A stretch of DNA of 64,000 bases. Source: Gautieria morchelliformis. Lineage: Eukaryota; Basidiomycota; Agaricomycetes; Gomphales; Gomphaceae. Position 1 is the first letter of the stretch. Each line of letters starts with the position of its first letter. Positions 1-64,000 of this stretch are shown one piece after another. Made by a program: the position numbers and the translations under genes. The notes under the pieces are model-generated. The model was not told where the DNA came from and did no database searches. It worked only from the letters and a program-made list of their open reading frames with translations. The stretch is from contig WHVA01000543.1 of the NCBI GenBank assembly GCA_015179125.1, forward strand, positions 1-64,000, given 5' to 3'.

Positions 1-567
1 ATGACATGCGTGCTTCTTGCTCTGCGCCTGGTTTCGCGTCAGAAATTGCGTCACGACAGACGCATGAACATTCTGTCAACAACCAGGAGTTTCCAATGGA
101 GGCGCATCAGCTGCCTAAACAGGCGTCAGATGCGTCTTTGCCAGCGTCACCGTCTGGTTTTACTCCCTCAGCCCCATTCCAATCAGGCGCTTGAGGGAAA
201 CCGTTTTTACAGACTTCTCCTGCACACGGTTGTTAGATGACGAAGACGTAGCGGCTTGTGAGGGCTCGGGCTCCTCAAATTGAAGCCCGGCCCTGGACCA
301 GGGCTCGGGCCGGGCTCGGGCTCGGTCGGGCTAAAGCCTGGGCTTGTGGCCGGAGGTTCCCGCCGGACGACCTGTCCGAGTCGTCGCAGGTTTGCAAGGG
401 GAAGAGGCGGTTCTGGTCTATCAAAGTCGTCTTCCGGTCGTCTTCGGAAGACGACTTTGATAGACCAGAACCGCCTTGCCCAGGCACTACTTGGGACAGC
501 TCCGACGGCATGGAAGATGAGGCTCCAAGTCTAGACATGGAAGATGAGGTTGTAGACGTGGACGAAG
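1..567. other. GC-rich stretch without a recognisable gene
   Basis: Short open frames exist on both strands but none resembles a known protein or shows splice structure. Positions 255-350 consist of repeated GGGCTCGGG-type words. A strong hairpin (405-476) lies in the middle. Treated as non-coding or the remnant of a 5' exon of the ORF that follows. Confidence 0.4.
405..476. repeat. Perfect 32-bp inverted repeat (hairpin)
   Basis: Positions 405-436 are the exact reverse complement of 445-476, with an 8-nt loop (437-444). Open frames cross it on both strands, which is a by-product of the symmetry and not evidence for coding. It has the form of a fold-back duplication, like several others in the window. 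Confidence 0.9.
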
Positions 568-972
568 ATGCCGTGGACATGGAGAAGAGGCTCCAGACCT
601 AGTACTTACGACCCCTTTCCGCTATACAATCCCTCCGAAGGGGAACCGGCCCCCCATCCCAACCCGCACCACGGCATGCCACCGTCTGTCGACCCGCTGC
701 CAGAGCCAATGCCGCATATGGACCCGCGCCCTCCTCCGTCCACCTCCGAGTCCCCGCGCTCTCCTCCGTCCACCTCCGAGTCCCCACGCCCTCCTTCGTC
801 CACCTCCGAGTCCCCGAGCCCTCCTCCGTCCACCTCCGAGTCCCTCACGCCAGAGTGGCAGCACAAGCTGGCTGTTGAGATGTACTACCGGGCTAGTAGG
901 TCCCTAGCATGGCGCGGTGTGGGGTATCCGGACTATAAGCCGTCGCCGCTTGGGCCCGGGCGCAGGAGCTGA
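568..972 (+). CDS. Hypothetical Ser/Pro-rich repeat protein (possible last exon)
   Basis: A 134-residue open frame that I do not recognise. The N-terminal half is Pro/His-rich. Residues of about 55-92 contain four copies of a ten-residue unit of the form PPPSTSESPR, encoded by a 30-bp tandem repeat. The C-terminal third (EWQHKLAVEMYYRASRSL) looks more like ordinary helical protein. The start used is simply the first ATG in frame, and the true start could be in an upstream exon because the frame stays open upstream. No domain, signal peptide or membrane segment is visible. It could be a spurious frame through a minisatellite, although the sensible-looking sequence on both sides of the repeat argues slightly for coding. 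Confidence 0.3.
   Translation: MPWTWRRGSRPSTYDPFPLYNPSEGEPAPHPNPHHGMPPSVDPLPEPMPHMDPRPPPSTSESPRSPPSTSESPRPPSSTSESPSPPPSTSESLTPEWQHKLAVEMYYRASRSLAWRGVGYPDYKPSPLGPGRRS
730..849 (+). repeat. 30-bp minisatellite, four units
   Basis: Four head-to-tail copies of a unit containing CCGTCCACCTCCGAGTCCC, with few substitutions and no length change, so the reading frame is preserved. It encodes the PPSTSES repeat of the overlapping ORF. Confidence 0.85.
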
Positions 973-3900
973 GTAGGGGATGGGACGCGAGCAGTAATAT
1001 CCCCATTACTTATGTCCCCACTGATTGGCCCTGGGCGCCAATGCAACCCAGGGCCATGGCCACTCTAGTACCCCAATTTCCAATGCCGGCCACCGGGCTG
1101 CCCTGTCACACACCAGCAGACAGTGTTGTGCAATGGTATCCAATGCACCACACTATCAACCATTGCTGTCTCAAAATCCAATGTTCTCCATCACACATTA
1201 GTGTAGCCCACCACAATAGCATTGTAGTGTTCACCAAATACTAATTTACATGGATACAATCAGGCAGCCAGGTATAATGTGGGCTGGTGGCAAGGTCATC
1301 ACTAGAGGGTAAGCGATATTTGTTGAATTACTAGTAGGGAAAACTCAAATAGATCGCCAGCCTGCCTTGCGCCTGCCACGGCCACGCGAGGCGGCGAGGC
1401 AGACGAACACCGCCGCGCGACGTGGAGGCAGAGACAACCCATGGCCCAACGATGACCGAGATCGCGATCGCGAGCCCTAGCTCCATCGCGTCCGTGATGG
1501 ACGCGATCCAGCACACCCCACTTGGAGCTACACCGCACGAGCCAACCACGCGAGGCGGCGTGCCAAACGAGCACTGCCGCTACGACGGCATTGCTCACGG
1601 GCCAGGACGGTTCCATGGTGCTCGCGGCAGGTGAAGGGGCACGCAGAGGCCATAGAGCTCGGGGGCGGCACTGGCTTCACGGATCACCTTATTGGAACAC
1701 ATATAGGAATCCACTGCACGGCGGGCACCTCGATTCCCGCGCCGTTGTGCGGCGCCGTCCATGGGCGGCTCTGCAGGGCCACCGTCTCGTCCGTGCGCTC
1801 GTGCTCCCTGTCCTTCCCCTTGCGCCGCCCCCCGCCCACGCTCTCCCCGCCCCACCCCCACCACTACCGCGGAACCCGCCCATGCCCATCACAGCGTCCA
1901 CCACCACACTCCCCCCCCACCACCACCACCACTCCGGCCCTCACTGTGCATCCTCACACGGACCTGCAAGTCCTTCCACGTCATGTGCCGCGCGCAGCGC
2001 GCAGAGCACGATGGGCGAGTCGTCCGTGTACACGCGGCGCATCGCGCCGTGCGTGAGGCCGCCGCCCCAGATGGGGAGCAGTGCGGTGGTGGGAGGCGCG
2101 TAGGGAGGAGCGCGCGGGGGATAAGGAACGGGACTTTGACGTCGCGCGAGCGGGGCCTTGAGGGTGTCGTGCGCGCCCGTGCCATTCACGAGCCCCGCCG
2201 TGCCATTCTTCATGGCGTCCTTCTCCTCGCCGGGCCCCGGGCGTGAGGGCAACAGCCCCCTCCTCCACTGAGAGGAAGGAATACGGAAAGGGAGTTCGTG
2301 GGAGAATGTATATCCCCAGCTCGAACGGCGGCGTGGGCGTGCGTGGAAGAGGCAGGGTTGGCAGGTTGGCATAGACTGTGTGTGCGTGTGCGTGACGACC
2401 CGGGGGGCGGAGGCATAACTCACTTTAAGTACCTGTTTTGAGGGTCGGTCGTCAACGGTGACCGTTGGAGGCCAGTATAGCTTACAATAAGGAAATGATC
2501 TTGTGGGTAGTGACCGGTGAGCACGAGAATAGATCACCGAGTGTGACTATCCTTCACCGGTGACCACCAGTGTACACCACTGGGTAGTGTCGGGGTGAGT
2601 ATTGGCGATATTACTCGACGCGAGGCAGATGTGGAAATAGGTGAAATATTCGTTGAGTGTTTCTGAGTCCGAATTCCGAGTCTCTTCATCATGACCGAGT
2701 CTACTAGTAGGTTACGCCTCAAACTGGGCTGGCATGCTTGGAGCTTGAATTCCAGCCTCATGGATTCATCCAACTGCAGCTTGCTTTTGATGTTGATTAC
2801 TCGGGTGTCACGGTGCTTCGCGATTTTGAGACGTGATATTCATGCAAAATGCCAAAACCTATGTCGATCCCGCTAGGACATCCCCGCACGATCATATATC
2901 TCCAAGGCATGTGGCACAGCATGGTGCTCCTACCCTCAATGGCATGGCTACTCCACCCCTCGGTTTATCAATGAGCAGGCAAGCCGTCGACAGACTGCAG
3001 CACTCCTGCATGCTAACCGGCCAGCTCCTCAGTGGCTGTGACTCATGCCGTTCTACAACTCACTTCAGCGCGCAACGACTCTAGGGAAGTCGATTGAGTT
3101 GAGGATGCGCCCAAGTCTACTTAGGAAAAAAAGCATCGAGTCTGCTGTCGCGTGCAGGAAGTGCTCGAAGATATTCAGGCTCGTCGCCTGCTGTGGGGAC
3201 TGCAGAAAGTGCTCGAAGAAACTCGTGAGGTATGTCAGGAGCTAGCGAGCCTCGAGTTTAAAGACTTACACCACCATCCCGATTTTCAGCGTAGGTCGAC
3301 ATCGCTGAGCGCATGCAAGCGACGTTGCTCGTGCTGTATACGCTGTATACTGTAATGAATTAATGGGACGACAGGAAGATAGGCACTCTCGACTATCTAT
3401 GACACCTTTCCACCCTAACGTAGCTCACACAAGTTGCACCACTTGAACCTAGATTCGGAGCGGCACTGAGTGTCCCCCAGATGCTTCAGCCTTCAAGGAC
3501 CTTGGAAACACATATCCGTATATTATATTCGTGAGTTTACTTTCGGCCGCGAAAGTGAAGCTCTCTGGTTCCTAGCCTGTGACCAAAAATGTGTAAAATT
3601 GACTGTCGGCTCCTGGTCACCAGCCGTCGATCATTTGACATAATACCTGAAAAGTACGACGGGAAGCGACCTGGTCATGGTTTGCCTATGGTTCAAGCTT
3701 CGAGACACAAGAAATCGAAAGCCTGCTTAATTCATTCTAACCTATGCCAGTGGTACATTCATGGTTTCAAGAGTCATAGGAGAACTCCCACCGCCCTGCG
3801 TGATTGGGCGAAGTTGTCACTCAGTGAAAGCCCAGGAAAGAGTACGTCAAATCTGCAGCGATTTCGCACTCTCTGATTGAACTTCAAAATCTTTGAAGAG

Positions 3901-4574
3901 AATCTCCTCGGCGGATCACACTCTTCGGACTCTGGAGATCGGGGTCGCTGGCAATCGCGTACTTTTATCTCGACTTCTACAAGCTTCTACAAAAGAAAAA
4001 CACGTGCGGAAATCGCGATCAGATATCGGATAACAAATGTGTTCCTCTTTAGAACAAAGAGGAACAGCGACCCTAACTCCACCACGGCTGATCAATAACA
4101 AGTTAACAACTGGCCCTGATGCTGCTACCGTTAGGATGTCCCATAGCGTCTACACCCTTTTCAACGTCCTCGATGGATATCTGGAACGAGATGAACTGGA
4201 CAGGTCTGCTGTGAGAGATATACCAATGATTTGGGTCTTAGTACTACTGAACTACTGTAGCCGCACGACCAATGGCTCAACGATATTTTGCGTGACGCGA
4301 AACTTCCACCGGGACAATGGCTCAAGGGTCCATGTGATGCGTGACACACCCAAAATGGCTCAGACAGACCGAGGCCGAAGATGGGCCGGGAAGCAAGGGG
4401 ATGTACAAAAAACAACCGAATCAGCTCTACAGCAATTTGTTCTGGATGGAGTATCACATAAAATCCACTGTAAATCAGCTATTAGAGTATATTAGTTTGT
4501 AGTATATATTATGTATGATAATCAGGCAATAAAGCTGAAGCTCTGAAATCCCCGCCTTATGAGCAAGGGCCTTA
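973..4574. other. Long stretch with no supported gene
   Basis: Both strands carry only short frames with no conserved motif. Between 1300 and 2540 the GC content rises and all frames stay open by composition. A weak Rxt3-like match on the minus strand is listed separately. Between 2540 and 4500 I see only AT-balanced sequence with many stops. 3,152-3,300 holds a Leu/Glu-rich helical-looking frame too short to call. Confidence 0.4.
1960..2275 (-). pseudogene. Weak Rxt3-like fragment, frameshifted
   Basis: On the minus strand a frame reads RRVYTDDSPIVLCAL, then continues in another frame with HMTWKDLQVRVRMH. An acidic YTDDS motif followed by a short helix is what I recall of the Rxt3 family, a subunit of the Rpd3 histone deacetylase complex. 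The frame breaks after the motif and no flanking exon can be assembled, so if the match is real this is a pseudogene. The GC-rich composition keeps frames open by chance, so the assignment is tentative. Confidence 0.2.
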
Positions 4575-4802
4575 CAATTAATTTCTCTTTAATTGGATTT
4601 TCTTTCCGCATCCAATTCCACTCCTTATTATGCAAAGCATCCCAAAAATACGATTAATTTCTCTTTAATTGGATTTTCTTTCTGCATCCAATTCCACTCC
4701 TTATTATGCAAAGCATCCCAAAAATACAATTAATTTCTCTATAATTGGATTTTCTTTCTGCATCCAATTCCACTCCTTATTATGCAAAGCATCCCAAAAA
4801 TA
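4575..4802. repeat. 76-bp tandem repeat, three units
   Basis: Units start at 4575, 4651 and 4727 and differ at only a few positions. Each unit is AT-rich and contains both ATTGGATTTTC and its near-complement GCATCCAATTCC, so each can fold. Sequence downstream (to about 4,925) is rich in ATCCAA/TTGGAT words, suggesting an older array. No gene spans it. Confidence 0.9.
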
Positions 4803-5289
4803 CGATTGGAATACAATGAAAATCCAACTCAACATTCGCATTGAAGTAACCCATGCATTCACACGGAATTGAACGCAAGGATACACACATCGCCATTAAA
4901 TACAAATCCAACATCAATCCAATATTGTTGCGAGGGATTCGAAATCCACATCATGAGTTACTAATGTCATTTGCCAGCCCCTCGGCCTCGTGACCCTCTG
5001 CTCCCACCCTTGCCTGCACCACGGCTATGAGATGCCGATAACGATGTGCGTGCGGCACATTCTCTGTTTATATCAAAGGTTCAACGTAAAGATCAGGGGT
5101 CAGGGGACATACTGTTCGGCGATCGCGCCCTTCTCTGAAAGGATTCGAGGTCTGCAAATGCACATTGGTCACCACCTCTTCAGCATCGGTTGCACGCACC
5201 TCTTGCCACGGCCTTGCAGTTCTTTTGTTTCAGTGGCCCTGAGTAAGCCATCATTGATTTATGGTACACACACTAATTGCAAAGGTCGC

Positions 5290-7260
5290 TCACTCCTTAT
5301 CCATGCACGTGTGCCGCTTGGGCTGACCTTGACTTCGGCCAGGGACTCGGGGTTCAAGGTCACCGGTCAAAGGGAAGGCACTTGGCCTTTGCACTGGACA
5401 TGTGCTCAGGCCCGGGAGCCCCATTTCTGGGTCATGTGGTGGGTGTCGCTGAACTACATCGAGGGGATGGGCAGGGTCCTCGAGATTATCCTGGGGAAGC
5501 ATCTCGAGTGTTGCGATGGGTTCTGCAGTCTCTTCAGGTTGGGCCTCGAGGGTATTTGGTGGTGGGATCTCATCATATTGCGCAACGTTGGTAATCACGT
5601 AAGTCGTTCTAAGGTCAGAAGCCAATGTTTCCGTCGGGAGTGTTGGCATTTGTCCGTCTGCGTGTCTGATTAGTGTGTCAGGATAAGAGGGGTCAACTGT
5701 GAAATGACAGGTATGGCTTACATTGTATGTCCTGGGGTTTCTATTTCGTACTCAGGAATCTCTTCAATCTCTGAGATAGGTGTGAATTCAAACTGATGTA
5801 GCTCATCCAAGGGATCTTGATGTTCGATGATATGGAGGTAAAGAAGTTGGCGATGTGCGCCCAGCATATCACTGGGCTTCCTGAAGGTGATATTTTTGGG
5901 CAAGTGGTTGGGATGTACGAATTGGTCAGGGGACTGGCGATGTTGGTCCAGGGAATGGGTGGCACAGTGGCAGCACCCACAACTGCGTGTGCAAAGCCTG
6001 CCGGGCAAAGGCATGTCACTCGCACAGTGTCCTTGGGAAGGTAATGACACTTACGCCAAGCATGCGCCAGGTACTCCTCCAACAGCTGCGTGAACTGCGC
6101 ATTGGAGAGCTCTTCAGTGTCCAGGTCAGGCATGACCGGGGTTCCATTAGGGTTAACAGTGACACCATCAACATGAGGTGTGGCCACCACTGACTAGCTT
6201 GGTTAGCATTGAAAGCAGTTACCCACTGTGAATCACTCACGACTAAGGACATGGTGGGCCCAGTCGACAAAGGGGTGGCTAAGGTGACTGTCATATTCAC
6301 TGTAATATGACTCTAGTTCTTCTGCTCCTGGTGGCCCAATGCAGCAGCTAGACTGTATTGGTACACATTGACGGGAAGACAGGGGCCACATACCTGAATG
6401 TCCGAATCACATCACCCTGTCCAAGCATGGCGCCCTGTAGGTGAAAAACAGCTTGCCCGATCTGATTCGGCTCTCGGCCAAGGAGACGTTGGAGAACCTT
6501 CTGAAGAGTCACTGGTGCCAGCTCCTGATTGCTATCAATGGTGATAAACACAGATGAGTGTACATTGTCACGAGCGTACATTGTCACCAACGTGTCAATT
6601 TCCACCGCAGATGCCTCGCCGGGGACCTGCTTATTTTGCTCTGCAGCCTTACGGTGCCATTCGGCTTGTTCCTCAGGAGTCTCGAGGTCCCAAAGCTCAT
6701 TCAAGGCTTCGTACCAAAAAGGGAGGTTGTTTTGTGTCGGCAGTTTGAGGGCGCGGACTTTTGCATTCATGCGGGTCTTCAGCTCGCTGGAATGTGCCTG
6801 AGCAAAGACAGACTTGGCATGGCTCTTCTTGCTTGGTGGGGCAAATGAGATCAGCGATGGGGCAATTTTGGTATTATTTGCTCGGTGAGCCTTGGCATTG
6901 TTGAGGAACCACCGTGTAATTGCCTGTGATGCCGCGAGCAAGAGTTAGCCCATGGGTGTGTCAACATGAGGAAGTCAAAAAAAGGACCTCTTGAAGTGCA
7001 CCAGCGGTGGCTGGCCCCGTGCGCAGCAACAGTCCTTCCAGGGGATTGTGGGTGCTACCATCACCCTGGCGCTGTGATCCAAGGCCAAAATGGTCAATAA
7101 ATTCACTGGCCTTGCGCTGAGAGAAAGCGGCACAGGTGCCACGTTTCATGTCAAGGTTAAGGTACTCTGGCATGTGGCCTCGAAGCCATTCTGTGGCAGG
7201 TCCTCGAAGCAAGACAATTTCTTGAAGAGTAGGCGTTGCAGGGGTTGGAAATGCTGACAT
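5290..7260 (-). CDS. Unknown multi-exon protein, TE-associated type
   Basis: I do not recognise the protein. Exon 1 runs from ATG at 7260 to 6988. A 64-nt GT-AG intron joins it in frame to exon 2 (6923-6394), giving ...GALQE|AITRWF.... Later exons cover about 6300-6020, 6190-5740 and 5650-5290, with boundaries not fixed. Exon 2 contains a Trp/Glu/Ala-rich stretch (LNELWDLETPEEQAEWHRKA) of the kind seen in the many uncharacterised Agaricomycete proteins that accompany DNA transposons. Downstream exons are Pro- and Glu-rich (EIEEIPEYEIETPGH). No signal peptide or membrane segment is evident. A 56-bp duplication overlaps the start codon. The long plus-strand frame at 4990-5673 is opposite this gene and is considered its shadow. 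Confidence 0.5.
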
Positions 7261-7530
7261 GACTGGGTAGAGGGAAATGTGTGCAGATCAGCGGGTGGGA
7301 AGCTTGTGAGAGGTTTATGTGGGAATTAACACATGCCTATGGTGGAGCCCAAGGTCCACCCCCCCAAAAAAAAAGGAAGACCACCGGCAATTCTCAGTTT
7401 TCGGACGAAGGTCAGGAACCGATGTCACTGCACATGGATCAGGAAAATTTTCCTCAATCGGTGGCACGATATCAGAAATGCTGACATGACTGGGTAGAGG
7501 GCAATGTGTGCAGATCAGCGGGCGGGAAGC
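7248..7530. repeat. 56-bp direct repeat flanking 171 bp
   Basis: Positions 7248-7303 and 7475-7530 are nearly identical (two differences seen). The first copy contains the start codon of the minus-strand gene. The second copy lies upstream of it and repeats the same start context, so it is probably a local duplication of the 5' end of that gene. Confidence 0.85.
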
Positions 7531-9300
7531 GAGGGCCTACTAGAGTCGAAAGGTCCTCAGCGTCTAAAGGTAGTCCGAGCGATTTCTGGACCTCTGCCTT
7601 GGAAATGGACGTTGCTACCCTCAACGACGATGGTGGGCCTAGTTGACCTCGATCCCTAAAACTTTTCCATATCCTACAGTGAATCCCGTCCTGGCAAGAT
7701 TGCTGGGATTTTGTTACTTGTACACCTAAAAAAAGGAATTGACCCCCTACGCAAGCATTAAACCAGGGAAAAAAACACCGATTAAGCCTGCGCAAAGGTC
7801 CCAGATCATCGCCTGAGACTTTAAAATGTGAGCAGTAGATCCCAGCCTAACATACCGCACCTACCACAAAACTGTCCTTACTCGTTATCTTAAACATGTC
7901 GATATATCCCACCGCTGCCTCTCACCAGTTGCAAGTTGCCGGCACCGAGGACCCGGTGCATCTCGTCGTGGGATGCAGCTCAGTCTTATGGGTGATCTTG
8001 AAGAAGAGGTTGAGATCTACGCCACTTGGGGCGTTATCCAAGGGTTGAGACGGAATACCACTGTTCCTGAACTTATTAGATGGCCCCCGTAAGTTATAAG
8101 TATTTAAATTCGTATCTTGAAGACACTGATCTATTATGCAAGTCTCCTTCATGCGAATGGTGACCGTGTTGCCCCGAGTGGCATTGCACGCAAGTGCCAG
8201 CAGGATGGCATTAGCTATCCTTTCTGCTTCTGTGCGTGGAATGTGTTCGCCACGGATGAAGAATGCCGGGCTGTACTTGGCACGGTTACTGTCAACGGTG
8301 TGCGACATTTTTGTTTTAAATGTCCCCGCCTCAACCGAGTTAGCGGCTGCATGTATATCGGTAAGCTATTTGATTTTATCGACACTGCACAACTCTAACT
8401 TGATACATCAGCTGTACTACTTGAAAACCATCAATTCCGGACCATGACCCGTACGTACGGGTCAGTGCTTAACCTTCCTATGGCTGATCCTATCTACCAG
8501 TCACCGGACAAGCACATGAAGTGCAGCTTCATCATCGGCTTATCCAGGGCTCCCGGTCATCTACTTCACATCAACCTGTTCGTGGCCGGAGTCAACTATG
8601 GCAGGTGTGCCAGATGGCAGCACCGTACCCACCATCCGGCTGCCGCCCTCGTCGTTCTAGTTCACCAGCACGGATTTCATGGTCCATTGGTATGTTCTTA
8701 TAGAGTTGGCACATAGCCATGTATTAATACCAATACAGATGATGTATTTGACATTGAAATGAATCACAACCGTTTCCCGCACCGCCTGCTCGCACCATTC
8801 GACTCGGACGTTGGGACCTCTGATGATCAGCGAGGGAACAATCCTCGGGACCACTCTGTGCTCAGCAGTGTGTTCTGCTCCTGGGACTCGCCACAAGGTG
8901 CCTCTGGTGCCATCTTCCTCTATGCGCTGGGACGTAACATTGTCTGCCCCCATTGCAACCGGAATTTTGCCGGGCTGTATAACTATGACCAACACACATG
9001 CCACAATGGTGGCCAAGGTTTGCAGCTGCCGGCAAATATTGAGGAGGTAGGAAACACTGCTGATGGTAATGGTGATGATGACTTGCAATTTCACCACATA
9101 ATCCCAAACATCTAAATTCATAAAGGCGTCTGCTTCTTGTTGAACGTGGTTCAACAAGGCCATGATGTTCGCTGGATTAACCGTTCGCTTGACATCCGCG
9201 TCCGCCATGGTTGAGTACAAAAAGACAAAGAGAGCTATTAGGAGTCAAGTGAAACCTCCTTAGTAAATGTTCTTCAATCTCCGAAGGGAGAGAGTCGGGG
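7531..9300. other. Unassigned open frames on both strands
   Basis: Minus-strand frames at 8308-7922 and 9220-8657 and plus-strand frames at 8117-8398, 8444-8716 and 8759-9115 are longer than expected by chance but none is recognised. The plus frame at 8759 contains a CPHC...QHTCH cluster that could bind zinc. The minus frame at 9220 starts MADADVKRTVNPANIM and has a Val/Ile-rich stretch. They cannot all be real, and I cannot choose the coding strand from the sequence alone. Confidence 0.3.
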
Positions 9301-9334
9301 ACCGGCGGCAGCCGCTGCCGCTACGATTATGTAG

Positions 9335-9432
9335 GACAAGCGCAGATGTCGAACAACACGTACTTAGTGGTGGTCGGGGATGCGATACCCCCTACACAGC
9401 AAAAAAAGCCCACAAATAATACGTGGAATGCG
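9335..9432 (+). repeat. Dispersed repeat, copy 1
   Basis: Shares ACACGTACTTAGTGGTGGTC and CCCACAAATAAT with 18,695-18,754 in the same order and orientation. The present copy has about 38 extra bases, in two internal insertions. No coding content. It is likely the edge of a dispersed element. Confidence 0.6.
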
Positions 9433-9987
9433 ACTCCAAGCAGGGAGAATAGGGAAATGCAAGAATATAACATTTTCCTTGCAGTGGATTGAGGACTCGT
9501 CTGAAGGTTATATGGGGGTCTGGTTCCCCGGTTAAGGTTAGATTAGAACTTTGACTCGGAGAAACCTTCGATTCAGGTGAAGTTATTTGCAGAACCGTAG
9601 CCCAAATGTGATCTGAATTATTGGTCGAGGAAACGAACTCCCCACGAGGAGCCAAGAATTTTCAATAGGAGGTGACCAAATATCAATACTGCAACCCCAA
9701 CACGTGGGATATTACTCTGGGAACAGTGATGAAGAGAGTTTGTACTCGGGAGATGAAAGTTCCCACGTACGCATCTTAGAAAGCACAACACGACGCTTAT
9801 TCAGAGCCAAAATTTGTATTGGTCCCACTCACAGGCCTCCCACGGAGCTTTACACTTCTACCCTCACCGTCGCACATCATCACCTATACAGACGGGTGCA
9901 ACACAACCAGTATCGGATGAGAAGATCGGGGGTGTTTGAAGAAGTACCGGTCTTTACTCTACCTTGGGCAGCGGCGTTGGCAATATT

Positions 9988-11921
9988 TCAAAGTGCACAT
10001 GCTATAAACTTACGACCAGGTATACGATCACATTCAGGATCAGATACACCCATCTTCTCAACAAAAGGCTGCCACTGGCCTGTGGAGTCTGGGGCGGGAG
10101 CGGCCAAATTTTCCGCAGGATGTTCTGACAAGCCAGCGGTTTCTTGTTGAAAGGAATGCTTGGGGTCACTTTCAGAGTCATGAATGATACCATCTTCAAG
10201 GCCTGGCAATATCCCATTCTCGGGATATAAATACATGATGGATCTATCGATGGTGACATTCTGATACAGCTCGTCGTTCGATGATAACCAACATAAGAAG
10301 CGCCACACCTTAGCCTTACGGATGTGAAACAATGTGCCCAGCTTGGACAAGTCCAACTTTCCACATCCGATGAAGACAACACTAAGCATGCCGTTCAAGT
10401 CGGCAGGTGAACGGGGAAGCGTATCTGCAACAGAGATGACATTCATATCATGAGCGCGAGTGTTACCATGGAACACGTGAGGCTGGCAGGGATCAGAATT
10501 ATACAACTGAGTCACATGGGCAGTGTTGTGATAAATAGAGCATACCATCTCTTCAACCCAGGACAAGTCAGCGAACTCATCTGGCAACCGGCCGAGATAC
10601 AAGTCGTTCTTTAGAGTGAACTGTGGCAGCTTTTCATGAGTTAAAGAGGATTGACAGTCCGGGCAAAGGAAAACTTTAGTGGATCCATCGGGCATGCTTT
10701 GAAGACCTTCACATGCTAGCATTAACCCATTGATGGTGTCATTGTCAAACATAAACTCATTGGAACACTTCTCAATAACGCAACAACGAATTATGAATGA
10801 ATCAGTAAGGCGAATGGAGGTGGTAAACCAGGCACAGAGATGTGCTCACTCAACTGCAACAGGGACATTTGCATGAACAACATGCACACATGGGTGGAGG
10901 TTTCCAAATAGTCGCATCATAATAATCGCGGCAACAAAAAAGGATGGTATCGTCAGGAATAACGTTAGGCCAGTCAGCTCTTTTGGCCGCTGAGCGGTGA
11001 GCAGCGTCATCAAGGTTACGAAGCACCCGTTCCCTCCACTCTACCTTAGACCGTGGTTTATGACGCAGGGTCACGGGATGATTCACTTCGGAAACTAAAT
11101 CCTCAGAATACTCATACCTGAGCAAGGACAGCAAGGCATCCTCACCAGTTTGTGGTAAAGGGAGGAAAGGAAACATCATGCGCAACTCAGAAGAGATCTC
11201 CGGGGTGTCCACCAGCTCAAGCTTACAACAGCGGGCATGAAAATGTAACACAAGCAGCGACACAGTGATTTTTAGAACAAAGTCTGAAAGTAAGAGGGGT
11301 ACTTAAACATGAGCAAAGCGCTGTCAAGGCAGGAAGGGGTAAAGCCTCAGCATTTGAAACCTGAATGACAGGATCGATCGCCATGCAGGGTAGCTCCCAC
11401 GGCACGAGTAGAGGAAGAGGTTGAGCGGGAAAAGGGAGAAACGTTAAGATAGACATAAATTCATCACCATACTTGGATTGGAAGAAACGTAAAAGAGTGT
11501 GAAAGCGTGAAGAGGACAACGGCCATGATGGAGAAGGAGCAGAAGCGGGGTCACACTGGATGAAATGATCACGAAGGGAGCTCAGCGGTTCCGTACAAAG
11601 AAACTGACAATCCTCAAGAAAAGAATTGGCAATACAGTGAACCATTCGGTTTTTAACATGCATGTCCTTATAAGATAAAGGACGCCGCAGACGAGAACAC
11701 ACAGAGGATAAGAAGGGTCTGGAAAATGAAAGAAGACGTGCATCATAAGGAGGACAACACCAATGGGGAACGTGCGAAGAGGGAAGCAGGGCTGGAAAGG
11801 TGGATGGCACGGACATCAGGAACTGATGGGTAAAACACAGCACGGCACAACACGGATGGATACACCACTGGATAAAAGAACAATGAAAAAGGGAATCACG
11901 TTGTTGAAAACATATGTACAA
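9988..11921 (-). pseudogene. DUF6570-type Helitron-associated protein, truncated
   Basis: Three exon-sized blocks are visible on the minus strand: about 11,720-11,310, 11,275-10,850 and 10,780-9,988. The last block carries the most diagnostic sequence: a CPDC zinc-type motif, then LPQFTLKNDLYLGRLPDEF and a long conserved region ending MGVSDPECDRIPGR. This matches the DUF6570 region found N-terminal to the Rep/Pif1 helicase of basidiomycete Helitrons, as I know the family. A Cys-rich patch (CACCSCKCPCC) ends the middle block. The frame stops with TGA at 9,985 just where family members continue, and no Rep or Pif1 helicase domain follows. I therefore read it as a 3'-truncated relic. Introns were inferred from frame continuity. 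Confidence 0.6.
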
Positions 11922-12621
11922 TATCGAGATTTACACTGGAAAACCAAGTGGGGCGATGCAGACGGGGGGCAGAGATGGGAATATCACAATGAGCCGGGGT
12001 GTACACAAACAGAACGTGTAGCGAAAGACGTACCTCAACGGAAGGCAGGCGAGGACTGAGATGGGGTAAAGAAAGAAGCCAAGTAGACTGGAAAAAAAGG
12101 TGGCAATATATAAGGACGTATGCGATTATAAACATGGCGTCAGGAGGCCGCGGTAAGGATAGAAACGAACATAATCTCAGAATGATGACGAACGAGCAGG
12201 GTAAAACCAAGAAGGACATAAATAAGCATATCTAACATAATGCATCATAATCCACACCAGATACTGTAAATCCTGACCAGGTTGTGTCGACAGAACCCTC
12301 CCTCCTTTCAGTCGGAGTCGGGGAAGATTTACTTAGGTCACGTCACTAGCTCAGAGGTAGCCGTGACACGTGACTGAACTTAAATTAGTTCAACACCATC
12401 CGACTCAGCCCTTTCAGCCAAGGAAAAGAGGCTCATTTGGAGAATTCCTTAGTCCTTATGTACATACCTCCCGTGTACTATGTGCAGTTGAGTTTGGGGG
12501 AGATGCGGATACTTACGCCAGCATGGAAAGTATCTTTCAAGGACGCGTTTTATATCTGGTTCAATATCTATAAATCTGCATGTGTCCGTCACGGCACGTG
12601 GCGCCTTTATCGTATAAAGGA
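11922..12621. other. No gene seen
   Basis: Region upstream of the DUF6570 relic. Only short frames occur on either strand. It may contain the promoter or 5' end of the relic element. Contains AGTCGGAGTCGGGG followed by short GTCACGTC/GTGACACGTGAC words near 12,340-12,375. Confidence 0.3.
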
Positions 12622-13860
12622 AGGTCCCGTTATGTTTCAAATAGAACCAGGCTCAAGATAAGCCAGAAGTTGAGAAAACAAGGCACTTATCCGTGATTAC
12701 ATTACAAACCTTTACAATAATTGATCGCATGACGTAACCATTTCTTTGTGGGGTGGTGACATACTAATTCGACTGCAGTGGCTCGCACTCGCCGATGATT
12801 AGCTGCCACTTTGAGACTTCTATAGAAACAGAAATAATCAACGCGCATCGGGGAAGGGATGTAAGTGTCTCTATCAGTCCAACGGAACCACGGCATTCGT
12901 ACAACAATCGGTCCTGAGCTTTGTGTATGTAGCAATGAACGCGAACCACATGTACCGGGGCCGCTGCCTATGATAAGAGCATGACACTCGTTTAGATACG
13001 CAAAACAATCAGGCGGCCCGCTGGAGAGACGAAGCTATCTTGACGATAAGATATCGGGACCAGATAAAGCGCCATAGGGTGCCATGCAGCTTGGAGTCTG
13101 ACCAGGATCTCGTCTGTAGAACCATCTCTTGCAGCTTGCTACAGCGATATGTTCGTAGTGCCTCTGTGTCATAAAGCGTGTCCTACGTAGGGACTCGCTC
13201 AATCGGTGCATCTTACTCTTGCAGCGTTTTCCGTCAGGTGCCAGTTGAAGATAGAGCAAAAAGAACGTACTCATCGAATGTCCATGTGGTATTGACTTCC
13301 TTTATCCAAGTGTCGTTATGTAATGCAGTAACGTAAATAGTAACTTGCTCCTGACATAGCTTGCCAATATTGGTGTCGCATGGGAGTTATAAGGACTGCG
13401 CGCTTGGTCATGCCACGAAGTCACCTCATTACTAGCACCGTCAACGACAAACTTTGAGGGCTGCGCGCATGGATGGGCGAAGGAGGTATACCGCAGGTCC
13501 TACTGGTGCTATAAAGTCTTAGGGGCTCCGTCCGTCATCATGCATCGGTGCCTGCGAGTCGTACGGCCGGTCTAGTGCTGGCAGAGGCTGGCTCGTGAAG
13601 TTCTGGAATAGAGTTGAGGCTGCGTGCTGGAAAAGGCTGGCTCGTGAAGTCCTGGAGCATGCAGAGCGTGCGCGGCACGTGCTGGGAAGGACTGGCTCGT
13701 GACGTTCTGGAAAAGACGAAAGACGGAGGTGCGTGTCTTCTCGACCTTGGCTCTCCAGTATCGAGAAATGGACCGACGCAGGAGTGGATCGCCTCGCTGT
13801 TCGACCTCGTAATTGAGAAGCAGAGCTGCCTGTACAGGCGATCGTCACGATGAATACCGT

Positions 13861-13931
13861 ATATCCATCCGATAGAGTGGTATGAACCAGGATCAGTGAT
13901 CCTGGTTCATATCACTCTATCGGATGGATAT
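13861..13931. repeat. 34-bp fold-back hairpin, copy A only
   Basis: Positions 13,861-13,894 pair with 13,898-13,931 with one mismatch and a 3-nt spacer. The homologous position in copy B (about 50,321-50,355) has only one arm, so the second arm was added in copy A or lost from copy B. Confidence 0.9.
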
Positions 13932-15113
13932 CAATGATAGGTGCGCCCGAGAACTGCAGTGCATTGATTGTCATGCAGACGCTGAAGGAAACAGTCGAAA
14001 TGCCGTCAATTGGCACACCTTGCTGCCAAGACGAGAGAACATTGGGTTGGCATTGCAGTACTTAGACTGGATCTACGGGTCACGGTGAGCTCTTCAGAGA
14101 TATCTTCCTATCAAGCTGGGCCCGTACCAAGCTGCGGAGAGCCAATGAAGCGAGAGCGTCCTATCTATCGCGAAATTCCAGACATCGTATCTGGTCCATC
14201 GTGGATCTCCAGCGATCCTTGACAGGCAGCTCATGGACCTCAGTGCTCGCGATGTAGCAATCTGACGAGGGAATTCGTGAGAGGTGCGCCCCAGATATAC
14301 CGTGCCCTTTCAGATATGAAGGCTTTCGCATGTCTCCCCAGATATTGCAGGGGTTGGATACTGGCGATGCATCAGATCAGTCAGTAACTCGGAGCCATGT
14401 AGATGGACACCTCACTAGGACCAGTAAAAAGATGCCGAACACTAGGGATGAGCGTTCCATGTGCAAGAGACTATGTTCTTGTTATCATCATGATTGACAG
14501 GTTTTAGATGGAAATCCTTACCGAACCGTGAGTCATCTAATGTTGTTGCGTTGGGGCCTTCTCATTTACGCCTTCTGTGCCATGTGTTGAGGAAGAACAC
14601 CCAGCATTTGAGAAACTTGTAGCACAGTACGTAAGTACTGGGCTACAAGCTTGTAATATGCTGGGGAATGCTTACTTCACCCTCCATGCTCAATGTGTGC
14701 GCGGTCGGGTAATGAGAGGACGCTTGGTATGGACTCGGGCCCTTCTAGAGACGATTCCCAGATGGGGCTGGACCTGCGTTCTGCTGATAGCTTCCTTGCG
14801 GAATTCTCATAGCTTATCAATGTCAGTTTCAAAACCGGAATGAGATAGCTTGGTGAAGACTTACACAAGGAGCTTGGGCTAGGCGGCAAGGCGCCTGGCA
14901 CCAATGTGCGTCGCTCGACACCCTTTTTCTCTGTTCGCAATGATCTGCTGTCCCATCGTGGCCAAGGATCGGTGCTGGTAAGGAGACGGTAGCTTGTTTA
15001 TTTATTTATTTTCCATTTGGCTTGCTGGGTCGCTTCCCGTGTCTGCGGCTATAGTTCCTAATTAGCTCCAGTCTGAAGTAGTTTCCTTGCCAACCTGTTG
15101 GTCTAACCTTTAA

Positions 15114-15164
15114 GTTAAGTTCTTAAGCTGCTCGCCACTCAGGCGAGCAGCTTAAGGGCTTAAC
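15114..15164. repeat. 23-bp hairpin, copy A only
   Basis: Positions 15,114-15,136 pair with 15,142-15,164 (two mismatches, 5-nt loop). The core CTTAAGCTGCTCGCC is present in copy B (about 51,560) but is followed there by unrelated sequence, so the palindrome is not shared. Confidence 0.85.
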
Positions 15165-15346
15165 TAGAGGTCACCTCCCCGTAGAACAATGGACGAGGCT
15201 AAGTATTTCAAAGCCCGCTGTCTTTGAAATGCTCTTTTCGTTTATTGGTCGGTTGTTTCACGTGCCGCAATAGCGACTGTGTCGGTCTTTTAACAGTGAG
15301 TTAGGCATCTCTTCAGAGTGTCCAATATGTTGTATTAATTCTCATT

Positions 15347-15439
15347 ATGGCTCCTCCAGCGACTCCACCCGTCCCAGTTAACCAACCTCAACGTATGTAC
15401 ATTGATGGCGTGCGCATATTCCCACAGCCACCTTCATGA
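15347..15439 (+). CDS. Short ORF kept in both duplicate copies (possible first exon)
   Basis: ATG to TGA, 30 codons, beginning MAPPATPPVPV and ending with a block YIDGVRIFPQ. The copy-B counterpart at 51,794-51,886 has the same length, and several of its differences fall at synonymous positions while the YIDGVRIFPQ block is unchanged. A GTATGT donor-like sequence lies inside, after the Pro-rich start, so this could instead be the first exon of a longer spliced gene. No downstream exon was identified. Function unknown. Confidence 0.25.
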   Translation: MAPPATPPVPVNQPQRMYIDGVRIFPQPPS

Positions 15440-15818
15440 CCGTGTTGACCTTTAGTTGATAGCAAGGTGGCCTCAATTTCTGTTCGTTGTCAGTGGTCAG
15501 GGGCACTAGGTGGTGCCGGGATGCGAGGCGACCTGTTGATCACGTTTGGGCACTGTTAGTCGTGATGGTAGGCCCCAGCGTCCCTTGTCCTGTTATACAA
15601 CTTCGTACTCTGAGGTGCATGGCCGTATGATATCCCTTGGCAGGTCATGCGCGATGGATGGGCGTACACGGGATGACGACCGATGCGGACTACTGTCTCT
15701 CCTGGTAGCGTGTGCAGGATCGACCCATACCACCGAGCGACGCACTCTTATAGTCCCACACGTCAATCTCGCTCTCGCATGAGTTGAACTTGCAATGCAA
15801 CGTCACCTTTTTTATTAT

Positions 15819-17160
15819 CCAAATTTAACGTCTTCTGTATGACGCTTCTAGTTCTCACCAAGGGCCGGTCTATGATTTTGGCTACCCTTTCGTTATCTCT
15901 GCTTGTGCACACGGGGGAGCCCTGGGCGTATCCATGCCTATGTGGGCGAGGGGGTTGTGTTCGTCATCGCGCCTAGGTATCGTCCCCTTCATCTGGCACT
16001 ATGAGGTCTCGGGAGGTCTTGCTGAACCACTGCGTGCTGTGCAGGTACTTGACAGGGGGCGGCACCCTCTCGGTAGCAGGGTGCCGGCCCTTTTTTTTCC
16101 GCTCCTCTACGCAGCACCTGTCCCAACTCCTCTCTCTGCTCCTCGTACTCCAAGAAGCTAAACAGAAAGCGATGTGCCATTTCGTCTCCTCCTCCGCATA
16201 TAACTTGTCAGACGGGATGACAGTATTGTAATACTTGCAATACTTTCGTCGCATTTGAAAGGGTATAAGGGCGGAAGAAAGCTGGTTTCTCGCACGGATT
16301 CTAGCGGTGGGTGGTATGGGGGGAGTGGGTCCATATGGCAAGGTAACGATTCTCCCTTGCTTGCCGCGGCGTAGCTTTTGACCATGACGACCCAGCCTGG
16401 GCGCGGTTGGCAAAGCTGCCGCCGAACACAGTCACGAATCTAAAACGTGTAGAACAGCGACCTCCCTCCGTCCCCTCCCCTTGCAGCCACCCGACTTCTG
16501 ACTCAAAATACCCTTTATGTGGGACAACCTCGAGCCATGGACGGATCACGAATACGCCAGTCAAGTCGTTCGCCGGTTGGGTTGGGATCGTTCCTGCAGC
16601 TCGGTTACGATCAAAATGCCACCACCCCCCTCCTGACGCTATCCCACAGCCAATGTACTCGCCTCCACGTAACATTGATATACGCGGATAACAAAAAAAA
16701 ATGTTGTCCAGGCGCGAATAATTGCTGGGAAACTGTCAGGAGGTCAGTGGGCGGGTGGGATTTCTGTAGCAATTTGAAATTTGTGGATGTCCTGGCAGTA
16801 GAAAAACCTATTTTATTTATTGTAAATCGCGATGATGCCACGTATATATACTTAATACATGACATGTCTACCCAATTTGAGTGCCAAGCGCACGGATGGG
16901 TTGGCGTTATGTCGCACCTCAAGGAGTATGTCCTATTCCCCGCGCGACGACATGGTAAGGGTTGCTTCAAAATCGTTGGGACGACCATTAAACAATGAAA
17001 TAATCCACAAAAAAAAGGTGTATTTTTTTTTCTTAAATACTCGAGGCGCTGCCCTGTAAAGCGACGATTGGTCCACAACTTCCATGATTTGTCTAACGCA
17101 TTGGACCGACTTGTAGCCCCATTCATAGTCCACAGATTCGGCGGAGGAGTTTGGTCTGAA
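15819..17160. other. Copy-A-specific stretch, no clear gene
   Basis: First third of a 3.8-kb segment absent from copy B. A minus-strand frame (16,413-15,973) contains RRKYCKYYNTVIPSDKLYAEEE and another frame nearby stays open, but no domain is recognised. Homopolymer runs occur near 16,688 and 17,010-17,030. Confidence 0.35.
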
Positions 17161-17163
17161 ATG

Positions 17164-18520
17164 TTAGCCTTGGCTCACGGAGATGATGCCAATCCGTGAT
17201 AAATGTGTCTGGCAGACCTGCCCAACGATCGTATTCTTCATGTGGAGGGTTGGCGGGCTTCCCAGGGGGGCGCGGGAAACTGCAGTTGCTGTTGCGTCAA
17301 CTCGGGGGCGAAAGCTTTCGAGGAACGCGAGGGCTTGACTAGGTGTGAATCGGCGACTGATATCACGCGTCGTCATTCGATCCATTACTGAGCGGAGCAA
17401 ACATGCGGACAATGTGGGTAAGATGCTGTGGCAAAGCACACTTGAAAACCGTTGCAGAAGAGAGCGCCGAATCGGAGGCACCCGGCATCAAACGCGAACG
17501 GGTCGTAATCGTCGAGTTCGCCCTGCATGGTGTCGCGAGGTTGGTCTTCAAGTTGTCCGCCAATCCAAGACAGGTGACTGGGAAGCCGACATTCTTCGGG
17601 TGTCGCGGTGGGTGGGCAATATCATGGAGATGTCGAAGTCCATGATATACACCAAGTGGCTGTCCATGTCGGAGTTTTCTCGTCGCAAGTTCGTTCGAAG
17701 AGTTGTCGGTGAAGACGCCAAAATGGTTTGACTAGGATGTTGCAAGTTGATCTTGATGTCCTGCATAGACAGGTTAGATGTGACACATTTGGAGCGTACA
17801 GGGCTGCACAGGAAAGAGGCTGATGCGGTGGAGAATGTGGAGTTTGTGCAGGAGGCTCAAACGCTGTTGATATGAAGATAAGAATGAAGGGTTTGAGGAG
17901 TAGTATTACCCTAAGCCAGTAGCGCATATAGTCGACGGATTCACTGATGGTCGAGAACCAGGGGTGAAAGGGGCTCTAGGAATCCAAGAGGTCCAAATGG
18001 AGCAATACAGCCTCGAACCTGTGCAGAGACAGGCCGGTCGATTCCTTATTCAAGAATTGCCAAATTTTATACTTATCTTGGTCAACCGCAGTGCAAGAGG
18101 ACGCTGCGATGAATCTTGGGCCAAAGCGATGCGTTGCTTGGATGCTAATGAGGATTGATGGAACGTGGAAAACGAATGGACGCATCACTCAGAGGCACAC
18201 CCTCTGCGTCACCGCCAGATTTTGCAAAGGATGCGCCACGTCCGCAACGGACGCGTCACTTGGCTTGGGAGCGCAGTACGTCTGTTCGCCGACGTATCTG
18301 TTCCGCCAATGATGTCGATACTCGAAGAGCGTATATCCGCGCTCAGCCAGCCAGGGCCGGGTGGAGTGCCAGAATGCGAACCATGTATGGCGGGTGAGAT
18401 CGCGGTCGTCGCAGTCGAAATCAACGTGTGGGTGCTCGGGCGTCGTACTAGACACGGACTCAAGCTGCGGGTACTGGACGTTGGTGCATCCTATGTTTAG
18501 ACACGTCACGTGCTCTGAGA
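17164..18520 (-). pseudogene. Basidiomycete kinase-like protein, decayed
   Basis: Blocks of a protein kinase-like family that is expanded in Agaricomycetes can be read on the minus strand in the right order. They are DFDCDDRDLTRHTWFAFWHS and RPWLAERGYTLFEYRHHW (about 18,400-18,290), a YIMDFDIS element corresponding to the DFG region (about 17,650), and a C-terminal block DISRRFTPSQALAFLESF (about 17,360). The blocks lie in different frames. A frame change between MFAPL and DRMTTRD near 17,390 is not explained by an intron. The catalytic-loop HRD segment between them could not be found. I therefore call it a pseudogene. It lies wholly in the 3.8-kb segment lost from copy B. Confidence 0.5.
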
Positions 18521-18694
18521 TACATTTCTTTACATAAACGATTTTGGTCTTGCTGTCGGCCGCCCTTCTGGGCAGTGTACCGCTGCACTCGAACGGATTA
18601 CCAGTTGCCTGCTGTGCCCACGTGGAAGACCTTGTCACCCATGTAGACTAAATACTGCTTCGGCTGTAAATTGTATGCTACTCTAGTGTATTAA

Positions 18695-18754
18695 GACAAG
18701 CGCAGACAACACGTACTTAGTGGTGGTCGGCCCACAAATAATAGGTGGAATCCG
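18695..18754 (+). repeat. Dispersed repeat, copy 2 (compact form)
   Basis: Shorter version of the repeat at 9,335-9,432, lacking two internal stretches. A separate short similarity (GTTTAGACAC ... TTTCTTTACATAAAC) links 18,499-18,540 with 18,926-18,966. Confidence 0.6.
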
Positions 18755-19338
18755 CACCAAAACGCAGTCACGTACATAATATACGTGGATAAAGATTGAC
18801 CAGGCGGGAAAGTCACGATGGTCTGTAGCGATGGAATGACGTCTGGAGATGGCTACCTAATTTGTCATCTGAATGTTGAGTTAGTTTGCTCTTTGTTCTA
18901 TTTGCAGGGTCGCCTCGTGGTTCTATGTTTAGACACTGAGGTAAATATACCTTTCTTTACATAAACCAGTATTGCCAGAATGTGTGAGGCTAGGTGTCCA
19001 GGAGGGTCATTCCTTCGAGGACAATTGCGAACTGGGCTCCAGCGACCGTTGCTGTTGCACTTCGCGCTCGCCGAAGGCATCCACAGGCACGGTAGCTTAG
19101 TCCGATTGATCTGGGGGTGCCCGGCACGTCGGCATCGGCCCTTTTTGTCTGCAAGCGCCGCTCATTTGCGGAGTTTCGCAGCTTGTCTCCCACCACCTCC
19201 CGTCTTCACCACCTCCGTCTACTTTTGGCAGCAGAGCCCGCCACCACACTCGCTCACCCCACAGCTCTCTACTAGATATTATCTTACTTGACGACATACA
19301 ATTCACACATCCCACATTCACACATTCCACATCACACG

Positions 19339-21609
19339 ATGGCGACAAAAGTCACCCTGGGCCTGGCCCTCCTTTTTCTGCACCCGCTGGCAGCATCGGC
19401 GCACACCACCGACCCGCTGCACATCAAGCGTTCGCATCACGAGCGCGCGCTGCACGCACGCCAGTACGCGAGTGCGTCGGGCTCGTCTGCGGCCGCAGCG
19501 AGCGCGCCCGCCGCGTCCGCCCCGCCCGCGGGATCAGGATCAGGCTCCCTCTCCTCCTTGCCCCCGAGCACCCTCACCGCCACCAACCCCGCCATTCCCC
19601 CGCTCAGCGTCATCCTCAGCGGCATGCCCAGCCAGGCGACGCCCACCTTCTCCACCACCTTCGCGCCCGGCGCGACGCCCCCCGTCGCCGGCGCGCCCCC
19701 GCTCCCCACCAGTGCGTATACCTACCTGCCCATGTGGCAGCCGCGCTGACCTTTTTGTTATCTGCACTAGCGCCCCTCGATCGCTCCAAGTACCCGCCGC
19801 CGACCCAGGTCGCGCCCACCGACACGCCGCTGGTCACACAGTGGCTGAAGGAGCTCGACGGCGTCATGATACCCGACATTCCCGTCACCCAGGACCACGC
19901 GCTATGCGCCTCGAATCCCCAGGTCTGTCCATGCATTCTCGCCTTACCATGATGGACGTGTTCTCATGCGCATGTCGCAGGCTGCGGCCGACACCACGCG
20001 CTGCTGGTGGACATGCGGCGGCTGCACGCGCGACGTCGACGTGGTCAGCTGCCCCACCAAGATGGACTGGGGCGTCTCCTTCGACGACGGCCCCAGTCCC
20101 TACACGCCTCTTGTCAGTAAAATCACCTTTTGACTCCTCCTTTATCATTTTCACACTTTTCTAAACTATTCATTCCACAGGTGCTCGACTACCTCAAGCA
20201 GCAGAACCTGGACGCCACCTTCTTCGTCGTCGGGACGAGCGCGTACTGGCACCCCGACATCCTCCAGGCAGAGTACATGGCCGGCCACCAGATCTCCGTC
20301 CACACGTGGTTCCACCAGTACCTCACCACCCTCTCCAACATCGAGATCGTCGCCGAACTCGGCTACACCCGCGAGATCATCAAGGTGCGCGTGCCATAAG
20401 AACTTTTCGAATTAAGCGCTTACCTTTGCCTTTTTTTTTTCCTCTTTTTTTTTCCAGGATATCATCGGTGTGACGCCCAATACGTTCCGCGCGCCCTATG
20501 GTGATATGGACGACCGCGTGCGGGCGATCGCGTTGGGGATGGGGATGGAGCCCATCATCTGGACGCGCAACCGTGAGTGCTGCTGGCCTTTCCTTATGTC
20601 CCGACCATCCATCCTAAACCCATCGTTGTCGTTGTTCCTTCTCCAGCGCAAACCGGCGACCAGTTCGACACGAACGACTGGAAGATCCCCGGGGGGGAGG
20701 CGACGGGGCAATCCTCGTATGCCCAGTTCCAGACTATTCTGGCAAATGCTTCGTGAGTGTACATGCACCATTATACGCCCGTCATTAGCTTACTGTTTCG
20801 GCCGTCATTAGGATGCTCAATACTGGATTCATTGTCTTGGAGCACGATCTGTACCAGCAGACTGTGGACCTCGCTACGGGGTACACGATCCCTTCTGCGC
20901 TGCAGCACAACCCGCCTTTCAACGTGCGTCTCTCATTCTTACTCATCCTATCTTCTTTAGTTCGTGAACTATCTCGGGTTCTTTTTCTAATTTATTATTT
21001 CTACAAATGATGTTTGAGGCATTTGGCTTTATGCATTGGGTTGCACTGCAGACACCTATCTCAGCTACCTTCGAGCGCAAAGCTCGCTCATCTGACTATC
21101 CCCATCCCCATCCCCACCTCCTTCTCTTTCTCCTTTTCCCTTCCTGCCACCTGCCACCACATACATATATACTCACTATCTTTATCTTATCCACCCTACC
21201 AGCTCAAATCCATCAACCAATGTCTCGGGAAGCAGCCGCAGGACGTGTACCAAGAGACGGCGGCGAACAAGACGCTCATGACGCTCACGAGCAACTGGAC
21301 GGGCAACTACCTCCACGGGCTCAGCTCCGAGCTGAGCTCGGGCAACTCGAGCTCGGGCGGCGGGTCGGCGAACGGGAGCGGGGGGAATGGCGCGAGCGGG
21401 AGCGGGAGCGGGGGGAGTGGCAGTGGGAGCGGGAGCGGGGGCAAAGCGGTGAGAGTGATGTGTTTCGGTGAAGGAGAGGAGAGTGCTGTGCTGATGATGT
21501 TTTTGCTTTGCTGTTGCGACAGAGCGGGGCGGGCCGCGTCGAGTTCGAGCTCCGGGCTGGCGTTGCGGCGCTAGGCGCGCTCGCCGTCCTCAGCACCCTC
21601 CTCGCATGA
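19339..21609 (+). CDS. Chitin deacetylase, secreted and probably GPI-anchored
   Basis: Polysaccharide deacetylase (NodB fold, carbohydrate esterase family 4) that removes acetyl groups from cell-wall chitin to give chitosan. Nine exons join in frame to 508 residues: 19339-19711, 19771-19922, 19981-20112, 20181-20384, 20458-20572, 20647-20752, 20812-20923, 21203-21448 and 21523-21609, all with GT-AG introns. Residues 1-21 form a signal peptide ending AASA. A Ser/Ala/Pro-rich linker follows. Catalytic motifs are SFDDGP (208-213; D210 presumed base, D211 metal), HTWFH (metal ligands H260, H264), RAPYGD (298-303), DTNDW (333-337) and VLEHD (H372). A Ser/Gly-rich tail and a hydrophobic C-terminus (residues about 491-508) fit GPI anchoring. 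The start is the ATG followed directly by the signal peptide. An upstream in-frame ATG-like start would destroy it. All motifs are intact, so the gene is probably functional. Confidence 0.93.
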
Positions 21610-22856
21610 AGGGACCAGGACAAATTGCAGTACATATGACGGGCGACGGACCCCCCTCACTTTGCGTTTTTGCGACACGACGGACCCCTCCTCCTCCTTT
21701 CGTTTTTGTTCTCTCTCTTCCCACGTGCTCCGCTCCACCTAGATATTGAATATTTGATCGCCCGCACCCGAGCACAACACACGCCTTACGTCTTAGCGCC
21801 TTTATCGCGCACACACACCACACCCGACACCCATATACACCATACACCACACACACCGCGCTCGCCTTTTATTGCCCGTTACCCATTACCCAGTACCCAT
21901 CCATCCTCAGGCTTATACCCCCCGCATCGACATCGACTACTACCTACCCCATTCCCATCGCGCGTCACTTGTTATTCCTTTTTTTGTTTTGTCCGTCATT
22001 CAGCCTTCTCTTGTCGGAGGAAGGAAACGCGTCGTTGGAACCCATGCACGGCAAATCTTCCCTTTCTTAAGCCTCCCTTTTTCTTTTTTTTTTAGGAAAT
22101 ATATATATATATATAAGTATGACAATGGCACGGAGCGGAGGTGGGGTCGGTGATGCGAAAAATAATGAAATTTTGTTGCGATCCATGATGCCGGTCGTGG
22201 CCAGGCATTCTTTCGAATATAGTGAGGAACCTGCGAGTTGAAAGGTGCCGAGTCATCGCTACTTATATAACACGACAAGTGAGGAGGGCCACCGACGACG
22301 CGACGACGCCAGGACGGGGCGACACTGTACAAGCACGTGGTTTTGTATTTCCACCGAATAACTGGGGGGTCAGATGCATCGGAGTCAGTCAGCTGAGCTG
22401 GTTGTACGTCGTTTCCGGTGCTTCCCGCACTCCTTTGTTGCCACCGAGCCGTGAGGTACAAATAACGCGTCGCGCACACGCAAATGCACATGTACTGTAT
22501 TTTGCGGTTTGCCCCCCATGATATCCCCTTCGTAGCTAACTCTGACTCCCCACCCACAACACCCGGCACGTTGGTGGTTCTCTTCCTCTGTGGGTCTGCG
22601 TCGCGTCTCCCGGGCCACCGCCACGAGACTGAGTCACTTGACGACGATCCAACACGCCCACCGAGTCATGGTCCGTGATGCGTGATGCGTGATGCATGAT
22701 CGACTCATGCATTGATGCAGCTGGGCTGGGCTGTGGATCAATTCGTTTCGTATGAATGCAGCGGAATGCGCTTCTCGTGCGTTACAGTAAGATGCTGAAC
22801 AAGTCATCCGCCGCGGCCTGGGAGCTCGGAGGGTGGGGAGCGGAGGAGCGATGGGA
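21610..22856. other. 3' flank of chitin deacetylase, no gene
   Basis: Pyrimidine-rich and CA-rich sequence (21,790-21,860), an (AT)n run at 22,097-22,115 and no convincing frame. It is nearly identical to 54,283-55,483 in copy B. It probably contains the 3' UTR of the deacetylase. Confidence 0.5.
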
Positions 22857-23180
22857 AGCGGAGCCTCAAGTTGGGCCCGGGCTTATTGGGAAGGGAGGGG
22901 AGCGGGTTCGCGCTGTCGATTCCGGCACCAGGTCGGACGTCCGACCTGGCCTGGATGGCGCTGTGGGTTTATGAAGTTCTTCCACTAGCACCGCGTTTTA
23001 CGGGTTAGTATTTGTAGTCCGAATATGTGCAAATAGCTGAGTTACTGCGGGCGTTCGGGGGTATTCTGAGTTCAACAACGGCGGGTAAACTGACGCCTCT
23101 AACGCGTGCAGTTTGGATTAGTCTGCGGATGCACAAAGAAATATGATTTTGATTGTCACTCCAAATTATATATATATATT
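22857..23180 (+). repeat. Segment inverted between the two copies
   Basis: The reverse complement of this segment is at 55,484-55,838. Breakpoints are at GATGGGAAGCGG on the left and the (TA)n run on the right. It carries a perfect 22-bp palindrome (22,928-22,949, CCAGGTCGGAC and its complement). A diverged third copy lies at 32,988-33,105. Confidence 0.85.
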
Positions 23181-23414
23181 ATGGCATGAATTCATGAACT
23201 CCTCATCCTATGGGCCATACACCTATTCAGATCCAAGTTACAGCAAACCTATGCACACAAACATTTAACTCGTAACCCATTTACCTTAGTACACATAGAC
23301 ACAGCCCTTTTTATCATAGTCAGAATGTGCTCATGCTATTGAAAGCTCATGTACTAATTAGAGTACAAATGCCACCAATTCCCGCATACATACACACGCG
23401 CAGCGTCATCAAGT

Positions 23415-23653
23415 TGTTGTGAATCCGGTGATACTTGACCGATGCCCAATCCACTACGTGTCGTCTTGTTTCCATGTGTCAACCATCATATGTTGCTTAC
23501 TCCCTCCATGTCTCTTATCCCTTCATTCCGTTTCTTATCATCATGACACAACGGGCTCTGTAGTATAAGTAGCCTACGCTTGTACGACGACCTCTCAGCT
23601 CCTGCTGAAGTCGTCTAGCCAGGGTTCCCGTACTAGACCTCTGCTCCAATACA
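23415..23653. mobile_element. Candidate solo LTR (239 bp), copy A only
   Basis: Starts TGTTGTGAATCCGG and ends CTCCAATACA, flanked by AGT on both sides. Copy B lacks it and has an almost uninterrupted site (GTCATCATGTAATATAAAT). An AGTATAAGTAGCC TATA-like element lies inside, as in a promoter-bearing LTR. The flanking duplication is only 3-4 bp, which weakens the call. Confidence 0.55.
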
Positions 23654-23694
23654 AGTAATATAAATGCACTGCGTCATCTAAAAGAAAAATCCAA

Positions 23695-26600
23695 ATGCAT
23701 CCACAAGAGACCATTCCTCTACCTGCACCTGTACCACCGCTAGAGCTCATGCAGGAGAGCAACCCCTTCCCACCTGACCCATACGGCAAGCCCCCGCCGA
23801 CCCTGAAAAGTGCCGCACTGCACCGCGACTGGTGCAGGCTAATGGCCGATGCGCGTGAGGCATTCTGGAAGGAGCATCTTGCTGGAGAGGAATCTGAGAC
23901 CGAGCCTGAGAGTGATTCTAGCCTAACCAGCCCTTCTAAGCTCTTTCAGACGAAAATTGCCCGTGCCGCCCCGGTGGAGGAAGACACCGTAAGACCGAAG
24001 CCTGTCCCTTCTAAGCCCACTAGCGTATCTGGTAAGTGACACATGATCCAATGTCAATAAATTATTACGACGCACTTATCATCTCCTCTCTTAGTCGGCA
24101 GCACTTCTACTAAGACTGCTAAGAAAACTGCAAATAATGCTATAACATCTGGTAAGATTGCGGCACTGGTAAGACCTCACTCACCTTCGTCAATATCATT
24201 TCTAGCTTCTCCAAATGCACGCACTGCGAATGACATAAGATAGAGTCATCTTAAACTGGCACCCCTTATGTAAGCTGAGCACAGTCCAACGGTGAGCTCA
24301 ATAACACTCGAAGGCAAACACTTTTTGCCAAATGGCTTCCTAGAGTCTCTTTGGGACATGTCTACCTACAATCCTTAGGAGAGACTTAGGATATATCTAT
24401 ATTTATTGAGGAGATATATAGCATTCAAAATGTGACATAGAAAAAATATCAAACTATTTTTCCAATGTCCTAGAATGATTTCCTGCAATTTCAGTTTTTC
24501 GACCGATGGAATTTGGCGGTCACGTGATAGGTCACGTGACCTATTTGTCAGCTTTTCAAACCTTTGGACGATGCACGAAAAAAGCTTCAAACCGCTCTGG
24601 GGCCCTTGCTACACATTTCTACTGCTTAAATCGGGGTTTAGATAGGTACAACCTTACACTAGGTGAGTTCCACTGCAGGCCGCTTACTTAGTCGTCACTT
24701 TGACCGCCCGGCAGGTTGTGCTTGACCCCGTTCACACATTCAGGCCTCAGGGGTCGCGGCTGTCTAGATGATGTCCCCTTGGTACAGATTCAGAGGTGTG
24801 TGAGAATTGTTTCCTATCAGCAGATTCTAACTCCTCAACAGGTATGCTAATAGGTTATTGAATTTCTACGGCCCAATTTATAGATGCCTACAAAAAAGGG
24901 TTGAATGGGGCACAAGCTGTCTGGGCAAACCGTAAATACCATGCCCATCGTACTTTACCTCCAAACATTATGTCTGAGTTGGACAAGGAATTCATGTAAT
25001 ATGATTCAATGTCACTAATTATATTATAGAACATGTCGGGAAAAAAAAAAAAAAATCCCCGAGGCGAGGATTTGGCACATCACGTGACCTAAGCGCCCGC
25101 TTACATAAAGGTGCCAGTTTAAGATGACTTCTATCTTAGGGGATGGTGATGCACACAGCAATCACATTCTTACAAAGACGGGACGGTAAGCATGACTACG
25201 ACATCCCAGTCTGGTGTCAATTACTCACAGTTGCTCATATAGTATTGACGGCCCTTTGAACAAACTCCCTGTAAAGTGAGTTGCCCCGGAATCATCAAAG
25301 AAGCATGACGGCCGCTTACCTCGCCGGCCATGCCTAGTACTCATGGTCGGGTGGAAATAGATCTTGCTGCAGCATTGAAGGGACATGCACGCGAACCGGG
25401 TGGAGTGGGAGAAGGTGCGTCACACCAATACACGCGTGTGGATTTATAAATTGGTTGCACCCCATAGATGAATCGAATGATGAAGCTGGGGGGTCTCCAA
25501 TGCGATCCACAAGCAGGCGATCGCAGCTGCCTCAAAGGGGACGATCTTTGAAGCGTGTTAGCGGCAGGAAGGGCAGTGGGGTGGTGCCGACATCGAATCA
25601 CGACAAATGTCGTCTTCTTGCCAAAATGAAGTTGAAGGACCTAACTAAGCAGGAAAAAGAGCTTAAGGGCGAGTTGCAGGTGAATACTCTTACAACGTAG
25701 TTGGTTACATTGAATAAACATTACCAAAGAATATCATGCGTAGGATCTTCAAGGACCTCACTGGAATACGGGTTATGCGGAAAAAATTTGCCGATCCAAT
25801 TCCTTTGCCGGATCCTCTTGAACCTGGAGCTGATCCATGGTTAGATGAAAGTGGAATGGAACTAATGACGCCCAACTTCACCGAAGATGTAAACCACCAA
25901 ACTAATAGCGCCATACTTGGCAAGACAGCCGATCTCACTGTGCATGAAATAAATGTAAGTTATACGCTCAAGCATCACTGTCGTGTTAGCTCACCTTCAC
26001 ATCAGGATAATCCACCTGACATTGTCCTCAACCTGTACTCTTCCGTCCCGTTCAAGTGGGCTTTGCTCTACGAGTTTGCTAAGACAACGTTCCGGGGCTA
26101 CGTTACAAAATATCAGGCACAGACAGATAGCTTCAAGAAAAAGATGGAACAAACTAACCGAAAAAATTCCCATCACAGGTGCAGGTGAGAGGACGTGAGT
26201 GACTCTGACATTCGGAGCTGAAATGAATGTCTCACATATAGACCTGCAGAAGATGGGATGGCAACTTGCCACAGTTCCCCAATTTGTAGCCAATTATGGC
26301 TTCAATCCAACAGCAGTCCTGCATGTCGACTGGATGTCGGATGAGGATAGTGAGCCAGAAGGAATAAACAAGCATGAGACTGCACACGAGAGGCAAGAAG
26401 CCATGACGGCATGGCGGACAAGCTGCCTGTATCGTCTGGGAATCACTGGTGATATCAAGCTTCATGATGATCTTGCTCTGCTGGAGGTGGTAAGACCATA
26501 ATGGCGCAATGATTATGTAAGTGCACACCGTGACTAAATCATCATGGAATAACACCATTTGAAATAAAGGCATCCGGCCTCTTACATGAGCTCAGCCGTA

Positions 26601-26905
26601 TCCACTATCTCTCCCTCAGTTCGGCTGAGCGTCAGAGTTCCAAGTATAAGTGCATCAAGAAGTTGGGTAGAAGCACTCGCGAACCTGCCTTAACTGCTCC
26701 GTACCCCTTCATGATCAACGAGCCATGGTGGTTTGAGATGAAGGAAGGTGAGCATGGAGAGTACGTACAGTCATGGTCTTCATTTGACAACCCTCCCAAT
26801 TTCGACGACTTCAAAGAGATCAACATCCTGCAGGTTCTGAAACAAGTTGGTGATGGAGCTGATGACGGAGAAGAAGATCATGAAAGTGGGCATGTGGAGG
26901 ATTAG
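23695..26905 (+). CDS. Unknown TE-associated protein, interrupted
   Basis: Not a family I can name, but typical of the uncharacterised proteins accompanying basidiomycete DNA transposons. Coding blocks on the plus strand: 23,695-24,034 (MHPQETIPLPAPVPPLEL..., acidic Ser-rich end), 25,455-25,680 (basic, KMKLKDLTKQEKELKGEL), 25,736-26,186 (FADPIPLPDPLEPGADPWL, then PNFTEDVNHQTNSAI), about 26,210-26,490 (NYGFNPTAVLHVDWMSDEDS) and about 26,575-26,905 (YPFMINEPWWFEMKEGEHGE, acidic tail). Introns are inferred. A 0.9-kb TIR element sits in the gap after the first block. Copy B lacks 24,107-26,201, so it has only the ends of this gene. It may be partner gene of the transposase at 27,990-31,759. Confidence 0.45.
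24236..25138. mobile_element. 903-bp TIR element, non-autonomous
   Basis: The left end reads TAAGATAGAGTCATCTTAAA and the right end is its imperfect reverse complement. Similarity continues for about 40 bp through a CTGGCACC...TTATGTAAGC motif on both sides. No transposase frame is present inside. The interior is AT-rich with a perfect 18-bp palindrome around CACGTG (24,527-24,544). It is consistent with a MITE-like DNA transposon. The target duplication cannot be set because copy B has no empty site. Confidence 0.7.
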
Positions 26906-27024
26906 AGGGACCAGGGACGTACGGAGAGGGATTATTCATATCGGGGAAACATAACTTATTCCTCAGCTGCATGTTGCGCGTCGCGCACAATAGAGATGAT
27001 ACAATGTATTCTTGTCCCCACCCC

Positions 27025-27945
27025 ATCCGTGAACATTCCGTCTCCTCTGCCCGATTTCTGCTGGGCGACGATCGTGTTGTGAGCGCAAGCAGGGACCAGA
27101 CAGTCAGGATATGGAGCATAGCATCGACGTACGCATGATTTAGAAACTTGCGTCCCTGCATGACCTCCTCTCGCAGACACTGCATCAAAGTTTTAAACTC
27201 CCATACAGATTGGATTCATTGCACCTTGTCAAGCTTAGATGGGAAATTGATTCTCACATGTTCTAATGATCATGTAAGTCGCTGCGAATATGGTCAATTG
27301 GATCAAGGTCTCAAGTTTCACAGACCGCATGGATATTAGACGTGGAGTCAGGCGCTACGAAGGCAGAAATGCGTGGACACGAAAACGTAGTTGAGGTGGC
27401 TGTCTTTGCGCCTGTGGTCTCCCTTCCCTCTATCCGCGACTTGGTCGCCCAGGCGAGTAACCATTGATCCTGTCTAAATCGTGTTTTAACACTTTGCGCT
27501 GTTACGGTCATTGCAGCCAGCCAACACATGTACTGATAAAATCAACGCCATAGGTGTTGCGTTCGTAGCGACGGGCTCCCGAGACAAAACTATTAAAATT
27601 TGGGATGCATTGATGGGGCAGTGCTTGTGGACGTTTGTGAGGGCATTTCTCTGATTGACTCTTTCTTCTTCTTCTCATTGCTAGCAGGTTGGCCATGATA
27701 ATTGGGTGCGGGCCCTGACTTTCCATCCGTGTGGAAAATACCTTCTCTCTGCCGCCGATGACCACACTGTCCGCATATGGGATCTCAAGACAGGACGGTG
27801 CGTGAAGAAGATTGAACCGCATGAGCAGTTTGTCGCATCGATCGTATGGGGAAGGCAGGTTGTCACGGGCGCAGACGGGCAGCAGGAGGCGGTGGAATGG
27901 CCGATCAACGTTATGGCCATGGCCAGTTCTGATAAAGTGAGTGCT
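27025..27945 (+). pseudogene. PAC1/LIS1 WD40 fragment, 5'-truncated
   Basis: PAC1/LIS1 regulates cytoplasmic dynein and nuclear migration. Here only about four WD40 repeats remain. Blocks in order are GDDRVVSASRDQTVRIW, an exon with CIKVLNSHTDWI and TCSNDH, an exon with GATKAEMRGHENVVEVAVFA, then FVATGSRDKTIKIWDAL, and [20 protein letters not shown] with [18 protein letters not shown]. Introns of 48-50 nt at 27,129-27,176 and 27,274-27,323 are clean. The third uses a GC donor (GCGAGT, from about 27,454) and the fourth starts at about 27,639. The N-terminal LisH domain, coiled coil and first repeats are absent, and the last repeat stops at ASSDK. With no promoter or N-terminus this is a captured or orphaned host gene fragment. 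It abuts the 3' end of the convergent transposase. Confidence 0.75.
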
Positions 27946-27989
27946 CGCTGCTGATCTCTTCCTATCGTGAATCACAGGGCTGCGGACCC

Positions 27990-30900
27990 CAGCAGTGATA
28001 GCAACTATCAATGAAGAATTGGACTCATCTATCCTCATCAATATTAGTGTGTCTCTAGTCTGCATGCAGGAACACAATACCTTGTCAAGGGTCACAGTGA
28101 ACCATTGTGGAGGGTCTGAACTATCGTATACTCCACGGGCCACATGACAATGGATGTCTCCAAATGGAATAACTGCAATCTTCGGATCAAATTTCACGTA
28201 AGTATTGAGCAAATGGAAGTTGACATCGATTTCTGGGCTGTGTGATGTGATGAACTCCTAGAGGATTATCCAGGGGAATTTTTACTTACAAGTCAGCCCA
28301 GGCATCCTGCTGAATAGGGACTGTATCTAGCGTTTCGAACCATGCAATCTCGGCAAAAATCATGGGGGCCCTTGTCGACTGGCTATGTTCAAACAGGCTT
28401 ACGATCTCTCCATACTTCCATTCCTCCATCACGTGGGCCTTCACAAGGGACAAGAATCGGGTAGTAGCGGCCGCATCCCTGGACAAGGCCGTGAAACGCT
28501 GTCCGGTCCTGATAACATACGTGTAATAGTTGGCTGCTGGTGACAAATAGCTAGCGTTCCGTGGGGCGGCATGATCCAGGGTGAGATAAATATGTGGTCC
28601 GTTATTGCCTGCTGTGACATTATTATAGTAAGCTGCAAGTGCCTGGTGTGAAGACTTAGGAAGAAAGTGCTTGTTCTTTATCAGAGGGCCATGAATCACT
28701 CCTGATGTATGTGTCGCTATGCGTGGGCACTAGTGTGAGATCAAATCCAAATATGAATTATGTACTCACAATCATCCAATGCATCCTGGTGTGCCGAGGC
28801 AATGGCCTCTATGGTCCCTCGTGGGTCGGACGATCCTCTGAGCAAGTGTTGAGTAATGAGTGACTCATCACCCATTGTGGGGCTTGTGGATATGAGATGC
28901 ATCTATAAAGATGACAGAGACGGCCAATGACTAGGTTCTTAAGCGCAACTCACGGTTTCCTGAAGTTGGACATCCCGACCCCATTCACGAACCATGCTGA
29001 CCTCCAATTGTCCACCACCCCAATTGTTTGACTTAAAACTCTTCAGGAGTTTATTAAGCCGTTCTCCCAGAAAACACCAGAACCCATAAACAGGGCCGTA
29101 GTCATATATCTGCGCAGGCAAGTGCACAACATAGTGATGGTTCGGCTTCATCTTCTTGATACCATAAACCTGCTCACTCCATTGTTTCAGTGTTAGCGTT
29201 TTTTGGATTCATGTCACATGCACGGATTTATACTCCAAAAGATACTCACTCATTAGCACTTCAGCCCGTCGAACCTCTGCATCCGTTAGTTCGTATTGTG
29301 TATAGATTTTTGTAGCAGTGGCAAGCTTGAGGAAGATTTGGTCTTCCCCCAGTAACATGCGCGGCGAGGGCTTCTTGGGAGGCTCAACGATTTTGCGTGA
29401 TTTCCTGGTGGCACTCTGACCTGGATGGTCGTCGACCTGGCTTTGATGAGTCATACTTCCAGTTTCGCCACCATCCCCTATTGGTTGAGTCGCCATTTGA
29501 GATTTGAACCGAGCCTGATATCTTGCACCGTGCTTCCTTTCCCATTCTTTCATCCGTTGCGTGAAGGAGGCCATAGCTACATCATATTCCTTCTGGGCTT
29601 TTGTGAGACACTCATCCCATACTAAGGGGAACTAGCAGATATTTAATGTAATTAGATCACCAATACCATTAATATTATTGTGTTTGCAACTTACAATGAT
29701 TGGTAAAAAAACAGTACTGAGCCCTTTGTATGTGTCGGCAGAAAGGCTTCCACCTGCCGGTTCTCCAACTTGCATAGCTGGTCGTCCCACAAAAGATGGC
29801 ATGTCAAACTGTGAGAGAGGCTCAGCAGTGTACAGCTATCAGAGATAAGGTTGAGAGACTTACACTGTCAAGATAAGAATGAATGATACCAAGCTCCCGC
29901 TTGGTCTTGCCTGTATTCCCTCAAAGGGTATTGCCGGCTATCCATAGCGCATACCAATGGTTTTTGATGATGCCTGAGTACAAGTGACTAGTGTTTAAGC
30001 TGTGCAGAACATAATACAGACGAGACGCACCGATAAGTAAATTATGCATTGGATCTAGGTGATAGGATTGAAATACGGCAGTTTTGCAAGTTCATACCAC
30101 CTCACGCCTTGTGCCTTTGCAAATGCCTTGTGAGCTGTGGGATCGCTAAGAGTGGCGTATTCATGGGCCAGATCAAGATGCTGTTGTAATTTGCGTTCTG
30201 GAAACCCTGTTCGCCAAACAATTGAGCTCAAAATGGCTGAGAACGCTGAGAACTACATGCCGTTCTTACCATTACACAAAGCCTCATCAGAGAAAATTCC
30301 TCTTGAGTGACAACACACCATGTACAGGGCAATATTGTATGGCCATGGTCTCCGAATCCACACATCTTGACAGCCGCAAGGTGATCACATACGACTCCGA
30401 TACAGATAAATCGGATGAGTCAACCTATTAGAGATAGCTCATTAACAAACACATCAGCTAAATATATGAGACACATACCATTTGGGTATAGCGGTGTCTT
30501 GATAATGATCCCTCTCGTGTACAACATGATGAGTTCTTCGACAATCCGCTTGAGATAGAATTGGAGTTCGTCGGCTGTGGGCTCTTTTGGGCCAGCTGTC
30601 ATAACAGGTATGAGCATGTTTTCCACATGGTACCTAGTCAAACATGTAAACATGGGATACAACGAAAGAAAAACACCATTTACTTGAGTTCTGGTGCCAG
30701 GTTCGCTATAGAAAATGAGACAACACCAGACGAGTGACTTGGCGATAGATCCCCACGTCTGGCCTGGAACCTGAAAAGGCACAACAGTGATATTAGACCG
30801 GTTATATTAGTCCAAATTGAGACGATGAGTAATATGAGGACATACCAATCTAAGCCACAAGCCCCTGCTAATCGCAGCGCGGAATCGTCTCGATCACCAA

Positions 30901-31759
30901 AATATAGGTTGCCATCAGAATCACGAATCGTCTTCCACACATTGCCATCCCAGATTGCACGGTATTTGGATCCCTCTCTAGGGTGCAGATGCCAAGCATT
31001 GACCTGTTCTTCCATTCCAGGGCGAGATAGGAATTCGGCGAGCAGGTCATAAAGTGATACAAATGGTGCTATGACCTTGGGTTTGGGAGACCTTTTGAAA
31101 GGGCGGTGGCTGGTGGCCTCGGTGTGATAGTAGGTCTCAGAGATACCGGCATATAAAATGGAATCGCAGGCCTGGCATTTTCCCTGCTCATCAAGGATGG
31201 GATTCAGTAGAGGTGGACCACATACTGACCGACAACTAGGGCAAATAACCAATTGGGTTATTCGATCATGGAACCCCAAACATGTCATCGTTGTGCCTAA
31301 GGTCACCGGCATGGCGTCATCGTGCGGTATGAGATTCAATGCAACAAATAGAGTTCGCAGACACCAGAGGAGAACTGCACACGCCCTGAATGACAGGTGG
31401 TGCCTGGTGTGCAGGAATGAGACCAAAATAAGGATGGAACGAACGAACCACTGGGGGTGAGATTCGACATATTTTTCCAAGTTTGTGACGGGCACATCCG
31501 GCATTGGCAAGGCCTGTGTAGTGTTGATATTTTGGTGATCTGGTTGATGGGAGGACAGCTCAGACGTCGCACGAGCACGTGGTGACATACTGCCATCACT
31601 CGTGTCGTCGCTGTCTGTTGGAGGGCTATGTGAGGGCTTGAATGGATCCACGTCGTAAGCCCAGATGTTCTCAATCTCATCGCCCATCATTTCATTATGT
31701 TCTTCATTGGCATGGTCCAGGCTGTCAGGGTCGTTGGCAATCTGGACATCCGGAATCAT
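27990..31759 (-). CDS. Tnp2/Plavaka-like (CACTA-type) transposase, multi-exon
   Basis: Large DNA-transposon transposase of the basidiomycete Tnp2-like type. In order on the minus strand: an acidic N-terminus from ATG 31,759; a zinc-type cluster CPSCRSVC...CQACDSI; SLYDLLAEFLSRPGMEEQV and IWDGNVWKTIRDSDGNLYFG; then, across an intron, GLDWFQARRGDL and IANLAPELK; VMTAGPKEPTADELQFYLKR (about 30,600); LPYFNPITYIQIDPMHNLLL (about 30,060), the conserved Tnp2-like core; WERKHGARYQARF (29,520); KPNHHYVVHLPAQIYDYGPV with FWCFLGERLNKLLKSF (29,150-29,060); and a C-terminal block to about 28,000 (DPKIAVIPFGDIHCHVARGV). Exon borders beyond the first two are approximate. I saw no certain disabling change, but completeness is unproven. 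Terminal inverted repeats were not found. Confidence 0.7.
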
Positions 31760-31809
31760 GGTCGTCGGGGACGTCCCGATATCTGATTCGTGGACCGAGT
31801 GCTGTGTAA

Positions 31810-32150
31810 GTATGATGCATATAGGGTCTCTAGAATATTTTGGCCGATTGGGTTATCTTCTGCAACAAGACATGTAACGGCTCGGTCACTAGTCGAGTCC
31901 ACAGGCTTTTTGTCGTCTGAACCGAGCGATGACAAAGGAGTTCCAAGATCAAATTGACTGGTCGGGTTCTGTGGCCATGCTTCTGAAGAATCGGACAAAG
32001 CTTGATCCACGCTAGAAATCAAAGCTGTACACAATTGACTAGGCATAGAATTCCTGCCCGGCATCAACAGTGTTGCCTGACTAGCCCTTGACGGTGAAGA
32101 AGCAATAGATGAGGCAGAGGTGGAGCGTGAAGGAGGTCCGGCATATGATA
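31810..32150 (-). pseudogene. Rim15-type kinase C-terminus: first half of receiver domain
   Basis: Minus-strand sequence gives a Ser/Pro-rich linker (about 32,150-31,920) and then VTCLVAEDNPIGQNILETL. This is the beginning of a response-regulator receiver domain, with the acidic AEDN pocket. Known fungal Rim15-type AGC kinases carry such a linker and a C-terminal receiver domain. The domain stops here and is followed by the transposase start. The matching second half lies 1.5 kb away on the other strand (33,385-33,625), so the host gene was broken by a rearrangement. No kinase domain is in the window. Confidence 0.6.
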
Positions 32151-32159
32151 CAGCATTCT

Positions 32160-32985
32160 GCGCGCAATTACATTAGTAGGAACCAAGGGAGGTAACAGAA
32201 TGAAAGGCATACTTTGTCCAAACCAGTTACTACACTGGGCGGCTTCTTAATTCGTTGGGAAATACTCTTCCTACGATTGATGCAGTATGATAGTATACGA
32301 AAGGCAAAGTAGATGGGCACCTGGCGCTCATACGGCAGAGAAGGATGAACGTGAAGTCATCTATGAGTCACCTAGTGGCCACATGCACATCGCTGTACCT
32401 GTTCGACAAGTAGTATTTGCCATGTTTTCATGTGCAGGGGGCCCGCAACATGGATAGCGTGACAATAACCTGATTTGAGTACCGCGCCTGGAGTGGATTG
32501 GAGGGAGATAATGCCCTCACCATATCTCACCATACACGTAACCTATATCATGGCCTTTGTTAGTGACCCAGCCGTGTAGACTACGTTGATCCAGCATTAG
32601 TATGTCGGCCTATGCAGCTTACGGAGGCATCTGCGATATACGTCAGCCTACGCAGGCTACATAGGCAGGCCCAAGTTACGTGGCCAGCAGTAGCGCCCAT
32701 TGGCCAACGTATTTTTGGGCTCGGCTACCAGGTTTTTGGCATTTTCCTGATGGGAGTCAATTGCAATATATGGACCATGTATTTTGGGCAACGGTAGGTT
32801 TGCGGCCATGTTATAATATCAAGGCTTGATCAACTTTGATTGCACGCTGCAAACCTTACCAAGTTGATCATCGTGAGGAAAAAGAAACACAAGTTCTGTG
32901 TAAAGAAAAGTAAGAAATATTTATCTCATGCAAGGCCACCTCGAGCGAATTACTTAACGGCATGCAACCTTTTTACTTTCTGTTT
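32160..32985. other. No gene seen between the two receiver-domain halves
   Basis: Short frames only. Includes CCTATGCAGC/GCCTACGCAGGC words near 32,610-32,670 that could fold. Presumably part of the rearranged host locus or transposon edge. Confidence 0.35.
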
Positions 32986-32987
32986 GT

Positions 32988-33105
32988 AAGTGGAAGCACT
33001 TCATGCATAAATCCCACAGCGCCATCCAGGTCGCACGTACACCCTAGCTGGTACCAGAATCGACAACGCCAACGCCACTCCCCTTCCAAAAGACCCAACT
33101 GGTGG
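32988..33105 (+). repeat. Diverged third copy of the invertible segment
   Basis: Shares CCCACAGCGCCATCCAGG and flanking blocks (GGAAG.ACTTCAT; AGAATCGACA.CGC.AACGC) with 55,675-55,770, and in reverse complement with 22,890-22,990. It is clearly older than the copy A/copy B pair. Open frames across it are not credible genes. Confidence 0.65.
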
Positions 33106-33280
33106 CGCAGCTCCCCATCCACCGCTTCCCATCCTCCGAGCACATCCCAATTAATCCACAGCCCAGCCCAGCTTCTGCCATCCATTTTTATCATAAATCT
33201 GAGTTTAATCCTCAAGCTTCAAGTTCGCAATATATTTTTAGAAGGTGGTAGAGAGAAAATCCAAGATGACGACCGTCGTT

Positions 33281-33328
33281 ATCTCGCTGTAGAGAAGACA
33301 TTCCGCAATGTCTTCCCTACAGCGAGAT
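33281..33328. repeat. 22-bp inverted repeat, 4-nt loop
   Basis: ATCTCGCTGTAGAGAAGACA at 33,281 pairs with the segment ending at 33,328, with one mismatch. It is immediately upstream of the receiver-domain fragment, as if marking a fold-back breakpoint. Confidence 0.85.
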
Positions 33329-33384
33329 TGTGCATTAGCGCCGTCTGGCTGCTTAGGCATCCAAGGCCGTTCTGCTGCTACTGG

Positions 33385-33625
33385 CTAACACAAATGGGAT
33401 GTCGGTGCATACTTGCTGCGGATGGCGCCCAAGCGATCAGCGTTGCCTTGGGGGACATCAGTGAGGGATTAGGGTGAAGGAAGGCTGACTGCAGTGTAGA
33501 GTTCGACTGTATACTGATGGACCTGCATATGCCAGTTGTCGACGGCGAGCAGGCTGCTAAGTATATCAAAAGCACAAATAACAAGAACACCACGGTCATG
33601 CGTCAGCTAGGATCTTTTGCGTTTT
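33385..33625 (+). pseudogene. Rim15-type kinase C-terminus: second half of receiver domain
   Basis: Plus-strand blocks read QMGCRCILAADGAQAISVAL, then, after a short intron (about 33,460-33,498), KFDCILMDLHMPVVDGEQAA. The latter contains the phospho-acceptor Asp in the MDLHMP motif. Next is YIKSTNNKNT, followed directly by VMRQLG, which in intact relatives lies several dozen residues later. The Lys-containing end of the receiver domain is therefore deleted. It continues the half at 31,810-32,150 almost without gap, but in the opposite orientation. Non-functional. Confidence 0.65.
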
Positions 33626-33942
33626 TGTCTTCTGCCCATCTCGTGTCTCGCACTTGCACATCTGCATCCACACCATTGTCATATCCTACAGTTGATTGGG
33701 TAAGTGAACCAAGGATAACTTGACCAGCTAATGACGCCATCTTCAGTGGGCTTTGGACGTCATTGCTTACGAATTTCTGTATGGTCTGCCGCCATTCCAT
33801 GCTGACACCCCATGCAAGCCTCACAGGTGACAACACATCGACGAACTGCCGCTTGCATGCTGTAGACGTATCAACAATATTGGTAAGGTCTTTTTTTCCA
33901 TACATCAAGTTGTTCGGTCCCTGATCGCTGTTGCCCCCAGTC

Positions 33943-35607
33943 TTTTTTTTTTTTTTTTTTTTTTATATCCAATTTTTCATCTTTTGGGGTGGGCCCTATG
34001 TAAGGCGCTTGTACATTAGCCCTTGTCAACATTTGTTCTATCTAGCCCGTCCTTCTCTATCTCCGCTAGTGCTCCTTGGGCTAAGCCCTGGGCTTGTCCG
34101 TGCCTGCGTTGGCGGGGTGGGATTTGCGCTCTGTGCGCTGCGTGTTTTCCATTTCATTCTTTCTCTCTTCCTCCGCTCCTTCCCTTCGCCGCTAGTTCAC
34201 TCCTCTGCGTCCCTGCCTTGTCATGTTGTGTCTCCTTGCCCTGTGTCCCTACTCCCTCATCTCTGTCCCCTTTCCCCTTGTCCTTCCCTACTTCTCTCGT
34301 CTGCTTTTCCGTTCATCTGTGCCTCTGCCTCACCGGCTATCTCTCATCAGCCTTGTGTTGCCTCTGTCCCGGCCTCCCTCGTCTCTTGTGTCCATGCTCC
34401 TGTGTGTTCCTTCGAAACGCTTCGTGTCCTGTATGTACTTGAACAATGGTCTCATCGCTTTCGGTTTGGCTAGTAGGGTGTTTACCGCCTTCGCTTCCTG
34501 CTTTAGGGTCCTCTCGAGTTCCTATCATGGGCCGCTGTAGGCTGGGCACCTGAAGAGGTAGTGGTGTACCGTCTCGTCAGCTCACCTGCACTTCGTGCAC
34601 GTTGGTGAGTCCGCCTTTCCGATTCTGTAGAGGTGTTTGTTCAGGGGCACATGTCCTGTTCTAAGTTGGATCAGCAGCACCGCTTGTCTGTGCGCTAGCC
34701 CCTCCATCAGCTCCGCGAAGGTCGCGGATGGCATCGTTCTGTCGATCTCGTGCGCGAGCACTGACCTCGGGGATCTGGCAAATACAGCTCTGGCCCTGCG
34801 CCTGAGCTCCTTCTGATGTCTTTGTATCTCTGCCGATCTGCTTATTGGCAGGGGCCCTCTGCACTCTATTGGGATGAACCACTCCTCGCTGCTGTTGCCC
34901 CTCGCCTCCTTGTCCGCCCTCTCGTTCCCTCTGATCCCTTTGTGCCCCGGCGTCCACCTCATGAGGATCGTGGCTTCCGGCTGCATCTGTGCGATGCCCT
35001 CGATCTGTCTGTGCAGGGCGTCCAGGAGGTATTGAGCCGACATCTGTTTTTCTTTCCTTGTGGTTAGTATTGCAGCTTGATTGTCCATACCTATCATGTA
35101 ACTCCCGCTCCTCTCTCTGTTCAGTAGTTTCACACCCAGCGCCGCTCCCACCAGCTCCGCCTCGAAGACCGTGTGTTCTTCTTCCGGGCCCAGGTAGAGG
35201 CGGACCACCTGCTGCTCCCTCCCTTCCCTGTATAGTACTGCTGCCGCCCCTACCCTCTGTCGATGCACGATCCGTCCAAGTAGACCTGTACCTGCGCCCT
35301 GTCCCTCTTCAGCTCCGCTATGGATTTCTTTTCATCCGTAGGTATCTGGATTCGGAAGGCCGGGGCCCACTTTGGCCCTCTCATTACCGTGTTTATCTTC
35401 TCCATTCTGTTCGGCTCGAGGTGTACGCGTGCAGGATCTCGTGCATCTGCGTGCGATGCCTTCTGACGTATCTCGAGGCGGCGCGGCTTACTCGCGGGGA
35501 CAGGGGGTGCCTCTCAGGGAGGCAGGATAATCTTGTGGCGGCCTTGTGGATGAGCTTATCTACGAGTAGCGGGAACGGCAGTAAGTTGGCGTGAGCATTG
35601 AGCGTGT
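33943..35607 (-). mobile_element. LINE (Tad/I-type) 3' fragment with RNase H and poly(A)
   Basis: The minus strand ends in a 22-nt poly(A) (T run at 33,943-33,964), as for a non-LTR retrotransposon. Upstream, 35,590-34,582 encodes the region after the reverse transcriptase: NAHANLLPFPLLVDKLIHKA, then an RNase H domain. The first catalytic Asp is in VYLDGSCID, and the frame changes within the next few codons. The domain resumes as VGAAAVLYREG, then FEAELVGAALGVKLL (Glu), MDNQAAI (Asp) and WTPGHKGIRGNERADKEA (Asp). A CTKC zinc-type end follows at about 34,590. The 5' side is cut by the copia element at 35,608, so reverse transcriptase and endonuclease are missing. Dead element. Confidence 0.75.
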
Positions 35608-35977
35608 TGTGAGCAACTAGGGGTTATGGCAGGGAAGGTTCGGTAGAGTTCTTAGAAAGCTAGAATCAAATTCACTCTCTCAGTGAATTTATTTTCACTG
35701 GGAGAGGAGTACTATTCTGTCTCAGAATGCATATACGTGCACCCGGCCCTTTAGCGCTCAAAAGCTCGCGCGTCGAAGTCATTTCAAACTCCGCTGGGTG
35801 CAGCCACTTGTGAGAACAAAATGAAATGGAGAGGTAGAGAGTGACTGGAAAATTTCGAAAATAACCAGAGAAGTGAATGCATGGTACAAGAACAATGTGA
35901 GAGGAAATTGAAACACCATACAATAAATCGAATATATTATGCTTGATTTTGGTGCAGGAGCATAAATGCACCCAACA
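35608..35977 (-). repeat. copia 3' LTR (370 bp)
   Basis: Matches 40,242-41,371 once the extra sequences of the latter are removed. Ends TGTTGGGTGC on the minus strand and begins TGTGAGCAAC on the plus strand. Confidence 0.85.
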
Positions 35978-35990
35978 CGCCCCCTCAAGC

Positions 35991-37916
35991 TTAATATATT
36001 CCGATTCTCTCATTGAGGATTCTCACTCTAGGACTAGGAAGTCCTTTAGTGAGAAGATCGGCTAGCATGTGTTCCGTTGGTAGGTACACAAGCTTAATTT
36101 CTCCATCTTCGACTATATCTCGGATGAAATATAATCTAATGTCGAAATGTTTGGTCCTCATGTGTTGTTGAGTGCCATAGATGATGGCAATGGCTGATTG
36201 ATTGTCTGAATAAAGTTTGATGGGATAATTCAGCGGTTGGAATACTTCAGAAATAAAGTGGCGCATCCATAAGGCTTCTTTGCTCGCATGTGTCAGGGCA
36301 ATGAATTCGGCTTCAGTTGATGATAGGGCTACTATGGATTGTTTTTGACAACTCCATGATACTGTCCCTCCATCAATCTGAAAAATATAAGCCGAGTATG
36401 AGTGCCTGTGCTCTTGTGAAGCCCAATCCGCATCTGAATACCCAATGAGGCCATCTCGATTTTTCCCAAGTGTCAATTTGTAGTCCATCGTGCCTTTTAG
36501 ATATTTAAAGACACGTTTGACTGCATTCCAATGAGTTGGACCTGGATTTTCGAGGAACTGAGAAAGTAATGACACTGCGAATGCAATGTCTGGTCGAGTG
36601 GCTACTGCTGCCCACATCAATGATCCTATCGCTTGTCTGTATGGAATTTTCGACATCTTCTGCTTGTCTTCATCTGTAGAAGGGCATTGGTCTCTGGATA
36701 ATTTAATGGCTGGGTCGAGAGGCGTGGAAAATGTTTTGGCATCATCCAGATTGAATTTTTTGATGATTTTCTGGATGTATGCACTTTGGGATATTGCAAT
36801 CGATTTGTTCTTCCAATCTCTTTCGATTTTGAGGTTCAAAAGCCAGTGGATCTCGCCTAGGTCTTTCATACTAAAGACCTGGGCAAGGTCGTGCTTCACC
36901 CCATCAAGGACTGGTTGATTTTCAGCTGTGATGGTAAGGTCGTCTACAGCTGTTGCAATGATTGCATGTCCCTTCGGTCCACGTCTGCAAAATACAGCTC
37001 CATCCGAAGCTGATTTAGTGAATCCTAGCTTGAGAAATTCACCACTCAGATGTTTGTACCATTCCCTTCCAGACTGTTTGAGGCCGTAAAGTGCTTTCTT
37101 CAGCAGGAGGACATCATCTTTGTCTCCAGTCTCATATCCATACGGCTGTCTCATGTAAATAGGTTCGGGCAGTGTAGCATTCAAATACGCACTGTCCACA
37201 TCCATTTGATGAATAGGCCAGTTATTCCTAGCAGCAATGGCGCATATAATCCGTAAGGAAGTCATCCGAGCAACAGGTGCATAAGTTTCATTGTAGTCAA
37301 CTCCAAAACTTTGTGTAAAGCCTTGGGCGACCATCCTCGATCTAGGTGTAATGGGTTCACCTTCTGGATTGCATTTCCAGAGGAATACCCATCTATTTCC
37401 GACAATATTTGCCCTAGGAGGTGGTTTAACCACTTCCCATACACCTTTGTCAAGTAGCACCTTGTACTCTTTATCCATCGATGCTTTCCACATAGGATCA
37501 TTTAAGGCTTCATCTGCATTGCTAGGCTCGGTCTGATTCAAACCCGGCAGCACTTTATCTTTGTTTTGATCCGAGGTCAAAAGTGTACTGATGGCAAGGT
37601 TATAATCACTGATGCCGTCAGTTTCAGAGGATAAATCTTGTTCGAATAATTTGTCTTGATGGTCCTCAATGTCCTCATAAGCTAGTGTAGTGATGTCTGC
37701 ACCAGCATGTCTCTTAGCTTGAGATCTTGTTATGGGACCACTTGGGGCCGGCCGCTCCTGCTGCTGACAGATCCTCTTGCTTCTCCTTGTTGGAGCAGCT
37801 TCTTTAGGTCTGACATCAACAGTCTGACTGGGTTGCAGCTCTTCAAGACGTTCCTCTGGTTCATTATCGTCAATTTCCTCGATCTTTGCCTCCTCGCTGA
37901 CTAAGCAACTAGGCAT
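35991..37916 (-). pseudogene. copia reverse transcriptase and RNase H
   Basis: A 641-codon frame. The N-terminal part is acidic and Arg-rich (the tether after integrase). The copia-type reverse transcriptase begins at about residue 150 (KGVWEVVKPP, NRWVFLWKCN). Diagnostic elements are MDVDSAYLNATL, ALYGLKQSGREW and the catalytic TAVDDL box. RNase H follows: GYSDADWASQ, SSTEAEFIAL, YSDNQSAI and the final RTKHFDIR. Individually intact, but it is out of frame with the upstream integrase at about 37,905, so the polyprotein cannot be made. Confidence 0.9.
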
Positions 37917-39064
37917 AGGTGGTGGCGCTGAATGGCCTGTATCACCTTTCTGGACGTAGGTAGCTGTGACTCTTCAATAGAAATGATTGGAGCTTTGCCC
38001 CCCTTCATCTCTGAGTCAAATATAACATTCCGCTCGACAGAAACCTTCTGAGAGTCAGGCCAGTAGATGCAGTGACCATGGCTCTGTCCAGAGATTCCTA
38101 TCCACTGAGCTCTTTTGGCACGGGCTGCTAGTTTGTTTCCCTCTTTGACTTTAACGTAGACTTCAATTCCCCACACGTGTATGTCCTTCAGGTTCGGTTT
38201 CTCGTGATGGATCATTTCAAAAGGGGTTTTATCTGGAAAAGCTCTTGTGTGCATCCTATTCTTAAGATAATTGGCGTGCAAAATTGCATGGCCCCATAAA
38301 GTCTTAGGAAGACTTGATTCCAATAGCATGGCACGAGCTCTTTCAACTAGAGTTCGGTTTAGACGTTCAGCAACACCATTTGACTCTGGGGTGCCATGCA
38401 CAGTCAACTGATGCTTTGTGCCTTGCTTGGCTAAATGCTGTTTGAATTCTGAGCTTGTGTATTCGCCCCCTCTGTCGGAAACGAGTGCTTTGATGTGCAC
38501 GTTCCTCTGTCGAAGCATCAAAGCCTCGTAGAGTTTGTATTTTGAAAATGCCTCCAATTTGTTTGCCATCAAATAGATAACCGATTCCCTTGAATAGTCG
38601 TCGATGAAAGACACATAATAGGATTTCTTGTCAATTGTAGAGTGTCTCGCTGGTCCCCAGCCATCAGAATAAATTCTGTCACCGAATTTTGAAGATCGGC
38701 TTCCGGGTTCCTGAGGAAGTGATTTACATGCAATCTTCGCTTGAATGCATGCATCGCAAACAACCTTGTCACCTTTTGAGCTCAATTCAATGCCTAATAT
38801 CATGCCACGGTTGAGCAAATGCTGTAGGGACTTTTGTGAAATATGCCCCATTTTCTGATGTATCTCCATGGCTGATGCGCATATATGCGCTTTGGAACTT
38901 GTGTGTTGTAAGTCAAATCGATATAAGCCATTCAGCTTCGGTGCTTGCATCAATATCCTGCCTTTACGATTGGATATTGTGCATTTCTGATCAGCTATGT
39001 GTGTTTTATAGCCTGCATCATCACACCGGCCGATCGAGATCAGGGTAACAGCCATTTTGGGCAC
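37901..39064 (-). pseudogene. copia GAG-pre-integrase and integrase
   Basis: A 387-codon frame holding the HHCC zinc region (HQKMGHISQKSLQHLL, CDACIQAK) and the DDE integrase core: SDGWGP (first Asp), VSDRGGEYTSSEF (second Asp) and PESNGVAERLNRTLVE (Glu). The catalytic triad is present. Both ends are frameshifted relative to protease (about 39,060) and reverse transcriptase. Confidence 0.88.
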
Positions 39065-39345
39065 GTTGTATCCTTCAATGTAATGTTCACAGTCTTATCT
39101 CCAACTTTATTAGATAGCACGAGTGAGCCTGAACCGAAGGCATCAAAAGTGCCTTTGTTGGCTGCACAAATTGTGCGTGGCTGTGGGAATGGACTGTAAT
39201 CCCTCAGTAAATTCTTGTGAGGGGTCATATGTGCGGTCGTTCCAGTGTCAAGGATAACAACAGTGTCCAAGGATAAACTACTCAAATTAGAGCAGTCAAA
39301 ATTGGCAAAAGCGGCTGGACTGCCACTCTCATCCTCGTCAGAAGA
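39040..39345 (-). pseudogene. copia aspartic protease segment
   Basis: VVILDTGTTAHMTPHKNLL is the retroviral-type protease active site, with DTG where copia elements usually have DSG. A frameshift near 39,340 separates it from gag and another near 39,060 from integrase. Confidence 0.8.
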
Positions 39346-40235
39346 CCTTCTTCGGCAACATTCACCTTGGATTTGCCCTTCTTCTTTTTGGCTTTAGCTT
39401 TCTTTTTCTGACGTGGCCCCTGGCCTTCTTTACCACCTCCTTTAGCCCAGCAACTCTCGATAGCATGTCCAGGCTTGTGGCAATTAGTGCATGTAGGCAC
39501 CTTCGGGTCTTTCTGGCCCTTCTGCCCTTTCGTAGATGAACCAATAAATGCCTGCTCTTCTTGTGAAATATTAAGGGTCTTTCTCCTGTCATATTGAGCC
39601 TTTAGTACTCTGATAATATCATCAGGCACTAAGGGCATTCCACATTCTTCGAGTGACGTGGTAAGGGCATTCATAACTGCCTCATAGGAGGGTGGAAGTG
39701 ACGCAAGGATAATATCCGTGAACTCTCCTTCAGAAATTCTGGCTCCCATCTCATTAAGACGAGCATAGAGGTCTTGGGCCTTGTCCAAGTGATCTCTCAA
39801 GCCTCCATCCTCAGGACACCTCATACTGCGAAGCTGTCTCTGTAGGTTGGTGAGGACCATCTTGGGCTTTTTGGTCATTTCATTGACCAATGCATCCCAG
39901 ACTTCTTTTGCTGTATGCTTCTTCTGTAGCATCAGAGCTAGTGACTCTGACACTGAGACAATTATTTGGGTTTTTGCCTGTCCTTCTCTGGCAAGATACT
40001 TCTCCAGCTTCTCCCCAGCCTTCTCTATCTGAGTTTCCTCAGCTTCTGTAAGAATATGGCCTGGGGGCATGACTGGAAGATCAGGAGGTCGAATGGCTCT
40101 CCCTTCTATATGCCTGAGTAGATTTTTGGACTCAAAATAACTTGTGAGAGTAGCTCGCCACAGAGGCCAATTACTTCCATCTGTTGCAAGCTTCTCCACA
40201 CCCAAAAGCTTCTGCGAAGTGTCTGCGGGGCCCAT
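39282..40235 (-). CDS. copia Gag with CCHC zinc knuckle
   Basis: Starting at the ATG at 40,235, directly after the LTR (the frame extends a few codons into the LTR, but the second Met gives the usual Gag start MGPADTSQ). It contains the UBN2-like capsid region (NWPLWRATLTSYFESKNLLR, VWDALVNEMTKKPKMVLTNL, ILASLPPSYEAVMNAL) and a zinc knuckle CTNCHKPGHAIESC, then a Lys-rich tail. The frame ends early through a shift near 39,340. Confidence 0.85.
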   Translation of the reverse strand: MGPADTSQKLLGVEKLATDGSNWPLWRATLTSYFESKNLLRHIEGRAIRPPDLPVMPPGHILTEAEETQIEKAGEKLEKYLAREGQAKTQIIVSVSESLALMLQKKHTAKEVWDALVNEMTKKPKMVLTNLQRQLRSMRCPEDGGLRDHLDKAQDLYARLNEMGARISEGEFTDIILASLPPSYEAVMNALTTSLEECGMPLVPDDIIRVLKAQYDRRKTLNISQEEQAFIGSSTKGQKGQKDPKVPTCTNCHKPGHAIESCWAKGGGKEGQGPRQKKKAKAKKKKGKSKVNVAEEGLLTRMRVAVQPLLPILTALI

Positions 40236-40448
40236 AATCCTTGTTAGCAACTCGGGGATATGGCAGGGAAGGTTCGGTAGAGCTCTTAGAAAGCTAGAAT
40301 CAGATTCACTCTCTTAGTGAATTTATTGTCACTGTTATATTAATACAATACCTAGAATCAGATTCACTACATGGTTTTCAGTCAACATGCTATGGAAATA
40401 TAAAAGATACTACTCGCCTCTCTCAGTGAATTTATTGTCACAGGGAGA

Positions 40449-40797
40449 TGTGAGAGGAGAACGCATAAGCCAGGGGCAAACCGCGTCACCCCGTGTCACC
40501 CCATTGTGACATATATGTGCAGTTTCATTGTTCCACTCTTTATTGTCCTATGTGCTTATTGTAGTTTAGATTCCATTGTTCTCCTTTACTATAAAGTAGG
40601 TAGCTAGAAGCCCTTTCTTCCTCAGTACTTTGCACTTGCGCAACTACTGAGGTAAGATATTCGGTATATTTCTCTTGTTCATTTTACTTATACGCTTGTA
40701 TAGAATACTCGCATAGGTAACCTTATATTAGTACTTTGCACTCGCGCAACTACTGAGAATACTCGCATAGATAAATATATTTATAACAAGTCTTACA
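40449..40797. mobile_element. Solo LTR nested in copia LTR (349 bp)
   Basis: Begins TGTGAGAGGAGAACG and ends AAGTCTTACA. Flanked by a 5-bp GGAGA target duplication (40,444-40,448 and 40,798-40,802). The empty site GGGAGAGGAGTAC is seen in the other copia LTR at about 35,699. A short internal repeat (AGTACTTTGCACT.GCGCAAC) occurs twice near its 3' end. Confidence 0.9.
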
Positions 40798-40981
40798 GGA
40801 GAGGAGTACTATTCTGTCTCAGAATGCATATACGTGCACCCGGCCCTTTAGCGCTCAAAAGCTCGCGCGTCGAAGCCATTTCAAACTCCGCTGGGTGCAG
40901 CCGCTTGTGAGAATAGAGATAACAAAATGAAATGGAGAGGTAGGGAGTGACTGGAAATTTTCGAAAATAATCAGAGAAGTG

Positions 40982-41252
40982 AAAAGGAGCCCCCGCCTTC
41001 CTGGACGCTAGTGGAGTTCTACATCCAAAGATTACGACCTCAGATTAAAGGAGAATGCTGAGTGAGGAGGATAAGAAAGGCAGTAGATCAAGGGCCCCAT
41101 TCGACTGGATGTGGTGCATTATTCCCATCGAATTAAAACAGAGGGGACTTGAAGGTCTGGAGACAGTCAAGCCATGTTCCAACTAGTAACGAATGATCCA
41201 AGGTTCTCATAAATTTTTGTCGCGTTCTGGGGAAAGGTCTGCCGACCCTAGG
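40982..41252. mobile_element. Unidentified ~270-bp insertion in copia LTR
   Basis: Absent from the partner LTR, which reads GAAGTGAATGCATGG across the site. No LTR-type ends, no terminal repeats and no target duplication were seen. No coding frame of note. Its origin is unknown. Confidence 0.6.
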
Positions 41253-41371
41253 CATGGTACAAGAACAATGTGAGAAGATATTGAAACACCAGACAATAAA
41301 TCGAAATTACCCTACAATAAATCGAATATATTATGCTTGATTTTGGTGCAGGAGCATAAATGCACCCAACA

Positions 41372-41590
41372 CGTCCTCCCATCCCACAATCATCCAGTGC
41401 TCCTGGTCTACTGGAGCATGGAGAATATCTGCGGCCCCCTGTCTCGGGGCCATTGCTCGCGTTGTGGACGTTGACGGATCAATGTCCATCCCATCTTTGG
41501 GGGGCATCATCTTTGTGGGGATGATGGTGGTAGGCTTCCAAGAAGCGATGCACCCTTGGAAAGATCCGAGGATTTAACCGCACCGTGGCC
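41372..41590. other. Short stretch between copia LTR and gypsy pol
   Basis: No LTR corresponding to 48,234-49,061 is present here, so the gypsy 3' end is missing. The minus strand near 41,545-41,510 resembles the start of the gypsy pol frame at 44,836 (GCTTCT..AAGCC.ACCACCATCATC), which hints at a fragment of a related element. Confidence 0.35.
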
Positions 41591-41624
41591 GGCGTGTCAC
41601 GTGGTCTGCACGTGACAGACGCGT

Positions 41625-43375
41625 CTAGCAGCGTCTGGGGAGGTCGCGTGGCTTGCTCACCCCCCGAAGCTCTAGATAGCTATCTAGGGCTTCAAGGTCC
41701 TTGCAGGACGACATGGGTTCCCATGTCACGTCGCCTAGGGTCCAACGGACATGGAACTCCAGGTCCGTCGAGTTTATCCATCGATGTGCGATAATCTCGT
41801 CAACGAGCCACTCCTCGTCGTCATTCGCTCCGAAGTCATAAAATGACTTGGCCTCACGACGAGGAAACAATTCATCGTTGTTAGCCTCGTATCGCCGTAC
41901 GAGGCTTGAATGGAAGACCGGTGAAATGCGACGGCTTTTCAGCTCATCGGGAAGATCAAGGGTCACCGTTGAGGCATCGTTGTGAGCCTCGACAATGTGG
42001 TACGGTCCGATGTACTGCGGGACTAGTTTTCTGGCTCTTCCTTTCGGGAGAGTTAGGTTTTGTGTCGAAAGGTAGACGCAGTCGTTGGCCGCATACCTGT
42101 CGCTCGCCATACGTTTCTTGTTTGCATGAAACATTTACGTCACTCGATGCTCTATGATTGCATCGTGTGCCGCCATCAGGTTCCATTTTGCCTGATGTGC
42201 GAACCGGGCTACCCCTTGAACGGGGTGTCCACAGCTATGGGGAGATCTATCCGCGGCATATAGCCGTGGTTCAGCTCGAAAGGTGCGAACCCTGTGGTCG
42301 CGCTGATGTTGCTGTTGAGGGCGCCCTCAACCATTGGGCATTTCAATGCCCAATCCTTCTGATCGTCTCTGACGACCGCACGCAATATCTGGCCGATCGA
42401 GCGGTTTGCCCGCTTGGTGGCTCCATCCGTTTGGGGATGGAAGGCAGTTGACATGAGGAGCTTAGTCCCCATGAGTCGCTGTAGTTCACGCCAGAAGATC
42501 GACGTGAACTTCGAGTCTCTGTCCGAGATGATGCAGTCGGGAACTCCGTGGAGTCAAATGATCTCCTTCAGAAACAGCCAGGCTACTCCCTTGCCTGACA
42601 CGCTCGTCGTGGTTGGTACGAGGTGTACGAGCAACATTAGTGGGTCGATGACTACCATCAGGTAGTCACAGTCATTGGATTTGGGCAGGGGCCCCATGAA
42701 GTCGATGCCAATAGACTGCCACAGCCTATCTGGAATGGGTAGGCTGTGTAGTAGGCCTTTGGGCCGTTGTGGTCTGGTTTTCGTCATCTGACACCTCGCG
42801 CACGATGTGCAGAACACTTCTATGTCTGGGCTCATGCCCGGCCACCAATATGATCTTCGAACATAGTTCGAAGTCTTCAGATGACCATAGTGGCTGACTA
42901 TCTGATGTGCCCGATCAATGATGATTTCGATCAGCTTCCTTCCCCCTTGAAGAACAGAGCGGGGGACGGCAATGACGTCTCTCTTGAGCTGGTTCTTAGT
43001 CCAGATCAGCCCGTCCCGGATCCCGAATCTCGGGTGCGCATCCGGGTGCGTCGTGATCTTTGTGAACATGGCGTCCCTGTGGTACGCATCTCATAGGACC
43101 TTAGACAGGTCTACGCCTTGCTCGACGACCCGGCGCAGGGGCGCGCCATCATTTCCTGCAGCAATGACTCTGACGTCATCGTCGTCGTCGTCGCGTGACG
43201 CGGTGATGCTCACAGGCTCTGGTGAGCCCTCGCTTAATGCGGCGGATTCCGTTACTCTCGCCTCTGTCTTCTCAGCGAGGCGTTTAGAGTGTCTTGTCGC
43301 CGCTGTTCGCAGCTCGATATACCGGTCGGTGGGCAATAACTCACCATCCAGGTCTAAAGGCGCATCTGCGTTCAC
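41625..43375 (-). pseudogene. gypsy integrase with chromodomain, disabled
   Basis: The N-terminal zinc region reads HQIVSHYGHLKTSNYVRRSY with CTSCARC. The first catalytic Asp is in IGIDFMGPLPKS. A stop codon follows KEII, then the frame resumes with [16 protein letters not shown] (second Asp). The third block, [14 protein letters not shown], has Lys where the catalytic Glu is expected, so the enzyme would be inactive even without the frame breaks. The C-terminal part (42,134-41,625) includes YIGPYHIVEAHNDASTVTLD and a chromodomain: EWLVDEIIAHRW, LEFHVRWTLGDVTWEP. A chromodomain at this place defines chromoviruses. Confidence 0.88.
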
Positions 43376-43585
43376 GAAGATGTGGTCCGGGTGATTGTCA
43401 TCACTCGTGTCGTTCTTGTAGTAGCGCGACAGGCAGTCCGCTACCTTGTTCTCTACACCATCAACATGAACGGTGTTGAAATTGAACCGGGATAGAAACT
43501 CCCACCATCTGACCTGGCGGTCAGATAGGCTCTTCTGTGTCTTGAAGTACTCGAGCCCTTTGTGGTCTGTGACGAGGGTGAACCT

Positions 43586-44836
43586 TCACCCCAGCAGTTT
43601 GTCCTCCCATTTCATGAGAGCCTCGAGCACCACAATCGTCTCGTGCTCGTGAGTCCGGTAGTGTTGCTGAGCAACGCTGAACTTCTTTGACAAGAAGCCG
43701 GCAGGTCGACAGGTTTTCCAGTCAGGACCTTGGCGGTAGACCGCATCGACGTCGGCTTTTGACCCGTCGGTGATCACCCAGATCGGCTCTGGGCACCTTG
43801 CGTCTACTGGATGCAGGATCGGGGCCTTACAGGCCAACGCCTTAATGCTTTGCCAGCATTTGTCTAGTAGTGGAGTCCATTCGAATGGATGGTTATTACA
43901 TGCACAGCCCGATAGTGGGGTGGTATATGCGCTAACATCTGGCATGTAGTGTGCCAGATACTGTACCAGCCCGAGGAAACGCTGGACGTCGTTGAACATC
44001 CATGGCCTACGCCACTGCGATGCGTTGCATCTTGTCCTTGTCAGCATGTACCCCTCGGCCATCGATGATATGGCCGAGACACTCCATTCGGATGGAATAG
44101 AGGTCCACCTTTTTCTTGCTCAGAAAAAGGTGATTCTTCCTCAGTCTGTCAAAGACGATGTAGAGGTGCTCTTCATGCTCTTGTATTGAGAGCGAGAATA
44201 TGAAGATGTCGTCCATGTATACATGGACGAAGCGACCTATGCAGTCGCGGAAAATGGCTGTCATCAGCCGTTGGAATGTTGATGGGGCATTACAGTCCCC
44301 CATCTGTATCCCTGGCTCCTGAAGGTGCCAAGGATCGTGGCAAAGGCAGTCTTTGCTACGTGATCCGGATGGATTCAGATCTGCTCGTATGCTTCTGACA
44401 TATCGAGTTTTGTTCGATACCACAGCGAGCCATGTTGCTGTGAATGATATCCTGATCCGGGAAGGGCGTGACGTCCTTCACCGTGTTCTCGTTCTGCTGG
44501 CGCAGATCAAAGACGGTTCGCAATGTACTGTTCTTCTTCGGCACACACAGCATGGGCACAGCCTGCTGCGTGACTGCCGGAATCCACCACTTTGCAGCAG
44601 TGTATCGTTCTATCTTAGCTGACAGTTCCTCTCGGAAGTGTTCGGGCATTTCGGTAGTCGATACCGCATGTGCTTGTTGGGTCGATGAGGTTGATCTCAT
44701 GGTTGATCTCCCGTAGTGGCGGGAGTTCTAATGGAATTCCACTGACTAAGTCAGTGATTCGTTCCATCCATTCCTCGCGGATGCGAGGAAGGTCATCATC
44801 AGTGAGGATGATGGTGGTGGTTGGCTTAGAAGCCAT
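43586..44836 (-). pseudogene. gypsy reverse transcriptase and RNase H
   Basis: Starts MASKPTTTIILTDDDLPRIR. RT blocks are VPKKNSTLRTVFDLRQQNE, GDCNAPSTFQRLM and the catalytic VYMDDIFIFS. RNase H begins VITDGSKADVDAV and continues LSKKFSVAQQHYRTHEHET. Three frames are needed, with breaks near 44,650, 44,400 and 44,040. Confidence 0.88.
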
Positions 44837-44982
44837 TACGCACTGTGGCGTCTATTAGGTCCCGCGGCGCGTGGAACTGCTTTCCTCTTCCCCATCGCTT
44901 TCACCGTTAGGTGAGAGCGCCTCTCCCTACGGTTGTAGGGTGAGTTCGAGGACGAGTCATCCCGCGACTCATCCTCCTGGCT

Positions 44983-46041
44983 TCAATGAGCCAGGTCAGG
45001 CTTTGGTGCCCAGGTGATCCTGCTCACCCGTGGCCCCTTGTCCTCATTTGTCGATCTGTTGTCATCGAACGAGACCTTGCCCATGGGGATCACTTCATTC
45101 CCCTTGCGGATCGTCCCAGGGCTGGAGAAGTCCAGGGTTATGCTGAATCTCCTTAGGAACGGTGTCCCTAAGATAGCGTCGTAATATTCGACGTTTTCTA
45201 CGTCGAAATATTCATTGTATGTCTCACGACCAAATTTGATGGTCGTGTTCATTCCATAGTTGATCGTGGAATGGCTGCCTATGCAGGCTAGCTGCACCGC
45301 GATTGGCTGCTCCAGGGAGAATGTCTTCATCCCTGTAGCTCGCTTGAATTCCGGGGATAGCAGTACCCCTTCGCTGCCGCTATCTAGCCGGCAGTGGGCT
45401 TTTACGCCATTTATTTCCCAGTACCCCGATAGGGTATGGTTCTCACTGCGTGGGCACGTTGGCCGCGTCCTGTGTTTGCTTCGGTGGTGATACACTGGCT
45501 CGGCCACCTTGTCTGGTGTGACCGACATGCGTGCCACCATGACTTTCGTTGTGGTTTCGTCTTCCGGCGCAAATCTGATCATGCTGGACCTGTAGGTGGT
45601 GTCTTCCACCTCCTCGTCCCATTCATAGTATTGGGACGGCTCGGGATCCCACTCTGCAGTGGGTGCGTCTCCATTGTCCAGAGCGTCGTTGGGTTGGGGA
45701 TCACCCTCCCCCTCTTCATCAATTTGATGGAGAGAATTTTGACCGAGATCCGTCTCTGGATCTTCAGTCTCCTCCTCATGCCTCGTGGCCGCTGTCCTGA
45801 TACTGGACTTAAGCCGGGGGCATTCCGCCGTCTTGTGGCCAGGTTGGCCGCATTCGAAGCATGGGGTGCTGCTTTGGCCGCTGCTGGGCCGATCGTTAGG
45901 TCGGCCTGACGCCTTCGCCGGTGGGGCAGGTCGCATGGACGACCCTGCTGCTTGAGGCTGTTTAGCTTCAGGCGGGCGTCCAGCTTGTGCTGGGTGTGGG
46001 GGCGGCAGCCGTTGTCCTGCTCCCTGTGAGCCGGGCAGCAC
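44983..46041 (-). pseudogene. gypsy Gag zinc knuckle and aspartic protease
   Basis: A 352-codon frame. Pro-rich linker, zinc knuckle CFECGQPGHKTAEC (about residues 62-75), a long acidic spacer, then the protease active site CRLDSGSEGVLLSPEF and the family block YDAILGTPFLRRFSI. It overlaps the Gag frame in another phase, which may be a programmed shift or decay. Confidence 0.85.
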
Positions 46042-47960
46042 TTGCCGTTGCTGCTGCGCTTTCTGCGCGGCGCATCCCCATGTTGTATTGGGATGCCTCC
46101 TCGATCATCCGGGCCGTCTCTAAGAGTTGCTCTATTGAGCTGCTCTCGGCATTATAGCCCTTTTTGAGGACTTCATTGCACAGTGTTCCGCACAGCGCCG
46201 ACACGAACCATCTCCGGAACGTGTAATCGTCTGGCGGCTGTATCATACGTGCCGCGTATTTCGTGAGCTCGTTCAGCATTTCCTGAATGGTTTTCATGCC
46301 CTGCATGACCGTGTCGAATTTATTCAATGCGTGATGGTACGTCAGTGTGTGCAGGAACCTTTTTTGAAGGCCTTGCATCACAGTTTCCAGCGTCCAGCTG
46401 CGGACCTGGCGATCGAAGTGTTCTACGTTTCGAAGGAACCACTCCTGGGCTTCGCCAGTGAGGCGAGTGCCCACGTAGCTGACCTGCATGTCTATGCTGG
46501 TTGTCCCTAGGAGGCAATTCATTTTCAGCCATCGTAGGATGGCTGCCATGAAGATTTCAAACTCTTCGAGGTCAGATCCCCCGGCATATGGCTCAGGGTG
46601 AGCCAATTTCACGCCGGCTTTCGCTAGCACAGACTTCTCCGGGTCTGTGTCCACGGCGTCTGCTAACGCCATGCGGATCATCCGTGTGATCTCGTCGTAC
46701 GGCTCCATTGGTATGATGTCGGCCTGGTCAGGGATTCCCTGGCCTTCTGTTGGGGCCATGGATCGCTCGCGCGGCTGTGACGCCGCGCGGGGCAGGCTGT
46801 TGTATGCCCTGATGGGCCCCATGCCCGGATCGGGCTCGGGATCGGGAGCATTTTGTGCTCTCGGTTCCGGGGCGTTTTGTGCCTGGTGTCCCCGGTCAGT
46901 CCCGCGTTGCGGATCCGCAGCCTGCTGTGCGTCCTGTACGGCTCACGTGAGCTGCTCGTCGGGCAGCTGAGCGGTGTGGCTGTGGGCCACTGTTTCTTCA
47001 GCGTTATTCACTAGTAGCTCAAGTGCCGCATGTGGCAGCGCGCGGCTGCGGCTTGTTTACGCTGCCAGTGTGCGACTTCAAGCTCTAAGCTCTCGGTCAT
47101 CGTTTCAGAGTCAGGCTCTGAGGCGACCTGTTCCCTAACGATCTGTTGGATCGTCTTACGGCTGTCCATTGGGGCAGCCGGTTGCTCTTGAGGTTCATTT
47201 CCAAACCTTACGTCCTGTTCGACCGGGACGGCTGGCGGTGGCATTCGCTGCTTGTCCCGCTCCTTTCGGCGCGGGTCTTCCATGTCGTGACTGCGTTCGT
47301 TGGCTGTGGACTGTCATGAGCTCGGACAAGTTGTGTCGCGTTCCCCGCATGGGCGGAGGGCTTCCTGGACGTCCTCCAGCGTGGCTGCATCTTGCAGCCT
47401 GATCTCCTCCGCCTGGTGGAGTTCCTTGCCGATTGCCATTAGGGCGGCGGTGGCGTTGTCAAGCTGCGATGCCAGCTGATCGTGCTTGTGGCGCGTCAGC
47501 GTGCTTCGGTGCAGCGCAGCCTGCACCTGTTTGTTCAGGGCCTCTGCCGTCTCGTGGTCGATGGCGTGAGCCCTCGAGCTCTTGCAACTGGAGCTCGAGT
47601 ATTCCAAGCCCTGATCATCGTCTGGGGCTTGCCTTTCTTGCCGTCGTCCCCCTTCAGGAACAATTGTCGTCGCTCTACTTCGTGAGCGTCGGTTCGAGTC
47701 GTGGCTTTGTGCCCACCTCAACGTTGTTGCTCTCCCGTCTGACGATGGCGAGACTTCTCTGCCCTTTCCTTTGTCTCTGGCAGAGAGGAATGGGGGGGCG
47801 GCGCCAGCTCGTTGCCCGGCGTCATCTCTTCCTCGGCCACGCTCGACGAGATGTGGTCGGGGTTTTCCTCGTCCTCTACTGGGGGACAAGGGCGGTGAGA
47901 TCTACGATCTCTCCGTCTTCTATCGTCCTGGACTCTTGGTCCAGGGTAGCGTCAGCCATC
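45968..47960 (-). pseudogene. gypsy Gag, capsid region and coiled-coil N-terminus
   Basis: Translation probably began at ATG 47,960 (MADATLDQESRTIEDGEIVD), and the frame breaks near 47,885. 47,889-47,314 encodes an Arg/Ser-rich region, then a coiled coil (ETAEALNKQVQAALHRSTLT). 47,283-47,011 and 46,822-45,968 follow in other phases. The last contains the capsid-type block ALNKFDTVMQGMKTIQEML and the typical Gag segment LTGEAQEWFLRNVEHFD. Confidence 0.75.
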
Positions 47961-48233
47961 GTGTTGCTGGGCTGCGCCTGGGGCATGGACCTCGAGCTCG
48001 TCACTCGTGTCCATATTCGACTACGTGGAATCATCATGCTCGCAGCCGACAGTAGAGGGTCTACTGGAGGGTCTCAACGATGTTTAGTCGTCGACGCAGC
48101 GATCTTTTTCAAGATTGCTTCGAATCCACTATTGGTTGGTCGCGTGGCGATCAACCGCAGGATAGTTCAAAAAGGTGTAAAGGATGTCGATCTTAGGACC
48201 TTGTATCACAAGGGCACTGCATAACTTGACCAA

Positions 48234-49061
48234 TGAGTGGTATTCTGAATGCTACCTAGTGACAGGTAAGAGTAAGATGCGATGGGAACGGCTGGCCAGT
48301 TCCCATGCATAAACTATACAGTGGGTCCCTAAGGGGCCCACTGGGATTATGTAATAACTATTGTACATGTAGATACATAGGTTATTTACATGCAGGTCCC
48401 AAGACATGGTTTCGTACATAAGTGCATTCGCCACCTTTATTCTCCGTCGTTTCATGTTTGCAGTTTTCCCTCACTCTATTGTATGTTTATTTCATCTATT
48501 TCATATCATGACTGCACACCCCTATCCAACCCTAACTCACAACGGCCTCTTTCCTATTCGCTGATACCTTACGAGCATTCGATATAAGTAGTTTGCATTC
48601 ACATGTATATTCCCCAGTTCAATTATCATACGTCGTCCATCTTGTGCAAACTTGACCACGCTGTGATCATCATCTTGAGCCTTCTCCTGGAGATTTCTAT
48701 CTTCGACCAGAAGAGGACTTAGGCATCACTGGTGAGTTCTCATACTTCATCTACGTTACCTTAGCCTTCGAACTATTTTCTGTGCTGACAGCGAAGGGCT
48801 CCGAAGGAACACCTTCGCCGGCGAAGGGATTGTCGCTACTTAGACAACCCTTCCGTGACACCTTGCACGTTACATCGTCAAGTGCCACGGGCTATTTTGC
48901 TACGACTGTAGATAGGGCGATCTCTGCTCGGGTGGCCCTCTTATCTTGTGAACATGTATTGGTTCACCTATTCGCCGAACGGCATACTTATTCGCACAAG
49001 TCATTCGGGCATTCACTGTGTTCAGTAATACATGATATTAATGCCTAAAAACCAATCTTGA
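48234..49061 (-). repeat. gypsy 5' LTR
   Basis: The outer end on the minus strand is TGTCAAGATTGG, identical to the start of the solo LTR at 60,732. The inner end is inferred from ...CCACTCA followed, after one base, by TGGTCAAGTTATGC, a plausible tRNA primer-binding site. The first ~680 bp match the solo LTR and the rest does not. Confidence 0.7.
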
Positions 49062-51793
49062 CAGAAGGTCCCTTTATGTTTCAAATAGAACCAGGCTCAA
49101 GATAAGCCAGAAGTTGAGAAAACAATGCACTTATCAGTGATTACAAACCTTTACAATAATTGATCGCATGACGTAACCATTTCCTTGTGAGGTGGTGACA
49201 TACTAATTCGACTGCAGTGGCTCGTACTCACCGATGATTAGTTGCCACTTTAAGACTTCTATAGAAACAGAAATAATCAACGCGCGTCGGCGGAGGGAAG
49301 GTTGTAAGTGTCTCTATCAGTCCAACGGAACCACGGCATTCGTGCAACAATCGGTCCTGAGCTTGTGGCGAAGTGTAGCAATGAACGCGAACCACATGTA
49401 CCGGGGCCGCTGCCTATGATGAGAGCATGACACTCGTGTAGATACGCAACACAATCAGGCGGCGGCTCGTTGGAGAGACGAAGCTATCTTGACGCTAAGA
49501 TATCGGGACCAGATAAAGCGCCTTAGGGTGCTATGCAGCTTGGAGTCTGACCAGGATCTCGCCTGTAGAACCATCTCTTGCAGCTTGCTACAGCGATATG
49601 TTCGTAGTGCCTCTGTGTCATAAAGCGTGACCCAGGTAGGGACTCGGTCAATCGGTGCATCTTACTCTTGCAGCGTTTTCCGTCAGGTGCCAGTTGAAGA
49701 TAGAGTAAAAAGAACGTACTTATCGAATGTCCATGTGATATTGACTTCCTTTATCCAAGTGTCGTTATGTAATGCAGTAACGTAAATAGTAACTTGCTCC
49801 TGACATAGCTTGCCAATATTGGTGCCGTATGGGAGTTATAAGGACTGCGCACTTGGTCATGCATGCCACGAAATCACCTCATTACCAGCACCGTCAACGA
49901 CAAACTTTGAGGGCTGCACTCATGGACGGGCGAAGCGAAGGACGAATACCGCAGGTCCTGCTGGTGCTATAAAGTCTTAGGGCTGCGTCCGTCATCATGC
50001 TCGGTGCCTGTGAGTCGTACGGCCGGTCTAGTGCTGGCAGAGGCTGGCTCGTGAAGTTCTGGAATAGAGCTGAGGCTGCGTGCTGGAAAAGGCTGACTCG
50101 TGAAGTCCTGGAGCATGCAGAGCACGGCACGTGCTGGAAAGGACTGGCTGAGTCGTGACGTTCTGGAAAAGACGAAAGACGGAGGTGGTGCGTGTCTTTT
50201 CGACCTTGGCTCTCCAGTATCGAGAAATCGACCGACGCAGGAGTGGATCGCCTCGCTGTTCGACCTCGTAATTGAGAAGCAGAGCTGCCTGTACAGGCGA
50301 TCGTCACGATGAATACCGTATATCCATCCGATAGAGTGATATGAACCAGGATCAATGATAGGTGCGCCCGAGAACTGCAGTGCATTGATTGTCATGCAGA
50401 CGCTGTAGGAAACAGTCGAAACACCGTCATTGGCACACCTTGCTGCCAAGACGAGGGAACATTATAAGGGTTGGCATTGCAGTACTTAGGCTGGATCTAC
50501 GGGCCATGGTGAGCTCTTCAGAGATATCTTCCTATAAATATGGGCCCGCACCAAGCTGCGGAGAGCCAATGAAGCGAGAGCTTCCTATCTATCGCGAAAT
50601 TCCAGGCATCATATCTGGTCCATCTGCTGTGTATCATGGATCTCCAGCGATTCTTGATAGGCAGCTCATGGACCTCAGTGCTCGCGATGGAGCAATCTGA
50701 CGAGGGAATTCGTGAGAGGTGCGCCCCAGATATACCGTGCCCTTTCAGATATGAAGGCTTGCGCATGTCTCCCAGATATTGCAGGGGTTGGATACTGGCG
50801 ATGCATCAGATCAGTCAGTAACTCGGAGCCATGCACATGGAAACCTCACTAGGACCAGTAAAAAGATGCCGAACACTAGGGATGAGCGTTCCATGTGCAC
50901 GACACTATGTTGTTGTTATCATCACGATTGACAGGTTTTAGATGGAAATCCTTACCGAACCGTGAGTCATCTAATGTCGTTGCTTTGGGGCCTTCTCATT
51001 TACGCCTTCTGTGCCATGTGTTGAGGAAGAACACCCAGAATTTGAGAAACTTGTAGCACAGTACATAAGTACTGGGCTACAAGCTTGTAATATGCTGGGG
51101 AATGCTTACTTCACCCTCCATGCTCAATGTGTGCGCGGTCGGGTAATGAGAGGACGCCTCGTATGGACTGGGGCCCTTCTAGAGACGATTCCCAGATGGG
51201 GCTGGACCTGCGTTCTATAGCTTCCTTGCGCAATTCTCATAGCTTATCAATGTCAGTTTCAAAACCGGAATGAGAGAACTTGGTGAAGACTTACACAAGG
51301 AGCTTGGGCTAGGCGGCAAGGCGCCTGGCACCAATGTGCGTCGCTCGACACCCTTTTTCTCTGTTCGCGATGATCTGCTGTCCCATCGTGGCTAAGGATC
51401 GGTGCTGGTAAGGAGACGGTAGCTTGTTTATTTATTTATTTTCCATTTGGCTTGCTGGGTCGCTTCCCGTGTCTGCGGCTGTAGTTCCTAATTAGCTCCA
51501 GTCTGAGGGTTTTCTGGTAGTTTCCTTGCCCACCTGTTGGTCTAACCTTTAAGTTAAGTTCTTAAGCTGCTCGCCACTCACCCACTCACGTCGTGGCCTT
51601 GCTGCAGCTCTAGAGGTCACCTCCCCCGTAGAACAATGGACGAGGCTATTTCAAAGCCCGCTGTCTTTGAAATGGTCTTTTCGTTTATTGGTCGGCTGTA
51701 TCGCGTACCGCAATACTTAGCGACTGTGTCGGTCTTTTAACAGTTAGTTAGGCATCTCTTCACAGTGTCCAATATGTTGTATTCACTCTCATT

Positions 51794-51886
51794 ATGGCCC
51801 CTCCAGCGACTCCACCCGTCCCAGTAGGTCAACCTCAACGTATGTACATCGATGGCGTGCGCATATTCCCCCAGCTATCTTCATGA
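51794..51886 (+). CDS. Copy-B counterpart of the short conserved ORF
   Basis: 30 codons, same start, stop and length as 15,347-15,439. The YIDGVRIFPQ block is unchanged and several base differences are synonymous, while the middle and last residues differ. It may be a first exon. Confidence 0.25.
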   Translation: MAPPATPPVPVGQPQRMYIDGVRIFPQLSS

Positions 51887-52229
51887 CCATGTTGACCTTT
51901 AGTGGATAGCAAGGCACCTCAAGTTCTGTCCGTTGGCGGTGGTCAGTGGCACCAGGTGGTGATGGGATGCAAGGCGACGTTTAGACACGGTTAGTCGTGA
52001 TGGTAGGCCCCAGCCTTCCTTGTCCTGTTATACAACTTCATACGGTGAGGTCCATGACAATATGATATCCCTTGGCAGGTCGTGCGCGATGGATTGGCGT
52101 ACACGGGATGACGACCGATGCGGACTACTGCGTCTCCTGGTGGCATGTATAGGATCTACCCACACCACCGAGCGACGCACTCTTATAGTCCCATACGTCA
52201 ATCTCGCTCTCGCATGAGTTGAACTTGCA

Positions 52230-54282
52230 ATGCAAGGTCACCTTTTTTATTATTGCGTCATCCTCAGCGGCATGCCCAGCCAGGCAACACCCACCTTCTC
52301 CACCACCTTCGCGCCCGGCGCGAGGCCCCCCGTCGCCGGCGCGCCCCCGCTCCCAACCAGTGCGTATACCTGCCCTGCCCATGTGGCAGCCGCGACGCGA
52401 CCGGCCCGAGCTGACGTTTTTATTATCTGCGCTAGCGCCCCTCGATCGCTCCAAGTACCCGCCTCCGACCCAGGTCGCGCCCACCGACACGCCGCTGGTC
52501 ACACAGTGGCTGAAGGAGCTCGACGGCGTCATGATACCCGACATTCCCGTCACGCAGGACCACGCTCAGTGCGCCTTGAATCCCCAGGTCTGTCCATGCA
52601 TTCTCGTCTTAACATGATGAACGTGTTCTCATGCGCATGTCGCAGGCTGCGGCCGACCCCACGCGCTGCTGGTGGACATGCGGCGGCTGCACGCGCGACG
52701 TCGACGTTGTCAGCTGCCCCACCAAGATGGACTGGGGCGTCTCCTTCGACGACGGCCCCAGTCCCTACACGCCTCTTGTCAGTAAAAATCAACTCTTGAC
52801 GCCTCGTTTCGCGTTTCTCATTTCACACTTTCTAAACTATTCCTTATTCCTCAGGTGCTCGACTACCTCAAGCAGCAGAACCTGGACGCCACCTTCTTCG
52901 TCGTCGGGACGAGCGCGTACTGGCACCCCGACATCCTCCAGGCAGAGTACATGGCCGGCCACCAGATCTCCGTCCACACGTGGTTCCACCAGTACCTCAC
53001 CACCCTCTCCAACATCGAGATCGTCGCCAAACTCGGCTACACCCGCGAGATCATCAAGGTGCGCGTGCCATAAGAACTTTTCGAATTAAGCGCTTACCTT
53101 TGCCTTTTTTTTTTCCTCTTTTTTTTTCCAGGATATCATCGGTGTGACGCCCAATACGTTCCGCGCGCCCTATGGTGATATGGACGACCGCGTGCGGGCG
53201 ATCGCGTTGGGGATGGGGATGGAGCCCATCATCTGGACGCGCAACCGTGAGTGCTGCTGGCCTTTCCTTATGTCCCGACCATCCATCCTAAACCCATCGT
53301 TGTCGTTGTTCCTTCTCCAGCGCAAACCGGCGACCAGTTCGACACGAACGACTGGAAGATCCCCGGGGGGGAGGCGACGGGGCAATCCTCGTATGCCCAG
53401 TTCCAGACTATTCTGGCAAATGCTTCGTGAGTGTACATGCACCATTATACGCCCGTCATTAGCTTACTGTTTCGGCCGTCATTAGGATGCTCAATACTGG
53501 ATTCATTGTCTTGGAGCACGATCTGTACCAGCAGACTGTGGACCTCGCTACGGGGTACACGATCCCTTCTGCGCTGCAGCACAACCCGCCTTTCAACGTG
53601 CGTCTCTCATTCTTACTCATCCTATCTTCTTTAGTTCGTGAACTATCTCGGGTTCTTTTTCTAATTTATTATTTCTACAAATGATGTTTGAGGCATTTGG
53701 CTTTATGCATTGGGTTGCACTGCAGACACCTATCTCAGCTACCTTCGAGCGCAAAGCTCGCTCATCTGACTATCCCCATCCCCATCCCCACCTCCTTCTC
53801 TTTCTCCTTTTCCCTTCCTGCCACCTGCCACCACATACATATATACTCACTATCTTTATCTTATCCACCCTACCAGCTCAAATCCATCAACCAATGTCTC
53901 GGGAAGCAGCCGCAGGACGTGTACCAAGAGACGGCGGCGAACAAGACGCTCATGACGCTCACGAGCAACTGGACGGGCAACTACCTCCACGGGCTCAGCT
54001 CCGAGCTGAGCTCGGGCAACTCGAGCTCGGGCGGCGGGTCGGCGAACGGGAGCGGGGGAATGGCGCGAGCGGGAGCGGGAGCGGGGGGAGTGGCAGTGGG
54101 AGCGGGAGCGGGGGCAAAGCGGTGAGAGTGATGTGTTTCGGTGAAGGAGAGGAGAGTGCTGTGCTGATGATGTTTTTGCTTTGCTGTTGCGACAGAGCGG
54201 GGCGGGCCGCGTCGAGTTCGAGCTCCGGGCTGGCGTCGCGGCGCTAGGCGCGCTCGCCGTCCTCAGCACCCTCCTCGCATGA
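52230..54282 (+). pseudogene. Chitin deacetylase copy B, 5'-truncated and frameshifted
   Basis: All exons after the first are present with the same splice sites: 52436-52587, 52646-52777, 52855-53058, 53132-53246, 53321-53426, 53486-53597, 53877-54121 and 54196-54282. The first ~265 bp of exon 1, with the signal peptide, are replaced by the end of the 15.8-kb flank. An in-frame ATG at 52,230 could still start a protein, but without a secretion signal. Exon 8 has one G fewer in a G run (near 54,057), which throws the Ser/Gly tail and GPI signal out of frame. The NodB motifs themselves are intact and one charge change occurs (Glu to Lys at the codon near 53,029). Probably non-functional as a wall enzyme. 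Confidence 0.85.
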
Positions 54283-55483
54283 AGGGACCAGGACAAATTG
54301 CAGTACATATGACGGGCGACGGACCCCCCTCACTTTGCGTTTTTGCGACACGACGGACCCCTCCTCCTCCTTTCGTTTTTGTTCTCTCTTCCCACGTGCT
54401 CCGCTCCACCTAGATATTGAATATTTGATCGCCCGCACCCGAGCACAACACACGCCTTACGTCTTAGCGCCTTTATCGCGCACACACACCACACCCGACA
54501 CCCATATACACCATACACCACACACACCGCGCTCGCCTTTTATTGCCCGTTACCCATTACCCAGTACCCATCCATCCTCAGGCTTATACCCCCCGCATCG
54601 ACATCGACTACTACCTACCCCATTCCCATCGCGCGTCACTTGTTATTCCTTTTTTTGTTTTGTCCGTCATTCAGCCTTCTCTTGTCGGAGGAAGGAAACG
54701 CGTCGTTGGAACCCATGCACGGCAAATCTTCCCTTTCTTAAGCCTCCCTTTTTCTTTTTTTTTAGGAAATATATATATATATATAAGTATGACAATGGCA
54801 CGGAGCGGAGGTGGGGTCGGTGATGCGAAAAATAATGAAATTTTGTTGCGATCCATGATGCCGGTCGTGGCCAGGCATTCTTTCGAATATAGTGAGGAAC
54901 CTGCGAGTTGAAAGGTGCCGAGTCATCGCTACTTATTATAACACGACAAGTGAGGAGGGCCACCGACGACGCGACGACGCCAGGACGGGGCGACACTGTA
55001 CAAGCACGTGGTTTTGTATTTCCACCGAATAACTGGGGGGTCAGATGCATCGGAGTCAGTCAGCTGAGCTGGTTGTACGTCGTTTCCGGTGCTTCCCGCA
55101 CTCCTTTGTTGCCACCGAGCCGTGAGGTACAAATAACGCGTCGCGCACACGCATATGCACATGTACTGTATTTTGCGGTTTGCCCCCCATGATATCCCCT
55201 TCGTAGCTAACTCTGACTCCCCACCCACAACACCCGGCACGTTGGTTTGTTGCCCTCTCTGCCTCTGCGCGAGACTGAGTCGACGACGATCCAACCCGCC
55301 CACCATGGTCCGCGATGCGTGATGCATGATCGACTCATGCATTGATGCAGCTGGGCTGGGCTGTGTGTGGATTAATTCGTATGAATGCAGCGGAATGCGC
55401 TTCTCGTCCGTTACAGTAAGATGCTGAACAAGTCATCCGCCGCGGCCTGGGAGCTCGGAGGATGGGGAGCGGAGGAGCGATGG

Positions 55484-55838
55484 ATATATATAATTTGGAG
55501 TGACAATCAAAATCATATTTCTTTGTGCATCCGCAGACTAATCCAAACTGCACGCGTTAGAGGCGTCAGTTTACCCGCCGTTGTTGAACTCAGAATACCC
55601 CCGAACGCCCGCAGTAACTCAGCTATTTGCACATATTCGGACTACAAATACTAACCCGTAAAACGCGGTGAGCTAGTGGAAGAACTTCATAAACCCCACA
55701 GCGCCATCCAGGCCAGGTCGGACGTACGACCTGGTGCCGGAATCGACAGCGCGAACCCGCTCCCCTCCGGTAGAATCTTTATAGGTCTAATAATAAACAA
55801 ACCTTCCCAATAAGCCCGGGCCCAACTTGAGGCTCCGC
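55484..55838 (-). repeat. Inverted segment next to the virus-like insert
   Basis: Reverse complement of 22,857-23,180. It begins at a (TA)n run and ends at GGCTCCGC, where the foreign insert begins. It contains a ~25-bp insertion (GGTAGAATCTTTATAGGTC) not in copy A. Confidence 0.85.
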
Positions 55839-55882
55839 GAAAGGTGTCACGAGAAGCGAATGCGCTTCCAGAACACACACAC

Positions 55883-57290
55883 ATGATGCGCTGCGCTTTA
55901 TGCAAACGGGAGTACACAGAGACCCTGGTTCAACACAGAGCAGCGGACGAAGCGCCTTCCGTGGTCTATGAGTGCCCGCTATGCCCCCTGGACGTCTCAA
56001 GGCTGCACAGGAAGTACTCTCCGTCCAGCAGCTCGCATGGCGTGGTTCAGCGCGAAGTCTCCTCAACGCATCAAACCGTCTCCTTCAAGTACATGTCCTC
56101 GATGCAGATGATGATCGCGTCCTTGAGCCAGCACACGTACAGAGGCATGCGGGTTTCGACAGGCGTCTCTTCGAGGTTCACGGCTAACGTCAGGTGCAGG
56201 GACAGAAACATCAGGCGAGGGGTTTGCCTTGGGGATGCCGTATACGTGCACACAAAGAAGAGCACGTTGGCACCAGGCTGCGTCCTTGTCTCCGTCGATG
56301 TTTACGAGGCCAACGGCGGACGTGCTTTCTCAGACGAGATGTGCGTGTACAATGTTCGCCTATGCGGAGAAGACCTGTGCGTGTACGAGAAGTCTAACGG
56401 AAGCGTTTTCGTGGAGTTTGTTGTCTGCTCTGACCAGGAGATTCTGGGCTCTGTGCGAAAGGCGTATACGCTAGGGGCATGCCCGTCTCTTCTCAGTGCT
56501 GTTGTCAGAAGCACGTTTGTGTCAGCTCTGTTCGATGGGAGCTCTCGTGCATATGACGCCACGGAGAGCATCACGACCGAGGAGTCTTCGCTAACGGATG
56601 TCCTCGTGTATACGCACAAGATAGACGGGGAACGGATGTGGATGCTAAGGGCAGGCTCGGTCTGGTTGTTCTGCAGACGTTTCATGGGAAGTGACGTCGT
56701 GTATTGGATGACCTGCGATCGTGTGTCTGCCCTGGAGGAGAGCACGTTCCTTGTGCTGGACGTCGAGTTCGTCGTTGGGAGACGCCCCGTTCTGATAGAT
56801 GTCCTGTCTACACCAAACGGAGTCCTGAGGGCAGACCACACACAGGAGGAGGCCATGAAAGCGTTTTGCGAGGTCTCCTTCGGGAGGTGTCCGGTCTTCG
56901 TTAGGGAGTACTTCGCTACCCTGGACCAGGCGAAGAAGAGCCCGTCCGAGTACCCTTGCGATGGCTTCGTGGCGATAGACGTGATCAGCCGTATGACGTA
57001 CAAGCTGAAGGACACGCGTTCTGCAGAGCTCCGATACCTGAGCGGAGGGTTACACACGGAAGACGGAACACGGGTGGGCTCCTTGGCAGACAACCTACGG
57101 TACGGACAAGCTCATGTACAACGAGGACGCAAGCAAGGACACCTGCTTAAAGGCATGCGGCTACATCACCAGTGTCATGGGCATATCCGTGAAGGACTTG
57201 GGAGGCCTCGCTCATGCCGTTTCCTCGCAAAGAGTCATGACGTACATGGAGGATGTCCTCGTGATCAAGGGCTTGGAGTTTCGTGGGTGA
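55883..57290 (+). CDS. Nucleotidyltransferase of the mRNA-capping/ligase superfamily, virus-like, one frameshift
   Basis: Intronless. Start chosen at the first ATG (55,883); a second follows immediately. The N-terminus has CALC...CPLC (CxxC-x23-CxxC), a probable zinc ribbon. The middle region (residues about 60-215) is beta-rich and might be an RNA triphosphatase-like part, unproven. The guanylyltransferase/ligase motifs are in the canonical order: KIDGER (motif I; K246 would carry the covalent nucleotide), LDVEF (motif III; D293, E295), CDGF (motif IV; D360) and YKLKD (motif V; K374, K376). The frame that continues naturally changes near 57,100, and the new frame runs to a TGA at 57,288-57,290. 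A conserved-looking tail lies in that second frame. So the copy is broken by one frameshift unless this is a sequencing error. Family assignment by motifs is firm. Capping enzyme over DNA/RNA ligase is inference. Confidence 0.75.
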
Positions 57291-57349
57291 TCGCCGCTTC
57301 CTTTTAAAAACGAACAGGAAGGGAAACCACGATACTGGAGACGCGTGGC

Positions 57350-57835
57350 CTAAAGCGAGAGCAGAGACATGTCTGATTGGATGTGGAGGGCATCCTTATT
57401 CCCAGCGGACCCGTATTTGGAGACCCGTCCGCCACACACGGTCTTTGATGCCTTGACCACTGCGACCTGATCGACGACGAGCTCTACCTCCCAGTCTGTT
57501 AGGCATGCAGGATCGCAAGTCTTCTTCCCAGAGCCCTCTACGGCGACAGAGGACTTCAAGTCTATCCTGATCTGAAGAGCACACAAAAAGCTCTTTATGT
57601 CAGGGTTCCTTTCGAAGGCGCCCTCCAGGTCGAAGTCCGTGGTCTTGGTGCCGACGGTGATCTTCACAGGAAACTTGCCGCCAGTCGGGTAGCACTTGGC
57701 GAGGACCCAGCTTAGCTCGACGGGATCATCGAACGACGAGGTCTTTGCCGTTACGGTGTCCGTGTCTGCAACGGAGGATCTCATGTCGTCGATCAGGTTG
57801 TTCAGAACCTTGGCAGGCAGCGCAACAGGAATCTT
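57350..57835 (-). pseudogene. Unknown virus-like protein, 3' part (left palindrome arm)
   Basis: I do not recognise the protein. About 160 residues on the minus strand, ending at a TAA near 57,350 and convergent with the capping gene. It contains LNNLIDDMRSSVADTDTV, DFDLEGAFERNPDIKSFLC and VELVVDQVAVVKASKTV, a balanced, globular-looking sequence with no membrane segment. The frame runs through the palindrome centre into antisense, so the true N-terminus is missing. Confidence 0.55.
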
Positions 57836-57846
57836 CCGATCGTCGA

Positions 57847-58332
57847 AAGATTCCTGTTGCGCTGCCTGCCAAGGTTCTGAACAACCTGATCGACGACATG
57901 AGATCCTCCGTTGCAGACACGGACACCGTAACGGCAAAGACCTCGTCGTTCGATGATCCCGTCGAGCTAAGCTGGGTCCTCGCCAAGTGCTACCCGACTG
58001 GCGGCAAGTTTCCTGTGAAGATCACCGTCGGCACCAAGACCACGGACTTCGACCTGGAGGGCGCCTTCGAAAGGAACCCTGACATAAAGAGCTTTTTGTG
58101 TGCTCTTCAGATCAGGATAGACTTGAAGTCCTCTGTCGCCGTAGAGGGCTCTGGGAAGAAGACTTGCGATCCTGCATGCCTAACAGACTGGGAGGTAGAG
58201 CTCGTCGTCGATCAGGTCGCAGTGGTCAAGACATCAAAGACCGTGTGTGGCGGACGGGTCTCCAAATACGGGTCCGCTGGGAATAAGGATGCCCTCCACA
58301 TCCAATCAGACATGTCTCTGCTCTCGCTTTAG
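57847..58332 (+). pseudogene. Unknown virus-like protein, 3' part (right palindrome arm)
   Basis: Mirror copy of the left-arm fragment on the plus strand, differing by one residue (Ala to Thr in VVK.SK). The stop is at 58,330-58,332. It was created by the palindrome and is not a second independent gene. Confidence 0.55.
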
Positions 58333-58673
58333 GCCACGCGTCTCCAGTATCGTGGTTTCCCTTCCTGTTCGTTTTTAAAAGGAAGCGGCGATCACCCATT
58401 ATGGCATGAATTCATGAACTCCTCATCCTATGGGCCATACACCTATTCAGATCCAAGTTACAGCAAACCTATGCACACAAACATTTAACTCGTAACCCAT
58501 TTACCTTAGTACACATAGACACAGCCCTTTTTATCATAGTCAGAATGTGCTCATGATATTGAAAGCTCATGTACTAATTAGAGTACAAATGCCACCAATT
58601 CCCCACATACATACACACGCGCAGCGTCATCATGTAATATAAATGCACTGCGTCATCGAAAAGAAAAATCCAA

Positions 58674-59781
58674 ATGCATCCACAAGAGACCATTCCTCTA
58701 CCTGCACCTGTACCACCGCTAGAGCTCATGTGGGAGAGCAACCCCTTCCCACCTGACCCATACGGCAAGCTCCCGCCGACCCTGAAAAGTGCCGCACTGC
58801 GCCGCAACTGGTGCAGGCTAACGGCCGATGTGCGTGAGGCATTCTGGAAGGAGCATCTTGCTGGAGAGGAATCTGAGACTGAGCCTGAGAGTGATTCTAG
58901 CCTAACCAGCCCTTCTAAGCTCTTTCAGACGAAAATTGCCCGTGCCGCCCCGGTGGAGGAAGACACCATAAGACTGAAGCCTGTCCCTTCTAAGCACACT
59001 AGCGTATCTGGTAAGCGACACATGATCCAATGTCAATAAATTATTACGACGCACTTATCATCTCCTCTCTTAGTCAGCAGCACTTGACTCTGACATTCGG
59101 AGCTGAAATGAATGTCTCACATATAGACCTGCAGAAGATGGGATGGCGACTTGCCGCAGTTCCCCAATTTGTAGCCAATTACGGCTTCAATCCAACAGCG
59201 GTCCTGCATGTCGACTGGATGTCGGATGAGGATAGTGAGCCAGAAGGAATAAACAAGCATGAGACTGCGCACGAGAGGCAAGAAGCCATGACGGCATGGC
59301 GGACAAGCTGCCTGCATCGTCTGGGAATCACTGGTGATATCAAGCTTCATGACGATCTCGCTCTGCTGGAGGTGGTAAGACCAGAATGGCACAATGATTA
59401 TGTAAGTGCGCACCGTGACTAAATCATCATGGAATAACACCATTTGAAATAAAGGCATCCGGCCTCTTACACGAGCTCAGCCGTATCCACTATCTCTCCC
59501 TCAGTTCGGCTGAGTGTCAGAGTTCCAAGTATAAGTGCATCAAGAAGGAAGCACTCGCGAACCTGCCTTAACTGCTCCGTACCCCTTCATGATCAATGAG
59601 CCATGGTGGTTTGAGATGAAGGAAGGTGAGCACGGAGAGTACGTACAGTCATGGTCTTCATTCGACAACCCTCCCAATTTCGACGACTTCGAAGATCAAC
59701 ATCCTGCAGGTTCTGAAACAAGTTGGTGATGGAGCTGATGACGGAGAAGAAGATCATGAGAGTGGGCATGGGGAGGATTAG
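58674..59781 (+). pseudogene. Copy B of the unknown TE-associated gene, deleted and frameshifted
   Basis: Retains the first block (MHPQETIPLPAPVPPLEL) and the last two blocks of 23,695-26,905, but the ~2.1 kb between them is gone (junction at about 59,083). A 7-bp deletion near 59,547 and a 2-bp deletion near 59,693 shift the final exon. Clearly non-functional. Confidence 0.75.
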
Positions 59782-59919
59782 AGGGACCAGAGACGTACAG
59801 AGAGGGATTATTCATATTGGGGAAACATAACTTATTCCTCAGCTGCATGTTGCACGTCGCGCACAATAGAGATGATACAATGTATTCTTGTCCCCACCCC
59901 ATCTGTGAACATTCCATCT

Positions 59920-62090
59920 CCTCTGCCCGATTTCTGCCATGACGATTGTGGCGTGAGCGCAAGCAGGGACCAGACAGTCAGGATATGGAGCATAGCATTG
60001 ACGTACGCATGATTTAGAAACTTGCGTCCCCCATGACCTCCTCTCGCAGACACTGCATCAAAGTTTTAAACTCCCATACAGATTGGATTCGTTGCACCTT
60101 GTTGAGCTTAGATGGGAAATTGAATCTCACATGTTCTAATGATCATGTAAGTTGCATATGGTCAATCAGATCAAGGTCTCAAGTTTCACAGACCGCATGG
60201 ATATTAGATGTGGAGTCAGGCGCTACAAAGGCAGAAATGCGTGGACACGAAAACATAGTTGAGGTGGCTGTCTTTGCGCCTGTGGTCTCCCTTCCCTCTA
60301 TCCGCGACTTGGTCGCCCGGGCGAGTAACCATTGATCCTGTCTAAATCGTGTTTTAATGCTTCGCGCTGTTACGGTCATTGCAGCCAGCCAACCCACGTA
60401 CTGATAAAATTGACGCCATAGGTGTTGCGTTCGTAGCGACGGGCTCCCGAGACAAAACTATTAAAATTTGGGATGCATTGATGGGGCAGTGCTTGTGGAC
60501 GTTTGTGAGGGCATTTCTCTGATTGACTCTTTCTTCTTCTTCTCATTGCTAGCAGGTTGGCCACGATAATTGGGTGCGGGCCCTGACTTTCCATCCGTGT
60601 GGAAAATACCTTCTCTCTGCCGCCGATGGCCACACTGTCCACATATGGGATCTCGAGACAGGATGGTGTGTGAAGAAGATTGAAGTGCATGAGCAGTTTG
60701 TCGCATCGATCGTATGGGGAAGGCAGGTTGTTGTCAAGATTGGATTTTAGGCGTTAATATTGTGTATTAGTGAACACAGCGAATGCCCGAACAACTTGTG
60801 CGAATAAGTATGCCGTTCAGCGAATAGGTGAACCGATGAATGTTCATGAAACAAGAGGGTTGCCCGAACAGGGCTCACCCTACCTACAGTCGTAGCGAAA
60901 TAGCTCGCAGCACTTGACGACATAACGTACAAGATATCACGGGAGGGCCGTCTAAGTTTCGACGGTCCCTTCGCTGGCGAAGGTGCTCCTTCAGAGCCCT
61001 TCGCCAACAGCACAGAAAATAGTTTGAAGGCTAAGGTAACGAAGATGAAGTATGAGAACTCACCAGTGATGCCTAAGTCCTTGGCTGGTTGAAGATAGAA
61101 ATCTTCAAGGAGAGGCTCAAGACGATGATCACAGCGAGGTCAAGTTTGCACAAGATGGACGACGTATGATAATTGAACTGGGGAATATACATGCGAATGT
61201 AAACTACTTATATCGAATGCTCGTAAGGTATCAGCGAATAGGAAAGAGGCCGTCATGAGTCAGGGTTGGATAGGGGTGCGCAGTCATGATACAACACAGA
61301 TGAAATAAACATACAATAGAATGTAAGAAGAGGGAAAACATGAAACGACGGAGAGTAGAGGTGGCGAAGGCATTTATGGACAAAACCATGTCTTGGGACT
61401 CGTGTACATGCTACCCTGCACGGACTCTTGGTCTACTGGGTTGATTCTGCACGGCCTATGGAGGGGATGTCCTGCGAACATACTCTGACCATACGAACGC
61501 CCAATGGGGTTGGATTTAAGAAGACGATGGGGTTAATGATGGACCATCATGCCGGGTGAATGGTATTGATCGTTTTTGATGGTGTGCCTGCTGGTGAATG
61601 ATGCGAGCAGCGAATAGCCGTTCGGCGAAATGCAAGGAAGGGCGAATCGAGGTGACATAGGGGAGGAGAGGCCGAGGAGGAGGGTGAAGCGAGCGAACAC
61701 TGAGGAGGAGTGGCGAAAGGGAAAATGGGGATACCAAGGTGCAGGAAATGCACAGGTCATGACAACCCAACTATTCGGACACCATCGGAAGAGGGTCAAG
61801 CAGAGGAGGTGGTAGGCCCAGTGATGACTGCCGAGTCAGTCTCAGGACGTCGATAGTGCGTTTGACGGCGCGGCTATGGTAGTTGGCGTGAACAGCGAGA
61901 GTTAGTTGTCGAACATAACAATGGTGATAGGAACGAACACGAAGGTGGGGTGAAAAAATAGGAAAACTGAGCTTCTAAGTATGGGAGATAAACACGTCAT
62001 GACAGTTGTCACGGGCGCAGACGGGCAGCAGGAGGCGGTGGAACAGCCGATCAATGTTATGGCCATGGCCAGTTCTGATAAAGTGAGTGC
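59920..62090 (+). pseudogene. Copy B of the PAC1/LIS1 fragment, split by a solo LTR
   Basis: Same WD40 blocks as 27,025-27,945 with more decay: the ASRDQTVRIW block is preceded by a disrupted GDD segment, and [12 protein letters not shown] has become GHTVHIWDLETG. The LTR at 60,732-62,004 interrupts it between WGRQVV and TGADGQQ. The end lies at about 62,083. Confidence 0.75.
60732..62004 (+). mobile_element. Solo LTR of a gypsy element (1,273 bp)
   Basis: TGTCAAGATTGG...CGTCATGACA, flanked by GTTGT on both sides (60,727-60,731 and 62,005-62,009). Copy A supplies the empty site GGCAGGTTGTCACGGG at about 27,865. The first ~680 bp match the gypsy LTR at 49,061-48,390 in reverse complement. The remaining ~600 bp are different. 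Confidence 0.92.
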
Positions 62091-62109
62091 TCGCTGCTGA
62101 TCTCTTCCT

Positions 62110-64000
62110 ATCGCGAATCACAGGGCCGCGGACCCCAGCAGTGATAGCGACTATCAATGAAGAATTGGACTCATCTATCCTCATCAATATTAGTGTGTCT
62201 CTAGTCTGCATGCAGGAACACAATACCTTGTCAAGGGTCACAGTGAACCATTGTGGACGGTCTGAACTATCATATACTCCATGGGCCACATGACAATGGA
62301 TGTCTCCAAATGGAATAACTGCAATCTTCGGATCAAATTTCGTGTAAGTATTGGGCAAATGGAACTTGACATCGATTTCTGGGCTGTGTGATGTGATGAA
62401 CTCCTAGAGGATTATCCAGGGGAATTTGTACTTACAAGTCAGCCCAGGCATCCTGCTGAATAGGGACTGTATCTAGCGTTTCGAACCATGCAATCTTGGC
62501 AAAAATCGTGGGGGCCCTTGCCGACTGGCTATGTTCAAACAGGCTTACAATCTCTCCATACTTCCATTCCTCCATCATGTGGGCCTTCACAAGGGACAAG
62601 AATCGGGTAGTAGCGGCTGCGTCCCTGGACAAGGCCGTGAAATGCCGTCCGGTCCTGATAACATACGTGTAATAGTTGGCTGCTGGTGACAAATAGCTAG
62701 CATTCCGTGGGGCGGCATGATCCAGGGCGAGATAAATATGTGGTCCGTTATTGCCTGCTGCGACATTATTATAGTAAGCTGCAAGTGCCTGGTGTGAAGA
62801 CTTAGGAAGAAAGTGCTTGTTCTTTATCAGAGGCCACGAATCACTCCCGATGTATGTGTCACTATGCGTGGGCACTAGTGTGAGATCAAATCCAAATATG
62901 AATTATGTACTCACAATCATCCAATGCATCCTGGTGTGCCGAGGCAACGGTCCCTCGTGGGTCGGACGATCCTCCGAGCAAGTGTTGAGTAATGAGTGAC
63001 TCGTCACTCATTGTGGGGCTTGTGGATATGAGATGCATCTATAAAGATGACAGAGACGGCCAATGACTAGGTTCTTAAGCGCAACTCACGGTTTCCTGCA
63101 GTTGGACATTCCGACCCCATTCACGAACCATGCTGACCTCCAGTTGTCCACCACCCCAAATGTTTGACTTAAAACTCTTCAGGAGTTTATTAAGCCGTTC
63201 TCCCAGAAAACACCAGAACCCATAAACAGGGCCGTAGTCATATATCTGCGCAGGCAAGTGCACAACATAGTGATGGTTCGGCTTCATCTTCTTGATACCA
63301 TAAACCTGCTCAGTCCATTGTTTCAGTGTTAGCGTTTTTTGGATTCATGTCGCACGCACGGATTTATACTCCAAAAGATACTCGCTCATTAGCACTTCAA
63401 CCCGTCAAACCTCTGCATCTGTTAGTTCGTATTGTGTATAGATTTTTGTAGCAGTGGCAAGCTTGAGGAATATTTGGTCTTCCCCCGGTAACATGCGCGG
63501 CGAGGGCTTCTTGGGAGGCTCAACAATTTTGTGTGATTTCCTGGTGGCACTCTGACCTGGATGGTCGTCAAACTGGCTTTGATGAGTCATACTTCCAGTT
63601 TCGCCACCATCCCATATTGGTTGAGTCGCCATTTGAGATTCGAACCGAGCCCGATATCTTGCACCGTGCTTCCTTTCCCATTCTTTCATCCGTTGCATGA
63701 AGGAGGCCATAGCTACATCATATTCCTTCTGGGCTTTTGTGAGACACTCATCCCATACTAAGGGGATCTAGCAGATATTTAATGTAATTAGACCACCAAT
63801 ACCATTAATATTATTGTGTTTGCAACTTACAATGATTGGTAAAAAAACAGTACTGAGCCCTTTGTATGTGTCGGCAGAAAGGCTTCCACCTGCCGGTTCG
63901 CCAACTTGCATAGCTGGTTGTCCCAAAAAAGATGGCATGTCAAACTGTGAGAGAGGCTCAGCAGTGTACAGCTATCAGAGATAAGGTTGAGAGACTTACA
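62110..64000 (-). pseudogene. Copy B of the Tnp2-like transposase, C-terminal part; runs off window
   Basis: Corresponds to about 27,990-29,870 of copy A. Blocks visible: DPKIAVIPFGDIHCHVAHGV, HFLPKSSHQALAAYYNNV, KPNHHYVVHLPAQIYDYGPV and WERKHGARYRARF. Several residue changes occur. The N-terminal half would lie beyond position 64,000. Whether it is intact cannot be judged. Confidence 0.6.

Follow-up and report, generated by a model that had tools for sequence, protein, structure and literature searches.

Probable traces of an undescribed dsDNA virus lineage, likely integrated more than once, in the genome of the basidiomycete Gautieria morchelliformis

The genome of Gautieria morchelliformis very probably records the repeated endogenisation of an undescribed lineage of double-stranded DNA (dsDNA) viruses, of which the insert described here would be one scrambled fragment. 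The insert lies in a stretch of 64,000 nucleotides that was analysed at its full length (the window), part of the 71,723-base contig C608 in a genome of 122 Mb and 1113 contigs. Very few DNA viruses have, to our knowledge, been described from mushroom-forming fungi, and this is why the Gautieria relics matter: repeated traces in a mushroom-forming fungus, together with matching full-length genes, offer concrete probes for finding a living virus. The host is a gomphoid, truffle-like basidiomycete of the Agaricomycetes.

Results

Self-comparison of the window and inspection of the junction letters, together with the similarity searches described below, outlined the following features.

22854..23178: insert-free copy A of the site (window self-comparison and junction letters)
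55484..55838: piece of host repeat that has the opposite orientation in copy A (window self-comparison and junction letters)
55839..58397: entire insert, probably of viral origin, absent from the paralogous copy A (window self-comparison and junction letters)
55883..57085, plus strand: 5' part of a putative capping-enzyme gene, broken off ahead of motif VI and the methyltransferase (similarity to the relative P0004; alignment of four relatives)
55889..55984, plus strand: TFIIS-type zinc ribbon with RxADEA hairpin (PF01096; RPA12; residues common to four relatives)
56618..56635, plus strand: nucleotidyltransferase motif I, KIDGER (K.DGER invariant in the four-relative alignment)
56756..57010, plus strand: nucleotidyltransferase motifs DVE, CDG and YKLK (D.E, DG and K.K invariant in the same alignment)
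57086..57101, no strand: junction between the capping part and the helicase tail, two probably viral genes joined out of frame (similarity endpoints)
57102..57290, plus strand: 3' end of a gene for an SF3-type helicase, comprising 62 codons and the stop (95% identity to the copy on contig C948; stop TGA)
57284..57839, plus strand: left arm of a palindrome (arm comparison)
57350..57853, minus strand: 3' part of gene I, left-arm copy, 167 codons, putative protein (87% identity to C948)
57829..58332, plus strand: 3' part of gene I, right-arm copy (98% identity to the left-arm copy)
57843..58398, minus strand: right arm of the palindrome, reaching the host junction (arm comparison and junction letters)

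Much of the window is a large segmental duplication (12620-29864 and 49064-64000), the source of the insert-free paralogous site; in the self-comparison its two parts, at 12.6-29.9 kb and 49-64 kb, align in pieces that are 91-99% identical. The original prediction that 55839..58397 is missing from copy A agreed with both the self-comparison and the junction letters, but it had overlooked an inverted 355-bp host piece (55484-55838) adjoining the insert. In copy A the left flank, one host piece and the right flank follow each other without interruption, while in copy B the same host piece is reversed and 55839-58397 is inserted after it. At least seven further copies of the repeat (on contigs C229, C471, C130, C892, C293, C568 and C455) share the copy-A order, with the two host parts abutting head to head within a few bases when their coordinates were inspected, so copy A represents the older order and the insertion the newer event. 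The left flank of the duplication is 96.3% identical over 3276 bases, and the insertion is most likely younger than the segmental duplication. No target-site duplication was seen in the junction letters at the insert ends. The host flanks of the insert (55484-55672 and 58399-59085) belong to a dispersed repeat with at least 44 and at least 64 genomic matches, respectively, which normally lie head to head. Elsewhere in the window, open frames at 52786-53485 gave the impression, from their letters, of a polysaccharide deacetylase in pieces.

The left part of the insert lies in an open frame of 486 codons (within 55839-57300), far beyond chance length, since the maximum in 500 dinucleotide shuffles was 283. 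As had been reported for this DNA, the frame holds KIDGER, DVE, CDGF and YKLK in that order, the last three at 56756-56773 (as LDVEFV), 56957-56968 and 56999-57010. Across all six reading frames of the 64-kb window, the pattern K.DG.R-D.E-DG-K.K was found a single time; its elements correspond, in order, to motifs I (KxDG), III (DxE), IV (DG) and V (KxK) of mRNA guanylyltransferases. Motif VI and the OB domain are missing from the window copy, which stops at 57085 before motif VI; by reading of the sequences, motif VI appears to be present in P0004, P0005, P0006 and the copies on contigs C342 and C637. Lacking motif VI and the methyltransferase, the window copy is not a complete enzyme and should have no capping activity.

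A query of a protein database with the window protein returned a Gautieria model and P0004, a full-length relative that is 47% identical to the window frame over residues 1-397 (window 55898-57085). A profile built from P0004 and the window protein then retrieved P0005 and P0006, also full length and 28-29% identical, whose source tags (lgn and jgi) we take to denote environmental assemblies. The contigs that encode P0004, P0005 and P0006 measure 3.8, 4.4 and 5.8 kb. These proteins and this genome held the only capping homologues among the best 7999 candidates by shared words that were scored, out of 5.8 billion sequences. When the window protein was aligned with P0004, P0005 and P0006, the ribbon hairpin QxRxADEA proved common to the four proteins, and so did the transferase residues K.DGER, D.E, DG and K.K. 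In the three full-length relatives the transferase is followed by a methyltransferase-like part with a VDLGSGDG-type SAM site, so that a single chain unites the ribbon, the transferase and the methyltransferase-like part. The CxxC...CxxC cluster noted previously corresponds to the ribbon: it matched PF01096 with 20.4 bits, slightly below the Pfam cut-off of 21, and PDB chain 7aoc_I (RPA12) with an E value of 0.014.

Curated families were largely silent. The Pfam search gave the window protein no ligase or cellular capping family match, NCBIfam held nothing for either window protein, and no curated capping profile reached its cut-off for the window protein, P0004 or P0006. The best values for P0004, all under cut-off, were those of LEF-4 (0.012; 14.9 bits against a cut-off of 20.2), TFIIS (0.027) and mRNA_cap_C (0.046), and P0006 matched Methyltransf_12 at 0.0029, also under cut-off. 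For the capping relatives, PHROGs yielded weak matches at most. Against the PDB, P0004 found no meaningful chain, and 0 chains were matched when the profile was restricted to the transferase region; the four-protein profile touched 7d8u ('GTP--RNA guanylyltransferase') over the methyltransferase-like part with an E value of 0.8. Inspection of alignment A3 by eye showed no conserved triphosphatase motifs. The capping-enzyme assignment is thus a putative one that draws on the conserved order of the motifs. A public gene model of this species, JB92DRAFT_3269484 (774 residues), covers the insert and joins pieces across the palindrome; it should not be trusted as a gene.

Downstream of the capping part the insert changes origin. 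It had been taken for an intact pair of genes, one for a single capping protein and the other convergent with it, but it is a rearranged chimera with a palindrome. The supposed single protein spans a junction of two genes: the capping part runs to 57085, and the sequence from 57102 onward belongs to the frame of a helicase. A frameshift inside one gene was considered as the cause of the frame change and rejected, as the tail belongs to another gene. Fuller copies of this helicase, on contigs C948 and C198, carry a Walker A box; the helicase did not match D5_N in Pfam, and a profile search with it returned Gautieria proteins only.

The palindrome measures ~1.1 kb and its arms differ at 2 of 556 nucleotides, although the repeat finder output gave 100%. 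What had been described as a convergent gene is one of its arms; the corresponding 3' part of gene I stands in both. The 59-bp spacing reported between the two genes does exist, but it separates the stop of the helicase frame (57288-57290) from that of gene I (57350). No family reached its cut-off for gene I in Pfam, NCBIfam or PHROGs. Gene I and another frame, ORF G, were tried as paralogues, and hhalign found no similarity between them; ORF G had no match in the PDB.

Eleven contigs, that of the window included, hold relatives of the capping enzyme, the helicase, the polymerase, gene I or ORF G: C608, C948, C198, C270, C342, C152, C349, C47, C637, C160 (in two places) and C149. The weakest were those at the second place on C160 (E 5.6e-4), on C149 (1.1e-8) and on C47 (1.2e-13), the last being a 33% identical helicase piece with a weak match between neighbouring frames (B with B47). 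The C47 locus was counted as distant kin, left out of the fold-back count below, and may represent a similar but more distantly related virus; long open frames with no Pfam match lie beside its helicase piece (C47:138001-148000, L025, at 6267-8973). A PolB-like match on C524 (30% identity, two stops) is probably an exon of a host polymerase and was not counted among these contigs. The block on C198 (~137-154 kb) combines the helicase, a polymerase piece and six open frames for which no family exceeded its cut-off, and in its interior LTR-like repeats surround long open frames. On C152 the end of the capping methyltransferase part is followed, on the same strand, by the front of a polymerase. 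Identity of the capping copies to P0004 falls in tiers, with 57% on C342, 41% on C152 and 32-35% on C637; the distant copy on C637 (121001-123600, L057) has the transferase end and the methyltransferase part in two frames. Three public NCBI models (P0003, P0007 and P0008) list such probable viral relics as hypothetical host proteins, and P0003 is spliced across the palindrome of the insert.

Hallmark genes were sought to place the lineage. A family-B DNA polymerase of the PF00136 kind, a Nucleocytoviricota-type marker, is present: the piece on C198 has the family-B motifs NSLYG and GDTDS and matched PF00136 at 8.8e-18 (64.7 bits), and the C152 polymerase reached 24.2 bits (cut-off 23). As to a D5-like SF3 primase-helicase, the fuller helicase copies matched phage primase-helicases down to 2.2e-10 (phrog_1156), and DUF5906 with 23.1 bits, below its cut-off of 27.6. 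The A32-type packaging ATPase PF04665 (Pox_A32) gave 0 matches in the integrated fragments, with 4 of 14 control genomes positive. The capsid family PF04451 (Capsid_NCLDV, double jelly-roll) and VLTF3 (PF04947) gave 0 matches in the genome, and likewise in 0 of the 14 controls. Scans of viral contigs with P0001, P0004, P0005, P0006, the helicase, alignment A3 and the polymerase piece confirmed no relative.

These hallmarks bear on what kind of element donated the DNA. The original prediction had left the choice between a virus and a linear plasmid; polymerase, SF3-type helicase and purifying selection (below) favour an integrated piece of a DNA virus, while the plasmid half is weakened. We consider it unlikely that the donor was a cytoplasmic linear plasmid, of the type of the yeast virus-like elements, whose own capping enzyme and polymerase were captured by a chromosome. 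The capping enzyme of such elements is indeed self-encoded and associates with the RNA polymerase of the element (PMC6211774), and no virion gene was found here, the capsid and VLTF3 controls being silent too. However, the C198 polymerase scored only 10.6 bits against PF03175 (cut-off 25.8), the protein-primed PolB that marks pGKL-type elements, and PMC6211774 gives pGKL a superfamily II helicase and a replication thought to be adenovirus-like, whereas the helicase here is SF3-like.

A resident self-replicating transposon of the Polinton/Maverick kind, rather than an infecting virus, would explain why one genome has many copies at scattered places. Polinton polymerases are protein-primed, and the preference for PF00136 over PF03175 speaks against one. 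Moreover, the copies are fragments with differing breakpoints, the window site has no target duplication, and the subset of viral frames that was searched contained no integrase or transposase. We therefore judge this origin very unlikely.

A viral donor also agrees with how the copies have diverged. Between the window and C948, gene I gave a dS of 0.375 and a dN of 0.064 (dN/dS 0.17), and between C948 and C198 the helicase gave 0.381 and 0.041 (dN/dS 0.11); the silent excess was significant by Fisher's test on rounded counts (p = 1.7e-10 and 1.2e-11, respectively). In both usable comparisons, the two on which the selection result rests once the helicase tail of window versus C948 (4 silent and 3 other changes) is excluded, the copies appear to have diverged under purifying selection. 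Divergence that is mainly silent suggests that they diverged as working genes before separate integrations, and the best interpretation of the loci is that a replicating lineage integrated at them separately.

Fold-backs similar to that of the window recur at the other loci. Six loci contain a piece that matches another viral piece of the genome at 80% identity or more, and five of them (window, C948, C198, C349 and C270) have fold-backs of ~250 bases per arm or more. Their arms differ at 2 of 556 positions in the window, 1 of 758 on C948 and 3 of 986 on C198, and the palindromes on C349 and C270 are self-complementary at 98.0% and 86.5%, gaps included. As arm divergence varies among loci, the fold-backs seem to have formed at different times. 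The sixth locus (C342:55.6 kb, a 69-residue polymerase piece at 88%) had no fold-back in the 6 kb examined, and none of that size was found in the other C342 stretches, on C152 or on C637. The fold-back spacers measure 3, 808 or 1470 bases or are near none, and the centres differ. One fixed viral terminus would give a single centre; the fold-backs may instead stem from snap-back priming or from the repair of hairpins while the viral DNA was being replicated or captured.

Long-read libraries and whole-genome amplification are both known to yield artefactual fold-back reads, and palindrome and mosaic could in principle be sequencing or assembly errors over a simpler viral insert. The genomes of PMC7550596 were, as stated there, sequenced with Illumina and/or PacBio. 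Nevertheless, the arms have diverged, and in the 219 kb compared, which include the viral loci, host DNA yielded a single inverted pair of at least 200 bases, 89.8% identical and LTR-like; an artefact is extremely improbable. That the insert is an ordinary host gene for a fungal capping enzyme or DNA ligase, cellular proteins that have the same motif order, has a practically negligible chance given the silent ligase and cellular capping families, the narrow set of homologues among the candidates scored and the fusion of three parts in one chain. The sequence searches turned up none of the findings that had been named beforehand as contrary to a viral or plasmid origin, namely a host ligase, a transposon protein or an ordinary spliced host gene.

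Discussion

Our preferred reading, repeated integration of a dsDNA virus, can be put as a sequence of events. A replicating virus would have brought its DNA into the nucleus on several occasions; broken pieces of it that had folded back on themselves would then have been captured during break repair, and the same repair may have flipped the 355 bp of host repeat. The locus brings an insert-free paralogous site, a flipped host piece and a fold-back together, and in this way shows how viral DNA can scar a genome.

The acidic hairpin of TFIIS enters the secondary channel of the polymerase. In the intact enzyme, the N-terminal TFIIS-type ribbon might dock on an RNA polymerase in cis, and the docked enzyme could carry out guanylyl transfer, and methyl transfer in the full-length relatives, at the end of the nascent transcript. 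The ribbon-capping fusion provides a testable idea of how a viral capping activity is recruited to the polymerase. A broader proposal joins these elements: the fragments would be the first traces of a separate dsDNA virus lineage of basidiomycetes that entered the Gautieria germline repeatedly, with a capping enzyme whose transcript-cleavage ribbon would extend into the RNA polymerase and couple the rescue of stalled polymerases to capping, and with DNA that habitually folds back and so leaves palindromes at integration. We advance it tentatively and give it slightly less than even credence. Among the observations themselves, the surprising ones are the ribbon-capping fusion, which is the most novel, and the frequency of the fold-backs.

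Multifunctional mRNA capping enzymes are known from viruses, as in poxvirus D1 and the asfarvirus NP868R type. The Gautieria-type proteins resemble these in their guanylyltransferase motifs and, in the full-length relatives, in the methyltransferase-like part that follows in the chain; to baculovirus LEF-4, a capping subunit of the Naldaviricetes, they are likened by the guanylyltransferase motifs and by the faint profile match, below cut-off, given above. Unlike either, all four members have a TFIIS-type ribbon at the N-terminus, triphosphatase motifs are not conserved by eye, and no curated family reaches its cut-off. The ribbon itself, CxxC...QxRxADE...CPxC with matches to PF01096, PF11792 and RPA12, is like the C-terminal ribbons of TFIIS, RPA12 and LEF-5, but it is fused to a putative capping enzyme instead of forming a separate factor or subunit.

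In the titles and abstract openings among the matches listed in our literature search, whose scope leaves out most subscription journals and bioRxiv, neither insertions of dsDNA viruses in basidiomycetes nor a fusion of a TFIIS ribbon with a capping enzyme was described. According to PMC10640383, no dsDNA virus of fungi was known as of 2023; the evidence cited there concerns basal fungi, plus virions with inferred Ascomycota hosts, and the main text does not contain the words Dikarya, Gautieria or Basidiomyc-. PMC9894930 presents two virion genomes with Ascomycota as putative hosts. The closest parallel is the asfarvirus-like region of Rhizophagus irregularis, also a case of endogenous dsDNA virus genes in a mycorrhizal fungus, whose five markers include PolB and a capping enzyme (PMC10640383). 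That region is a single 1.5-Mb relative of the Asfarviridae in a basal fungus, whereas Gautieria, a basidiomycete, holds scattered, folded-back fragments of unplaced affinity. The yeast elements pGKL1/2 likewise encode their own capping enzyme, which associates with a non-host RNA polymerase, but they combine it with a superfamily II helicase and a replication thought to be adenovirus-like (PMC6211774), while the Gautieria fragments combine it with a PF00136 polymerase and an SF3-type helicase.
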